Of a stretch of 64,000 bases of DNA, positions 1-64,000 are shown in pieces (within the stretch, counting starts at the first letter, position 1; each line of letters starts with the position of its first letter). The notes beneath the pieces were generated by a model. The model was given only the letters and a program-made list of their open reading frames with translations, searched no databases and was not told the origin of the DNA. The DNA comes from Xenorhabdus poinarii G6 (GTDB taxonomy: Bacteria; Pseudomonadota; Gammaproteobacteria; Enterobacterales; Enterobacteriaceae), in assembly GCF_000968175.1 (NCBI RefSeq), contig NZ_FO704551.1:2170001-2234000 (forward strand), given 5' to 3'. The translations under genes were made by a program, and so were the position numbers.

Positions 1-727
1 ACTGCAAAAATTCTGGCGGAGTCAGATTAAGCTGACGGCTGGCTAACGGATAAAATACCGCTTTTTTCGGGTGTATTGGTGCACACAAATTAAAGAGATG
101 CCCGCCTTTCGGCTGTTGAATAAGAAGCTTAATGGCAGAAATCACATCATCTTGATGAACTAAATTGACAGCATCCTCACCTCCCTTAAGAGCCTTTTTC
201 CCGGCAAGAAAACGTCCTGCATGGCGTCCATTACCCACCAGTCCCGCCAAACGTAAGATATCCACCGAAGTATTGGGGAGTTGATGCAGCCAGTTTTCCA
301 ACACAACTAACGCCTTTGCGGATTCGGTTTCAGGGCACAGAGGTTCATCTTCATTGAGATACCCCACAGACGAACCATACACAGAAGTTGAACTCATAAA
401 GATAATTCTTGGCACTGAATAGGAAAGGGCTGTATCAACAACTAATTGCACCGCTTTTACATAGGCTTCCCCACCCCCTGCTACGCCTCGAACGGGCAAG
501 GTTAAAATCAGGACATCAACAGACATCAGTTGATCAAGCGTATCTGCATCACAAATAATTTGAGGAGCCAGGTTCAATAAATAACAATCGATGCCACACA
601 TACATGCCGCTTCAACACCATCTGGTGTTGTTTTACTACCGACTACCTGTATGCCTCCACGTTGTAATGCTTGTGCTAATGGCATACCTAACCAGCCCAA
701 CCCAATAATGGAAACTTTTTTCACCAT
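1..727 (-). CDS. yeeZ: YeeZ-like NAD(P)-binding epimerase/dehydratase-family protein (partial, C-terminus off the left edge)
   Basis: The reading frame starts at an ATG at 725-727 and is open to the window edge. The N-terminus (MVKKVSIIGLGWLGMPLAQA) has a GxGxxG dinucleotide-binding motif, and the middle holds SSTSVYG and NLVHQDDV, typical of extended short-chain dehydrogenase/epimerase proteins. E. coli yeeZ lies immediately upstream of hisL-hisG, but on the same strand-independent neighbourhood basis as here the identification rests on both sequence and position. Substrate and reaction are not established for the family. About 242 codons are present; a short C-terminal piece is missing. It diverges from the his operon, with a roughly 310-bp shared upstream region. 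Confidence 0.85.
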   Translation of the reverse strand, partial: MVKKVSIIGLGWLGMPLAQALQRGGIQVVGSKTTPDGVEAACMCGIDCYLLNLAPQIICDADTLDQLMSVDVLILTLPVRGVAGGGEAYVKAVQLVVDTALSYSVPRIIFMSSTSVYGSSVGYLNEDEPLCPETESAKALVVLENWLHQLPNTSVDILRLAGLVGNGRHAGRFLAGKKALKGGEDAVNLVHQDDVISAIKLLIQQPKGGHLFNLCAPIHPKKAVFYPLASRQLNLTPPEFLQ

Positions 728-1041
728 GATCCCCCCCACAAGCAATGCATTTTAATTCTTAGGCCATTAAGTCACCTTAGCTAACATTACGCATATATCT
801 ACTGAATAGCAATAAAGCATATATTGTTTTAAAACAATCAGTTAAATCAAAATAAACCTATTTTTAAAAAAAGAATTTGCTTTTCACATATAAAATCGTA
901 TAGGTTAAACAACAAACAATTCATTCTTAATCACAACGATAATTGTACATCGACATGATTCAATAGGGTGTTATTTTGTCTATAAAAATAGCACTGAATG
1001 TTACATCGAACGCACCATCAAAAAGACAGAGAGCTTAATCA
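728..1041. promoter_or_regulatory. Divergent yeeZ / his operon upstream region
   Basis: This AT-rich stretch of about 310 bp has no credible gene. It must contain the his promoter, because the leader peptide begins at 1042. A TATAAA-like box lies near 979-984, but I cannot assign -35 and -10 elements with confidence. No terminator or repeat is evident. Confidence 0.4.
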
Positions 1042-1089
1042 ATGATTCGTATTCAATTTAACCATCATCATCACCATCATCCTGATTAG
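1042..1089 (+). CDS. hisL: his operon leader peptide
   Basis: A 15-codon open frame reads MIRIQFNHHHHHHPD and stops with TAG. The run of six consecutive histidine codons followed by Pro-Asp is the signature of HisL. The E. coli peptide has seven histidines, so this one is one codon shorter. Its job is regulatory: ribosome stalling at His codons when charged His-tRNA is scarce prevents formation of the downstream attenuator hairpin. It is too short for routine ORF calling. Confidence 0.95.
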   Translation: MIRIQFNHHHHHHPD

Positions 1090-1110
1090 TCTTTCAGGCT
1101 GCTGTGTGCT

Positions 1111-1133
1111 GGAAGACATCTAACCCGTCTTCC
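1111..1133 (+). promoter_or_regulatory. his leader internal hairpin (alternative pairing element)
   Basis: GGAAGA at 1111-1116 pairs with TCTTCC at 1128-1133, just after the hisL stop and before the terminator hairpin. The right arm (TCTTCCGG) can also pair with the GGAAGA inside the attenuator stem, which is the arrangement expected of a pause/antiterminator switch. This is a reading of complementarity, not a computed fold. Confidence 0.6.
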
Positions 1134-1150
1134 GGTGGCATGAATGCGAT

Positions 1151-1187
1151 AAAAAACCCTCGGAAGATTTTCCGGGGGTTTTTTTAT
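1151..1187 (+). terminator. his attenuator (rho-independent terminator)
   Basis: CCCTCGGAA and TTCCGGGGG arms form a GC-rich stem around 1157-1178, followed by a run of seven T residues. It sits between hisL and hisG and is therefore the attenuator of the operon. Confidence 0.92.
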
Positions 1188-1244
1188 TGCTGAATTCGAC
1201 AAATTAATGACTGACTGAAAACGAAGATGGGGGTAAAACATCAC

Positions 1245-2144
1245 ATGTTAGATAAAACACGCTTACGTATAGCCATTCAAAAATCAGGCCGCCTGAGTGA
1301 TGATTCCAGAACATTACTGGCACGCTGTGGTATCAAAATTAATTTGCAGCAACAACGCCTGATTGCATTCGCTGAGAATATGCCTATTGATATTCTACGT
1401 GTCCGTGACGACGATATCCCGGGTCTTGTGATGGATGGTGTTGTTGATTTAGGCATTATCGGGGAAAACGTCCTTGAAGAAGAACGACTGACTCGTCAGG
1501 GGCAAGGAGAAGATCCTCGCTATTTAACATTACGCCGCCTCGATTTTGGCGAGTGCCGTCTTTCGCTGGCAACTCCGCTTGATGTCGATTATACCAGTGT
1601 AGTATGTCTGCAAGATTCCCGCATTGCGACCTCTTACCCACATTTATTAAAACGTTATTTAGATCAAAAGGGCATCCGCTTCAAACCCTGCCTTCTTAAT
1701 GGTTCCGTTGAAGTTGCGCCCCGTGCAGGGCTTGCTGATGCGATCTGTGATTTAGTGTCAACCGGCGCTACATTGGAAGCGAATGGCTTGCGAGAAGTGG
1801 AAGTCATTTATCGCTCCAAAGCTTGTATGATCCAACGTGGTGGAGATATGCCGGACACCAAACAACAGCTTATCGACAAATTAATGCTCCGCATTCAGGG
1901 GGTCATTCAGGCGCGAGAATCCAAATACATCATGCTACATGCCACCCATGACAAACTGGAAGAGATTATCGCTCTACTTCCAGGGGCAGAACGTCCCACT
2001 ATTTTGCCGCTGGCAGGCGCACAAAATCGCGTCGCTGTACATATGGTCAGCAGCGAAACACTGTTTTGGGAAACGATGGAAAAACTTAAGGCACTCGGTG
2101 CCAGTTCCATCCTGGTGCTGCCCATTGAAAAAATGATGGAGTAA
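1245..2144 (+). CDS. hisG: ATP phosphoribosyltransferase (long form)
   Basis: This enzyme catalyses the first, committed step of histidine synthesis: ATP + PRPP to phosphoribosyl-ATP. From the ATG at 1245 the product is 299 residues, the E. coli length, beginning [20 protein letters not shown]. The PRPP-binding segment ([14 protein letters not shown]) and the C-terminal regulatory domain ending [13 protein letters not shown] are present, so feedback inhibition by histidine is expected. An upstream in-frame ATG at 1227 would add six residues but has no ribosome-binding site; GGGGGT at about 1229-1234 serves the ATG at 1245. It is first in the his operon, five bases before hisD. Confidence 0.97.
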
Positions 2145-2149
2145 TCTTG

Positions 2150-5663
<3,514 letters not shown>

Positions 5664-5686
5664 GCAATGCGATAAAGGAAGTTATG

Positions 5687-7770
<2,084 letters not shown>

Positions 7771-7777
<7 letters not shown>

Positions 7778-8406
7778 CAGCACAACGATTAACCCCTCAA
7801 GACATTGAAAAACTCGATTGGGAAAAAGTGGACAATCTGATGCCCGTCATTGTCCAACATGCCATCTCAGGCACAGTGTTAATGATGGGCTATATGAATC
7901 AAGAAGCACTGAATATCACACTCATTTCTGGCAAGGTAACCTTTTTTTCTCGAACTAAGCAGCGATTGTGGACAAAAGGCGAAAGCTCCGGTCATTTCCT
8001 GAATCTGACAGAAATCTATCCTGACTGCGATAACGATACTTTGCTGGCTTTAGTGAACCCTGTTGGTCCAACCTGCCATAAGGGTACGGAAAGCTGCTTT
8101 GCATCTGCACAAACCGAATGGGGGTTTCTCTACGAATTGGAACAATTACTGGCCAGCCGGAAAAATGCTTCACCAGACAGCTCCTATACTGCCCGTTTAT
8201 ATGCCAGCGGCACAAAGCGCATCGCCCAAAAAGTCGGTGAAGAAGGGGTAGAAACCGCATTAGCAGCGACAGTCAATGATAAAGAAGAGTTGACCAATGA
8301 AGCCGCAGATTTAATCTATCACCTGTTGGTCTTACTCCAAGATCAAGATCTCGATCTCCGTCATATCATCCGCCAATTGCAGGCGCGGCACTCAACCAAG
8401 AGTTAG
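7771..8406 (+). CDS. hisI: Bifunctional phosphoribosyl-AMP cyclohydrolase / phosphoribosyl-ATP pyrophosphatase
   Basis: This 211-residue fusion catalyses steps two and three of the pathway. The N-terminal cyclohydrolase has the metal-binding [10 protein letters not shown] and [12 protein letters not shown] segments; the C-terminal pyrophosphatase has [13 protein letters not shown] and [14 protein letters not shown]. It is the last gene of the his operon and is followed by a strong terminator. Confidence 0.97.
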
Positions 8407-8433
8407 TTTTCATGGCGGGGTAGAATCATTAAA

Positions 8434-8482
8434 AAATAATAGCCACTTCGTTAATCAAAATTTAAACGAAGTGGCTTCTTTG
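8434..8482. terminator. Bidirectional terminator between hisI and yiaY
   Basis: AGCCACTTCGTT at 8441-8452 pairs perfectly with AACGAAGTGGCT at 8465-8476. There is an A-rich stretch on the left (8430-8440) and T residues on the right, so it can end both the his operon and the convergent yiaY transcript. Confidence 0.88.
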
Positions 8483-8533
8483 CCTCATCTCACCATAAGA
8501 ATGGCAAAATTGCAGGGATCACTTGACTGTCCG

Positions 8534-9685
8534 CTACATTGCCGCACTAAAGATCGCAACAATTTCTTCATGTGAAGCCTGAATCGGATTAGTAAATCCA
8601 CAGGCATCTTTCAATGCATTCGTTGACAGGATTGGCAAATCTTCCTTTTTGACATTCAATTCAGACAAACCTGACGGAATATTCACCGCTTTTGCCAATT
8701 GGCTGATTGCCTGAATGCAGGCTTCTGCCCCTTCCTCGTCATTCAGTGCCTGAACGTCAACCCCCATAGCCGCAGCAATCTCTTTCAGGCGCACAGCGGA
8801 CACTTTTGCATTGAATTTCTGTACATGAGGCAATAAAACGGCATTACAAACCCCATGCGGCAAATCATAAAATCCCCCTAACTGGTGTGCCATCGCGTGA
8901 ACATATCCCAAAGACGCATTATTGAATGCCATACCTGCCAGGAATTGAGCATAAGCCATATTCTCACGAGCTTCTATATCATTGCCATTTTCAACGGCAC
9001 GGCGCAAATAGCGACTAATCATGGTCACCGCTTTCAACGCGCAAGCATCAGTGATAGGGTTAGCCGCTGTAGAGACATAAGCTTCAATGGCATGAGTCAA
9101 TGCATCCATTCCCGTGGCGGCAGTCAATCCTTTTGGCATTCCGGCCATCAGCGTCGAATCATTGACCGACAAAATAGGGGTCACATTTTTATCCACAATG
9201 GCCATTTTGATATGACGCTCAACATCCGTAATAATACAGAAGCGTGTCATTTCAGAAGCCGTTCCTGCGGTAGTATTAATAGCAATTAAAGGAAGTTGTG
9301 GTTTAGTGGAACAATCAACCCCTTCATAATCACGAATATCCCCGTCATTCGTTGCCACCAGCGCAATCCCTTTTGCACAATCATGTGGTGAACCCCCACC
9401 TAAAGAGATAACACAATCACAGTCATGCTGACGCAGAACGTCTAAACCTTCCTTAACATTAATTGTCGTTGGATTTGGATTCGTTCCATCATAAATCGCA
9501 CTTTTTATGCCAACATCCGCTAACAAGGCTTGAACCTTTCCAACAACACCAATCTCCTTGAGTACGCGGTCAGTGACAATCAAAGCCTGCCTGTAGCCAT
9601 AATTTTTTATTAATGTCACGGCTTCAGCCAGGCTCCCCATGCCGATTTTATTCACCGGCGGAATAAAGAACGTTGATGCTGCCAT
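8534..9685 (-). CDS. yiaY: Iron-dependent (type III) alcohol dehydrogenase YiaY
   Basis: The 383-residue product is the same length as E. coli YiaY and shares long identical blocks with it as I recall them. The NAD-binding [13 protein letters not shown] motif is at about 95-107 and the metal ligands fall in the [13 protein letters not shown] and [12 protein letters not shown] segments. It is expected to reduce or oxidise small aldehydes/alcohols or L-threonine; the physiological substrate is uncertain. It stands alone, convergent with the his operon and divergent from yeaK, with AAGGAGTTTC just upstream of the ATG at 9685. Confidence 0.93.
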
Positions 9686-9851
9686 TTGAAACTCCTTAGA
9701 TTTTTCTGAAGTATTTCAAATCTTGATATAAGTAAATTGAATTACAATATGACACCTATCTTTCTCAGTAATTTTGATCGAGATCAAAATTACCTATGTA
9801 AAATGAAAAACCAGGTATCAGTTTTACTTTAAATTTATGCAGGAGAATATT

Positions 9852-10346
9852 TTGCTAAAAGACACTATTTTCGAACGCCTCACGGCGTTATTAGATGCTA
9901 ACAATGCCCGCTATCGAGTGATGGAACATGCAACTGGCGGTCGCTCAGAAGAAGTGGCAAAAATACGCGGAACCCTTCTAGGACAAGGTGCGAAAGGCTT
10001 AGTTTGTCATGTGAAAAGGAACGGATACCGACAGTATATCCTTGCTGTCTTACCTGCTGATCAACAAGCTGATCTTGCAACGCTGGCTAAACACGTGGGA
10101 GGAAGTCGGGCATCTTTGGCAAGCCCAAAAGAAGTTTCTGAATTGACCCATTGTGTTTTTGGTGCCATTCCTCCATTTAGTTTTCACCCAGACCTCAAGC
10201 TCATTGCCGATCCGCTATTGTTCGAACGTTATGATGAACTGGCATTTAATGCTGGCAGCCTGGAGCGTTCGATTATTTTGAATACAGAAGATTACCGCCA
10301 CATCGCTAAACCCGATTTAGTAACGTTTCGGAAAACAGATAATTGA
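9852..10346 (+). CDS. yeaK: YeaK-type (YbaK/ProX family) aminoacyl-tRNA deacylase
   Basis: This is a YbaK-domain trans-editing protein that hydrolyses mischarged aminoacyl-tRNA. The blocks GQGAKGLVCHVK, LASPKEVSELTHCVFGAIPPFSFHP and AFNAGSLERSIIL match the YeaK subgroup rather than the proline-specific YbaK. I place the start at the TTG at 9852, seven bases after AGGAG, giving 164 residues; an ATG at 9837 would add five residues but lies ahead of that ribosome-binding site. It is monocistronic and divergent from yiaY. Confidence 0.88.
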   Translation: MLKDTIFERLTALLDANNARYRVMEHATGGRSEEVAKIRGTLLGQGAKGLVCHVKRNGYRQYILAVLPADQQADLATLAKHVGGSRASLASPKEVSELTHCVFGAIPPFSFHPDLKLIADPLLFERYDELAFNAGSLERSIILNTEDYRHIAKPDLVTFRKTDN

Positions 10347-10431
10347 ATAAAATTCAATTAATCATTATAAAATAATTAATATAATTTATGTTTTGCTATA
10401 ATTTAACCAAGTGGAAATGAGCGATTATTAT

Positions 10432-10560
10432 ATGAATAATATTCCTGTTCTGGTAATACTCGGTCTTGCTATTCTCTGCCTCGCGGCCTTTCTTTTGTTC
10501 CATGATGCCGAGATCGCACACTGGTTGGAGAAATTGGCACAACGGCTGCTGACGTGGTAA
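10432..10560 (+). CDS. Small single-pass membrane protein (42 aa), unknown function
   Basis: A 42-codon frame starts MNNIPVLVILGLAILCLAAF and has one hydrophobic span of about 20 residues followed by an amphipathic tail (EIAHWLEKLAQRLLTW). It lies 85 bases after yeaK and is followed by a hairpin at 10591-10614. The ribosome-binding site is weak (GTGGAAATGAG is rather far upstream). I do not recognise it; the hydrophobic-then-amphipathic layout suggests a genuine inner-membrane microprotein. Confidence 0.5.
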   Translation: MNNIPVLVILGLAILCLAAFLLFHDAEIAHWLEKLAQRLLTW

Positions 10561-10584
10561 TCCTCAGTTGAATACTTTCATTTA

Positions 10585-10618
10585 ATAAAAAAGGTGCTGA
10601 TAATTCAGCACCTTAACT
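10585..10618. terminator. Terminator downstream of gnd
   Basis: AAGGTGCTGA at 10591-10600 pairs perfectly with TCAGCACCTT at 10605-10614 around a four-base loop. The A-rich left flank becomes a U tract on the minus strand, so its main role is probably ending gnd; it may also stop the small plus-strand gene. Confidence 0.8.
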
Positions 10619-10654
10619 TTATGCATGCCTAGACATTATAAAAACATCTCATCA

Positions 10655-12061
10655 TTAAACCAGCCATTCGGTGTGGAAAACACCTTCTTTATCCGTACGC
10701 TTGTAAGTATGCGCACCAAAATAATCGCGCTGAGCCTGAATCAAATTCGCTGGCAATACCGCAGAACGATAGCTGTCGTAATAAGAAATCGCGGCTGAGA
10801 ATGTGGGTGTTGGGATACCATTTTGCACACCGTAAGAAACAACATCACGCAGAGCTTGCTGGTATTCATCGGCAATGTGTTTGAAATAAGGTGCTAACAG
10901 TAAGTTAGCGATCGCAGCGTCTTCATTGTATGCATCGGTGATTTTTTGCAGGAATTGTGCACGAATAATGCAACCTGCCCGGAAGATCTTAGCAATTTCG
11001 CCATAATTCAGATCCCAATTGTACTCATCTGATGCTGACTTCAACTGTTGGAAACCTTGTGCATAAGAAACAATTTTACCCAAATACAGAGCACGGCGAA
11101 CTTTCTCAATAAATTCAGCTTGATTGCCGACAAATGGCTGAACTTCCGGGCCTGATAGTACCTTAGAGGCCGCTACGCGCTGATCTTTCAGGGACGAAAT
11201 ATAGCGGGCAAATACAGATTCCGTGATAAGAGTCACAGGAACACCCAGATCCAGCGAACTTTGGCTAGTCCATTTACCCGTTCCTTTGTTGGCCGCTTCA
11301 TCCAGAATTACGTCAACCAAATATTTCCCTTCTTCATCTTTTTTAAGGAAAATATCAGCGGTGATTTCAATCAGATAGCTACTCAGTTCCCCCTGATTCC
11401 AATCACTGAACACGTCCGCCAATGCTTGATTACTCAGGTTCAATGAATGTTTCAGCAAGGAGTAGGCTTCCGCAATCAACTGCATATCACCATATTCAAT
11501 ACCATTGTGAACCATCTTCACATAATGCCCTGCGCCATCGGCTCCGATATAAGTCACACAAGGCTCACCATCAACCTGAGCAGCGATTTCTTTCAGGATC
11601 GGTGCGACCAATTCATAGGCGTCTTTCTGACCCCCCGGCATAATTGAAGGGCCTTTCAATGCGCCTTCTTCACCACCAGAAACACCGGTGCCAATAAAGT
11701 TAAAGCCCTGAGCAGATAACTCGCGATTACGGCGGATAGTATCCTGAAAATAGGTGTTGCCACCATCGATCAGAATGTCACCCTTATCCAAATGTGGCGT
11801 CAGTGAAGCAATGGTTTTATCCGTCGCTTCACCCGCCTTAACCATCAACAGAATACGACGTGGTTTTTCCAGCGAATCGACAAACTCTTCAATGGAATAA
11901 CTCGGAACTAATTTTTTCCCTGGATTTTCAGCAATAACTTCATCAGTTTTATCGCTGGAGCGGTTAAAAATAGATACAGAGTAACCCCGGCTTTCAATAT
12001 TCAACGCCAGGTTACGCCCCATTACCGCCATACCGACAACACCGATCTGTTGTTTGGACAT
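10655..12061 (-). CDS. gnd: 6-phosphogluconate dehydrogenase, decarboxylating
   Basis: Gnd is the pentose-phosphate enzyme that oxidises and decarboxylates 6-phosphogluconate to ribulose 5-phosphate, giving NADPH. The 468-residue protein has the NADP site [16 protein letters not shown] at the start, the [10 protein letters not shown] substrate loop and [20 protein letters not shown] with the catalytic lysine. The C-terminus ([15 protein letters not shown]) is the standard length. It is monocistronic here, not next to an O-antigen locus as in E. coli. Confidence 0.97.
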
Positions 12062-12340
12062 GAATAACTCCCGTCTAATAATGACTGCTACCCACTCAAG
12101 ATGCAGTACGCAATGTCATATGCCGTATGCAACAATACAGAGCAGGCAATGTTAATGAAGTCACATGTTAACTCAGGAACGGTCATCGAGGGTAGTTATT
12201 GATGCAATCGATATCGTCGGAATGCTTTTTTGCTGAAAAAATTCCCATCTGAGATAAATCACCTATTGATATTTAACACTGTAATACCCATTATTTAATG
12301 GTCGGCACATGCCGTCCTCATAAAAGGTAAAACAAATTGT

Positions 12341-13921
12341 ATGGAATGGATCGCTGATCCGACGATATGGGCAGGTCTGGCCACACTTATCGTTTTAGAA
12401 ATTGTTCTCGGAATAGACAACTTAATATTCATTGCCATTCTGGCAGATAAACTTCCTGAAAAAGAGAGAGACAAAGCTCGCCTAACAGGGCTTTCCTGCG
12501 CCCTTATTATGAGGGTATTGCTACTATTTAGCTTATCTTGGCTTATTTCCCTGACCACCCCCTTAGTCACTTTATGGGAACATCCCTTCAGCGTCCGTGA
12601 TTTAATTATGTTGATCGGGGGTATCTTCTTACTGTTCAAGGCGACAATGGAATTAAATGAACGGTTGGAAGGAAAAAATCTGCACACTAACCAGCAGCGC
12701 AAAAGCGCAGGCTTTTGGGCGGTTGTTGTACAAATTATTGTCTTAGATGCCGTGTTTTCTCTGGATTCTGTTATCACCGCAGTGGGAATGGTTGAACACA
12801 TTGGCATCATGGTTGCGGCTGTTATCATCGCCATGATCCTGATGATCTGGGCTAGCAAGCCTCTGACAAAATTTGTCAATGCACATCCTACAATTGTGAT
12901 CTTATGTCTCAGCTTCTTACTGATGATCGGTTTCAGCCTGGTTGCAGAAGGCTTCGGTTATCACATTCCGAAAGGTTATCTCTATGCCGCCATCGGCTTC
13001 TCCATCATGATTGAAGCACTGAATCAGTTTGCTCAGTTCAATCGGCGCAAGTTTTTGAGTTCTTCCCGCTCCCTACGTGCAAGAACTGCAGAAGCAGTGC
13101 TTCACATTTTAAATGGTAAACGTGAAAACGCGGTGCTTGATAACCACACCTCCAGCCTGATTGCAGATCATACAGAGCACAAAGAGGTCTTTGAGCCTCA
13201 AGAGCGCCAGATGATCGCCCGCGTTCTCGGTATGGCACAACGAACTGTCAGTAGCATCATGACTTCACGCCATGATGTGGTTTATCTTGATGTCCATGCG
13301 CCTACCGAAAAATTGACGACGTTGTTGGAACAAAAACCACACACCCGAATTGTCGTCACAGACGAACAGGTCAATGATGAACCGCTTGGCGTTGTCCATG
13401 TGATTGATATCCTTAATCAACAACTGACTCACAAAACGTTTGATTTACGGAAATTAGTCCAACAACCGTTGATTTTCCCGGAATCCCTCTCATTGTTACA
13501 AGCGCTGGAACAGTTTCGTCAGGCGCAAACACACTTTGCCTTTGTCGTGGACGAGTTTGGTTCTGTTGAAGGTGTGGTGACAGTCACAGATGTTGTTGAA
13601 ACTATTACTGGCAATCTTCCTGTCGGTAGCGGAGAGATCGATGCTCGCCATGATATTCAGATGATGGAAGAAGGGTATTGGATTGCCAATGGGTTTATGC
13701 CACTGGAAGATCTCGTGCTTTATGTACCACTGCCATTGGACGAAAAGCGAGAATATCAAACGCTGGCAGGCTTGCTAATGGAACATTTACAACATATTCC
13801 ACAGCAGGGTGAACAATTGAAGATTGGCGACTATCTGTTTGAAGCGCTGGAAATCACCAGCCACCGTATCAATAAGGTGAAAATTACCTCACTGAAAGTG
13901 GAAGAAGAAACGGAAATATAA
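12341..13921 (+). CDS. yegH: TerC-family membrane protein with CBS pair and CorC/HlyC domain (YegH)
   Basis: The first 240 residues form a multi-spanning TerC-type domain ([21 protein letters not shown] and [17 protein letters not shown] carry its acidic residues). Residues of about 305-425 are two CBS motifs ([11 protein letters not shown] and [17 protein letters not shown]), and the C-terminus is a CorC/HlyC transporter-associated domain. At 526 residues it matches E. coli YegH. TerC proteins are linked to metal ion export, but the substrate is not established. No ribosome-binding site stands out close to the ATG; AAAAGG lies about 14 bases upstream. Confidence 0.92.
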
Positions 13922-13947
13922 CCCGCTATTCGACAACCACGCCAACT

Positions 13948-13978
13948 AAAAAAACCGGTATAACACCGGTTTTTCTAT
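13948..13978. terminator. Bidirectional terminator between yegH and asmA
   Basis: AAAACCGGT at 13951-13959 pairs with ACCGGTTTT at 13965-13973, with an A run to the left and T run to the right, between convergent genes. Confidence 0.87.
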
Positions 13979-14013
13979 TTCTATCCGTTTGGTTTTATGT
14001 TTAGGGGATTGAC

Positions 14014-15873
14014 CTATTTTTGATTCATTAGCCCTTTCAGCACTTCATTATCCCTGTTATTTTCAAGCCAATCTTTGATCGATTTCTCGGCTTTCTGCCG
14101 TAACTCATCACGCAACATAGATTCTACATTCAGCTTATATTGCAAATTATTCCAGTCACCATAAACTCGTAGCGGGATTTGTAATTGCGCCAGACGACGT
14201 ACTAATTCGTTCTGCTTACCCCATCCATGAATCAATTGCACCCATAATGAAACATCAGCGTTCTGTTGCAGTAAATCTGCTTTTCCTTGTCCTTTAATAT
14301 TGAACACCGATGACATCGCTGCAAGTTCACTGATTTGAACCTTTCCGCGATCTAATTGTGCCTTCATCAACATTCGGTTCGCTTCGGTAACATCCTGTGT
14401 ATTCGTCGGCGGGCTAACTTGATCCGTTGCCCGTGCAACCGTTTGTTGAATCAGCTGGGGAATATTCAGCCCTTCCAAACGAGCCTGTTTCAGGTCAATA
14501 TTCAAATCACCTTGCCAATAATGCGAAATCGCATATTCATCATAACCTTCTCCCACAAGATCCCCATCAACATAAAGCTGACCACTGAATATTGATGGTA
14601 ATGCCAACGCGGTTAACAAGGGTTTGGCCTCTATCTTTTGCAAAAACGGTTTTGTATGCAATTTTGCAGGCACAGCCGTCGCATCAATTGAAGTAGGCAG
14701 TGCAAAATGCCCACCAAACACATTACCACCGAATTGAGTGATCTCGGCCATCCCACTGTTATTGGTCGCTTTCAGCGTAAAATGATCAATATCCATCCCT
14801 TGATAAATAAATTTATCTGCTATGAATGAGATATCACCATTAAATCCTTGCAGAAAGGTCAGATCATAGCGAGACAACGGCGAGACAGATCTCGCAATCA
14901 CGGGTTTTAATGAATGATGTTCAACAAGATAATCGTGTTTTTCCGGTGGTGTTTTTTTCGATAATGCTCTCCACCCCGATAGATTATCCAAATCGAACTT
15001 TGACGCATGAAAATTGATAAGGTATTGCGGCTTATCTCGCAAGATTGCCGTAATATCGCCTTTAATCTCGTTCTCATCATTCAGCGTCAAGGCCACTTTT
15101 TGCAGCGCAACAGATTCAGGTGAAGCCTGGTATTTCAGTATCGCGCTTCCCTTTCCTCGGATACCTGTGGAGGGTAACCCGATCCCCTGTAACTGGTATT
15201 CAAAAGCATTAATATCAGCGGATAACTGATGTGGATAATCAGAAATATCGACTGACGAATTAAGTTCAAATGACAGTTCTTGCTGATTTTTATTGATTTT
15301 ACTGCGCAGGCTAAGGTCGACGTGATCCGGATCACTGCGTTCCAGTGATAAATTGATGTCACGGACATTTAATTGAGAATGTTCATCGGATTGCCAGATC
15401 AGCAAACTATCCTCTACCCTGATTCTGGCAATATCCAGTTTCCAGGCCTGGCTTCCCGTTATCATTGAATCATGGATATCGCTTACCGGTGCGATTGGCG
15501 CCGCTGACCGTTTTTGCGGTTGACTATCCGGCGTCAGCCGCAATACAGCACCTTTCAACATCACCTCGTTCACTGAAAGCTGGTGAGACAACAGTGGCAG
15601 TAACGCGACATCTAGACGCATGTTTTCTGCCACAATCGCCGGCATCTTAGCATTCTCGGCAGTTAAAGAGACTTCGCCTGTTAAAATGCTCAACTTTGGC
15701 CAAACGTGCCAACGTAAGTCATCCCGCAAGACGAGCTGATAGCCACTCTTTTTTTGTACCTGTTTGACGATGTAACCACGAAAATCATTAGGATTAACCA
15801 GCATAACCAAAACAATTAAGCCAGTCACAATGACTACCAACAAAATAATGAGTGTCGTCAACAACCTTTTCAT
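14014..15873 (-). CDS. asmA: AsmA, outer-membrane assembly / lipid-transport-type protein
   Basis: The 619-residue protein begins with a cytoplasmic MKR followed by a single hydrophobic anchor (about residues 4-26) and then a long periplasmic region typical of AsmA/TamB-like bridge proteins. The C-terminal domain contains DLVGEGYDEYAISHYWQGDL and LRVYGDWNNLQYKL, both characteristic of AsmA. In E. coli it affects outer-membrane protein assembly and lipopolysaccharide level, and members of the family are thought to move phospholipid across the periplasm. It is followed on the same strand, upstream, by dcd and udk, the order seen in E. coli. Confidence 0.93.
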   Translation of the reverse strand: MKRLLTTLIILLVVIVTGLIVLVMLVNPNDFRGYIVKQVQKKSGYQLVLRDDLRWHVWPKLSILTGEVSLTAENAKMPAIVAENMRLDVALLPLLSHQLSVNEVMLKGAVLRLTPDSQPQKRSAAPIAPVSDIHDSMITGSQAWKLDIARIRVEDSLLIWQSDEHSQLNVRDINLSLERSDPDHVDLSLRSKINKNQQELSFELNSSVDISDYPHQLSADINAFEYQLQGIGLPSTGIRGKGSAILKYQASPESVALQKVALTLNDENEIKGDITAILRDKPQYLINFHASKFDLDNLSGWRALSKKTPPEKHDYLVEHHSLKPVIARSVSPLSRYDLTFLQGFNGDISFIADKFIYQGMDIDHFTLKATNNSGMAEITQFGGNVFGGHFALPTSIDATAVPAKLHTKPFLQKIEAKPLLTALALPSIFSGQLYVDGDLVGEGYDEYAISHYWQGDLNIDLKQARLEGLNIPQLIQQTVARATDQVSPPTNTQDVTEANRMLMKAQLDRGKVQISELAAMSSVFNIKGQGKADLLQQNADVSLWVQLIHGWGKQNELVRRLAQLQIPLRVYGDWNNLQYKLNVESMLRDELRQKAEKSIKDWLENNRDNEVLKGLMNQK

Positions 15874-15937
15874 GACTTCCCCAGCCCCATGTCCACAAGA
15901 AGACTATTTTTCCACCAGAAAGCGTTATCAGAAAAGA

Positions 15938-16519
15938 TTAATCCTCACTGATTCGGCTGCCTACGGCTCCCTGCTGATTTTTATATTTAGCATCCTGACG
16001 TCGGTTATAAGGCCGTTCAGCAGAACCTGAAAGCGGTTCAAAGCTTAATGCCCCTATCACCATGCCGGGACGTAAAGCCAATGGCAGTTTACCTGAATTG
16101 TAGAACTCCAAAACAATTTGCCCCTGCCAACCGGGATCAATTCGATGTGCAGTCACATGAACCATGAGGCCAAGACGTGCCAGAGATGAACGTCCATCCA
16201 ACCAGCCGACTAAATTATCAGGCAGTGTGACAGATTCCAGCGTTACCGCCAAAGCCAATTCCCCCGGATGAAGGAAAAATGCTTCGCCATCCTGCAACGT
16301 AATTTCATCGCTCATAACGCGGTCAAGTGCCGCATTGACTTCAGCCTTAGGGCCACTCAAATCAATATAGGCCGCAGTATAACCACGAAAAACGCGAAAC
16401 TGATTCCCCAGGCATACATCAGCCGTTGCCCCATTAATACGTTCAACAGGGGGACGCGGGGTAATGACCAGCTTACCTTCATCCAGCCATTTAATAATGT
16501 CACGGTCACAGAGTCGCAT
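15938..16519 (-). CDS. dcd: dCTP deaminase
   Basis: Dcd deaminates dCTP to dUTP, the main supply of dUMP for thymidylate synthesis in enterobacteria. The 193-residue sequence includes the [12 protein letters not shown] segment, the [24 protein letters not shown] nucleotide site and VLEFYNSG with the catalytic Glu. It is the standard length and begins [17 protein letters not shown]. It sits 48 bases after udk, probably co-transcribed. Confidence 0.97.
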
Positions 16520-16567
16520 TATTTTCCTCTCAAATACGATGATACTGATAACTATCTGAATAACAGA

Positions 16568-17209
16568 TTATTCGTAAAATTGGCCAATCTTGGCTTTTAA
16601 GATATCAATGGCTACGCGGTTTTTCCCACCACGAGGAACAATAATATCGGCATATTGTTTTGATGGCTCGATGAATTGCAGGAACATCGGGCGTACCGTT
16701 TTTTTGTACTGTTCTATGACGGAATCTAGTGAACGTCCACGTTCATTCACATCGCGTTTAATGCGGCGCATCAAACAGATATCCAGTGGTGTATCGACAA
16801 AAATAGAGAAATCCAGTTCTTGACGTAAGCGCTTATCCGTTAATAGTAGAATACCTTCGAGGATAATAACTCTTTTTGGTTGAAAATGAATGGATTCGGG
16901 TTTGCGGGTGTGCTGAACGTAATCATACTGCGGCAATTCGATGGACTTTCCGGCTTTCAATGCCTGGAGATGCTCAAACAGCAAATTGTGATCCATTGAA
17001 CTTGGGTGATCATAGTTAACTTTATAACGTTCTTCCATCGGCGTATGGGTTTGATCTTTATAATAGCAATCTTCTGGAATAACACCGATATTGTGATCAC
17101 CAACCTGAGCCCGTAATTCTCGATAAAGCGTGTTGGCAATCATGCTTTTGCCTGAGGCAGAGGCGCCTGAAATACCGACAATTGTACACTTATGTGCTTC
17201 ATCAGCCAT
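16568..17209 (-). CDS. udk: Uridine/cytidine kinase
   Basis: Udk phosphorylates uridine and cytidine to UMP and CMP in pyrimidine salvage. The P-loop [11 protein letters not shown] is at about 13-23, with the PEDCYYKDQ and YDHPSSMDH substrate segments and [17 protein letters not shown] lid ([13 protein letters not shown]). The 213-residue length is standard. It is the likely first gene of a udk-dcd-asmA unit. Confidence 0.97.
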
Positions 17210-17547
17210 AATAGAAATAACCTGGTTAAAAAAGAAAAAAATAAAGTAGAAACATGGTATTCGTTAGTACCACGTTTGGCGGATTATAGGGAGTTAATGA
17301 CTTCTATTCCAGCGTAAACAAGATCAGACGCGTTTTTTTCAATACGTTTCGCATAAAAATGCTGCAATGTCACGCTTAGAAATAGAAAAATCATGTTTAA
17401 ACCACACCAATACGGGTTTCCTGCATCAAATAGCATAATTTTAGGTGCGGCTTCCAGCGTCAAACCAGAAGCCGCCGTTGATATCAACGAAGAAACCACA
17501 CTGAATTTGTTTTACATTGCTGCCCAATGTGGGCGTTATGACTCAAA
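17210..17547. other. Intergenic region between mrp and udk, no recognised gene
   Basis: About 340 bp without a supportable gene. Overlapping open frames of 70-80 codons exist on both strands, but none has a convincing ribosome-binding site or recognisable domain. It should hold the udk promoter near its left end (17215-17280), and the T-rich stretch 17328-17340 lies there; I see no clear hairpin. Confidence 0.4.
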
Positions 17548-18660
17548 TCAAACGGCGCGGAAAGCGATTTCCGTCGGGATCTTTTCGCCTCGCCAATACA
17601 TTTTCGCAGAAATATTGGCCGCAATATCACGGTAAATATCGGCAAATTCACTGTCACGCCGACAAATTACCGTGGGTTCTCCTCGATCAAGATCCTCACG
17701 TAATGAAATATGTAACGGTATTTTTCCCAATAACTGGCAATCGTATTTTTCTGCCAGTTTTTCCGCCCCACCCGTACCAAAAATGGGCTCATGATGACCA
17801 CAGTGGCGACAAATATGGGTGCTCATGTTTTCAATAATGCCCAACACCGGCACATTCACCTTCTGGAACATAACGATGCCTTTCATCGCATCAATCAGTG
17901 CAATGTCCTGGGGTGTTGTGATCACCAACGCCCCAGTCACCGGAATATTTTGGGACAACGTTAATTGAATATCACCTGTTCCTGGCGGCATATCTATCAC
18001 CAGATAATCCAGATCCGGCCACAGCGTATCCTGCAACATCTGCATCAAGGCCTTACTTGCCATCGGGCCACGCCATACCATCGCGTTATCATCCGTCACC
18101 AGATAACCAATGGAGTTCGTTGCCATGCCATGTACCATAATGGGCGCCATATGCTGACCATCAGGAGAAGTCGGACGCTCTTTGGCTGTACCAAGCATAC
18201 TGGGGATGGATGGACCATAAATATCGGCATCGAGAATTCCCACCCTTGCGCCCTCTTGTGCCAGTGCCAACGCCAGATTCACCGCGGTACTGGATTTTCC
18301 CACCCCGCCTTTTCCTGAACTGACAGCCAGAATATTGCGCACCCCATTAACGCCAGGTAAGTTATTGGCACGGCGCAATGTGCTGATATCGTGGCTTAAT
18401 CGCCATTCAATGGCCTTTGCTCCCGTTGCAGATAGCAGCGGTGGGGTTAGGTCTTTCTTCAATATTTCAAACGCACGTTTCCAGACAAACGGCATGGTGA
18501 ATTCAATATACAGTATCCCATCCAACATGGCGCAGTGGTGCAAGGCTTTCAGGGCGATCAGATCTTGCTCTAATGTCGGATGTTTAAACGTTGCGACTAT
18601 GTTCGCAACTTGTTCTTTCAGCAGGTCAGGATTGGTCTGCTCGGGGGATTGTGAGTTCAT
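17548..18660 (-). CDS. mrp: Iron-sulfur cluster carrier Mrp/ApbC
   Basis: Mrp is a ParA/MinD-type P-loop ATPase that carries and transfers Fe-S clusters. The 370-residue protein has an N-terminal MIP18-like domain (about 1-90), the deviant Walker A SSGKGGVGKSST at about 115, GILDADIYGPS, and the cluster-ligating CxxC in HICRHCGHHEP. It is divergent from metG, as in E. coli. Confidence 0.96.
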   Translation of the reverse strand: MNSQSPEQTNPDLLKEQVANIVATFKHPTLEQDLIALKALHHCAMLDGILYIEFTMPFVWKRAFEILKKDLTPPLLSATGAKAIEWRLSHDISTLRRANNLPGVNGVRNILAVSSGKGGVGKSSTAVNLALALAQEGARVGILDADIYGPSIPSMLGTAKERPTSPDGQHMAPIMVHGMATNSIGYLVTDDNAMVWRGPMASKALMQMLQDTLWPDLDYLVIDMPPGTGDIQLTLSQNIPVTGALVITTPQDIALIDAMKGIVMFQKVNVPVLGIIENMSTHICRHCGHHEPIFGTGGAEKLAEKYDCQLLGKIPLHISLREDLDRGEPTVICRRDSEFADIYRDIAANISAKMYWRGEKIPTEIAFRAV

Positions 18661-18839
18661 CCCGGCTCCTTTTACGTTATCTTTTTCAACCTAAAACTGT
18701 TTCGCCATCATAACAGAAGCCCACGGCTCGGATAAGGCAACAAGTAAAAGTGATGAAATCTCGCGTTACCCTAGCGGCAGCGCTCTTGATCAGGTAACAT
18801 CAAAAACCCTTTTAATTTTACGGAAGTCAGATCCTTACT

Positions 18840-20867
18840 ATGTCTCAAGTCGCGAACAAATTATTGGTGACCTGTGCGTTACCTTATGCTAACGGTCCCA
18901 TTCATCTCGGTCATATTCTGGAACACATTCAGGCTGATATTTGGGTTCGTTATCATCGAATGCGCGGCAAAGAGGTTCATTTTGTCTGTGCCGATGATGC
19001 CCACGGTACACCAATCATGCTGAAAGCCCAACAAAGCGGGGTCTCGCCAGAAGAAATGATTGCCAAGGTGAACCTAGAGCATCAGCAGGATTTTGCCGGA
19101 TTTGCCATTAGTTACGATAATTACCACTCTACGCACAGCGAAGAAAACAGCGCGCTGGCATCTGAAATTTATCAGAAGCTGAAACAGAACGGTTACATTA
19201 AAAACCGGACGATTTCTCAATTGTATGATCCAGAAAAAGGCATGTTCCTGCCAGACCGTTTCGTCAAAGGCACCTGCCCGAAATGTAAGGCAGAAGATCA
19301 ATATGGCGATAATTGTGAAGTTTGTGGAACCACCTATTCCCCAACAGAACTGGTGAATCCGCGCTCCGTCGTGTCTGGTGCAACACCACAACTGCGGGAT
19401 ACAAAACATTTTTTCTTCGATCTACCTGCTTTCAGCGATATGCTACAAAAATGGACACGTTCCGGCACGTTGCAAGAACAAGTCGCCAATAAAATGCAGG
19501 AGTGGTTCGAATCTGGTCTGCAACAGTGGGATATCACCCGTGATGCGCCTTATTTTGGTTTTGAAATTCCAGATGAACCGGGTAAATATTTTTACGTCTG
19601 GCTGGATGCCCCCATTGGCTATATGGGGTCATTCCAGAACCTGTGTGATAAACGTGGTGACCTGAGCTTCGATGAATTCTGGGCGAAAGATTCTAAAGCT
19701 GATCTCTATCATTTCATTGGTAAAGATATCGTTTATTTCCACAGCCTGTTCTGGCCAGCGATGCTGGAAGGAAGTCACTACCGTAAACCAACCAACTTAT
19801 TTGTCCACGGTTATATCACGGTGAATGGCACCAAGATGTCCAAATCCCGTGGCACCTTTATCAAGGCTGACACCTATCTGAAACACCTGGATGCAGATTG
19901 CCTGCGTTATTATTATGCGGCGAAACTCTCTTCTCGTATTGATGATATCGATCTGAATCTGGAAGATTTTGTTCAGCGTGTCAATAGCGATATTGTTAAC
20001 AAAGTGGTGAATCTGGCTTCACGCAACGCGGGCTTCATTAATAAGCGTTTTGATGGCAAACTGGCCGGGCAACTCGCTGATCCCGCGTTGTACCAGAAAT
20101 TTGTCGATGCAGCACAGGTTATCGCGGAAGACTTTACCAACCGTGAATTCGGCAAGGCTATTCGTGAAATGATGGCACTGGCCGATCTTGCCAACCGCTA
20201 CGTTGATGAACAAGCACCGTGGGTTGTGGCGAAACAAGAAGGCCGCGACGCGGATCTGCAGGCTATCTGCTCAATGGGCATTAACCTGTTCCGCGTATTG
20301 ATGACGTATCTGAAACCGGTCCTCCCTGGTCTGACTGCCCGAGCTGAAGCCTTCCTGAATACAGAACTGACTTGGGATGGCATTCAGCAACCGCTGTTGG
20401 ACCACAAAGTTTCACCATTCAAAGCACTGTTCAACCGTATTGAGATAGCGAAAATTGAAGCCATGATTGCCGACTCAAAAGAGAGCATCGAGCCACAAAA
20501 AACCGTGACAGGCCCATTGGCTGATGATCCTATTCAAGACACCATCGCATTTGATGATTTTGCTAAAGTTGACTTGCGGATCGCATTGATCAAACAGGCG
20601 GAGGTTGTGGAAGGTTCAGATAAGTTGCTGAAACTGACACTTGATCTGGGTGGTGAAGTTCGCCAAGTTTTCTCTGGGATCCGTGCCGCTTATCCTGATC
20701 CCAAGGCACTGGAAAATCGTCTGACCGTCATGGTTGCCAACCTTGCGCCACGCAAGATGCGTTTTGGTCTTTCCGAAGGGATGGTGATGGCAGCCGGTCC
20801 CGGTGGCAAAGATATTTTTCTGTTAAGCCCGGATAGCGGTGCGCAACCGGGTATGCAGGTTAAATAA
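18840..20867 (+). CDS. metG: Methionyl-tRNA synthetase
   Basis: MetG charges tRNA-Met with methionine. The 675-residue protein has the class I HIGH-type motif as HLGH in [15 protein letters not shown], a zinc knuckle (CPKC at about 145 and CEVC at about 158), and the KMSKS loop in [12 protein letters not shown]. The C-terminal 110 residues are the tRNA-binding/dimerisation domain ([14 protein letters not shown]). The length is standard. It is monocistronic with its own terminator. Confidence 0.97.
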
Positions 20868-20911
20868 CACCTGCACATATTCTAAAATATTTTTAATAAC
20901 TAATGAGATAA

Positions 20912-20943
20912 TAAAGCGGGTTTAGAAAAAACCCGCTTTTTAA
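20912..20943 (+). terminator. metG terminator
   Basis: AAAGCGGGTTT pairs with AAACCCGCTTT around a short A-rich loop at 20913-20938 and is followed by a T tract. Confidence 0.9.
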
Positions 20944-21013
20944 TGTGATGTATGGTAGATTCACAAGGTTAGTCGTATGATGAGATCCTCGTTATATTGA
21001 GGAATTATTGATT

Positions 21014-21511
21014 ATGTCTTTCCAAAATGTGCTGATGATAGGTTGGCAATACCTGCGCGCATTCGCGCTGCTCTATTTGTGCCTGATCGCGGGGAATATC
21101 ATTTCAGCACTACTTCCCTTTTCTCTCCCCGGCAGCATTATCGGCTTACTGCTCCTGTTTGCTTTACTCGCATTGCAAATCATCCCCTCACATTGGGTAA
21201 AACCCAGTTGTAGTCTGTTGATGAAAAACATGACACTACTCTTTTTACCCATCGGCGTAGGGATCATGGATTATTACCCACAACTTAGCCAACAGATGTT
21301 CCCCATTCTTCTTTCTTGCATCGTCAGTACCCTGATTGTCATGGTTGTCGTGGCTTACAGTTCCCACTATATTCATCGTGAACGCATCATTGTAGGCACT
21401 AAGATTGATACTAAAGAGCAAAAGCCTATCTCAACGCCCACAGCCCAATCACAACAACCATCACTGCAATCTCCGCCAACACAAAAACCGGAAGAGAAGA
21501 AAAAATGTTAA
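21014..21511 (+). CDS. yohJ: LrgA/CidA-like (holin-like) membrane protein YohJ with extended tail
   Basis: The first 125 residues form four hydrophobic spans with the UPF0299/LrgA signature LLPFSLPGSIIGLLLLFALL. In E. coli YohJ and YohK work as a pair, and the family has been linked to murein hydrolase control or small-molecule transport. The ATG at 21014 follows GAGGA; a TTG at 21008 is an alternative. About 40 extra residues rich in Gln, Pro, Ser and Thr (from roughly KEQKPISTPTAQ) extend beyond the usual C-terminus. It overlaps yohK by seven bases. Confidence 0.9.
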   Translation: MSFQNVLMIGWQYLRAFALLYLCLIAGNIISALLPFSLPGSIIGLLLLFALLALQIIPSHWVKPSCSLLMKNMTLLFLPIGVGIMDYYPQLSQQMFPILLSCIVSTLIVMVVVAYSSHYIHRERIIVGTKIDTKEQKPISTPTAQSQQPSLQSPPTQKPEEKKKC

Positions 21512-22200
21512 GCTCTATTTGGTGGTCACTACCATTAACGCTGATTGTTTTTTACTTTGCTAAAAAATTGTCAGTGCGACTCAAACTGCCTGTATTTAAT
21601 CCCTTATTAATATCAATGACAGTGATTATTCCTCTGCTGCTGGTCACCCACACACCTTATCAACACTATTTTGCCGGCAGCCGGATACTGAATGATTTAT
21701 TGCAACCTGCCGTTGTTGCGTTAGCTTTTCCGCTGTATGAACAGCTACATCAAATCCGAGCCCAGTGGAAGTCCATTATCAGCATCTGTTTTATTGGCAG
21801 TGTTGTCGCAATGATCACGGGAACCGCGATTGCATTATGGGCAGGTGCAACACCTGAAATTGCGGCATCCGTACTCCCCAAATCGGTCACGACGCCTATT
21901 GCCATGGCGGTGGCCGATTCCATTGGTGGCATCCCTGCTATCAGCGCAGCCTGTGTCATTACCGTCGGTATCTTAGGCGCTATATTTGGTCATAATCTAT
22001 TTAACGTTCTAAAAATAAAAACTCGGGCTTCACGAGGATTAGCAATGGGCAGCGCATCCCATGCGGTAGGAACTGCCCGGTGTGCGGAAATGGATCATAT
22101 TGAAGGTGCATACAGCTCGTTGGCCTTAATGACCTGCGGCATTATTACCTCTTTGATTGCCCCTTTTCTATTCCCGATATTGCTGCTCCTGTTTGGTTAA
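21505..22200 (+). CDS. yohK: LrgB-family membrane protein YohK
   Basis: This 231-residue protein, the E. coli length, is a multi-spanning LrgB family member with LNDLLQPAVVALAFPLYEQL, LPKSVTTPIAMAVADSIGGIPA and ARGLAMGSASHAVGTARCAEMD, all family signatures. It is translationally coupled to yohJ. Related proteins in plants transport glycolate; the bacterial substrate is not settled. Confidence 0.93.
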   Translation: MLSSIWWSLPLTLIVFYFAKKLSVRLKLPVFNPLLISMTVIIPLLLVTHTPYQHYFAGSRILNDLLQPAVVALAFPLYEQLHQIRAQWKSIISICFIGSVVAMITGTAIALWAGATPEIAASVLPKSVTTPIAMAVADSIGGIPAISAACVITVGILGAIFGHNLFNVLKIKTRASRGLAMGSASHAVGTARCAEMDHIEGAYSSLALMTCGIITSLIAPFLFPILLLLFG

Positions 22201-22428
22201 TTCTTCTATTAATAATCCCATTTGGCAACACACTGCAGAACAGAAGAATATGTCAGTAGATGCCACATCATAATGTGATATCTACTGACATAAATGAGGT
22301 ATCCAAAAGATAAATAGTGCCGAAAATTCATCCTGTTGCACAAATTTCATGAATTCTATGGCCCTTATCACATTACAAAGCTGAACAGACATCCTAGAAT
22401 GACCTTCAATTAATTTGGAGATCATTCT

Positions 22429-23313
22429 ATGCAAGCTCGTTTCCAAGCCATGTGGTCAGAAATCACACCGAAACTTCAGGACGCTCTATTCCCTTACATT
22501 AGCGACGATGACTTTCCCGCCATGCTGACGGCAGAGCAAGTGGAATTAATCAAGCAGATGAGTGGATTTGATGATCAGGCGCTGGCATTTGCTCTGTTGC
22601 CGCTGGCGGCGGCCTGCGCCCTTGCTCCCATTTCCCAGTTCTTTGTTGGTGCTATTGCACGAGGGGAAAGTGGCAATCTTTATTTCGGTGCCAATATGGA
22701 ATTCACGGGAGTTCCATTGCAGCAAACCGTTCATGCCGAGCAATCAGCCATTACACATGCCTGGTTACGTGGAGAGAAAAAGCTCGTTTCCATAACGATC
22801 AACTATTCCCCTTGCGGCCATTGCCGACAATTTATGAACGAATTAAATAGTGGCACACAATTGGAGGTTTATCTCCCTAACCGTCCGCGATTAACCCTGG
22901 CGGACTATCTACCGGGATCTTTTGGCCCACAAGATCTCACCGATACGCCATTGTTGCTGGATACCGTTCATCATGACCACCAGCTGACAACGCATGACCA
23001 ATTGATACAAGCTGCCCTGAATGCGGCAAACCGTAGCCATGCACCTTATAGCCAAGCTCACTCAGGTATTGCCCTGCTGGATAAGGAAGATCGGATTTAT
23101 ACTGGCCGTTATGCGGAAAATGCCGCCTTCAATCCCAGTTTGCCGCCATTACAGGCGGCATTAATACTGATGAATATGGCAGGCAGCCATTGCCAATCCA
23201 TCAAACGAGCTGTATTGGTGGAAGGTGAACGTAACCGTTTATCACAATGGAACGCAACAGAATCGACATTAATGGCTCTCGGCTGTACCGATATCGAGAG
23301 GCATACATTTTAA
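22429..23313 (+). CDS. cdd: Cytidine deaminase
   Basis: Cdd deaminates cytidine and deoxycytidine to uridine forms. The 294-residue protein is the dimeric enterobacterial form: the catalytic HAE motif occurs in [14 protein letters not shown], with zinc cysteines in [10 protein letters not shown], followed by a degenerate second deaminase repeat in the C-terminal half. In E. coli the gene is controlled by CRP and CytR; TTATCACATT near 22366 resembles a CRP half-site, but this is weak evidence. Downstream gene order cdd, maeA, sanA partly preserves the E. coli cdd-sanA neighbourhood. Confidence 0.96.
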
Positions 23314-23552
23314 AGACCGATATCTTAAATAGAGAAAGAGATAACTTAACAAAATGGCCATGTCTCCCTCAATACGGTTCAGGAGACGGAGAGTGAAAAC
23401 ACTCAATAACATTTCATTAGCCAATTCTGTCTGTTATCTCTCATTTTTACTCATGATAATCATATTTAAGTAACATTTACTGTACTTATTTTCTTTATCT
23501 TCTTAGGATCGGTAGCCGATTTTGTTATTGATAAGTTCAAAGAGTAAGCATC

Positions 23553-25250
23553 ATGGAACTGGAACACGAAAATAAACGTCCTCTCTATATTCCCTACGCA
23601 GGCCCGATTTTGTTGGAATTTCCTCTGTTGAATAAAGGCAGCGCCTTCACAGAAGAAGAACGTAGCCATTTTAACTTGCATGGATTATTACCACAGACCG
23701 TTGAAACAATAGAAGAACAGGCCGAACGTGCCTATCGCCAGTATTGCGATTTTAAAAAGGATGCCGATAAACACATTTATTTAAGGAATATTCAGGACAC
23801 CAACGAAACGCTGTTTTATCGTCTCCTTGACGCCCACCTCAGTGAAATGATGCCCATTATCTACACACCAACCGTTGGTGAAGCATGTGAACATTTTTCT
23901 GACATTTACCGCCGAGCCCGTGGTCTGTTTATCTCCTACCCAAACAGAGCTTACATTGATGACATGCTGCAAAACGCAACCAAACAAAATGTCAAAGTTA
24001 TCGTTGTAACCGATGGTGAGCGTATTCTTGGCCTGGGTGATCAGGGAATCGGAGGGATGGGAATTCCTATCGGTAAGTTGTCACTGTATACCTCTTGTGG
24101 TGGGATCAGCCCGGCTTACACGCTGCCTGTGGTTCTGGATGTCGGCACCAATAACCCACAACGTTTAAACGATCCGCTTTACATGGGCTGGCGCCATCCA
24201 CGCATCACGGGAAAAGAATACGATGAATTTGTGGATGAATTTATCCAGGCGGTGAAGCGCCGCTGGCCTAATGTTCTGCTGCAATTTGAAGATTTTGCCC
24301 AAAACAATGCCATGCCGCTGTTGACCCGCTATCGCGATGAACTGTGTTGCTTCAATGATGACATTCAGGGCACCGCCTCCGTTGCCCTCGGCAGTTTGAT
24401 TGCCGCCAGCCGAGCTGCCGGCCGTCAATTGAAAGATCAAACTGTGACCTTCCTGGGTGCCGGCTCCGCCGGTTGTGGTATTGCAGAACAGATCATTGCC
24501 CAGATGAAGTCTGAAGGATTGAGTGATGAGCAAGCACGCGCCCGCGTATTCATGGTTGACCGCTTTGGTCTGCTGACTGACAAGCAACCAAACTTACTGG
24601 ATTTCCAAAGTGCATTGGTACAGAAGAGTTCAGCCTTGCAATCATGGGATGTTACCAATGATTCACTCTCATTGATGGATGTGGTGCGTAACGCCAAGCC
24701 TACTGTTTTAATTGGTGTGTCTGGTCAGTCCGGTCTGTTCACTGAAGAGATCATCCGCGAAATGCATCAACATTGTGAACGTCCAATCGTGATGCCTTTA
24801 TCCAACCCGACATCACGTGTGGAAGCTCGCCCGGAAGATATTATCAAATGGACGGAGGGTAAAGCGCTGGTGGCGACAGGAAGCCCCTTCGCCCCTGTAA
24901 AATACAATGGTCAGGAATACCCGATTGCACAGTGTAACAACGCTTATATCTTCCCGGGGATCGGGTTAGGCGTTATCGCTGCCGGTGCTAAACGGGTCAC
25001 AGAGGATATGTTAATGGCGGCCAGCCGTACACTGGCAGATTGTTCACCTCTGGCTCAAACTGGCTCTGGCCCATTGTTGCCATTAATTGATGATATCCAG
25101 GATGTTTCCCGCAGCATTGCCAAAGAAGTCGCGAAAAAAGCGCAAATTCAAGGTGTCGCGATTGTTACATCGGAAGATGCCTTGGATGAAGCGATTGAAC
25201 GCAATTTCTGGAAACCAGAATATCGCGTCTATAAACGAACTTCATTCTGA
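23553..25250 (+). CDS. maeA: NAD-dependent malic enzyme
   Basis: MaeA oxidatively decarboxylates malate to pyruvate with NAD. The 565-residue protein has the malic enzyme signature [22 protein letters not shown], the YTPTVGEAC segment with the catalytic Tyr, FEDFAQNNA and the NAD-binding [15 protein letters not shown]. Length equals the E. coli enzyme (SfcA). It appears monocistronic. Confidence 0.97.
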
Positions 25251-25264
25251 TCCTATTTGTCATT

Positions 25265-25289
25265 ATCCTGCCAATAATATTGGCAGGAT
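25265..25289. repeat. Perfect 11-bp inverted repeat after maeA
   Basis: ATCCTGCCAAT and ATTGGCAGGAT flank a three-base loop 14 bases after the maeA stop. There is no T tract, so it may be a weak terminator or an RNA 3'-end stabiliser. Confidence 0.6.
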
Positions 25290-25492
25290 GATCCCTTGAT
25301 GCTCGAGGATTATTATCCTCTCACTGTATATGGGCGGATAATGACATCTAGAAAAACGAGAGAGATATATTAATTAAAAATAACCCACAATTCTAAATAG
25401 AATAAAATTCGCGATAAGAGCATTCATTGAACACTTGCTTCGCTATTTCAAGTCAAGTAGCCTTGAAAGCATTTGTTCATCCACACAGTTAA

Positions 25493-26248
<756 letters not shown>

Positions 26249-26262
26249 TGTTTTAACGTTTT

Positions 26263-26299
26263 TTCAAGTTGCAGTTCACCGATAAAACTGCAACTTGAA
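26263..26299. repeat. Perfect 14-bp inverted repeat between sanA and yeiB
   Basis: TTCAAGTTGCAGTT (26263-26276) and AACTGCAACTTGAA (26286-26299) form a perfect stem with a nine-base loop between convergent genes. No U tract follows on either strand, so termination is only one possibility; a dispersed palindromic repeat is another. Confidence 0.65.
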
Positions 26300-26322
26300 G
26301 CGGATGAATGCAGAGCAATAGA

Positions 26323-27468
26323 CTAAAGCTTATTGGCCAATTGTGCGGTTAAGTGACGCCAGAGCTTTTCCATTGGCCCATGAGAGTAACGCTTCAACCA
26401 CCAACAGGCAAACCCGATATTCAATGCCCAAATAAAAGGAATAAATGCCATTAACTCTAAGCGGTTAAATTGCTCAAATAACTCAAGGTGATAAAAAATA
26501 GTGGTACAGACCAACGTTTGCAACAAATAGCTGCTCAGTGCCATTTTTCCCACCTGCCGAAGCCAAAATGTCACTCTCCAACACGAAATGACTGACCAAA
26601 ACCCATAAATCAATGCGATATAAGCCAGCCCAAATAATGGCGTCGCCAATTCAGGCATGATATCGCTGATACTCAACCAGATAGAATAATTGCCGAGATC
26701 TAAATAGCGTGTCGATAAGGTCATCGCCTGCATCACTATACCAATGGGAATAAAACATAACGCTACCAGGCGGTAATGCCGATCACTGAATGTCCCTTTC
26801 AACCAACCGTTACGTACTAACATTGCCCCACAAAGCATAGTTCCCATGATTTGCCAGCCATATTGCACGATGACCATCATGATCATAATGCTCATTTCCC
26901 GAATTCGGTACTCTATCGCCAACCATCCACCGTGTGTTTTCCAATAAGTTTCCTGAAAAATATTTTCCGGTGTCGCCTGAAACTGCCAGAATGCATTACC
27001 ATCCCCGGTAAAAGTGATCAACAGATACAAGAGGTAAAGCATCATAACGCCGAACAAATAGAAAGTCAGCGCGGTACTCAATAATGTCTGGCGAGTCTTA
27101 ACAAAATGCCATGCCAACATAGCAGCAATGCTATACGACAACAAAATATCGCCATCCCATAGCAAGACACCGTGCAATAACCCCATAACAGCCAGAACAA
27201 GTAATCTGGCAATATCCTTATCACGCCCATTCTGCCGGAGCAATTCAAGTGAAGCGCCAAACAATAACGCCAGGATGAATCGAAATTTCCCCGCCGCAAA
27301 TGTATTTAAAACAGACCATATCACCACATCAGAAGATGAGACTGAATCTTTGTAAAACGGGTTGATATCGGCTGTCGATAACAGGGCAAAGCCGGAAATA
27401 TTCAACAATAATATTCCCAAAATCGCAAAGCCACGTACACTATCAATTATCTCAATTCGCTTACTCAT
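26323..27468 (-). CDS. yeiB: YeiB-like DUF418 inner-membrane protein
   Basis: This polytopic protein has the DUF418 hallmarks IDSVRGFAILGILLLNIS near the N-terminus, LLFGASLELL, and the C-terminal MALSSYLLQTLVCTTIFYH. Function is unknown in the family. I place the start at the ATG at 27468 (MSKRIEIIDSVRG, 381 residues), which matches the E. coli N-terminus; an ATG at 27492 would add eight residues and has no ribosome-binding site. It lies directly downstream of folE (about 45 bases), the E. coli order folE-yeiB. Confidence 0.9.
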   Translation of the reverse strand: MSKRIEIIDSVRGFAILGILLLNISGFALLSTADINPFYKDSVSSSDVVIWSVLNTFAAGKFRFILALLFGASLELLRQNGRDKDIARLLVLAVMGLLHGVLLWDGDILLSYSIAAMLAWHFVKTRQTLLSTALTFYLFGVMMLYLLYLLITFTGDGNAFWQFQATPENIFQETYWKTHGGWLAIEYRIREMSIMIMMVIVQYGWQIMGTMLCGAMLVRNGWLKGTFSDRHYRLVALCFIPIGIVMQAMTLSTRYLDLGNYSIWLSISDIMPELATPLFGLAYIALIYGFWSVISCWRVTFWLRQVGKMALSSYLLQTLVCTTIFYHLELFEQFNRLELMAFIPFIWALNIGFACWWLKRYSHGPMEKLWRHLTAQLANKL

Positions 27469-27513
27469 TACCTCATTTAAACCACATTCCATAGCAATAG
27501 AAACAGCAATTCG

Positions 27514-28182
27514 TCATGACAAATGCAGGTGACGCACCGCACGCAAGAATTCCTGTCGGGTATTTTGGCTGGTTTTAAATAATCCGCCCAGGGAGGTGGT
27601 GGTGGTGGTACTGGTCGCATCACGAATACCACGCGCTTTCACACAGTAATGGATAGCATCAATGGAAACGGCAACATTATTTGTGCCAAGCAGGGTTTGT
27701 AATGCAATCAGGATTTGCTGTGTCAAACGTTCCTGTACTTGTGGGCGCTGAGCAAAAAACTGGACAATGCGATTAATCTTCGACAAACCAATCACTTTAT
27801 CCTTAGGGATATAAGCAACCGTCGCCTTACCATCGATAGTGACAAAATGGTGTTCACACGTGCTGGTCATCGTAATGTCACGCACTGTGACCATTTCATC
27901 CACTTTCATTTTATTTTCTATCAACGTAATTTTAGGAAAATTGTTATAGTCTAACCCTGAAAATATCTCATCTACATACATTTTTGCGATACGGTTTGGT
28001 GTATCTGCCAAACTGTCATCACTTAAATCAAGATTTAACAGTTTCATAATTTCTGTCATGTGTTCCTCAATGCGTACTTTGCGGATTTCAGGTTCCAACG
28101 TTTGTTCACGCAATGGGGTTTCCAGGCCACGGGCTATCAGTGCCGAATGTACCAATTCGGCTTCTGTACTTAAGGATGACAT
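27514..28182 (-). CDS. folE: GTP cyclohydrolase I
   Basis: FolE converts GTP to dihydroneopterin triphosphate, the first step of folate synthesis. The 222-residue protein has the zinc-binding Cys/His in [13 protein letters not shown] and the Cys in [12 protein letters not shown], plus [20 protein letters not shown]. The ATG at 28182 follows GGAG at a good distance; an upstream TTG would overlap that site. It probably heads a folE-yeiB transcript. Confidence 0.97.
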
Positions 28183-28389
28183 GCTTTTCTCCAAGGTAAA
28201 TACTTTCCGTTAATTGACGGGAAATCGGGCTGCTTATTTTACGCAGATATCAATGAATATCACACTACACGCTATCTATTTATTTATCTTGTTTTACACA
28301 TACTGTTTTACACTTATAAATGGGCTTTCATCATAGTGATAAACACAAATAATGAGGATACCTGCGCATCATCCAATCAAGGCCGCAAA

Positions 28390-29574
28390 TCAGGCTGGCT
28401 CACGATGCGTATTGGGGTGATAAAATACCAAGAATCCGGCAATGAGCAATCCAATAAATGCGATATATAAAGCAGGCTCCAGTTTGCCCGTCAGCCCTGT
28501 TGACATAGCCGATAACATTGGCCCAACCAGTTGCCCCAATGCATAACCAGTGGTCAACAACCCCGCCATATAACGCGCATGATCAGGTGCCAACTCACGG
28601 CCATATTGCAAAGCCAGTTGTACCACACACATAAATCCACCGCCTATCAACAATGCCCCCATCATCAAACCACCAATGCCCGACACCATTTCCGCAATCA
28701 AAATCCCCAGAGCCTGAAGCCATAATGTTACCGCCAGACGGATTTGAGCCGTTGATACATTACGCAGCAAAATGCCCAACATAATGCCAATCACCGAAGC
28801 CCCCCCAAATATTGGCCAGACAAATTGGGCAAACAAACTATCAGGAAAACGCGCTGTCGCCATTTGAGAAAGAAATGTCGCCGGCAAAATATAGCCAAAC
28901 CCCGCCAGACTATAACCCCATACCAATCGCTTGATTTCCGGTGTCAAATTCAGTACCTGGATCGCCGTTTGCGGACGGTGTAATTCACCGCGGCGAGGGA
29001 GATAGCGACTGACATAAAGGCTGAACAACAACGCTAAAATGCCATATAACATCCACGCACTGGCGGCACCTATCTGCCAAGATTGAAGCCCAATTGCCAG
29101 CAGGCCACTGATAACGATCCCCACGCCGGGGCCAGAGAAAACCGCCGCACTCAACCCCGGGCGATTCAATTTTCCTAATTCCTCATTCGCCCACGCGGTG
29201 ACCAGCACCAACGTCCAGCCACTGGCCCAGCCAACCACAAAGCGGGCAATACTGTGCAATATCGGTCCATCCAACAAGGCAGAAAGCAGTGTTATCATGA
29301 CGGCTCCCCATAATCCGCTCCATAAGCGGTATTCCACAAAACGTTGCGCCCGCATGGCATCATAAGAACCTGCCAGATATCCGAGGTAATTGAATGCCGC
29401 AACGATACCCGCACTCGTCAATGTGAGTTGGGATTCCGCAATCATTAATGGAACTTGTGGGGTAAAAGTGAAGCGTCCTATTCCCATTGCAACAACCAAC
29501 GCAAGGAAACCACTTAGTGCAATCTGAAAGGCTTGATAGTGACGGTGATGAAAGGTAACCGTTTGATTTTTCAT
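28390..29574 (-). CDS. MFS transporter of the YbfB/YjiJ family
   Basis: A 394-residue protein with about 12 hydrophobic spans, assigned to the YbfB/YjiJ group of the major facilitator superfamily from MGIGRFTFTPQVPLMI and AAFNYLGYLAGS near the start and the central FGYILPATFLSQMA block. The substrate is not predictable. It is monocistronic, divergent from the small frames that precede moeA. Confidence 0.8.
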   Translation of the reverse strand: MKNQTVTFHHRHYQAFQIALSGFLALVVAMGIGRFTFTPQVPLMIAESQLTLTSAGIVAAFNYLGYLAGSYDAMRAQRFVEYRLWSGLWGAVMITLLSALLDGPILHSIARFVVGWASGWTLVLVTAWANEELGKLNRPGLSAAVFSGPGVGIVISGLLAIGLQSWQIGAASAWMLYGILALLFSLYVSRYLPRRGELHRPQTAIQVLNLTPEIKRLVWGYSLAGFGYILPATFLSQMATARFPDSLFAQFVWPIFGGASVIGIMLGILLRNVSTAQIRLAVTLWLQALGILIAEMVSGIGGLMMGALLIGGGFMCVVQLALQYGRELAPDHARYMAGLLTTGYALGQLVGPMLSAMSTGLTGKLEPALYIAFIGLLIAGFLVFYHPNTHREPA

Positions 29575-30093
29575 AGTGATTAATAAATGATTGTGATTAA
29601 TGAGTAATGGAATTAATGGGTTTAGTGAGTCTTGTTTATTTATAACAAATCACTCATACAATATACATCTTTTATTAACAATGCGTTTTTCTATAAAACG
29701 GTTAATCAGGACACTTATCCCTTTTTTCGTCAGCGTTACATCGTCTGACGACGAATTCGAATTGGCATTAACGGGAATTTTCAAGGAAAGTAACAGCGAA
29801 TTATTACACCGGAAAAAAATCAAAAATATTATATAACAGATGATCTTGATACCTGGTTTTTTGATGATAAAAGGCGGATTAAATTCAGAAGAAATTGAAA
29901 TTTATAAGAATGAAATAATAAGATTATGTCATAATGAATCCCGGATTGATGACAATATCGCTTATATTGAAGCGCAATATTGTCGAAAAAAAGCGGTATT
30001 TGCAGATGTAAATAAAGCTCACACAGGCTTTGTTGATGATATAGATGAAAAATGAAGGATATCCAATCATTATCGGCATATAGGGAGTTTGTT
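29575..30093. other. AT-rich region before moeA with small, probably degenerate reading frames
   Basis: About 520 bp. Two plus-strand open frames are present, 29600-29836 (78 codons) and 29840-30055 (71 codons, MILIPGFLMIKGGLN...). Neither has a clear ribosome-binding site or recognisable domain, and they are in different frames, so they may be pieces of one broken gene. The stretch must also carry the promoter of moeAB and of the divergent MFS gene. Confidence 0.35.
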
Positions 30094-31335
30094 ATGGATC
30101 ACTGTCATACCTCAGGCTTAATTTCACTTGAGCAGGCGCTGGAAAAATTACTGGCACACGCGGTTCCCCTGACGACCAAAGAAACCATTTGCCTGACCGA
30201 ATCAGCCGGTCGAATTACCGCGACGGATATTATTTCCCCCATCCATGTTCCCCCATTTGATAACTCAGCGATGGATGGTTATGCCATTCGCCTTGCCGAT
30301 CTGAATGACAACCAAACGTTGCCAGTAGCAGGAAATGCACTGGCAGGCGCACCGTTTCAGCAGGAATGGCCGACCGGCAGTTGTATTCGTATCATGACAG
30401 GCGCTGCTATTCCTGCCGGTGCTGATGCCGTTGTAATGCAAGAACAAACAGAGGTGACGGAAACTGGCGTTCGTTTTACATATCCGGTCAAACATGGGCA
30501 AAATATCCGCACGATTGGAGAAGATATCCGCCAAAATTCAGTCATCTTGCCAAAAGGAACCCAACTTTCCACCGCACAATTACCCCTGATTGCTTCACTG
30601 GGCATGGCAACAGTTGATGTTGTCCGCAAACTGACCGTCGCCATTTTTTCTACCGGCGATGAACTACAAACCATCGGAGAACCCTTGCAGGCTGGCCAAA
30701 TTTACGATACCAACCGGTTTGCTGTTCGCCTGATGCTGGAAAAACTGGGCTGTGACGTGATCGATTTGGGTGTGAGCCGTGATAATCCTGACACATTGCG
30801 CCAAACCTTTCTCGAGGCAGATAAACAGGCTGACTTAGTGATCAGCAGTGGCGGCGTTTCTGTTGGTGATGCGGATTACACCAAACAAATTTTAGATGAA
30901 ATAGGCACAATCCATTTTTGGAAACTCGCCATTAAACCGGGTAAACCTTTTGCCTTTGGCAAACTAGAGAATGCCTGGTTCTGCGGTTTGCCCGGTAACC
31001 CCGTTTCTGCCGTGCTGACATTTTATCAATTAGTACAACCCTTCATTGCCCATCTATCAGGTTTTACGACATGGCAACCGCCGATGCGTTTAACTGCCAG
31101 AGCAACAACACCATTGAAAAAATCCCCCGGCAGACTGGATTTCCAACGGGGTATCGCTACCCTCAATACAAACGGAGAATTAGAGGTACGAACCACAGGA
31201 CATCAGGGTTCTCATATCTTTAGTTCATATGGTCTCGGGAACTGTTTTATCGTTTTGGAGCAGGAACGTGGGCACATTGCGGCGGGTGAAACAGTACAAA
31301 TCGAATTTTTCAACCACCTACTGAAAAATCAATAA
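30094..31335 (+). CDS. moeA: Molybdopterin molybdotransferase
   Basis: MoeA inserts molybdenum into adenylylated molybdopterin. The 413-residue protein contains [30 protein letters not shown], the MoCF-type AIFSTGDEL and [14 protein letters not shown] chose the ATG at 30094 ([16 protein letters not shown]), preceded by AGGGAG; an upstream ATG at 30052 would add 14 residues unlike the family. It is 12 bases from moeB, a conserved operon. Confidence 0.96.
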
Positions 31336-31347
31336 AATAAGACGACC

Positions 31348-32103
31348 ATGACGAGCGAACTGACCGATGAAGAAACCTTACGCTATAACCGACAAATTGT
31401 TTTACGGGGTTTCGATTTCGAGGGGCAGGAAAAATTAAAATCCGCCAGGGTGCTGATAGTGGGTGTCGGCGGTCTCGGTTGCGCCGCCGCCCAGTATCTT
31501 GCTGCTGCTGGCACGGGAACCCTGACTTTGCTGGATTTTGATACCGTTTCTTTGTCCAATCTGCAACGGCAAATTCTCCACCGTGATGAACGTATTGGGA
31601 TGGCGAAAGTCCATTCTGCGGCGCTGACCCTGCGCGAGATCAATCCACACGTTATTATCAATCCCATCGAAGGGCGATTGGATGCCTCTGCATTAGATGA
31701 GTTAATCAGCCAACACGAAATGGTGCTCGACTGTACAGATAACGTCGCTATTCGCGAACAGCTCAACCGCCAGTGTCACCAACAAAAAATAGCGTTAGTT
31801 TCTGGCGCAGCTATCCGTATGGAAGGGCAACTTTCTGTCTTTACTTACCAGCCCGAAGAACCTTGTTATCGTTGCCTGAGCCGATTATTTGGTGAAAACA
31901 GCCTGACTTGCGTTGAAGCGGGAGTCATGGCCCCCCTAGTAGGCGTCATCGGCGCCTTACAAGCAATGGAAACCATTAAGCGATTGACGCGATATGGAAA
32001 AAACGCTCATGGCAAAGTACTCTTGTTTGATGCCATGACAATGCAATTTCGTGAAATAAAATTACCGAAAGATCCTCAATGTGAAGTTTGTCAGACACAT
32101 TGA
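31348..32103 (+). CDS. moeB: Molybdopterin-synthase adenylyltransferase
   Basis: MoeB activates the C-terminal glycine of MoaD by adenylation. The 251-residue E1-like protein has the nucleotide-binding GVGGLGCAAAQYLAAAG, DFDTVSLSNLQRQILH, and two CxxC pairs (CYRCL near 174 and CEVC at the C-terminus) that bind zinc. It ends the moeAB operon. Confidence 0.96.
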   Translation: MTSELTDEETLRYNRQIVLRGFDFEGQEKLKSARVLIVGVGGLGCAAAQYLAAAGTGTLTLLDFDTVSLSNLQRQILHRDERIGMAKVHSAALTLREINPHVIINPIEGRLDASALDELISQHEMVLDCTDNVAIREQLNRQCHQQKIALVSGAAIRMEGQLSVFTYQPEEPCYRCLSRLFGENSLTCVEAGVMAPLVGVIGALQAMETIKRLTRYGKNAHGKVLLFDAMTMQFREIKLPKDPQCEVCQTH

Positions 32104-32106
32104 GCA

Positions 32107-32136
32107 TAGCCCCGAGAGATCGGCGGGGCTATTTAC
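32107..32136 (+). terminator. moeB terminator
   Basis: AGCCCCG at 32108-32114 pairs with CGGGGCT at 32124-32130, followed by ATTTA. Confidence 0.7.
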
Positions 32137-32146
32137 CTCAGGTGAA

Positions 32147-33742
32147 TTATTCAACAATCCCCTGACTTCTCAGATACTCATCATAAGTCCCTTTAAAATC
32201 AACCACCTTATCGGCTTTAATTTCTACAATACGGCTGGCCAGTGAACTCACAAATGCCCGGTCATGGGAGACGAAAACCAATGTTCCCTGATAAAGTTCC
32301 AGCGCAAGGTTCAGGGATTCGATAGATTCCATATCCAAGTGGTTGGTTGGCTCATCCATGATCAAAATATTGGGTCTTTGCATCATCAACTTACCAAACA
32401 GCATACGGCCTTGCTCACCACCGGAAAGCACGCCCACTTTCTTCCTGATATCATCCTGACCGAACAACAGACGACCAAGAATACTCCGCACCGCTTGTTC
32501 GTCATCGCCTTCACGCATCCACTGGCTCATCCACTCAAATACCGTCATATCGCAATTAAAATCACTGGCGTGATCTTGCGCATAATAGCCAATGGTGCTG
32601 TTCTCAGACCACTTGACAGTGCCGCTATTTGGCGCTTCTTCGCCAATCAGTGTTTTCAGGAATGTCGTTTTACCGATACCATTTTCACCAATCACCGCCA
32701 TCTTTTCACCGACTTCCATCAGCAAATTCAGGTTTTTGAACAGGGGGTGATTATCGTAACCTTTGGTCAGACCGTCTAATTCCAATGCATTACGGAACAG
32801 TTTCTTATCTTGTTCAAAACGGATATAAGGATTTTGCCGACTGGATGCCTTCACGTCTTCTAACTGGATCTTATCAATCTGACGCGCGCGCGAAGTTGCC
32901 TGTTTAGATTTGGACGCGTTAGCGCTAAAACGGCTAACAAAAGACTGCAATTCCGCAATCTGTGCTTTTTTCTTCGCATTATCGGCCAGTAAGCGCTCAC
33001 GAGCCTGCGTTGCGGCAACCATATACTCATCATAGTTACCGGTGAACATGCGCAGTTCGCCGTAGTCTAAATCAGCCATATGGGTACATACGGTATTCAG
33101 GAAATGACGGTCATGGGAAATGATGATCATCGTGCTGTTACGTTCATTGAGCACTTGTTCCAGCCAGCGAATAGTATCAATATCCAGGTTGTTGGTTGGC
33201 TCATCAAGCAGCAAGACATCCGGGTTGGAAAACAGGGCCTGTGCCAGCAATACACGCAATTTCCAGCCCGGTGCTACCGCGCTCATCAAACCATAGTGCT
33301 GTTCCACCGGAATACCGACACCCAGCAACAGTTCACCTGCGCGCGCTTCTGCACTATAACCGTCCATCTCACCATACGCGACTTCCAGATCCGCGACACG
33401 ATAGCCATCTTCTTCGCTCATTTCCGCCATCGCATAAATGCGGTCACGTTCCTGTTTGACTTCCCACAGTTCCGTATGCCCCATGATAACGGTATCCAGC
33501 ACCGTATATTCTTCGAACGCAAACTGATCCTGACGTAATTTACCCAGACGTTCATTGGGATCAAGACTGACATTACCGGAGGTTGGTGTTAAATCTCCGC
33601 CCAAAATTTTCATGAAAGTTGATTTACCCGCCCCATTCGCACCAATCAAACCATAACGGTTGCCGTTGCCGAATTTGACAGAAATATTTTCAAATAATGG
33701 CTTACTGCCAAACTGTATAGTGATGTTGTTTGTACTTAACAC
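32147..33742 (-). CDS. ybiT: ABC-F family ATPase YbiT
   Basis: This is a soluble twin ABC ATPase with no membrane domain, of the ABC-F group that acts on ribosomes. The Walker A motifs are GANGAGKST (first half) and GENGIGKTT (second half); Walker B segments [13 protein letters not shown] and [13 protein letters not shown] are present, with the second signature as LSGGEQGR and the charged inter-domain linker around [16 protein letters not shown]. The start is a GTG at 33742 (531 residues), seven bases after AAGAG, matching the E. coli N-terminus; an upstream ATG would add 32 unlike residues. Confidence 0.94.
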
Positions 33743-34055
33743 AACTGTTGCTCTTAAAGTGAATGAAAAAGGGAAATGACAAAATCGATAGCCGCGCATT
33801 ATGCCACAACAAGAAAAAAGTATCGCCAGAATGCGCAACTTACCTTGCAGGCCAACATACAGGGTTAAAGGTACCTACTTTCCAATGGTTCGTAACCATT
33901 GGATTATTAACAAAATAGGAAGAGAATATCAAATAACTTTAAATAAACCCCCACCAGTCTATCAGATTCATTCTGACAATATTCATTTCTCAAGAACCGC
34001 GTTAATCGGATAAACCGGTGATAACCCATGATAAAAAATCACGACTCTTGAAAAA
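33743..34055. other. Intergenic region, ybiT promoter side
   Basis: About 310 bp with a 70-codon plus-strand frame that lacks any recognisable feature. It should hold the ybiT promoter on the minus strand. An imperfect palindrome around TGGTTCGTAACCATTGG (33887-33903) is the only structure I see. Confidence 0.35.
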
Positions 34056-34670
34056 TTATTGACGATACGTTTTCACCGAAGGCGCTTGGTAATCATTAAA
34101 ACGATCAAGTAATGCAACAGGATCTTGCTCAACAATCGCCATATGACGGTATTTCTCCTGTAAGAACTGCTCATCAGCCATTTTATCAAACATGGAAATC
34201 AACGGATCATAGAATTGGTTGATATTGAGAATACCGCAAGGCTTACTATTCAAACCAATCATGCTCCAGGTTAAAACTTCACTGAGCTCTTCCAGAGTGC
34301 CAAAACCGCCGGGGAGTGCCACAAAACCTTCCGCAAGTTCGATCATTTTATGCTTACGCTGGTGCATGGTTTCCACAATATGGAGTTCAGAGAGGTTTTT
34401 GTGGGAAATTTCGCGTTTTTCCAGAAAACTCGGGATCACACCAATCACTTTACCACCGGCTTTCAGAACCGTATCCGCGACCGTTCCCATGATCCCCACA
34501 CTTGCGCCACCATAAACGAGGGTAATACCGCGTTTTACTAGCTCTTTCGCAAAAGATATTGCGCTTTCTTGATAAATGTCAGATACACCGAGGCTTGATC
34601 CACAATAAACCGCAATACTCTTTATATCACCATTGACTGCTAAAAAGTTATTTATCGAAACATCTTTCAT
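34056..34670 (-). CDS. LOG-family (TIGR00730) nucleoside-5'-monophosphate phosphoribohydrolase
   Basis: The 204-residue protein has the Lonely-Guy family motif PGGFGTLEELSEV and the preceding MHQRKHKM arginine/lysine segment, plus the Rossmann start AVYCGSSLGVS and VYGGASVGIMG. LOG enzymes release the base from cytokinin ribotides or AMP; bacterial members often have only the AMP activity. No partner genes suggest cytokinin synthesis here. It is monocistronic and divergent from rhtA. Confidence 0.88.
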   Translation of the reverse strand: MKDVSINNFLAVNGDIKSIAVYCGSSLGVSDIYQESAISFAKELVKRGITLVYGGASVGIMGTVADTVLKAGGKVIGVIPSFLEKREISHKNLSELHIVETMHQRKHKMIELAEGFVALPGGFGTLEELSEVLTWSMIGLNSKPCGILNINQFYDPLISMFDKMADEQFLQEKYRHMAIVEQDPVALLDRFNDYQAPSVKTYRQ

Positions 34671-34812
34671 TATTAAACTCCATTATTGTTATTTTAATTT
34701 CTGATTATACGATAGACTAACAACTATACAACCGATAATACTATTGAGTTATCTCTGTTTCACTGCGAAGATGTCATCCTCTAATAACACGTTGTAACTG
34801 AGGTTTTTTTAA

Positions 34813-35703
34813 ATGTCTCTTTCTAAACATCGGGCAGCTTCTTTCTCATTGCTTCCTGTGATTTTATTGTTATTGTCAATGACATCAATTCAAGCCGGAG
34901 CCTCACTGGCTAAAACGCTATTTCCTGTCATTGGTGCACCTGGTGTCACTGCCCTGAGACTTATATTAGGAACCATTATTCTTTTTCTGATTTTTAAACC
35001 GTGGCGTCTGAAATTTCAGCGCGCTTCACTGCTCCCTCTTTTTGCCTACGGTATTTCATTAGGGGCAATGAATTACCTGTTTTATATGTCGTTATCGCAT
35101 ATCCCGCTCGGTATTGCTGTTGCTCTTGAGTTTACCGGTCCGCTGGCGGTCGCGATGTTTTCTTCCCGACGTCCTTTGGATTTTCTTTGGATCGCCTTGG
35201 TGATTGCCGGGTTAAGCTTCCTGCTGCCCATTGGCAATAGCGTGAATAGCCTCGATCCCATTGGGATTCTGTATGCACTGGGCGCTGGCGTTTTCTGGGG
35301 GCTTTATATTATCTTTGGAAAACGTGCTGGCGAGGGTTATGGGGCGGCAACGGCCTCTGTCGGCTCACTGATTGCCGCTGTGATTTTCTTCCCGATCGGG
35401 TTAATACAGACTGGCCCTGAATTACTATTCAACGTTTCATTACTCCCTGTTGCGCTGGGGATTGCCATTTTATCCACGGCTTTTCCCTATACACTGGAAA
35501 TGATTGCGCTGACACGCCTACCAGCCAAAACATTTGGCACTTTAATGAGCCTGGAACCGGCGTTGGGGGCATTATCAGGTATTATTTTCCTTAATGAGCA
35601 TTTGACCATGATTCAATGGGTTGCCCTTTTCTGCATTATTTGTGCTTCCATCGGCTCAGCGTTAACCATCAAACAAAAAACAAAAATAGAAAAAATCGCA
35701 TAA
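34813..35703 (+). CDS. rhtA: Threonine/homoserine exporter RhtA (EamA/DMT family)
   Basis: A 296-residue protein with ten predicted hydrophobic spans in two EamA repeats; the stretches LGAMNYLFYMSLSHIPLGIAVALEF and LPAKTFGTLMSLEPALGALSG are characteristic of RhtA. It exports threonine and homoserine from the cytoplasm. In E. coli the gene (ybiF) is near ompX; here it lies beside the LOG gene. A strong terminator follows. Confidence 0.92.
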   Translation: MSLSKHRAASFSLLPVILLLLSMTSIQAGASLAKTLFPVIGAPGVTALRLILGTIILFLIFKPWRLKFQRASLLPLFAYGISLGAMNYLFYMSLSHIPLGIAVALEFTGPLAVAMFSSRRPLDFLWIALVIAGLSFLLPIGNSVNSLDPIGILYALGAGVFWGLYIIFGKRAGEGYGAATASVGSLIAAVIFFPIGLIQTGPELLFNVSLLPVALGIAILSTAFPYTLEMIALTRLPAKTFGTLMSLEPALGALSGIIFLNEHLTMIQWVALFCIICASIGSALTIKQKTKIEKIA

Positions 35704-35734
35704 TCACGTTAAAAACAGGGCTGTGATTGGTTTC

Positions 35735-35769
35735 AACCGGAGAAATAATGCACTTCTCCGGTTTTTTAA
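35735..35769 (+). terminator. rhtA terminator
   Basis: AACCGGAGAA (35735-35744) pairs with TTCTCCGGTT (35754-35763) and is followed by T residues. Confidence 0.9.
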
Positions 35770-35873
35770 AAAACAGAAGCTATAGTCTAAAAAACAAGAG
35801 TAATCTTTAAAAAAGTCATTTTTCTCTCTATAATCCTTATTTGATTTGAAAATAAATATGAGGACTCTATAAG

Positions 35874-36095
35874 ATGGATATCGAAGTTAAAGACTCTAAC
35901 GGCGCATTACTCAATGACGGCGACTCAGTTCAAGTTATCAAAGATCTGAAAGTCAAAGGAACTTCCAAGACGCTAAAACGCGGCACGCTGATCAAAAACA
36001 TTCGTCTGACCCACCGCGAAGATGAAATTGAATGTAATGCCGATAAAATCAAAGGACTCGTTCTGAAAACCTGCTTTCTGAAAAAAGTTGGATAA
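35874..36095 (+). CDS. PhnA/YjdM-domain protein lacking the N-terminal zinc ribbon
   Basis: The 73-residue product matches the C-terminal PhnA domain of E. coli YjdM (VKDSNGALLNDGDSVQVIKDLKVKG), but the Cys-rich zinc ribbon of the 111-residue protein is absent. A clean ATG preceded by AGGACTC suggests that this short form is the real gene and not a fragment. The biochemical role of the family is not established despite the old phosphonate name. A perfect hairpin follows. Confidence 0.82.
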   Translation: MDIEVKDSNGALLNDGDSVQVIKDLKVKGTSKTLKRGTLIKNIRLTHREDEIECNADKIKGLVLKTCFLKKVG

Positions 36096-36118
36096 ATAAC
36101 CGTTACAGACCGTTTTTT

Positions 36119-36168
36119 AAATAAAGGATAAATAATATTTACTTTTCCTGTATTTATCCTTTTTTTAT
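36119..36168 (+). terminator. Terminator after the PhnA-domain gene
   Basis: AAAGGATAAAT (36123-36133) pairs with ATTTATCCTTT (36152-36162), followed by a T run. Confidence 0.85.
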
Positions 36169-36673
36169 TCAAATTGTACCTATGGAACCATAATCCGCGC
36201 TAGCCGAAACTGTCTTTTCAATAGAAAAGTACAAAAACTGACTACTCGGCTGACAGGTAATTTCCAGACTTTAGTTCCTGCATCTTCAAGTTAATTACAT
36301 AGATAAAAGAAAAATGCATCTGAATTGCTAACCAAAGGACTGATTTGTACTATCATCATAACTATTGACAAATTAAAACTCGAGTAAATGATCTTTTAAT
36401 TAATACATGAGAAATTTCAATGTGTTTTTTTATTGATATGGCAATTAGCATTGCAATTACTATTGCAATTCATAATACTAATAAAAAGCATATAAATCTC
36501 TAAATCTCTAAATCTCTAAATCTCTAAATCTCTAAATCTCTAAATCTCTAAATCTCTAAATCTCCAAAATAAAAAGCAATAACTTATAGAGCAATGACAT
36601 AAGTTAATACAAGGTTGTTAATAGGTTGTGTATTTAAAAGGTTATAATTTACAGAGTAAAAGAGGAAAAAATT
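36169..36673. other. AT-rich upstream region of the Ig-like protein gene
   Basis: About 500 bp with no gene. It contains the octanucleotide repeat at 36493-36564 and, on both sides, AT-rich DNA likely to hold the promoter of the gene starting at 36674. Short GCAATT repetitions occur at about 36439-36470. Confidence 0.5.
36493..36564. repeat. Nine perfect copies of the octanucleotide TAAATCTC
   Basis: Units begin at 36493 and repeat every eight bases to 36564 with no mismatch. The array lies 109 bp upstream of the ATG at 36674. Perfect short tandem arrays of this size mutate readily by slipped-strand mispairing, and outside a coding frame they usually act by altering promoter spacing or protein binding. 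Confidence 0.95.
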
Positions 36674-38263
36674 ATGACTCAAGCCATAACAATAACAACA
36701 CGTGATGGTTCAGTATTATCTGATCAATCAAAAATCATCATCGGTCAACGTTTAGTTTTAGATATATCTTTATCAGGGGGTAATAACGAGTTTTCAACTA
36801 CCGATACGGTAACTATAACGCCGGAAGGAAGTTGGATAACAATTTTAGAAGGAAGCACTTCCACTGTTAATATCAATGCTAGTGATAAAAAATCAGCCTC
36901 AGTTAAAAAAGTTCTTGTGAAAGTAAATGAAAATAAAAACAATATCGGAAAACAATTTTCTTTTAAAGTGACTACAACTAATCGTGGTTACGATCCTCAA
37001 GATTTTAAATATAATATTACAGATATAGATACTGGTAGCATACGGTTGGTTATGGATAAATTTTATATAAAAACACCGACCATTCCAAATATTCCGAGTA
37101 AAAACAATCCTAATAATACAAAGGTATCTACAATAATCAAAGATAACAAGGGTAACCCGATTCCAAATTTAAAAGTGACGATTTCACCATCTGACTCTGT
37201 CAGTTTATCAAAAACGATAATAACAGATAAAGATTATCAACCAATACAAATCAATCAGGTAGAAACATCAAAGCATGAGCAATTTATATTATCCACAGAC
37301 CATAGTGGTATTTTGAGTTTCTTTGTTTTCCCTCAGGCATTGAGTTCAGCTGTGTTTTACCTTTATAGTACAGTTGAAGGAATGAATAACTCTCATCAGA
37401 CAGAACATCCTTTATTTATTTTAAATAAAGATCTTGATTATCTAGATGATATTAATGGATATCTAGAACCACCCTATATATTAGAACTAGATGGGGGTAC
37501 CCTAACCCCTGCTCCTGACGAAACCGTATTTCATGTAAATATTTCAATGTACAATAATGCACAGCAAGGCGATTATTTGTTATTTTTTGTAGATGGAAAT
37601 CAAAAAGGAATTTATCAAAGGGTCGCTAAACTATCAGATCTGGGAAAATATTCATATCAGTTACCGTATAGTATATTTCCATTATCACAAGAAACTGATT
37701 TGAGTTATGCTATTGCCAGACCATCATTAATCTATTCATTTTCTGATGGTATTGCTGTGACGTTGAATGGTAATTCAGATAACAAGCCTCAAACTGGTCT
37801 TAAAAGAATATATCCAGCGCCAGAAATATATAATAGTTATGGTGTAAGTTCACCCTCTAATCTTGTTACTCCAAACAGCATCATTGATATTGATACCATT
37901 TCTAATTTCATTGCTAATGGTGGAATTGCACTTTATGTAGTGGTTAGCGCTGATTCGACAGATGCTAATAAATTAGATCCTGGTGATAAGGCCACTGTAA
38001 CGGTTTATATTAATTCATCTAATAATGGGGCTGTCACAATACCTTATAACATAACTATACCTGACGCAGCAACTGGAAAAACAACATCAAATTATACTTT
38101 AGAACTTCCTGTCTCTTTAATTGGTAATAACGATTCGTTTTCAGGAGATGATGAAGGTACTTTTTACGTAGAATACTATAAAATAAGTGAAGGTGATAAA
38201 CAATATAGTAAATCTTGGGATGGATTGATAGATACAGTAAGACCTGGTCAGATCGACTTTTAA
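36674..38263 (+). CDS. Ig-like (Big-type) domain protein, function unknown
   Basis: A 529-residue, Ser/Thr/Asn-rich, beta-strand-rich protein with an AGAGGAAAA ribosome-binding site. Residues of about 145-235 (TKVSTIIKDNKGNPIPNL...) resemble a bacterial Ig-like Big_1 repeat of the invasin/intimin type. Two further strand-rich segments follow (from ILELDGGTLTPAPDET and from SPSNLVTPNSIIDID). There is no signal peptide, transmembrane span or beta-barrel anchor, so export would need a non-classical route, or the protein is cytoplasmic until released. Low GC and no housekeeping homologue suggest an accessory gene. Confidence 0.7.
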   Translation: MTQAITITTRDGSVLSDQSKIIIGQRLVLDISLSGGNNEFSTTDTVTITPEGSWITILEGSTSTVNINASDKKSASVKKVLVKVNENKNNIGKQFSFKVTTTNRGYDPQDFKYNITDIDTGSIRLVMDKFYIKTPTIPNIPSKNNPNNTKVSTIIKDNKGNPIPNLKVTISPSDSVSLSKTIITDKDYQPIQINQVETSKHEQFILSTDHSGILSFFVFPQALSSAVFYLYSTVEGMNNSHQTEHPLFILNKDLDYLDDINGYLEPPYILELDGGTLTPAPDETVFHVNISMYNNAQQGDYLLFFVDGNQKGIYQRVAKLSDLGKYSYQLPYSIFPLSQETDLSYAIARPSLIYSFSDGIAVTLNGNSDNKPQTGLKRIYPAPEIYNSYGVSSPSNLVTPNSIIDIDTISNFIANGGIALYVVVSADSTDANKLDPGDKATVTVYINSSNNGAVTIPYNITIPDAATGKTTSNYTLELPVSLIGNNDSFSGDDEGTFYVEYYKISEGDKQYSKSWDGLIDTVRPGQIDF

Positions 38264-38330
38264 TATAAAAATATTATTATATTTTATATAACCATTTTTA
38301 TGTTATTTTAATTGTTCAAGAGATACATTA

Positions 38331-38543
38331 ATGTCTGATACATCAAAAGTAACTATCATATTGGAACCACCGACTTTTCCACAAGCCGAGAATGGTATAA
38401 TTAACATTGAAGCTCAAAAGGCTTCAGGTGAAAAATATATATTTATGGAGATCCCATATTATTATAATCGACAACCTGAAGACATGTTAGAGGGTTATCT
38501 GAAAATCAAAGAAAGTGGAACGATTTTAAAATCGCTTCCTTAA
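38331..38543 (+). CDS. Small protein (70 aa) related in style to the upstream Ig-like protein
   Basis: Starts MSDTSKVTIILEPPTFPQAE and shows alternating strand-forming segments (KYIFMEIPYYYN). AAGAGAT precedes the ATG by seven bases. It lies 67 bases after the Ig-like gene and may be the N-terminal remnant of a second copy, since the DNA just downstream is degenerate. I do not recognise a family. Confidence 0.5.
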   Translation: MSDTSKVTIILEPPTFPQAENGIINIEAQKASGEKYIFMEIPYYYNRQPEDMLEGYLKIKESGTILKSLP

Positions 38544-38870
38544 CATTAATACTACAGCCGTAACGGCTCCATGATCAGATGTTCCTCCCGGTGGCGGTAA
38601 TGACATTATTTTGCACGGTACTGATGTCGCCGCCACCAGTTTAACTAATATAAAATTTGCTCTACAGTTTCCGCTGCCTTTTCCAGTAGATTACGCCGTT
38701 CCGATATCCCCAAGGCGACCTGTAACGGCTCACATTCCATTTCATCCAGCTAACGATAGGCCGAATGGCTCGCTAATGGCGCAACGCCCAGCCGTTTGAT
38801 GCTTTCCCATTGATAGTCATCGGGGGAATTTTGGATATCAATCATGATGCCATAATATTATGATTTCTCT
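38544..38870 (-). pseudogene. Degenerate gene fragment, family not recognised
   Basis: On the minus strand the segment from about 38850 down to 38650 translates as a continuous helical sequence (IDIQNSPDDYQWESIKRLG...ERRNLLEKAAETVEQIL) interrupted by one in-frame TAG. Its base composition is clearly less AT-rich than both flanks, so it appears to be the relic of a displaced gene. No start, stop or domain can be assigned. Confidence 0.4.
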
Positions 38871-38926
38871 ATCAATAATGAAACTATAAATCACGCTCTC
38901 GAAAAATAAAAAAATAAGTTTGAATT

Positions 38927-38964
38927 CAAAAAAAGACAATTTATCATAACGATGTCTTTTTTAA
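38927..38964. terminator. Probable bidirectional terminator
   Basis: AAAAAAGAC pairs with GTCTTTTTT around a loop (38930-38962), in a gene-poor stretch. Confidence 0.6.
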
Positions 38965-39014
38965 GATAAATAAAAAGACACTGAAAATATGATAATTGAT
39001 ATCGAGGCAATCAT

Positions 39015-39212
39015 ATGAAAACGTTACTTACTCTATGCACAGCAATGTTTTGCTTAATATCCTGGCATGCGTTTGCAACGCCAACAAAACCGCACAATAC
39101 ACCGGAACAATGTGAAGCCCAGGCGCGTATCATCTGTTTCAAACATATTAAACATCATAAAAAATATGAATTTTGTCTTAGAGAAATATATGGCATATGT
39201 ATCCACCAATAG
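39015..39212 (+). CDS. Small secreted protein with four cysteines
   Basis: The 65-residue product has a classical signal peptide (MKTLLTLCTAMFCLISWHAFA, cleavage probable after HAFA) and a mature part of about 44 residues with four Cys (EQCEAQARIICF...YEFCLREIYGIC). Four cysteines in a short exported chain suggest two disulfides. GAGGCAATC precedes the ATG. It is isolated and unrecognised; small periplasmic protein or secreted effector are both possible. Confidence 0.65.
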   Translation: MKTLLTLCTAMFCLISWHAFATPTKPHNTPEQCEAQARIICFKHIKHHKKYEFCLREIYGICIHQ

Positions 39213-39350
39213 ATGTTGTTTAACCTTCATGCTATTTAATACCTGATATTTATTTACAATGATATTTTGACTAATCATTTATTTTCCATCATAAAAAATA
39301 ATCCATAAAAAACAACACATCAATATGGTTCGTTTATGCTATTTCATTAG

Positions 39351-39390
39351 AAAGATAAATAACTCATCCTTGAGTTATTTATCTTTTTTC
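39351..39390. terminator. Long perfect hairpin overlapping the end of dinG
   Basis: AAAGATAAATAACTCA (39351-39366) pairs perfectly with TGAGTTATTTATCTTT (39371-39386); T residues follow on the plus strand and TTTCT on the minus strand. The stem includes the dinG stop codon and can terminate both convergent transcripts. Confidence 0.85.
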
Positions 39391-41510
39391 ATAATGTCTA
39401 ATTCCCTTTCCGCTGGCACACTTGGCCGTTCGATAGGAAAGACAGGTAAAGCGTTCAATAAACGAGAGCCATAACGTTTGGTCAATAACCGATTGTCATA
39501 AATCACCACCTCACCATAACATTGATGGCTGCGAATTAGCCTTCCCACTTGTTGAATCAGGTTAAAAGAGGCATTCGGTAAACTCTGTACTTCAAATGGG
39601 TAACGTTTTAACGATTTCAGCCATTCACTTTCAGTCATAATCACCGGATCCGTGACGGGTGGAAAAGCGATTTTGTGTATATGAACTTGTGAAAGGTAAT
39701 CACCTTTGAGATCCAATCCTTCTGCAAACGACTGTAAACCAACCAATACGCTGGCTTGTCCTTCATCAATCCGCTGGCAATGGCTTTCTACCAGCCGGTA
39801 GCGAGGCTGATCACCTTGTACCAATAACATCAAGCGCAAATCTGTCACCAATGTCAGGAACCCGTCCATTGCCCGTTGACTGCTAAAAAGAACCAACATG
39901 CCCTGATGCTTCCCTGCCAGTACCTGAGCACGGAAATAACGCGACATCTCCTCAAGATGCTGCATTTCATTTTGTATGGTCGGTTCCTGTGTCATTTGGG
40001 GAATCAGCAAACGCCCTTGTTGTTCATGGACAAAAGGCGATGACAGCGCGATAAAACGATCATCATGATTTTCATGTAATCCGGTGAGTTCCTGAATACG
40101 GGCAAAACTATTCAGTGAACGCAACGTAGCCGATGTCACGACAACATGGGGAATACTGCGCCATAAAAGCTGAGTTAATTGTTCACTGACCCGTATTCCC
40201 GCACAATGAAAATAAAGATGTGATTGGTTTTTCTCATCGCGACGTGTTAACCATTTTGATATTGGCGCATGGGAAGACGCTTCTTGGGAGGCCAGACGCC
40301 ATAGTTTTGCCATATTCTCAAAATAGCCCAGTGTGCGACTGGCTTGCAAAATAGCACGATGTAAACGGACAATATCCTGCCGAGCCGTCTGATCACTCAA
40401 GTCATTTAAAATCGCTTCCGCTAAACCACGTAATCCATCGGTGAATTTAAATAATTGCTGGCAGCAGAGCAGCAAACTCTCTGGTAATTTCCCCAGTGTG
40501 AACACATATTCTTTTGCTTCACCACGCTCAGGCAACAGTGCCTGTGTTATCTCCGCCAATTGTTTAACGTATTCACGAATGGTTTCACAATGAGTCAGCA
40601 ATCGGGGAATATTGGCCAAAGCCGGGGGTTTTGTCGGCCGGAATTGAATCAGGTATTGCTCCACATGCCGAATAAATGCGTCTAACTGTCCATTCAGTTG
40701 AAATAACGTAATCTCACCTTCTACTTCCAACGCCTCCCTGGCGACTTCAGGAACATGATGCCCTTCATCCAGAACCAGCAGCAGATTTTTTGCCTCCGGT
40801 AAAACAGATTCGCTTTCCAGTGCTGCCATAACCAAGGCGTGATTAGCGACGACAACATCTGCGGTTTCAATTTCTCTACGGGCAAGAAAAAATGGGCAAC
40901 GGTGATAAAACGGGCAGTTTCGGGCTAAACAGTTCATTTTATCTGTACTGATTTTTGCCCACAGTGGATCTGCTAAGGCCAGTTTATGGTGATCACGTAA
41001 ACCATCCCATGCAAATGTCGTGTAGTCACTGCGCAATCGACGACATAATTCCCGCTCTTCACTATTTGCAATGTCTGTTTGGTCTTCAAGTAGAAACATC
41101 AGGTCAATCTGTTCCCCTTCAGCGGCACAAATCGCTTCCAGATTACGTGGACAGACATAACGGGCACGCCCAAAAGCGCCGGTGAATTTCAGGTCAGGAA
41201 TTATCTTGCGCAACAACGGCAAATCCTTGCTGTAGATTTGATCTTGCAGAGCAACATTGGCTGTACTGACCACCAATGGTTTCTGTTCAGCCCGGCTGAC
41301 GGCAATGCCTGGGATCAGGTATGACAATGTTTTTCCGACCCCCGTTGGCGCTTCTATCACCAAATGCCGTCCTTCTGCATCTGCTAATGTCTTTGCCACC
41401 TCGGCAATCATCTGACGTTGGGGTGCCCGTGGGACAAAGCCATCGATATGCGTAGATAATGACTTATACCATTGACTAATCTGATTTTTTATTGAACTGG
41501 AAAGTGCCAT
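39375..41510 (-). CDS. dinG: ATP-dependent helicase DinG (XPD-like, Fe-S)
   Basis: DinG is a damage-inducible 5'-3' helicase that resolves R-loops and structured DNA. The 711-residue protein has Walker A EAPTGVGKTLSYL at about 48, four iron-sulfur cysteines (RYVC near 118, then MNC, RNC and HRC near 190-205), the DEGH box LVLDEGHHVPEVA and the C-terminal QQVGRLIRS motif VI. Length is close to E. coli (716). It is monocistronic. I saw no clear LexA box just upstream. Confidence 0.95.
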   Translation of the reverse strand: MALSSSIKNQISQWYKSLSTHIDGFVPRAPQRQMIAEVAKTLADAEGRHLVIEAPTGVGKTLSYLIPGIAVSRAEQKPLVVSTANVALQDQIYSKDLPLLRKIIPDLKFTGAFGRARYVCPRNLEAICAAEGEQIDLMFLLEDQTDIANSEERELCRRLRSDYTTFAWDGLRDHHKLALADPLWAKISTDKMNCLARNCPFYHRCPFFLARREIETADVVVANHALVMAALESESVLPEAKNLLLVLDEGHHVPEVAREALEVEGEITLFQLNGQLDAFIRHVEQYLIQFRPTKPPALANIPRLLTHCETIREYVKQLAEITQALLPERGEAKEYVFTLGKLPESLLLCCQQLFKFTDGLRGLAEAILNDLSDQTARQDIVRLHRAILQASRTLGYFENMAKLWRLASQEASSHAPISKWLTRRDEKNQSHLYFHCAGIRVSEQLTQLLWRSIPHVVVTSATLRSLNSFARIQELTGLHENHDDRFIALSSPFVHEQQGRLLIPQMTQEPTIQNEMQHLEEMSRYFRAQVLAGKHQGMLVLFSSQRAMDGFLTLVTDLRLMLLVQGDQPRYRLVESHCQRIDEGQASVLVGLQSFAEGLDLKGDYLSQVHIHKIAFPPVTDPVIMTESEWLKSLKRYPFEVQSLPNASFNLIQQVGRLIRSHQCYGEVVIYDNRLLTKRYGSRLLNALPVFPIERPSVPAERELDIMKKDK

Positions 41511-41719
41511 GAGTGTTGTTACTTTAAAATAGGAGCACTATTCTCCCACAGAGTGGATCTCAAATCAGCCTGATCTCATCATGGCTAGAAAGGCAATGAC
41601 AAGAAAATCGGTTATGACTTGTCTAGCGGGCAGAAGCCGATATACTTTTGGCACTCTGTCTTTTTTCTTTTTATGGCTGATATAGCCCTTTATTCAGATT
41701 GCCTTAATGGGATACAAAA

Positions 41720-41875
41720 ATGAAAAAAATCCTACTTATTATCATTATATTATTTTCTATTGGTTCAATCGGCGGCGTTTTTTTGGCGGGGATGAATATG
41801 TATACTCGGTCAACAACACCGATAGAAGAACCACAACAGACTCAACAGGAAAATACGCCGACAGGGCACCAATAA
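41720..41875 (+). CDS. Small membrane protein (51 aa), unknown function
   Basis: Starts MKKILLIIIILFSIGSIGGV: a short basic N-terminus and one hydrophobic span of about 22 residues, then a polar tail rich in Gln, Pro and Thr (PIEEPQQTQQENTPTG). It could be a signal-anchored protein or, if cleaved, a small periplasmic peptide. GGGATAC precedes the ATG. It lies 39 bases before sseA on the same strand and may share its transcript. It is too short for many gene finders. Confidence 0.6.
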   Translation: MKKILLIIIILFSIGSIGGVFLAGMNMYTRSTTPIEEPQQTQQENTPTGHQ

Positions 41876-41914
41876 ATACATGAGTTTTTATCGTAATACC
41901 CGATGAGGAAGTGC

Positions 41915-42754
41915 ATGAAAAATGAATATTTTGTCAGTCCACAATGGTTAAATGAGCATCTCTACGATGAAAATGTTGTTATCGTTGATGCCAGTGCACC
42001 TATGCCTAGCCAATCCATTGATTATCATCAACGCTGGTTAACACAACACATTCCGGGTGCTCAGTTTTTTGATCTTGATAAAGTTGCCAATCTACAAACC
42101 AACCTGCCACACATGCTGCCGGAGCCGGAAACTTTCCGCCAGGCGGTGAGCAAAATGGGGATCAGCGAAAATCATCTGGTCGTGATTTATGATCAAGGAA
42201 ATATGTTCTCCGCACCACGGGCATGGTGGACTTTCAAAATCTTCGGTGCCCGCCATATCCGTATTCTTGACGGTGGATTACAAGGCTGGCAACAGGCGGA
42301 TTATCCCACCGAATCGGGAGCCGTCAGCCGTTCACCCGAAGTGTTCAATATCCAATTCATGCCTGAAAAAGTCGGTTCTCGGGCGCAAATCCTCGATATC
42401 CTCCATCACCATGAATCCGTGAAGTTTGTGGATGCCAGAGCCGAAGAGCGTTTTCAGGCGAAAGTGCCAGAACCCCGTCCAGGTTTGAGAATGGGGCATC
42501 TTCCCGGTGCCAAAAATGTTCCATGGACGGCATTAATTGAAAATGGCAGTTATAAATCAGCTGAAGAAATGACAGCCATATTTCACAAACAAGGTGTTGA
42601 TTTAAGTCAACCCATTATGACCAGTTGTGGTTCGGGTATGACCGCCGCCGTTTTAGTCCTGGGGCTTGATATTCTTGGTCACAGAGAAACGCAATTATAC
42701 GATGGCTCTTGGGCAGAATGGGGAGCCGATGACACATTACCTCTAGAAAAATAA
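41915..42754 (+). CDS. sseA: 3-mercaptopyruvate sulfurtransferase
   Basis: SseA transfers sulfur from 3-mercaptopyruvate to thiophilic acceptors. The 279-residue protein has tandem rhodanese domains; the catalytic loop is SCGSGMTAAV in the C-terminal domain and the N-terminal domain ends with FSAPRAWW. The ATG at 41915 is eight bases after GAGGAAG; an ATG at 41903 overlaps that site. A hairpin terminator follows. Confidence 0.93.
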   Translation: MKNEYFVSPQWLNEHLYDENVVIVDASAPMPSQSIDYHQRWLTQHIPGAQFFDLDKVANLQTNLPHMLPEPETFRQAVSKMGISENHLVVIYDQGNMFSAPRAWWTFKIFGARHIRILDGGLQGWQQADYPTESGAVSRSPEVFNIQFMPEKVGSRAQILDILHHHESVKFVDARAEERFQAKVPEPRPGLRMGHLPGAKNVPWTALIENGSYKSAEEMTAIFHKQGVDLSQPIMTSCGSGMTAAVLVLGLDILGHRETQLYDGSWAEWGADDTLPLEK

Positions 42755-42819
42755 CACTTAAAAAAAGCGGTAATGCAAGGGACAGGACCTAAAAAAATAG
42801 GTTTAAAATGGGCAAAAGC

Positions 42820-42852
42820 ACAGGGCATCAGAAAACGATGCCCTTTCTTATT
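42820..42852 (+). terminator. sseA terminator
   Basis: GGGCATC (42823-42829) pairs with GATGCCC (42837-42843), followed by TTTCTTATT. Confidence 0.8.
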
Positions 42853-42894
42853 ATTCAAGACATCATTTCTGAATATGAAGAAAAACCATTAAAA

Positions 42895-43146
42895 CTAATG
42901 GTTAGCCATTTTATGGTATACAAATAAGACAATTATCGCGCCAACAACGGCAATGGCAAAACTGCCTAAATTAAAGCCGTCTACTTTTCCCATGCCAAAG
43001 AATGTACTGATATATCCACCGAAAACCGCACCCACAATACCAAGAATCACCGTCATAATGATGCCGCTGCTGTTATCTCCCGGCATAATCCACTTAGCCA
43101 GAATCCCGGCAATTAAGCCAAAAATAATCCATGACAGGATACCCAT
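42895..43146 (-). CDS. YeaQ/YmgE (GlsB/transglycosylase-associated) family membrane protein
   Basis: An 83-residue, three-span hydrophobic protein beginning MGILSWIIFGLIAGILAKWIMPG, the family signature. Members are stress-responsive small membrane proteins of unknown mechanism. AGGTCAC lies just upstream of the ATG. Monocistronic. Confidence 0.9.
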   Translation of the reverse strand: MGILSWIIFGLIAGILAKWIMPGDNSSGIIMTVILGIVGAVFGGYISTFFGMGKVDGFNLGSFAIAVVGAIIVLFVYHKMANH

Positions 43147-43199
43147 ATGTGACCTCCAAATCTGATTAGATTATTTGCTTACCAGTCTAACTTTAAGAC

Positions 43200-43387
43200 A
43201 TTCTTGATCAGAATGGCAAATCGACAAGGAAAAGTCGTCATTAATGATGAAAACATCTGGCTCATCGCCCAAATATTCAATCACAGGATATCGCGGGCCA
43301 TATCGACATCCCGATCGGTGCGATCCAGTAAATATTGAATACCATCAGGCGAAGTTTTGATGAGCCATTCAGCCGGTTACCATTTTA
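43200..43387 (-). pseudogene. Degenerate fragment at the edge of the biosynthetic island
   Basis: On the minus strand a piece near 43375-43285 translates AEWLIKTSPDGIQYLLDRTD and continues to DRDVDMARDIL before a stop; another frame carries on. It is visibly less AT-rich than the adjacent permease gene. I do not recognise the parent gene; it marks the left boundary of the island. Confidence 0.3.
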
Positions 43388-44602
43388 TTAATTTAAATTA
43401 TGTATTAAGCAACTTCCTTCCCATAAAGTAAATACTGATATATTGAATAATATAAATTTAGCAATAAATCCGTACTTGTTTTTTTGTAAAAAACAGATAA
43501 TTCTAAATAGGAACAGTGTTGCTGGAAAAATAAAAATCGCTATAAACGTTAGCTTATTGTAACATAAAGTAATAATAAGAGGAACAGTTAGAGCAATCAT
43601 TGTTATTGACAAAACGTTTAAAATTATAGATAAAATATTTTTTTCTGATATACAAAAAGACTTTAATAATCCAAGCATCGGCATATGCAAAGAAATCATT
43701 GTATATAAAAGTTCTGATGTTTGAAATATAAGAATTACATGAAAAAACGCGACAAGCAAAATCACAACGGAGAAATTCAGTTCCATAGGATTTAATAGTA
43801 AAAGTATTAAAACTGAAACAATCAAAACAACAAATAAATTTATTCTTTGACTTATATATTTAAGACCAAAAAGATAGTACAATGATATCATTCCAATATT
43901 TAATTTAAATCCTTTATTTGGATTGATTATTTTTCGAAATTTTATTTTTTTGGAAAAAACAAATGGTGAGTTTCTTATCTTATAGATAAATATAGAAGCC
44001 ATCATGAATAAAAATATTTTTATAGTAATCAAGGATGTAACAGACATAACTAAAGGAATAAATAATGATAATAAAAAAACAATGAAACACGAATATGGGG
44101 AATAGAGGCAAAGCAATTGAAAAAACAAAAAATACATCATTAATAATAAAATCAATATTGTTTGCTTTAAAAAAACAACATTATCTACACCACCTTCATG
44201 ACCAAATAACATTGCAGAAAAAAATGGTAAAAAAATAGGTATATCAATAATGAATAGTACAGATAAATTCAATGAATTTACAATATTATTACTAATGGGT
44301 AGCGTCTCTAAAAATTTCTGATAACTCCCACCACTAATACCTTCTGCCTGGATGCTACAAATAATAATGAATAAAATTGATAATGAACACCATATAAATA
44401 GCACATGGTAAATATTCCGGTCATTAGTTAATGTTAAAATAGGTGTAGCTAACAGGCGCATCTGTGATAAAAATGGCATTGCCATAGGAGAAATAATTAG
44501 AAGAAAAAATAGCGTGATACCCATCCTTTTTTTAAGTAGTTCAGATGTGACATTAGAATAGTACCGGAGACGAAAAAGTAAAAGTGTAATATAAATTCTC
44601 AT
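43388..44602 (-). CDS. ABC-2-type transporter permease of the biosynthetic island
   Basis: A 404-residue, very hydrophobic protein with roughly ten or more membrane spans and few conserved charges, starting MRIYITLLLFRLRYYSN after AGGAT. No recognisable peptidase or ATPase domain is present, so it needs a separate ATPase; the only candidate nearby is the island ATPase at 50819-51424. Composition is strongly AT-rich, like that ATPase and unlike the three aromatic-acid genes between them. The likely role is export of the finished product or self-protection. Family assignment rests on topology more than on motifs. Confidence 0.65.
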   Translation of the reverse strand: MRIYITLLLFRLRYYSNVTSELLKKRMGITLFFLLIISPMAMPFLSQMRLLATPILTLTNDRNIYHVLFIWCSLSILFIIICSIQAEGISGGSYQKFLETLPISNNIVNSLNLSVLFIIDIPIFLPFFSAMLFGHEGGVDNVVFLKQTILILLLMMYFLFFQLLCLYSPYSCFIVFLLSLFIPLVMSVTSLITIKIFLFMMASIFIYKIRNSPFVFSKKIKFRKIINPNKGFKLNIGMISLYYLFGLKYISQRINLFVVLIVSVLILLLLNPMELNFSVVILLVAFFHVILIFQTSELLYTMISLHMPMLGLLKSFCISEKNILSIILNVLSITMIALTVPLIITLCYNKLTFIAIFIFPATLFLFRIICFLQKNKYGFIAKFILFNISVFTLWEGSCLIHNLN

Positions 44603-45156
44603 TTATTTATCCTATATTAGTATAATCTCCGAAAGAGACTGACAAAATAATGACCGAGCAACAGTCTTAAACGATATTTTTATAAAGCAATGTGATCATA
44701 CGATTCATCCCATTACTCGTTTTCTGACCATCACATTCGAGATAGTCAGCAGATTACACATACAGACAACCAGAACCACATTTTTTGAGTTTCCCATATA
44801 CAACGCGGTACGCATTCCGACCCAATCCACCAAAAATGGTTGACTTTGCATAATCCTTGAGTCACGGTTAATAGGGCTGCATCAACAATATGTTTCTATG
44901 GGGAATGCCTTACTGAACCAATTCCAGCTTAAATTCAGCAGAATATTGACATCAAGGACTGTTATCACAACTGTGCTGTAAGCCCAGTCGGTGACACCGT
45001 TTATTTTCTGTTGACAGCTCATAGGAATAAGGAGGCCACATTACGTTTCTTTAATCCAAAACGGACAACACAAAGTGAAGGTCTTTAATAAAAGTGGTAC
45101 GAACAAAGCCGCGCTGGACAAATTACATCAGAGAAAATTGGAAGGTGATCCTCAAT
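44603..45156. other. Gap between PhzE-like gene and ABC permease
   Basis: About 550 bp without an intact gene. Its right part carries the IS6-type transposase remnant described separately. The left part, 44603-44800, is AT-rich and may contain a promoter for the permease; I see no clear boxes. Confidence 0.45.
44940..45150 (+). pseudogene. Remnant of an IS6-family transposase
   Basis: From 44976 the plus strand reads AVSPVGDTVYFLLTAHRNKEATLRFF, then after a frameshift NGQHKVKVFNKSGTNKAALDKLHQ. This is the middle of the DDE catalytic core of IS6-type transposases (the region around the second Asp). Both ends are missing, no terminal repeats are visible, and several stops occur upstream, so it is inactive. 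Confidence 0.75.
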
Positions 45157-47124
45157 CTAAACCACGTCAATTTTTTCTGATGTTGACGTTTTTCTTAATG
45201 CATTTTGTATGAGCCACTGGTAAATAGTAAAAGCATCTTGTGTTAAAAATGACTCATTATGAAATTGAATTGAGGCCACATTACTTGACGATAATGCAAT
45301 AATTTCATTGGAAACAAGCCGTTCAAAATGGATAGTTTTGTTATACGTTGTACTATGCCAGTAAGACTTATGATGAATGGCAGAAAAACTATTATAGAAA
45401 CCGACACAATGATTTTTTCCCTGAATCGATACCTGATATTGACTGCCCTGACGATTTCTGGGTAAACGTATAATTGGGATGCCAAGCTCAGCGCAAATAA
45501 GTTGATGCCCCAGACAGGTTCCAATTAGCGGATATTGGAAACGCAATTGTTGCGCAATGACTTGTCGGGCAACCAGGACTTTTTCGAGTTTCGGGTTGGT
45601 AGGATCACCCGGTCCCGGACCGATGAACACGATGCTATTACTGGTCTGTGGCAATTTGCACGGACAATCATACCAAGGGACAATAGTGACAGTGCAGCCT
45701 GCTTTTCTTAACTGATAGGTGATCATTTCGGTGAAAGTATCTTCCATATCAATCAGGAAGATCTCATTGTGAGGCAGGATTATCCGATTTTGTTCCATCT
45801 TTCCCAGCCAGAATATGGATGCTTTTTCATTGCGTTGTGCCAGAAGTTGGTTTGCTCTTCTATACAACTCTACAGATATTTCCGTTTTTGGCGAGCCTGC
45901 AGATATTGTCGCAACATCAAAGAAAGAATGCATCAGTCCCTGTAACTTAGCGCGTGTTTCGTAGGCTTCATTATGTGGTACGGAGTTCCTGACGATAGTC
46001 GAACCTGCCGTTAAGCGGAAATGCCCCTGTGAGCTGATATCAGCTGTGCGGATCATGATAGCGGAATCCAGATAACGTTTTTCGCTGTTGTTACCGATAA
46101 TAGCAATAACACCGCTATAGTAGCCACGACCTCGCTGTTCATGGCGTGCAATGACTTTACAGGCATTTTCGATTGGACTGCCCGTGACTGCTGGAGAAAA
46201 CAACGATTGCCGGATAATTTCCTTCAGACCCCGGTCAGACTCACCATTAATATAGTATTCTGTATGGGCAATATACGACATCGTCTTGAGTTTCGGACCG
46301 GATACTTTGATATCACGTTGACAAATATTGCTCATCATTTTGAGCTCTTCATCAACTACCATGAATAACTCATCGCATTCTTTTTTATCCTGTAAAAAAT
46401 CATACAGTGCTCGTTCTAAATGCTGAGCATCAGGATATCTTAATGTACCGCTAATGGGATTCATCGAAACAGACTGCTGACTTACCTTAATATGTTGTTC
46501 GGGTGTACTGCCAATAAAATAACGACTACCTGTATAGCACATCCATGTCCAGTAAGCTCCACACTCAGAATACATCAATCGTTTAAATAAATTTAGCGCG
46601 TATTTGATACTAAAACCATCAATATCACCTTCTAGACTGCGTGAAATGACAAAATTACTGCCTTCTCCCGCGTTTATTTCCTGACGGATTACAGTGTCAA
46701 CAATCTCACTGTACTCTTGATCATCGAAATCGAAACGAAGATTCTTCGGTTTAATATCGTAATTGGCGATAACTGCCATAAATTGGTTGACAGGGTAATA
46801 TGCCAGCTTATCGATATACATTACGATCACCTGTTCGTGATCATCAATGCAAGCATAGCCCTTTTCCTTTAATTGATTAAAAGGTAACAAAACCAACTGC
46901 GACATCTGATGGGTGTTAGAGTCAGAAGTAAAGGTATCTAGTGTCAAATCGGCAAGGGAAGAGTATCGCTCAATATTCCCTTCAAGGAATAACACTGAGT
47001 CAGCCGTATCGACTTGTGGACGATATATACAGGCAAAAGGGCGATTGAGATTGTCAATATGAGCCGAAAGTTCATCGGTACTGTAGGTGGCAAGTACCGC
47101 TGCATTGGTAGATAATATCATCAT
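45157..47124 (-). CDS. PhzE-like 2-amino-2-desoxyisochorismate (ADIC) synthase
   Basis: A 655-residue fusion of an anthranilate-synthase-type chorismate-binding domain (1 to about 420) with a glutamine amidotransferase domain. PISGTLRYP and GSPIENACKVIARHEQRGRGYYSGVIA follow the PhzE pattern rather than TrpE. The amidotransferase triad is Cys537 in GTCLGHQ, His622 and Glu624 in FHNES. PhzE enzymes convert chorismate and glutamine to ADIC without releasing anthranilate. It begins five bases after the PhzD-like gene; ATGATG at 47119-47124 gives two possible starts. No other phenazine genes (phzA/B, F, G) are present, so phenazine is not the product. Confidence 0.88.
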   Translation of the reverse strand: MMILSTNAAVLATYSTDELSAHIDNLNRPFACIYRPQVDTADSVLFLEGNIERYSSLADLTLDTFTSDSNTHQMSQLVLLPFNQLKEKGYACIDDHEQVIVMYIDKLAYYPVNQFMAVIANYDIKPKNLRFDFDDQEYSEIVDTVIRQEINAGEGSNFVISRSLEGDIDGFSIKYALNLFKRLMYSECGAYWTWMCYTGSRYFIGSTPEQHIKVSQQSVSMNPISGTLRYPDAQHLERALYDFLQDKKECDELFMVVDEELKMMSNICQRDIKVSGPKLKTMSYIAHTEYYINGESDRGLKEIIRQSLFSPAVTGSPIENACKVIARHEQRGRGYYSGVIAIIGNNSEKRYLDSAIMIRTADISSQGHFRLTAGSTIVRNSVPHNEAYETRAKLQGLMHSFFDVATISAGSPKTEISVELYRRANQLLAQRNEKASIFWLGKMEQNRIILPHNEIFLIDMEDTFTEMITYQLRKAGCTVTIVPWYDCPCKLPQTSNSIVFIGPGPGDPTNPKLEKVLVARQVIAQQLRFQYPLIGTCLGHQLICAELGIPIIRLPRNRQGSQYQVSIQGKNHCVGFYNSFSAIHHKSYWHSTTYNKTIHFERLVSNEIIALSSSNVASIQFHNESFLTQDAFTIYQWLIQNALRKTSTSEKIDVV

Positions 47125-47129
47125 TTCCT

Positions 47130-47771
47130 CTAATGCATAGAATTATCCAAAGCGTTGATGAGCTGTTTTGTGTGTAGTACCAAGGAACAAGTCTCTGCTG
47201 CCAGCTCCAGCGCCAGACGATGTTTTTCTGCGGAAAAATCGGCAACAGCGTCGGCAACGAAAAAAGTTTCGATATCATTGGAATAAGCTTCCTGTGCTGT
47301 GCATAGGCAGCCTATATGGGCATAAACTCCGCATATAATGAGCTGATCGCGTTTAAAACCACGCAGCTTGGACAACAATGGAGAGTTGAAAAACGCGCTA
47401 TAACGCCACTTGGTTAATATATGTTCCCCTTCTTTTGGGGTCAGTTGTGGGATGATCTGTTTATGTTCATGGCTGGCGCTCATACCTGATCCCCATATAC
47501 TTTGCAGCAATCCTCGTTGCAAGGGGGTCATATCACCTGGTTGGGCAGAATAAAACACAGGAATTCGCAGATATCGGGCGATATTCAACAAGTGGCATGT
47601 ATTATCAATAAGATGTACTACAGGTGACGCATCGGCCGTAAAGAAATTGAGGAAATAGTGCTGCATATCATGGATGAGTAACGCTGTACGGGTGCAAACA
47701 GGCTGCCAGTTTACAACTGATGCTGGCAATTGATATTCCGTAGGTAATTTATAGGGTGGTATCTTTTCCAT
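47130..47771 (-). CDS. PhzD-like isochorismatase (ADIC hydrolase)
   Basis: A 213-residue isochorismatase starting MEKIPPYKLPTEYQLP, with Asp35 in LLIHDMQHYF and Lys121 in ILTKWRYSAFF, the positions of the PhzD catalytic pair, and GVYAHIGCL. YSNDIETFFVADAVADFS and SAQPGDMTPLQRGLL are closer to PhzD than to EntB, and there is no aryl carrier domain. It should cleave pyruvate from ADIC to give trans-2,3-dihydro-3-hydroxyanthranilate. The ATG at 47771 follows AAGGGG; a longer upstream frame overlaps the dehydrogenase gene and is spurious. Confidence 0.88.
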   Translation of the reverse strand: MEKIPPYKLPTEYQLPASVVNWQPVCTRTALLIHDMQHYFLNFFTADASPVVHLIDNTCHLLNIARYLRIPVFYSAQPGDMTPLQRGLLQSIWGSGMSASHEHKQIIPQLTPKEGEHILTKWRYSAFFNSPLLSKLRGFKRDQLIICGVYAHIGCLCTAQEAYSNDIETFFVADAVADFSAEKHRLALELAAETCSLVLHTKQLINALDNSMH

Positions 47772-47790
47772 TCTGTTTTCCCCTTCAAGA

Positions 47791-48576
47791 TTAACAATTA
47801 CCGAGGGCGGCTCCGCCATCGACCAGTAACGTTGAGAGAGTTGTTTGTCCCGACTCTTCACACAGGTAGAAACAAACTGCTGAGGCAATCTCTTTCGCTG
47901 TTGCGATTTTATTGAGCGGAATACCGATACGGAATTGCAGTGGGTTACCATTGAGGGTATTTTGCTGGTCACGCTCATTGTTCCACATACCGCGTAGCAT
48001 GGAGGTATCAGTGGAACCAGGCGCAACAACGTTGCAACGGACACCATATGGTGCAACTTCTAGCCCCAGCGCATAGGTAAATGCCTGCGCCGCCGCTTTT
48101 GATGCGCAATACGCTGCCATAGTAGCCCGCGGTACGCGCGCTGCATTAGAGGCAATGGTAACAATGCTACCCTTCCTCTGTTTTGTCATCAAATTAGCCG
48201 CATGGCGGCTGACATTGAATACTCCGGTTGTATTGACTGCGAAGGTTTTTTCCCAATCCTTGGAGCTAGTCTCAGCAACAGTAGAGTAACAAAGTACGCC
48301 TGCAGCATTGACCAGATAGCCCACCGGCCCTAACTGCCGCGTCAGTACGGCAAAAACTTCTGCAACACAGCGATCGTCAGTTACATCAACGGTAAAACCC
48401 ATGATGGGTTGTGTATGCACGTTATTTAGCTCGGCAACTAGGGATTTCAGCGTTTGTAGTTTGTTATCCAATAACGCTAATGAAATCCCCTCTTTCGCCA
48501 GTAACCGGGCTACTTCTTCACCAATACCCCCGCAAGCGCCAGTAATGACGGCAATGTAACATTTATTAAAGGTCAT
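47791..48576 (-). CDS. EntA-like short-chain dehydrogenase (predicted dihydro-3-hydroxyanthranilate dehydrogenase)
   Basis: A 261-residue short-chain dehydrogenase with TGACGGIG at 12-19 and the tetrad Asn115, Ser143, Tyr156, Lys160. The C-terminal half (GSTDTSMLRGMW, FRIGIPLNKIATAKEIA, LLVDGGAALG) is the EntA subfamily. EntA itself oxidises dihydro-dihydroxybenzoate; next to PhzE- and PhzD-like genes, with no isochorismate synthase, the expected substrate is dihydro-3-hydroxyanthranilate and the product 3-hydroxyanthranilate. It is first in a tight three-gene unit (19- and 5-base gaps). Confidence 0.85.
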   Translation of the reverse strand: MTFNKCYIAVITGACGGIGEEVARLLAKEGISLALLDNKLQTLKSLVAELNNVHTQPIMGFTVDVTDDRCVAEVFAVLTRQLGPVGYLVNAAGVLCYSTVAETSSKDWEKTFAVNTTGVFNVSRHAANLMTKQRKGSIVTIASNAARVPRATMAAYCASKAAAQAFTYALGLEVAPYGVRCNVVAPGSTDTSMLRGMWNNERDQQNTLNGNPLQFRIGIPLNKIATAKEIASAVCFYLCEESGQTTLSTLLVDGGAALGNC

Positions 48577-49018
48577 TTTTCTGTAATCCTTTCAGTAGTG
48601 TAATTAAGATTTGAGTCTGCGCCATGTTTAAGCTTAAATCGCAGGTTATTTGTTTGATTTCTAATGCCTTAGGTTGATAATGGGAACAAAAGTAATTGAC
48701 AACTGAGTATAGAGTAACCTCAAGATGGAGTCCGGCAACGCAGACATTACACTTGCTACCTGTAGAAAATCAGCAATCTCCATCATCATGTCGTTGAGGT
48801 TATGGTGTTTATTTCCGGCTGGCGTTTGGTTCGTGTTACCGTACATAGGATCTCATATTCATATAACCAGTGTTACAGTAACTTCCATTAAGTCAATCAG
48901 CACACCAACCCATGAATATGTTGGAATCCGAAACACACAATAAATGTCAAATGTCCCGGAATGCACGGGCGGTAATTGTCAATATAGTTGGTACTATTGA
49001 TCATTTAAGCCACCTATT
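48577..49018. other. Junction between the aromatic-acid genes and the hydrolase gene
   Basis: About 440 bp without a recognised gene. A 61-codon minus-strand frame (48661-48846, MYGNTNQTPAGNKHH...) is open but has a poor ribosome-binding site. TTGACT on the minus strand near 48899 is a possible -35 box. Base composition resembles the aromatic-acid genes rather than the AT-rich hydrolase gene, placing the composition boundary close to 49000. Confidence 0.4.
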
Positions 49019-50818
49019 TCATTTATTAATGTAATCCAAGTGCATAATAAATTTATCTATCTCGATATTACATCGCTCCCAGCTATAACTTTGTTTAAAT
49101 ATGTGATTATCATTCTCTAATGTATATAATTTACGTTTAACACTTGCATCTGTGAAATATTTTGAATGCTCCCAAGGAGTCACCTCATCTTCTTTTGAAT
49201 GAATTATCAATATATCGGTGTCTATCTTTGAAAATAACTCACTTATTATATTTTCATTATTTATTAAAGAATGTTTTAAAACATTAAAATCATAAACCGG
49301 GTTAATAATAATAGCTGGAATTGATGAGTTAGTATTATGCAAAAAATTTAATATAGATAAACCGCCTAGACTACCAGAGCAAAGTACAACTTTATTGAAG
49401 CCAATTTCATTTAACTCCGTAATTACACTACTCAGATAATCATCTTCATTAATTTCTTTATTAAGTTCAAAACTATTTACAGAACTAAAAGAACTAGGAA
49501 GATTGAGTATCATACCTTGATAATTTTTTGATTTATTTTTGGTAAAGAGACGACAAATACATTCTTGAAACATATTTGGCTGCATGCCACTCATTGCTAA
49601 CTTATGGACGCCCGGATAATAAACAATAATAATATTTTCTTTTTTATAATTTAGATCAAAAATATCTTTTTTTACAGATGACCAATTGAGTCTAGGAATA
49701 GAAGGATATTCTGTTTTATTTTGATATAATACTTGTACACTCTTACTAATACGACTGTACTTCAATATTGATAGTTTATTTTTTAATAATCCATAAAAAA
49801 TACAATCACCGTTTTTTAGAACGGATAATTTATATCCTACATCTTCAAAAATCACTCTTGTGATGAATTTATTACCATAGTTTGTTACTTCAAAAATTTT
49901 TCTGATTGATTTATTTGAGACATGTTCTATTGCAATATAATATATTGAAGAGTGACAATTCGATGAAACAAAGTTAATAACTACATGCTGTGGTAAAGAT
50001 ACAGGAGTTATACGCTCACTTATAGAGTTATAATGGCATAAATAGACATTATTACTTCTCTCACAGACAAATAAAACATCGTTATTTTTCCATCTTGATA
50101 AATTAATATCTTTTATACTTAAATGAGAGACTGCTTCAATACTTATATTTTTAATTGAATCAAAGTTACATTTATTTATAACAATAAGATAGTTATTAAT
50201 TTCACCAATGAGATCTTTTGGTTGTACATATACATATATATATAATTCAGTAGGAACTATGCTAAACTTGGTTCTAGAATTAAAATTCATATTACCTATT
50301 CTATATCTGAAAATCTCTTTCCCATCATTTACTATCAAAGTGAAATCATTTTCATCATCACCAGATAATAAATAGACCTTTTTATCTTTTAAGATAAATG
50401 ACTTAACATTTTTTTGAAAAACATAATATTCACCAAAAGAATTTGATAGGGTCTTAAACAACGTTTCTCCAGATAATAACCATAATGTATTATTGTAATC
50501 AAATTGCATTGATTTTATGTTTTTTAAATTAATTGAACCACATATTTTATTATTTTCGAGAGAAAAAATCTTAACATCATCAGTTGTACTTAAGGCGTAA
50601 TTTTCTTCCGAAAATGAAATTATGTTTTGATAAAAATTTTCTTCTAAATGCAAAGAAACAAGTTCCTCTTCAAAAAGTTTATACCAATAATGATATACAT
50701 TATTACCATCACTAGCAATCCAAGATACAATCACATCTTCTTTATTATCATTTTGCAATGAGGTAATAAATGGTGTTTCAAAAATATTTTGTTTTCCAAC
50801 AAATGAAAAGTAATTCAC
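49019..50818 (-). CDS. Propeller-like plus S9-type (prolyl-oligopeptidase-like) alpha/beta hydrolase
   Basis: The 599-residue protein has about 370 residues of repeated beta-strand segments, consistent with a propeller, then an alpha/beta hydrolase domain starting near IIIVYYPGVHKL. The predicted triad is Ser483 in CSGSLGGLS, Asp544 in HSKEDEVTPW and His572 in ENDNHIF. The elbow reads SGSLGG, where S9 peptidases normally have GGSxGG. No signal peptide is seen, so it acts in the cytoplasm. The start is a GTG immediately after the ATPase stop codon, with AAGGGTG upstream. Leader or product processing is the natural inference. Confidence 0.7.
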   Translation of the reverse strand: MNYFSFVGKQNIFETPFITSLQNDNKEDVIVSWIASDGNNVYHYWYKLFEEELVSLHLEENFYQNIISFSEENYALSTTDDVKIFSLENNKICGSINLKNIKSMQFDYNNTLWLLSGETLFKTLSNSFGEYYVFQKNVKSFILKDKKVYLLSGDDENDFTLIVNDGKEIFRYRIGNMNFNSRTKFSIVPTELYIYVYVQPKDLIGEINNYLIVINKCNFDSIKNISIEAVSHLSIKDINLSRWKNNDVLFVCERSNNVYLCHYNSISERITPVSLPQHVVINFVSSNCHSSIYYIAIEHVSNKSIRKIFEVTNYGNKFITRVIFEDVGYKLSVLKNGDCIFYGLLKNKLSILKYSRISKSVQVLYQNKTEYPSIPRLNWSSVKKDIFDLNYKKENIIIVYYPGVHKLAMSGMQPNMFQECICRLFTKNKSKNYQGMILNLPSSFSSVNSFELNKEINEDDYLSSVITELNEIGFNKVVLCSGSLGGLSILNFLHNTNSSIPAIIINPVYDFNVLKHSLINNENIISELFSKIDTDILIIHSKEDEVTPWEHSKYFTDASVKRKLYTLENDNHIFKQSYSWERCNIEIDKFIMHLDYINK

Positions 50819-51424
50819 TTAATCACCCTTAAATATATTGATGTTAATAACATAAGGTTTTAGATATTTTCTAACTTCAAAATTATGACATGTCATTATA
50901 ACCAATCCAGATAGACTAAAATTTTTTATATTTTCGATAAAATACAAAAGTGAATCATTATCAAGGCCATTAGTTGGCTCATCAAAAATAAGTATTTTTA
51001 CATTTGCTATCATTGCAGAAATTAACATGAATTTTTTTGCAGTCCCAAGAGACATATCACGAAAATGAGTATACATATAATTATGCAAATTAAAACCGTC
51101 GACTAAATCAAATTGTTTTTCTATTTCTACCTTTCTTATAGAACAAATAAGATCTAAAAATTCTTTTCCAGTAATGAATTCATATATACAGGGACTATCA
51201 GGAGCATAAGCTATAAAATTTTTTCTCCAACAACACCCTCCATTTATAAACACATCTCCATAATCAGGTTGAATAGCACCAGCTATAATTCCTAACAATG
51301 TCGATTTACCTGAACCATTTTCTCCTTCCAGAAAATAGATACCATTATTAGGAAAAGTAAAGCAAGCATCCTTAATTATAAACCTTCCTGAATATTTTTT
51401 ACATATATTGGATAATTTAATCAC
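50819..51424 (-). CDS. ABC transporter ATPase subunit of the biosynthetic island
   Basis: A compact ATPase of about 201 residues: Walker A GENGSGKST, signature MSLGTAKK (variant of LSGGQ), Walker B ILIFDEPTNGLD and a CHN switch. I place the start at the GTG at 51424 (VIKLSNICKKYSG), seven bases after AGG; an ATG at 51442 is an alternative adding six residues. It has no membrane domain, so it presumably pairs with the permease at 43388-44602. Its stop abuts the hydrolase start, coupling the two. Confidence 0.85.
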   Translation of the reverse strand: MIKLSNICKKYSGRFIIKDACFTFPNNGIYFLEGENGSGKSTLLGIIAGAIQPDYGDVFINGGCCWRKNFIAYAPDSPCIYEFITGKEFLDLICSIRKVEIEKQFDLVDGFNLHNYMYTHFRDMSLGTAKKFMLISAMIANVKILIFDEPTNGLDNDSLLYFIENIKNFSLSGLVIMTCHNFEVRKYLKPYVININIFKGD

Positions 51425-51854
51425 TATGACACCTATTTTCATTTAAAGTAAATATTAATCTTGTTACTTCTGGAGATTATAATTCTAAAAAGAGAGAGAG
51501 GTTACCCTTTAACCCGTTCTCCAAACGAAGAATTCGGATAAAGACATGCTGGGTGATTCCTTTAAGTTCGAATTTTTCGCAATCAATGTTTCCATATTTA
51601 CTTCACTTATTTATAAAATTATCTTTTATATCTCATTAAACAATGATTAATATTGATGCTTTATATTTAAAACCAACCACATTATAAGTTAAGCGCTCTT
51701 GCATTCAAATAACAGATTAACTTGTATAATCGTAACACTTATTGTTATTTATTTTCCGTTTAACAAAGCTACCGCCATTGAGTTATTTATTATGGGAACA
51801 ACTCATTTATTTTATTGTACTTTTCATTGATGAATCACATTATTATTCATATAG
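51425..51854. other. Gap between the DegT-like gene and the ABC ATPase, with one candidate peptide gene
   Basis: About 430 bp of mostly very AT-rich DNA. The only feature is a 28-codon minus-strand frame at 51509-51595. A less AT-rich block at 51500-51570 surrounds it. I see no terminator. Confidence 0.45.
51509..51595 (-). CDS. Candidate 28-aa peptide (unconfirmed)
   Basis: ATG at 51595 is preceded by GAAG at six bases and opens a frame beginning METLIAKNSNLKESPS and ending SLSEFFVWRTG. It lies inside the island on the same strand as all other genes. It has no similarity to the ACLSCS peptide. It could be a second small product or chance. Confidence 0.25.
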   Translation of the reverse strand: METLIAKNSNLKESPSMSLSEFFVWRTG

Positions 51855-53060
51855 CTAAATAACAGAATATTTCATTAATTTTTTAATATTGAAATCACTT
51901 TTTATCGATCTGTAAATATCTAGTGTACCATCATAATTCCCTAATAAAGCTCGGTGATGTATCCAAACTCCCCTATTTGCAATATATTCAGCAATTGGAC
52001 ACGAGTCTACAAATTTTTGCTTATTTCGTGTTGCGCAAGGATATAACCAATAATTATCAACATAGTAAATTGCTTTATAAGCACGGAATGCTGGAATTCC
52101 CTCAGCGAATAGACAAGCTACAAAATAACTACGATCAATATAGGCAATCCTTTGATTAAGTGTAAACATATAGTGTGGATGAGATGTTACGATTTTAGTA
52201 TTGTATTCTTGAAGAGTCACTTCTGGTAATGTTTTTAACATTTCCTTTAAATTTGCTGCGTTACGCTCTCGAATTTTAGTTTGTTCTTTGAGTCTGTTTA
52301 GTTGAATACGCAAAACTGCCGCAGAAAATTCACTTAGTCTTGCATTGGTTGCGATTATAGTATGTTGATATTCTTTGTCTTTTGCATGGCGTCCACAATT
52401 ACTATAAAGAAAAACAAGATCACGTAATTCTTTAGTAGGACATAAAACGATACCGCCTTCTCCTGCTGTCATTAAATTAAGATTATAGAAACTAAAGCAT
52501 GCCAATGTTCCCCAATCACCTATCTTTTTCCCTTCTTCTCCACAGGCTCCATGTGCATGAGCGGTATCTTGAATAATAATAGTATCATGTTTATTAACTA
52601 TTTTTATTATATTGTTCATATCACATAAATGACCAGCCATATGAACCGGTATGATTGCTTTTGTTCGAGGAGTTATATTTTTTTCAATTAGATTATGATC
52701 AATACAATAAGTACTTTTTAAAACATTTATAGATATTGGTATTGCACCAACTCGTTGAACTGCCATGCTAGTCGAAATAAATGTAAAAGCTGGAACTATA
52801 ACCTCATCTTCAGGTTTTACACCAGCAGCTAATAATGCTAATTCTAATGCTACCGTCCCACTATTGACAGTAATGGCATAACCATTATGGTATTGACTAA
52901 ATTCTTGTTCAAAAAAATTATTTTCTTTTCCTTGATTTCTCCACCAATATCCTTGATGTAAACTCCTCAATAATGCTTGATCTTCACTCTCATTAAAACA
53001 AGGCCATTTAGGAAAGTTCGTGAGACGAATCGCTTTACCACCATTGATTGCCAATTTCAT
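51855..53060 (-). CDS. DegT/AHBA-synthase-like protein without the PLP lysine
   Basis: A 401-residue member of the DegT/DnrJ/EryC1/StrS aminotransferase-like family, start MKLAINGGKAIRLTNFPKWP at the ATG at 53060. It keeps the phosphate-binding VNSGTVALELAL, the pyridine-binding Asp165 in QDTAHAHGA and the MTAGEGG block. The closest style is 3-amino-5-hydroxybenzoate synthase. However the residue that should be the Schiff-base lysine, in FSFYNLNLMTAGEGG, is Asn195 (codon AAT). Either it is a pseudoenzyme or it does PLP/PMP chemistry that needs no internal aldimine, as in the known His-for-Lys dehydratase ColD. Partner and substrate are unknown. Confidence 0.8.
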   Translation of the reverse strand: MKLAINGGKAIRLTNFPKWPCFNESEDQALLRSLHQGYWWRNQGKENNFFEQEFSQYHNGYAITVNSGTVALELALLAAGVKPEDEVIVPAFTFISTSMAVQRVGAIPISINVLKSTYCIDHNLIEKNITPRTKAIIPVHMAGHLCDMNNIIKIVNKHDTIIIQDTAHAHGACGEEGKKIGDWGTLACFSFYNLNLMTAGEGGIVLCPTKELRDLVFLYSNCGRHAKDKEYQHTIIATNARLSEFSAAVLRIQLNRLKEQTKIRERNAANLKEMLKTLPEVTLQEYNTKIVTSHPHYMFTLNQRIAYIDRSYFVACLFAEGIPAFRAYKAIYYVDNYWLYPCATRNKQKFVDSCPIAEYIANRGVWIHHRALLGNYDGTLDIYRSIKSDFNIKKLMKYSVI

Positions 53061-53205
53061 GTTGATCACCAATTTAATTTCAATAGTTTATTAATTTGTT
53101 TAAGTCATTATTTTTTTGAGATTGAAATAAAAAATCATATTTTATATTTCCAATTAATTTAGATTATATTAAATTCATTCAGTATATAGGTTTTTTATTA
53201 AAAAA

Positions 53206-54069
53206 TTATTCTAGTTTAGATCCAAACTTACGAGGACAGGTGAGACGACAATATGCAGGAGAATTAAACAGTATTTCTCTAGCACGGTGTAAACTCTCTA
53301 AAATATCATTAATATCGAAATTAGAATCCCTTTCTAAAACAATACCATGAGGTACAATTCTAGAACATATATACTCAAGTAATTCCCATACTGGTTTTTC
53401 TATTTTATGACCATGACTATCTATTAATAATTCATCATGAGTATATCCTCCGGCTATGTGAACTTCTACGATTGAATTTAAATCTATTTTTTCTAAAAAG
53501 TCATAAGGATCATAACCATGATTTCTAGAATTAATATAAAGATTATTTACATCAATCAGTAACCCACATCCACTACCCTTAATAATATCACATATAAATT
53601 CACATTCACTATATTCATTATCAGGAAAGTCAAAATAATATGAAATATTCTCTATTAAAAATGGTATATTACTATATGAACAGATTTCTTTTATTTTTGA
53701 TATCACTCTTTTTTTATTATATAAGTTTCTTCTAATAGGCATCAATTGATCTATATCAAATGCATTTATCTTTGTATATGCCAAATGATCACTGAACCAT
53801 AATGGGGATAACTTATTTATGACATTGACTGTTGATTTTAAATAATTTAAATCAATACCTTCATCAGCACCTATCGATAATTTTAATCCATGCAGTACAC
53901 AATATTTTTTAGTTAAAATTTTTTGCAAAGATAAAGGTATATCTTTAGATAAAAAAAACAGGTCAGTGATAATTTCTACAAAATCAAAACAATCAATATT
54001 TTTTAACAAATCATCACCTATTTCGGGACGGTAATTAATTCCAACACCATATGGGAGATTATCTAACAT
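53206..54069 (-). CDS. DUF692 / MNIO-family multinuclear non-heme iron oxidative enzyme
   Basis: A 287-residue TIM-barrel protein with all DUF692 signature blocks: His60 in YCVLHGLKLSIG, Asp94-His95 in WFSDHLAYT, Glu140 in FLIENISYY, Asp173 in LLIDVNNLYIN, His204 in VEVHIAGGYT, Asp217/His219 in LIDSHGH and Glu246 in VLERDSN. In characterised systems (MbnB, TglH and relatives) such proteins bind two or three irons and rewrite cysteine residues at the end of a ribosomal peptide, working with a partner protein. AGGAG lies six bases before the ATG. It follows its probable partner gene directly. Confidence 0.92.
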   Translation of the reverse strand: MLDNLPYGVGINYRPEIGDDLLKNIDCFDFVEIITDLFFLSKDIPLSLQKILTKKYCVLHGLKLSIGADEGIDLNYLKSTVNVINKLSPLWFSDHLAYTKINAFDIDQLMPIRRNLYNKKRVISKIKEICSYSNIPFLIENISYYFDFPDNEYSECEFICDIIKGSGCGLLIDVNNLYINSRNHGYDPYDFLEKIDLNSIVEVHIAGGYTHDELLIDSHGHKIEKPVWELLEYICSRIVPHGIVLERDSNFDINDILESLHRAREILFNSPAYCRLTCPRKFGSKLE

Positions 54070-54077
54070 ATTAACTC

Positions 54078-54965
54078 CTATTTATATTTTTTTAATTTAC
54101 TCTTGGAAAACCATCTAATCACGCCTAGTGATTCTAATTTAATAAATATTGAGTCCACTTTTAAAAAATCGTTATCAGACAACTCTGATGAAAATATTTT
54201 ATCACAAATTTTTTTATACGTTGATAGAGAATAGGATTCTTTGATTAATTTCATTAATAACGTACTTACCTTTATAGTTCTAACTTTCTTGTCATGCCAA
54301 GATATATAAGTTAATATATTGGTTTTTTTATTTTCAAAAAAATCTTTATCTGATAATTCTATTTCTATATTATCATTTTTTTTTCTTAGTTTTTTTATCA
54401 TTGTAACTATATCAAAATCATAAGTGTTATAAACTGGCTTTACCATTACCACAGGATAATTATCATCTCTTTTATAACCTGAAATTGATAATGAATTATA
54501 ATTCATTTTCCTTGCGTTATTTAACACCTCAAGGATACTAATTTCATAACGAATAATTTGATATATAAAAAAACCATTGACATAAGAAAGAAACGAACCT
54601 TTATTTATTATATATTTCATAAAATCTAGTGCGCATAAATCAGCATCATTCCACCTAAGGTTAGGTAAAGTACTACGAAAATCATTCCATTCTACATGTA
54701 ATATATTTTCACTAATAATTTTTATAGATAAAGAAAAGAACAAAAGCACATGTTTATATAATCTTTTATCTAAAATCTCACTTAATATTCTAATTCTTTT
54801 TCTTTGACTTAAAACCACACCGTTAATAATTTCTTTAATTTCCTCAGGTATATTTAAATTAGGATCATCAAATTCTTTGGTGTGCATATAATAATCCAAT
54901 GAATGTGTATTGGTAACCAAGTAACCAATCAAATATTGAATTATTGATTCGTTTTCTTTTTTCAC
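54078..54965 (-). CDS. Probable MNIO partner protein with peptide-recognition-like C-terminus
   Basis: A 295-residue, Lys/Ile/Asn-rich protein directly before the MNIO gene (eight-base gap). I do not find a named family, but its position and length match the MbnC/TglI/DUF2063-like partners. The last 75 residues (VSTLLMKLIKES...FLKVDSIFIKLESLGVIRWF) have the helix-helix-wing pattern of RiPP recognition elements. The start is a GTG at 54965 after GGGAGG, two bases after the cupin stop, so it is coupled to that gene. Confidence 0.65.
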   Translation of the reverse strand: MKKENESIIQYLIGYLVTNTHSLDYYMHTKEFDDPNLNIPEEIKEIINGVVLSQRKRIRILSEILDKRLYKHVLLFFSLSIKIISENILHVEWNDFRSTLPNLRWNDADLCALDFMKYIINKGSFLSYVNGFFIYQIIRYEISILEVLNNARKMNYNSLSISGYKRDDNYPVVMVKPVYNTYDFDIVTMIKKLRKKNDNIEIELSDKDFFENKKTNILTYISWHDKKVRTIKVSTLLMKLIKESYSLSTYKKICDKIFSSELSDNDFLKVDSIFIKLESLGVIRWFSKSKLKKYK

Positions 54966-54967
54966 AT

Positions 54968-55762
54968 TTACCTCCCATACAATTTAGCATTACTTTCCCT
55001 AATTCTAATTAAAACATCACCAGAAAGAACAGCTTCCAATTGAGATGAATATCTTTTAGATTTACTTATATCAAGACGAATCATTTTTTTATATGCTTGT
55101 AATTTAATTGATGGGGTTCCTAGGGAAAATATTTTCTCCAATATATTAAATTGAAAATTTTGATTTAACTTATCAGTAAGAAGTAAACATGAAGTTAAAT
55201 TTCTCAGTACTACAATAGAATAATCAATATTATCACGGGGATCGTTTTCCCCTAACCATATAGTATCACCATTTTTATCTTTTCTCAGATCTGAATCACA
55301 AAAAACATGTAAAGTGATACTATATTCGGACAAATCTGGATTACCTAATGCATGGATGCATGGCGGTATTAAATAACCTGTTTTCCCTTCAATCGCAATT
55401 ATTTCATTAATAACGGATATTCCTTCATTTATTTTTTCATAAATTTTTATTTTTATTTTATTGTGCATAACCCCACTTACGCTCCATGTATTATGCTGAT
55501 GAGGTTGGTTTTCACTCTTAGGATTCCATAAAAATATACTCATTCTCCATTTATTATTGTAATCAACATAAAGTGGCTTAATTTCGTTAATTCTTAAGGT
55601 GTTTTTAATATTTTCAATGAGTTCATTGATACAATCATTCAAAAAAATTTCGTCTGTAATTGCTACAGACATAATGTTTCTAATATTATATATCATATCA
55701 GGCATACTTTGTGTTGATGTAATTTCGTGGTTTATTTTTTTTGCAAAATCAATAACATTCAT
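54968..55762 (-). CDS. Cysteine/thiol-dioxygenase-like cupin
   Basis: A 264-residue protein whose centre is a cupin with three metal histidines: His88 and His90 in NQPHQHNTWSVSGV and His137 in PPCIHALGNPD. The PHxHxTWxVxGV motif is that of cysteine dioxygenase and 3-mercaptopropionate dioxygenase relatives (three-His, no Glu). Free cysteine, a peptide cysteine, or a small thiol are all possible substrates; 3-hydroxyanthranilate dioxygenase is also a cupin but has a different motif. GGGGGAG precedes the ATG very closely. It is coupled to the partner gene downstream. Confidence 0.75.
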   Translation of the reverse strand: MNVIDFAKKINHEITSTQSMPDMIYNIRNIMSVAITDEIFLNDCINELIENIKNTLRINEIKPLYVDYNNKWRMSIFLWNPKSENQPHQHNTWSVSGVMHNKIKIKIYEKINEGISVINEIIAIEGKTGYLIPPCIHALGNPDLSEYSITLHVFCDSDLRKDKNGDTIWLGENDPRDNIDYSIVVLRNLTSCLLLTDKLNQNFQFNILEKIFSLGTPSIKLQAYKKMIRLDISKSKRYSSQLEAVLSGDVLIRIRESNAKLYGR

Positions 55763-55878
55763 AACTCCCCCATAAAGTGTGAGTTCATAACGAAAGGTTA
55801 TACGACTGAATCTTGTTAATTAGATTTTATGAAGTTTATTTCTTATTTTTAAAATACCGACTAACCATTAAATATTAT

Positions 55879-57465
55879 TTAACAATCATAAGAAAATTCA
55901 GTTAGAGTTTTACTTCCTAAAATATTACGTTGTAATTTCCCTGAGCTGTTCCTCGGTAGAATCTCCATAAATTCAATTTTCTCTAAATGTTTATATGTAA
56001 AATCAATCCATCTATTCTTTACTGAATTTAAAATTCTTTCCTCTAATGAGAGAGATATTATAACCCCTTCTTTACATACAACACATGCTTTTAATATGAT
56101 TACATTATTTTCATTTGTTTCTCCAATGACTGCACACTCTAACACTTCATCATTTTTTAATATCTCATTTTCTATTTCATAAGGAGATACCCATTCGCCA
56201 CAACCTTTTTTAATCATATCATCTGAACGACCGAAATATGTAACATAATCATTAGAAATACTAAACATGTCATTACTAATATGCCAACCATTATTAAAAG
56301 ATTGCTCGCTTCTTTTTGCATCGTTTAAATATTCACAAGCAACACTTGGACCACGAATGCAAAGTCGACCAACTTTTCCTTCACTAACTTCATTTCCTTT
56401 ATTATCAATAATTTTAATTTTGAAACCATTTAAGCATTTACCTACTGTCTGTGGTCTTATATTATCTAGGGTATTAGATATAAAAATATGCCCCACTTCT
56501 GTAGAACCAAAACCATCTAAAAGTGGGGTTCCTATCTCATTATTCCATTTTTCTAATAGAATAGATGATAAAACCTCTCCGGCAGAAGTAGATATACGCA
56601 GAGATTTTAATTCACCCACATTCTTATTATTAAGTAATTCAGAGATCATTCTTGGTGTTCCAAGAAATATTGTTGGTTTTAAATCCTTGCTTAGCTTTAT
56701 GATTTTTTCATGAGTTGTTTTTTCTCTAAAAATAATGCATGACGCACCATATATGAAGCTAAATAATAATGATCCGCCTAACGCATAACCAAAAGTTAGT
56801 TTAGGGACGGCTAGAACTCTATCTGCTGAATTCATATATAAAACATTTTCAGAAAAAGCATAAGCACAGTGCAAAATATCTCGGTGACGCCTAGGTATTA
56901 CTTTATTTTTTCCTGTTGTTCCAGAACTAAGTAAAGCATAGGCATAACTATCAGTACTTGTATAGCTGATCAATAAATCACTTGATTGGTTTTCTATTGC
57001 TATTTCTAAATCAGATGGATTTAAATGAAAATCTCCGATAAAAATAGTTTCAATGTTATTGGTTATCCCAGAAAGTAATGCTCTTTTTTTCTCTATTTCA
57101 TGATCAATAACTAATATATCAGCATTTAGTTCTTTTATTATGTCATTTATTTCTACCGATTCACTAAGAGGATTACTTAAGATAGCCATAGCACCGCATG
57201 CTATAACTGCAAAAAAACTTATTACAAATGCTGGGGTATCAGGAATGGCTAATATAACTCTAGTTTGATTTTTCACACCTATTGACTTAAAATAGTTTGA
57301 CGTTTTTGAGATTTTTTCTGATAGCTCTTGGTAAGTAAAATCTTTCCCATCATATGATATAGCTACATTTTCACCTCTACCTTCTCTGATATGGCGAAAA
57401 ATAAGAAAATCAGTTAAGTTTAAAGAATCATTTTTTAATAAGTCTTCTAAATATAGATTTTTCAT
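55879..57465 (-). CDS. Benzoate-CoA-ligase-type AMP-forming aryl-acid ligase
   Basis: A 528-residue ANL-superfamily enzyme. P-loop SSGTTGKNK at about 180-188, DGFGSTEVGHIFISN at 317-331 (the benzoate-CoA ligase block), Asp399 in HISNDMF where TGD is usual, hinge GRSDDMIKKGCGEWVSP at 412-428 and catalytic Lys510 in PRNSSGKLQRN. It should adenylate an aryl carboxylate; 3-hydroxyanthranilate from this same island is the obvious candidate. No aryl carrier protein is encoded, so CoA or direct transfer to an amine is implied. The ATG at 57465 follows GGGAG by 12 bases; a TTG at 57477 directly abuts it. Confidence 0.85.
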   Translation of the reverse strand: MKNLYLEDLLKNDSLNLTDFLIFRHIREGRGENVAISYDGKDFTYQELSEKISKTSNYFKSIGVKNQTRVILAIPDTPAFVISFFAVIACGAMAILSNPLSESVEINDIIKELNADILVIDHEIEKKRALLSGITNNIETIFIGDFHLNPSDLEIAIENQSSDLLISYTSTDSYAYALLSSGTTGKNKVIPRRHRDILHCAYAFSENVLYMNSADRVLAVPKLTFGYALGGSLLFSFIYGASCIIFREKTTHEKIIKLSKDLKPTIFLGTPRMISELLNNKNVGELKSLRISTSAGEVLSSILLEKWNNEIGTPLLDGFGSTEVGHIFISNTLDNIRPQTVGKCLNGFKIKIIDNKGNEVSEGKVGRLCIRGPSVACEYLNDAKRSEQSFNNGWHISNDMFSISNDYVTYFGRSDDMIKKGCGEWVSPYEIENEILKNDEVLECAVIGETNENNVIILKACVVCKEGVIISLSLEERILNSVKNRWIDFTYKHLEKIEFMEILPRNSSGKLQRNILGSKTLTEFSYDC

Positions 57466-57525
57466 AAAAATTAACAACTCCCATAATCATTAAATATAAT
57501 AACTCATCAATTAACTTAATTTTAT

Positions 57526-57560
57526 TGAAAAAGCAGAGGGTAACATAATTATCACCCTCT
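57526..57560 (-). terminator. Hairpin between precursor gene and the modification genes
   Basis: On the minus strand AGAGGGT and ACCCTCT (57560-57554 and 57541-57535) form a seven-pair stem followed by GCTTTTTC. It lies ten bases after the peptide stop codon. A leaky terminator here would give much more peptide message than enzyme message, common in RiPP operons. Confidence 0.7.
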
Positions 57561-57570
57561 ATTAATTATC

Positions 57571-57696
57571 TTAAGAGCAACTTAAACAGGCCAAACCAGC
57601 TTCCTCAATTTGTTCTAGAATCTCAACTAATTCTATGGATTCAATATCTCTAATAGCTTGATTTTGCACATCTTGAACATCAGCTTTTCCGTTCAT
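57571..57696 (-). CDS. Putative RiPP precursor peptide (41 aa) with C-terminal ACLSCS
   Basis: The frame starts MNGKADVQDVQNQAIRDIES and ends LEQIEEAGLACLSCS. Residues 5-32 form an acidic, amphipathic helical leader; after Ala33-Gly34 comes a short core with Cys37 and Cys40. Leader-like helix plus Cys-rich C-terminus is the layout of MNIO substrates. TATGAGG stands five bases before the ATG, a good ribosome-binding site. It is the first gene of the island, transcribed in the same direction as all the others, and too short for standard ORF tables. The cut after AG or GL is inferred. Confidence 0.8.
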   Translation of the reverse strand: MNGKADVQDVQNQAIRDIESIELVEILEQIEEAGLACLSCS

Positions 57697-58232
57697 ATAT
57701 ACCTCATAAAGTCGAATTCTTCACCATTAGCTGATTAGTTAAAAATTACATAGATGAAATAATTCTAATATAGAAAATAAAAGACGTTTTCATCGTAATC
57801 TAACCTAAGCCACTAATGACTTGTTGTCAATATCACCAAATGATCTGTTGTCTATATGTTTACATTAATGTTTTCCATAATGAATATAATTATATTTCAT
57901 TTCATTACCTTGTAACAGGTCATCTTGATTAGAGGATCATTGTCCCAATAATTAGATATTGTGATAAACGTCTCTCTTTATAATGAGTATCTTTGGCGGG
58001 ATATGTGAATTTTATGGAGGCTAGCCATTCTATTACCAAATATATAGCAAGTTATACCTGCTGATTCCATCCTCACTAGTATAACAATGGATTAACCCCA
58101 GTAAATCAGAAAGATTATTTTGGAAAAATGCTATGATTACAACCGTCATTCACTCTTCTTAATAGCGTATAAACACATAGAACAGCTTTAAATTAATGCA
58201 GTGATTTTACTATTATTACAGCTGTAGTATTA
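57697..58232. promoter_or_regulatory. Upstream control region of the biosynthetic island
   Basis: About 535 bp of AT-rich DNA with no gene. On the minus strand TTGACA (57831-57826) followed 17 bases later by TAGGTT is a possible promoter. Two near-identical 19-bp direct repeats overlap it. No regulator gene is present in the island. Confidence 0.45.
57815..57857. promoter_or_regulatory. Two 19-bp direct repeats, possible operator
   Basis: AATGACTTGTTGTCAATAT at 57815-57833 and AATGATCTGTTGTCTATAT at 57839-57857 match at 16 of 19 positions with a 24-bp period. They overlap the possible -35 box for the precursor peptide gene. Confidence 0.5.
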
Positions 58233-59151
58233 GGTCGTGTCCCTTAATTATATAACCGCTTGTAAAAGAGTCGAATACAGCCTAATTTCACCATGGATAA
58301 ATAGTTTCGGGCGGTTTTTTCATAGCGGGTTGCAATACGCCGATTTCCTTTCAGAAAACCGAAACAGCGTTCGACCACATTCCGGCCACGATAAGCCTGT
58401 TTATCAAATTGCGTACGACCATCAGTACTGCCTTTTTCATTGATTTTATACGGAATAATGCCCTTTATCCTCAATTTACGCAGATAACCGCGCAGTTTTC
58501 CGCCCGAATAGCCTTTATCTGCCAGTACCGCTTTACCGCGCCGTTTCATGAAACCATTTTTGCGTTGGACGCCAATGCCATCAAGCAACGGGATGGCCGA
58601 TTGACTTTCATGGGCTTGCCCAGCGGTCACTATCAGGTTGAGGGGAAATCCCTTTCGGTCGGTTGCCAGGTGGATTTTGGTGCCATAACCACCGCGTGAG
58701 CGACCCAGCGCATGATCGTCAGCGATATCGGGATGTTTTTTTTCGCGCCTGCGGCATCTTTACTCGCGCGAATATTGCTGCCATCCAGGCAAATTTCAGC
58801 CCAGTCAATCAACCCTTTTTCATCCAGAATGGACAGTAAACGATTAAATATCTTGTTGATAATGCCTGATTTTGACCAACGATTAAATCGGTTATAGACC
58901 GTTTTCCAAGGCCCATAGCGTTCCGGTAAGTCGCGCCACGGTGCCCCTGAACATAGCACCCAGAACATCCCATTTATCACACGGCGGTGTTCAACATAGG
59001 GACGTCCTGCCCGTTCTGAATGAACCAGGGGCAAACAAGATTCTATCAATATCCATGCGTCATCAGGAATGTCGTAGCGTGCCATCATCTTTTCCTATAT
59101 TGAAAACCGTTTAGATGATAATACTACCGATTTACATTAAGGGACACGGCC
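58233..59151 (-). mobile_element. IS5-family (IS427-like) insertion sequence, apparently complete
   Basis: The 919-bp element is bounded by 16-bp terminal inverted repeats: GGTCGTGTCCCTTAAT at 58233-58248 and its complement with one mismatch at 59136-59151. It holds one transposase read through a frameshift site. It sits just upstream of the biosynthetic island. Confidence 0.9.
58244..59088 (-). CDS. IS427-type transposase, two frames joined by programmed -1 frameshift
   Basis: Frame A (58633-59088) begins MMARYDIPDDAWILIESCLP and contains the first catalytic Asp in CLDGSNIRASKDAAGAKK. Frame B (58244-58630) carries KGFP/LADKGYSGG with the second Asp and RNVVERCFGFLKGNRR with the Glu. A run of eight A residues (minus strand, 58743-58736) just after GCG lets the ribosome slip back one base, giving AKKKHPDIADDHALGRSRGG and a continuous DDE protein. 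All catalytic residues are present, so it may be active. Confidence 0.88.
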
Positions 59152-59259
59152 TAGCATATTGGCAGAAGAATAAAATTAAAAATCTGGGAAGGTGCTATTT
59201 TCAGCAATGCCCAGTTCAGGAAATTGACACCATTTACCCCATCCATACGGGACGAAGGT

Positions 59260-60192
59260 TCAGGCGCGAGAGATAATCGCAGCGATCTGAGCCGTTGTTT
59301 TTAATACCCGGATTTGCATAAATAACGCATCAGCTTCATCGTATTCTTTACGCAAATACCCCAACCATTGTTTGATGCGAGCAACGTGATACAATCCGGT
59401 ATCGCCTTGCTTTTCCAGATAAATGTATTTTTGCAACAGCTTAAGTACCTCACACCACGGCATTTTGGGTTCATGATATTTAATGACCCGACTCAAGTTT
59501 GGTGTATGCAGCGCACCACGCCCTATCATCAGCGCGTCGCATCCTGTGATACGGATACACGCTTGAGCACTCTGCCAATCCCAGATTTCTCCATTGGCAA
59601 TCACAGGAATGGAGAGGCGTCGCCGAATCTCGCCAATCGCCGCCCAGTTAATACATTCGGCTTTATAACCCGCTTCTTTGGTTCGGCCGTGTACAGCCAG
59701 TTCCGTCGCTCCCGCCTGCTGAACAGCATCCGCAATTTCAAACTGACGTGAATCGGAATCCCATCCTAAACGTACTTTTACTGTCACTGGTAAGTGAGCA
59801 GGAACAGCCTCACGCATAGCTTTGGCGCCCTGATAGATCAGTTCAGGATCTTTCAATAAGCTGGCGCCACCACCGCTGCCATTCACCGCCCGGGACGGGC
59901 AACCGCAGTTTAAATCCACGCCCCACGATCCTAGCTCAACGGCTCTGGCGGCATTTTCTGCCAACCATTCTGGGTACTGCCCCAGAAGCTGAACTCTGAC
60001 AGGGGTGCCGGATGGCGTCAGGCTCTGGTGATGCAATTCGGGGCACAGCCGGTAAAAAGATTTTACCGGCTGTAAGCTGTCAACCACACGCAGGAATTCT
60101 GTGATGCAGAGGTCATAGTCATTGACTTCACTCAACAATTCTCTGACCAGAGAATCTAAAACACCTTCCATCGGTGCCAGCAAAACACGCAT
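59260..60192 (-). CDS. dusC: tRNA-dihydrouridine(16) synthase
   Basis: DusC reduces uridine 16 of tRNA with FMN. The 310-residue protein starts [20 protein letters not shown] and has the catalytic Cys in [30 protein letters not shown] and [13 protein letters not shown]. Length is close to E. coli (315). It starts three bases after the rhlE stop, so the two are co-transcribed here. Confidence 0.96.
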
Positions 60193-60195
60193 GGA

Positions 60196-61512
60196 TTACT
60201 TTCCTGTGACGAAAGCACGAGGAGATTTGGTTGCGGCACGGGGGCGGCGTTGACGTGTTGAAGCGCCCTGATTACGTGGACGATCCCCACCTTGTTTGCC
60301 ATTTTTATGTTGAGTACGGGAAGACGTATCGCGGCTATTGCGTCCGTTCAAGATGGGTTCGGCCTTGATTGAAGGATCAGGTTCATAACCCGGAATGGCA
60401 ATGCGTGGAATTTCCCGCTTCAATAGACGTTCAATATCTTTCAGGAGCTTGTGTTCATCGACACATACCAGCGATATTGCCTGCCCAGTCGACTCTGCAC
60501 GCCCCGTTCGGCCAATTCGATGAACATAATCTTCGGCAACATTTGGCAGTTCATAGTTGACGACATAAGGTAACTGATCAATATCCAACCCACGAGCCGC
60601 GATATCGGTTGCCACCAATGCACGGATTTTGCCGGTTTTGAAGTCAGCCAATGCACGGGTTCTTGCCCCCTGGCTTTTGTTACCGTGGATCGCCGCAGCC
60701 GTCACGCCATCTTTATTCAGTTGCTCCGCTAGCCGGTTTGCACCGTGTTTAGTGCGCGTAAATATCAATACCTGCTGCCAGTTCTGGCTGCCTATCATGT
60801 AGGAGAGCAATTCTCCTTTGCGCTTTTTGTCTACAAAATGGATTGACTGATCAATCTGTTCAGACGCGGAATTGCGCCGGGCGACTTCTACACTGACAGG
60901 ATTTTTCAGTAACTTATTAGCAAGATTCTTGATGTCATCAGAGAATGTCGCAGAGAAGAGTAAATTTTGACGTTTTGCCGGTAGCTTGTTCAACACACGA
61001 CGAATATCGTGAATAAATCCCATGTCCAACATGCGATCGGCTTCATCCAAAATCAGAATTTCAACGCGGGAAAGATCCACCGCATTCTGGTGTTCCAAAT
61101 CCAGTAAGCGCCCCGGCGTTGCCACCAGAATATCCACACCCCCACGCAATTTCATCATCTGCGGATTAATACTGACTCCGCCGAATACCACAAAGGAACG
61201 TAATTTAAGGTATTTACTGTAGTTATGTACACTTTCTCCCACCTGAGCCGCCAGTTCTCGGGTCGGTGTTAAAATCAAGGCTCTGACCGGACGTCGACCT
61301 TTTGCCTGGGTTGAAGATTCGCTCAAAAGTTGCAGGAGAGGTAGAGTAAACCCTGCGGTTTTTCCGGTACCCGTCTGAGCACTGGCCAATAGATCTTTAC
61401 CGGATAACACAACAGGAATCGCCTGCTGCTGAATAGGGGTAGGCTCTGCGTAGCCTTGTTCTTCAATGGCACGCAAGATATCAGCCTTCAAGCCGAGTGA
61501 CTCAAAATTCAT
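60196..61512 (-). CDS. rhlE: DEAD-box RNA helicase RhlE
   Basis: The 438-residue protein has Walker [28 protein letters not shown], the SAT motif in [10 protein letters not shown] and [10 protein letters not shown]. The C-terminal 70 residues are basic and Arg/Gly/Ser-rich ([20 protein letters not shown]), an RNA-binding tail. RhlE acts in ribosome maturation. In E. coli it is divergent from cecR, which represses it; the same layout is kept. Confidence 0.96.
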
Positions 61513-61890
61513 AAATAAGAAATGCTCCAGACTTCACCATGCCTGATATCACTCAGGGGCAGTTTGATGGGAAGAAAACAGACGCGATAGAACGCAAAGA
61601 AATTACATAAACTGCAATGCACCATAATTAGCGCGGCATTATAACAGATATGATGTTTCACGCGGGCTTAAAGCGACCAATAATTGAAAGTAAAATTATG
61701 TCAATCCAGTCAGAGACGAGTTAACAGCGAGAATGGTGTAAAAACTGAAAGGTTATTTTTTTATTGATGTCTATTAAAAAGACAATTTGTGCCGACTTTA
61801 CATCGAATTGCTTTAGTTTTAAAGTTAATCATACGATTGATATATTTTTCGACACTCTTGAAAATTCTTTGCAACGGGAAATTTTTTAAC
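61513..61890. promoter_or_regulatory. Divergent rhlE / cecR promoter region
   Basis: About 380 bp without a gene. It should contain both promoters and, by E. coli precedent, CecR operators. I could not pick out a convincing palindrome by eye. Confidence 0.5.
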
Positions 61891-62592
61891 ATGGCAGCGA
61901 AGACGGCTCAGACATTACGGGGCGAACAAGCCAAACAGCAACTTCTGGAAGCAGCAATCGCCATTTTTGGCAAATCCGGTCTGGATGGGGCAACGACCCG
62001 CAATATTGCACAACATGCACAACAAAATATCGCAGCCATTGCCTATTATTTTGGTTCTAAAGAAGGATTATACCTTGCCGTTGTGCAACATATTGCCGAC
62101 AAGCTAAGAGCGGAGTTTGCACCTCTTATCGAATCCATTGATCGTTTTTTTGCTGAAACACCAAAACCCTATCCACAAGCGCAAATACTGGCCTTTATTC
62201 ATCAGGGGATGGTGAGTTATAACCGACTGATTTTCGAGAAAAGTAGTATCAACATTAGCCGGATCATGTCCCATGAACAATTGACCCCCACTGAAGCTTA
62301 CAGTGTCATGCATGATCAGGGGCTGGCCCCCATTTATTCCCGCTTGAATAAACTCATCGCCAACTATATCGGCGCTGATGAACGTCATATTTCAACCCAA
62401 ATCCATACCCATGCCTTACTCGGTGAAATACTCTCTTTCCGACTGGCCAGAGAAGCCTTATTGCGCCAAACGGGGTGGGACAATATCGGGGTGAAAGAAT
62501 ATGAATTAATCAATCACGTTTTATCGCAACACATCAATTTATTGCTTGATGGATTAAGTGCGCAGACCGTCAGTCAGCCGCAGGTTGAGTGA
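61891..62592 (+). CDS. cecR: TetR-family regulator CecR
   Basis: The N-terminal helix-turn-helix is GEQAKQQLLEAAIAIFGKSGLDGATTRNIAQHAQQNIAAIAYYFGSKEGLYLAV, the CecR (YbiH) pattern, followed by a ligand-binding domain with THALLGEILSFRLAREALLRQTGW. In E. coli CecR controls rhlE and the ybhG-ybhF-ybhS-ybhR exporter and affects antibiotic sensitivity. I start at the ATG at 61891 (233 residues); a longer frame from 61789 adds an unlikely N-terminus. It heads the export operon. Confidence 0.9.
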   Translation: MAAKTAQTLRGEQAKQQLLEAAIAIFGKSGLDGATTRNIAQHAQQNIAAIAYYFGSKEGLYLAVVQHIADKLRAEFAPLIESIDRFFAETPKPYPQAQILAFIHQGMVSYNRLIFEKSSINISRIMSHEQLTPTEAYSVMHDQGLAPIYSRLNKLIANYIGADERHISTQIHTHALLGEILSFRLAREALLRQTGWDNIGVKEYELINHVLSQHINLLLDGLSAQTVSQPQVE

Positions 62593-62627
62593 ATTCTGTT
62601 GATGCAATCCATCATATCCAGGCAAGC

Positions 62628-62701
62628 AGTACCTAAGCGAACAGTACCAAGTAGATAGTACCTAAATAGATAGTACCTAAGTAGATAGTACCTAAATAGA
62701 T
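62628..62701. repeat. 15-bp tandem repeat (five units) between cecR and ybhG
   Basis: Units of AGTACCTAARTAGAT begin at 62628, 62643 (14 bp), 62657, 62672 and 62687; the last three are nearly identical, the first two diverged. The array lies 98 bp before the ybhG start. All frames with AGTACC contain stops, so it is non-coding. Confidence 0.9.
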
Positions 62702-62798
62702 AATACACTGGCATTAAAACGTATATTCCCCATGACGCTCAAGTTGCCCCCTTTCTTGAACGCTCGGGGAGATACACTAAACAGGCATAAGGGATAGT

Positions 62799-63821
62799 AT
62801 GAACAGTAAACAGTTTGCTCTTACCCTATTGGCGCTCATTGTTGTCATCGGTGCGATGGTGGGGATGTATTACTATCAGGAACAAAATAGCAGGGCGCTG
62901 ACCTTGTATGGCAATGTAGATATCAGAACGGTCAATCTTGGCTTTCGGGTGGCTGGCAAATTGTCTGAGCTACAAGTGGATGAAGGTGATGCCATTGCAG
63001 TAGGACAGACGCTTGGCCGCCTCGATGATGCGCCGTTTATCAATGCGTTAAATCAGGCCAAAGCCGCTCGTGATATCGCCAAAGCCAATCTTGCCAAAGC
63101 AGAAGCCGGTTATCGCCGTGAAGAAATCGCTCAGGTACGATCTGAAGTGGCGCAAAAAGCATCAGCATTCCGTTTTGCGGATAGTTTCCTGAAACGTCAG
63201 CAAGGATTGTGGCAAAACAAAACCCTTTCCGCCAATGATCTGGAAAATGCCAGAGCCGGGCGTAATCAGGCTCTGGCCGCTTATCAGGCTGCAAAAGATA
63301 AATTACGTCAATTTGAAGCGGGTTATCGCACCGAAGAAATCGCGGCGGCAAAAGCGCAACTCACTCAAGCAGAAGCGGCCGTCGCACAGGCTGAACTCGA
63401 TTTAAAAGATACCCAACTAACCGCCCCCTCTGCCGGGGTGATCCTGACCAGAGCCATTGAACCCGGCACCATGCTGGCGGCCGGCAATACTGTTTTTACG
63501 CTGTCACTGACCAATCCTGTTTGGATCAGGGCATACATTGATGAACCCAATCTCAATCAAGCCATTGCCGGACGGGAAATTCTGATTGATACCGATGGAC
63601 GCAAAAATCAGCCCTATCATGGCAAAATTGGGTTTGTTTCGCCTACCGCCGAATTTACCCCAAAGAGCGTCGAAACACCGGATTTAAGAACGGATTTAGT
63701 CTATCGCCTGCGGATTATTGTTCTGGATCCCGATAATGGCCTGAAACAAGGCATGCCGGTCACTTTACGTTTTGCCGATACCAATACGGCTCAAGTCGAT
63801 TTAGCTGACACAGATAAGTAA
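62799..63821 (+). CDS. ybhG: HlyD-family membrane fusion protein YbhG
   Basis: A periplasmic adaptor with an N-terminal signal anchor (about 7-27), a biotinyl-lipoyl-like segment ([23 protein letters not shown]), a long coiled-coil hairpin (about 75-205, Ala/Lys/Glu-rich) and a second half containing [20 protein letters not shown]. The 340-residue length and the ending match E. coli YbhG, which works with the YbhFSR ABC transporter in exporting drugs and cations. It is nine bases before ybhF. Confidence 0.93.
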
Positions 63822-63830
63822 GGCGATAAC

Positions 63831-64000
63831 ATGAGCAGTTCAGCCAACATGATAACACTGAACGGCGTGGTGAAAACGTTTCCGGGTCTAGACGTTCCTG
63901 CGATCGCTCACCTCCGGGCAGAAATTCAGGGTGGATCAGTGACGGGGCTTGTCGGCCCTGATGGTGCCGGCAAAACCACGCTGATAAGAATGTTAGCCGG
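63831..64000 (+). CDS. ybhF: ABC transporter ATPase YbhF (partial, runs off the right edge)
   Basis: Only 56 codons are present: MSSSANMITLNGVVKTFPG and Walker A VGPDGAGKTTLIRMLAG. The context (cecR-ybhG-ybhF) identifies it as the twin-ATPase component of the YbhFSR exporter. AAGGCG precedes the ATG. Confidence 0.88.
   Translation, partial: MSSSANMITLNGVVKTFPGLDVPAIAHLRAEIQGGSVTGLVGPDGAGKTTLIRMLA

What the first reader, a model, noticed from the sequence alone, without database searches (positions are those of the whole stretch)
43388..57696. Undescribed biosynthetic island combining an MNIO peptide-modification module with a 3-hydroxyanthranilate pathway
Seen directly: twelve genes in one direction, starting with a 41-codon Cys-ended peptide, then aryl-acid ligase, thiol-dioxygenase-like cupin, probable MNIO partner, DUF692/MNIO, DegT-like protein, ABC ATPase, S9-type hydrolase, EntA-, PhzD- and PhzE-like enzymes and a permease. 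Known: MNIOs rewrite Cys residues of ribosomal peptides; PhzE/PhzD/EntA-like trios make 3-hydroxyanthranilate in benzoxazole-type pathways. Inference: the product is a small peptide whose modified cysteine end carries or is condensed with 3-hydroxyanthranilate (amide, benzoxazole or benzothiazole-like), plausibly a metal-binding or antibacterial compound. I know no described family with this combination.
Basis: partly seen in the sequence, partly recalled or inferred. Interest (0 to 1): 0.95.

Follow-up and report, generated by a model that had tools for sequence, protein, structure and literature searches.

The report
Peptide-plus-hydroxyanthranilate biosynthetic island in Xenorhabdus
An insect-killing symbiont carries a rare gene island that appears to build a tiny cysteine-rich ribosomal peptide and decorate it with the aromatic acid 3-hydroxyanthranilate, using an aromatic-acid ligase with a strangely conserved cysteine-ended tail; the product is unknown and could be a new chemical class.

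Summary
The twelve-gene island is real. The same genes stand in the same order in 3 more of 30 genus genomes (Xenorhabdus by inference), partly broken there; this MNIO clade, ligase and cupin ring in the same 4 of 30. A distant 70% GC MAG keeps peptide (same CLSCS end), ligase, cupin, partner, MNIO, ABC, hydrolase and permease, but has a tryptophan-dioxygenase-like domain and a kynurenine-monooxygenase-like enzyme instead of PhzE/PhzD/EntA. Two unrelated supply routes thus seem to converge on 3-hydroxyanthranilate beside one conserved peptide/MNIO/ligase core: the best evidence that acid and peptide meet in one product. The partner's model resembles TglI. The ligase, nearest anthranilate-CoA ligase among solved structures, belongs to a subfamily (53 of 120 listed homologues) with a C-terminal tail like TLTEFSYDC and an inserted A8-loop Cys. 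Attachment site, bond and function are inferred; the benzoxazole cyclase is absent; DegT here has lost its PLP lysine. A new variant of MNIO RiPP pathway, of high interest; not categorically new until a product is seen.

The parts
57571..57696 (-). 41-aa precursor peptide MNGKADVQDVQNQAIRDIESIELVEILEQIEEAGLACLSCS; leader plus short CLSCS core (leader/core split inferred)
   Evidence: ORF; orthologues 76-88% identical in 3 relatives and CLSCS-ended homologue in the MAG; pN/pS 0.18-0.28; GAGG upstream
57534..57561 (-). 12-bp stem hairpin just after the peptide stop (partial terminator or processing element, inferred)
   Evidence: a hairpin follows the peptide in all 5 loci; one T-A to C-G compensated pair in G303; an unrelated strong hairpin in the MAG
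55879..57465 (-). tailed aryl-acid AMP ligase (anthranilate/benzoate-CoA-ligase type)
   Evidence: PF00501; best PDB sequence match anthranilate-CoA ligase 4wv3, E 3e-72
55882..55908 (-). conserved C-terminal tail TLTEFSYDC of the ligase (residues 520-528)
   Evidence: 53 of 120 listed homologues carry such a tail, 52 of the 53 ending exactly in Cys; mean identity to the window 82% in the tail, 43% in the body; pLDDT under 50 at 523-528
56200..56202 (-). inserted Cys422 in the A8 loop (KKGCGEWVSP) of the ligase; 'A8' is recalled ANL nomenclature
   Evidence: 54 of 54 tail-bearing rows (window included), 6 of 67 tail-less rows
54968..55762 (-). cupin, cysteine/thiol-dioxygenase-like, invariant H88, H90, H137
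   Evidence: 9-row alignment; its profile matches a PF05995 protein
54078..54965 (-). MNIO partner protein, TglI-like (PME-type 2), C-terminal RRE-like domain
53206..54069 (-). MNIO (DUF692) oxidase
   Evidence: PF05114 243 bits; matches 3bww, the TglH chain 8hci_D and MbnB chains
51855..53060 (-). DegT / AHBA-synthase-like PLP protein, PLP lysine replaced by Asn in this strain
   Evidence: 1b9h E 5e-87 with Asn aligned to the Lys of NGKLMTAGEGG (that this Lys binds PLP is recalled); Lys in the three other copies
50819..51442 (-). ABC transporter ATPase
   Evidence: PF00005
49019..50818 (-). propeller + alpha/beta-hydrolase-like protein (S9-like), candidate leader peptidase
   Evidence: weak family matches only; SGSLGG, HSKEDEV and DNH motifs read by eye; 20% identical homologue in the MAG, E 3e-44
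47791..48576 (-). EntA-like SDR, proposed DHHA dehydrogenase giving 3-HAA
   Evidence: TIGR04316 302.2 bits over 300; 8sbv/2fwm E 7e-49
47130..47771 (-). PhzD-like isochorismatase (ADIC to DHHA, inferred)
   Evidence: best PDB matches 3r77 2e-58 and PhzD 1nf9 9e-58
45157..47124 (-). PhzE-like ADIC synthase (inferred)
   Evidence: only PDB match at E up to 1e-30 is 3r74, E 2.7e-123, listed as anthranilate/PABA synthase component I; that 3r74 is PhzE is recalled
43388..44602 (-). membrane permease, no Pfam family
   Evidence: ORF; no Pfam match; 23% identical homologue at the same place in the MAG, E 4e-25

Best explanation
The island is a RiPP pathway whose product joins peptide-derived and 3-hydroxyanthranilate-derived atoms. 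Shown by sequence or predicted fold: a small precursor with a conserved CLSCS end; an MNIO with a TglI-like partner; a PhzE/PhzD/EntA-like trio; an anthranilate-ligase-type enzyme; a hydrolase-like protein; an ABC ATPase and permease. Inferred: the partner grips the leader and the MNIO oxidises one or both Cys of CLSCS; the trio turns chorismate via ADIC and DHHA into 3-HAA; the ligase adenylates 3-HAA and passes it to the peptide rather than to CoA for catabolism (most simply to the N-terminal amine or a Cys/Ser of the core after leader removal); the cupin oxidises a thiol; the S9-like hydrolase cuts off the leader; ABC plus permease export the small product. Likeliest role (a guess from product type and host): a secreted metal-binding or antibacterial metabolite.
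Against: No product, no assay. No acyltransferase family was found among the island proteins, so the ligase would have to transfer the aryl group itself. The MAG TDO-like domain is far below the NCBIfam TDO cut-off (102 against 390.7 bits) and its KMO-like protein passes no cut-off among the 25 of 51 NCBIfam rows shown, so the convergence rests on family likeness; and it is one MAG. GC differs between modules (28% peptide-to-MNIO, 44% Phz trio), so the trio could be a later neighbour. Three of four copies have broken genes and the window's DegT is altered.
Confidence: 0.6

Rival explanations
1. Pearlin-like scaffold logic: the peptide is only a carrier; the MNIO remodels its C-terminal part and the hydrolase releases a small amino-acid-like thiol compound, to which 3-HAA is then ligated. 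The product holds one or two peptide residues at most.
For: Partner is closest in fold to TglI, whose enzyme acts on a C-terminal Cys (PMC9016710 abstract start in the listing); the conserved core is about five residues; a thiol-dioxygenase-like cupin fits a small free thiol.
Against: No PEARL-type ligase family among the island proteins scanned; Ser, not Cys, is the last residue and all of CLSCS is conserved.
Confidence: 0.2
2. Copper-binding captophorin/bufferin-type peptide; the 3-HAA genes make an independent metabolite that happens to be co-inherited.
For: The MNIO's best NCBIfam rows are BufB and HvfB; different GC of the two modules.
Against: Both are far below cut-off (206 of 310; 187 of 360 bits); by eye the peptide has no signal sequence and only two Cys; the partner is no DUF2063 protein by Pfam; the ligase stays with the core in the MAG while the acid supply changes.
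Confidence: 0.1
3. The island is decaying and mostly silent: a relic of a functional pathway elsewhere.
For: Ligase frameshifted or interrupted in two copies, ABC frameshifted in one of these, partner, PhzE and hydrolase broken in the third; window DegT lacks its PLP lysine; rare outside the genus.
Against: The orthologues' matches cover nearly the whole of each window protein; the peptide shows purifying selection. Some breaks may be assembly errors.
Confidence: 0.1

Closest known systems
MNIO RiPP clusters with PME-type-2 partners (pearlin TglHI, aminopyruvatide, biphenomycin type)
   Same: MNIO plus TglI-like partner, short precursor without evident signal (PMC12452194 sections 17 and 18 read)
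   Different: a term search of that paper's main text finds no Xenorhabdus, Photorhabdus, ligase, AMP-binding, anthranil or cysteine dioxygenase; precursor ends CLSCS
Chorismate/DHHA pathway to 3-HAA (limazepine Lim4-6; presumed for tilivalline)
   Same: PhzE-, PhzD- and EntA-like trio (PMC5958127 passages)
   Different: there 3-HAA feeds NRPS-built pyrrolobenzodiazepines; no NRPS is among the island proteins
NatL2/BomJ and ClxA/PfxC benzoxazole ligases
   Same: aminohydroxybenzoic acids (3-HAA for NatL2) joined by an adenylating ligase without CoA; [quoted passage not shown]
   Different: NatL2 is PaaK-type; this ligase is of benzoate/anthranilate-CoA-ligase type with a different tail that AF2 leaves unplaced; no cyclising amidohydrolase in the island
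Anthranilate-CoA ligase (PDB 4wv3)
   Same: best solved-structure sequence match, E 3e-72
   Different: a gap at Cys422 in the alignment; its last residues fall outside the aligned part
Bufferins / captophorins (BufB, HvfB)
   Same: MNIO family
   Different: scores below both cut-offs, TglI-like rather than DUF2063-by-Pfam partner, only two Cys in the precursor

Membership tests
MNIO-modified RiPP pathway | MNIO (PF05114) enzyme | tested here: met
   243 bits over cut-off 25
MNIO-modified RiPP pathway | conserved small precursor gene beside it | tested here: met
MNIO-modified RiPP pathway | partner protein of known MNIO-partner fold | tested here: met
MNIO-modified RiPP pathway | modified peptide product | not testable with these tools
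   needs expression and MS
Bufferin/captophorin (BufB/HvfB) | NCBIfam equivalog cut-off | tested here: not met
   206.3 of 310 and 186.6 of 360 bits
Methanobactin, aminopyruvatide, chryseobasin MNIOs | NCBIfam equivalog cut-offs | tested here: not met
   MbnB 50 of 325, ApyH 99 of 400, ChrH 35 of 600 bits
Pearlin (TglHI) | PEARL ligase in the cluster | tested here: not met
   no such family among the 11 island proteins scanned
Chorismate/DHHA 3-HAA pathway | PhzE-, PhzD- and DHB-dehydrogenase-like genes together | tested here: met
Chorismate/DHHA 3-HAA pathway | 3-HAA actually formed | not testable with these tools
   needs enzyme assay
Benzoxazole (NatL2/NatAM type) pathway | amidohydrolase cyclase in the cluster | tested here: not met
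   no amidohydrolase among the 11 island proteins scanned
Benzoxazole (NatL2/NatAM type) pathway | PaaK-type ligase | tested here: not met
   best rows are benzoate/anthranilate-CoA ligases
Aryl-CoA ligase | transfer to CoA | not testable with these tools
   needs assay; Cys422 insertion and tail are unusual
AHBA synthase (DegT) | PLP-binding lysine | tested here: not met
   Asn in the window, Lys in three orthologues
Cysteine dioxygenase (PF05995) | Pfam match | tested here: inconclusive
   none at E 0.01, but its profile finds a PF05995 protein at E 4.7e-8; three invariant His

The most novel reading that the evidence does not exclude
The ligase founds a subfamily of self-carrying aryl ligases: its invariant C-terminal Cys (SYDC-COOH), on a conserved tail that AF2 leaves unplaced, and the inserted A8-loop Cys422 replace coenzyme A, so that 3-hydroxyanthranilate is moved as a thioester on the enzyme's own tail and handed to the RiPP. 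That would be a carrier-protein-free and CoA-free way to arylate a ribosomal peptide, used by dozens of uncharacterised pathways.
Probability: 0.15. Interest if true: 0.92.

Novelty: new variant of a known kind. Interest (0 to 1): 0.8.

Why it matters
No paper among those listed in my searches describes a RiPP carrying a dedicated aromatic acid put on by a ligase of this type. A pathway whose peptide/MNIO/ligase core stays while the acid supply is swapped predicts the building block and makes the product directly testable. The tailed ligase subfamily poses a clear, general enzymological question.

Tried and rejected
Benzoxazole end-product: no amidohydrolase in the island. DegT as part of 3-HAA supply: no DegT match in the 20.8 kb of L003, and the window copy lacks the lysine; its role stays unexplained. 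Extra small genes in the gaps: no conserved ORF stood out; matches come in several frames and on both strands, as plain DNA similarity gives. Same chromosomal site: none of the ten flanking proteins tried was found in the fetched flanks of the other copies, except IS fragments.

More loci: cupin in 1 of 295 family genomes, the window's own; in 5 of 369 class genomes, the own one and four weak CDO-like matches; in 0 of 12 genomes of the genus taken as Photorhabdus by its LuxE score, an empty answer that the tool says shows nothing by itself; in 2 of 150 of the MAG's family, the MAG itself and one weak match. Tailed ligase elsewhere: 31 of 398 phylum genomes and 17 of 385 genomes of another class matched the ligase profile, but only three candidates a genome were scored, and apart from the window's own all listed matches end at or before model position 520; 8 of the 17 have a stop inside the matched stretch. 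Of these matches the 40 that became loci (L020 the own one) were scanned: only L020 has the tail or the A8 Cys motif. Plasmids: the 8 listed of 284 matching records align only to residue 518 of P0028; cupin, two weak Streptomyces matches. Viral contigs: none. PDB profile searches with cupin (0 matches) and partner (one chance match, E 0.46) led nowhere. AF2 gave no confident pose for the tail, so a NatL2-like lock is neither supported nor excluded.

Literature: listings (30 of 58 papers; 0 found; 20 of 64; 10 of 1,098; 12 of 57; 15 of 34; 15 of 147), titles and abstract starts seen, show no paper that joins an MNIO or RiPP with 3-HAA, or tells of a Xenorhabdus MNIO pathway; only open-licence PMC is held and the lists are capped.
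Full report
Observation. The window is 2170001-2234000 of a single-contig 3.66 Mb genome that holds one MNIO. The named relatives of its proteins are mostly Xenorhabdus; that the genome itself is Xenorhabdus is inferred from its genus mates (G318 has a contig of the same length as a named X. thuongxuanensis contig). Between 57696 and 43388, all on the minus strand, lie a 41-aa peptide, AMP ligase, cupin, partner, MNIO, DegT, ABC ATPase, propeller/hydrolase-like protein, EntA-like SDR, PhzD, PhzE and a permease.

Distribution. The cupin rings in 4 of 30 genus genomes, the ligase in 4 of 30, MNIO over 230 bits in 4 of 30, the same four; five genomes (G303 among them) carry other, weaker MNIOs. 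All four have the twelve genes in order. Beyond the genus the set is rare in the samples searched. The protein searches found 5 partners and 8 cupins and, for the ligase, a top group P0014-P0026 with Xenorhabdus, the MAG, Methylobacter, Ideonella, Acinetobacter oleivorans and Photorhabdus heterorhabditis; for the last two the longest-contig lengths equal those of the cupin hits, so both genes very probably share a contig.

The MAG. L003 (70% GC) has the peptide (41% over 29 residues), ligase 48%, cupin 39%, partner 24%, MNIO 52%, ABC 34%, hydrolase 20% and permease 23% identical, in the island's order, and within its 20.8 kb no DegT, EntA, PhzD or PhzE match at E 1e-3. Instead one 599-codon frame starts with a TDO-like domain (PF03301, over cut-off) and ends with the cupin, and a flavin monooxygenase stands between MNIO and ABC whose best PDB match is kynurenine 3-monooxygenase over residues 3-415. 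On another contig of the same genome lie TDO, kynureninase and arylformamidase, each over cut-off. Trp to 3-HAA is thus complete on paper. In pyrrolobenzodiazepines the chorismate/DHHA and kynurenine routes replace each other for 3-HAA (PMC5958127 passages). Against this: the cluster's TDO-like domain is divergent (102 bits against 390.7) and may do something else; it is a single MAG.

The ligase. Its nearest solved relative by sequence is anthranilate-CoA ligase 4wv3. Of the 120 listed homologues 53 carry a C-terminal [FYW][SAG][YF]xC tail, 52 of them ending exactly there: 12 of 13 in the top group (the thirteenth, P0018, is the interrupted copy), 38 of 38 in the next, 3 of 69 below. 296 proteins passed the threshold, of 8000 candidates scored, and only 120 were shown. 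Mean identity to the window is 82% in the tail and 43% in the body over 53 rows; Cys422 is present in 54 of 54 tailed rows (window included) and 6 of 67 others, namely P0018 and P0065, P0068-P0071. The ML tree of 74 rows needs three label changes, which may be one gain and two losses; the root is not fixed. The ligase model is good (mean pLDDT 88.7) but its last six residues are under 50. NatL2 shows that a C-terminal extension can turn such ligases away from CoA (PMC7204872 passages); whether this tail carries the aryl group, binds peptide or partner, or is itself modified is unknown. The second tier's genomic context was not seen, so the tail need not be tied to MNIO chemistry.

State of the copies. 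In the window DegT has Asn where RifK and the three orthologues have Lys, and a different C-terminus. G318 has a frameshift/stops in the ligase start, G302 an interruption in the ligase and a frameshift in the ABC gene, G303 breaks in partner, PhzE and hydrolase. Some may be sequencing errors. GC is 28% for peptide-to-MNIO, 44% for the Phz trio, 41.5% for the window, as if the two modules had different histories.

Mechanism. Shown: gene content, order, families, predicted folds, conservation. Inferred: leader binding by the partner, MNIO oxidation of the CLSCS cysteines, 3-HAA synthesis, its adenylation, transfer to the peptide, leader cleavage, export. The joint product is put at 0.6; the site of attachment is not known. 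Benzoxazole closure is not favoured, as the amidohydrolase of the nataxazole and closoxazole pathways (passages) is absent.

Novelty. The MNIO landscape paper (abstract, sections 17 and 18, term search) and the captophorin paper (abstract, section 6) do not mention such a pathway in what I read; the listings show none. Hence: a new variant of MNIO RiPP pathway.

Noticed in passing
P0014-P0067, e.g. window 55882-55908: A benzoate/anthranilate-ligase subfamily, of unknown context outside the island and many of its members unnamed, shares a C-terminal tail ending in Cys plus an inserted Cys in the A8 loop.
   Followed up: partly
P0065, P0068-P0071: Five related ligases keep the inserted A8 Cys but lack the tail.
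   Followed up: partly
L055/L059 (G297) and L054/L058 (G311): Two neighbouring MNIO matches within 2 kb in two other genus genomes, of a lower-scoring MNIO type.
   Followed up: no
L003:9017-10816: TDO-like domain and cupin read as one 599-codon frame in the MAG.
   Followed up: partly
window 58244-59088: IS4/5-type transposase in two frames beside the peptide end of the island; similar fragments next to the permease end of the G318 copy.
   Followed up: partly
window 36674-38263: 529-aa protein with only a sub-threshold Big_1 match.
   Followed up: no
window 51855-53060: AHBA-synthase-like protein with Asn in place of the PLP lysine and an altered C-terminus, while three orthologues keep the lysine.
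   Followed up: partly
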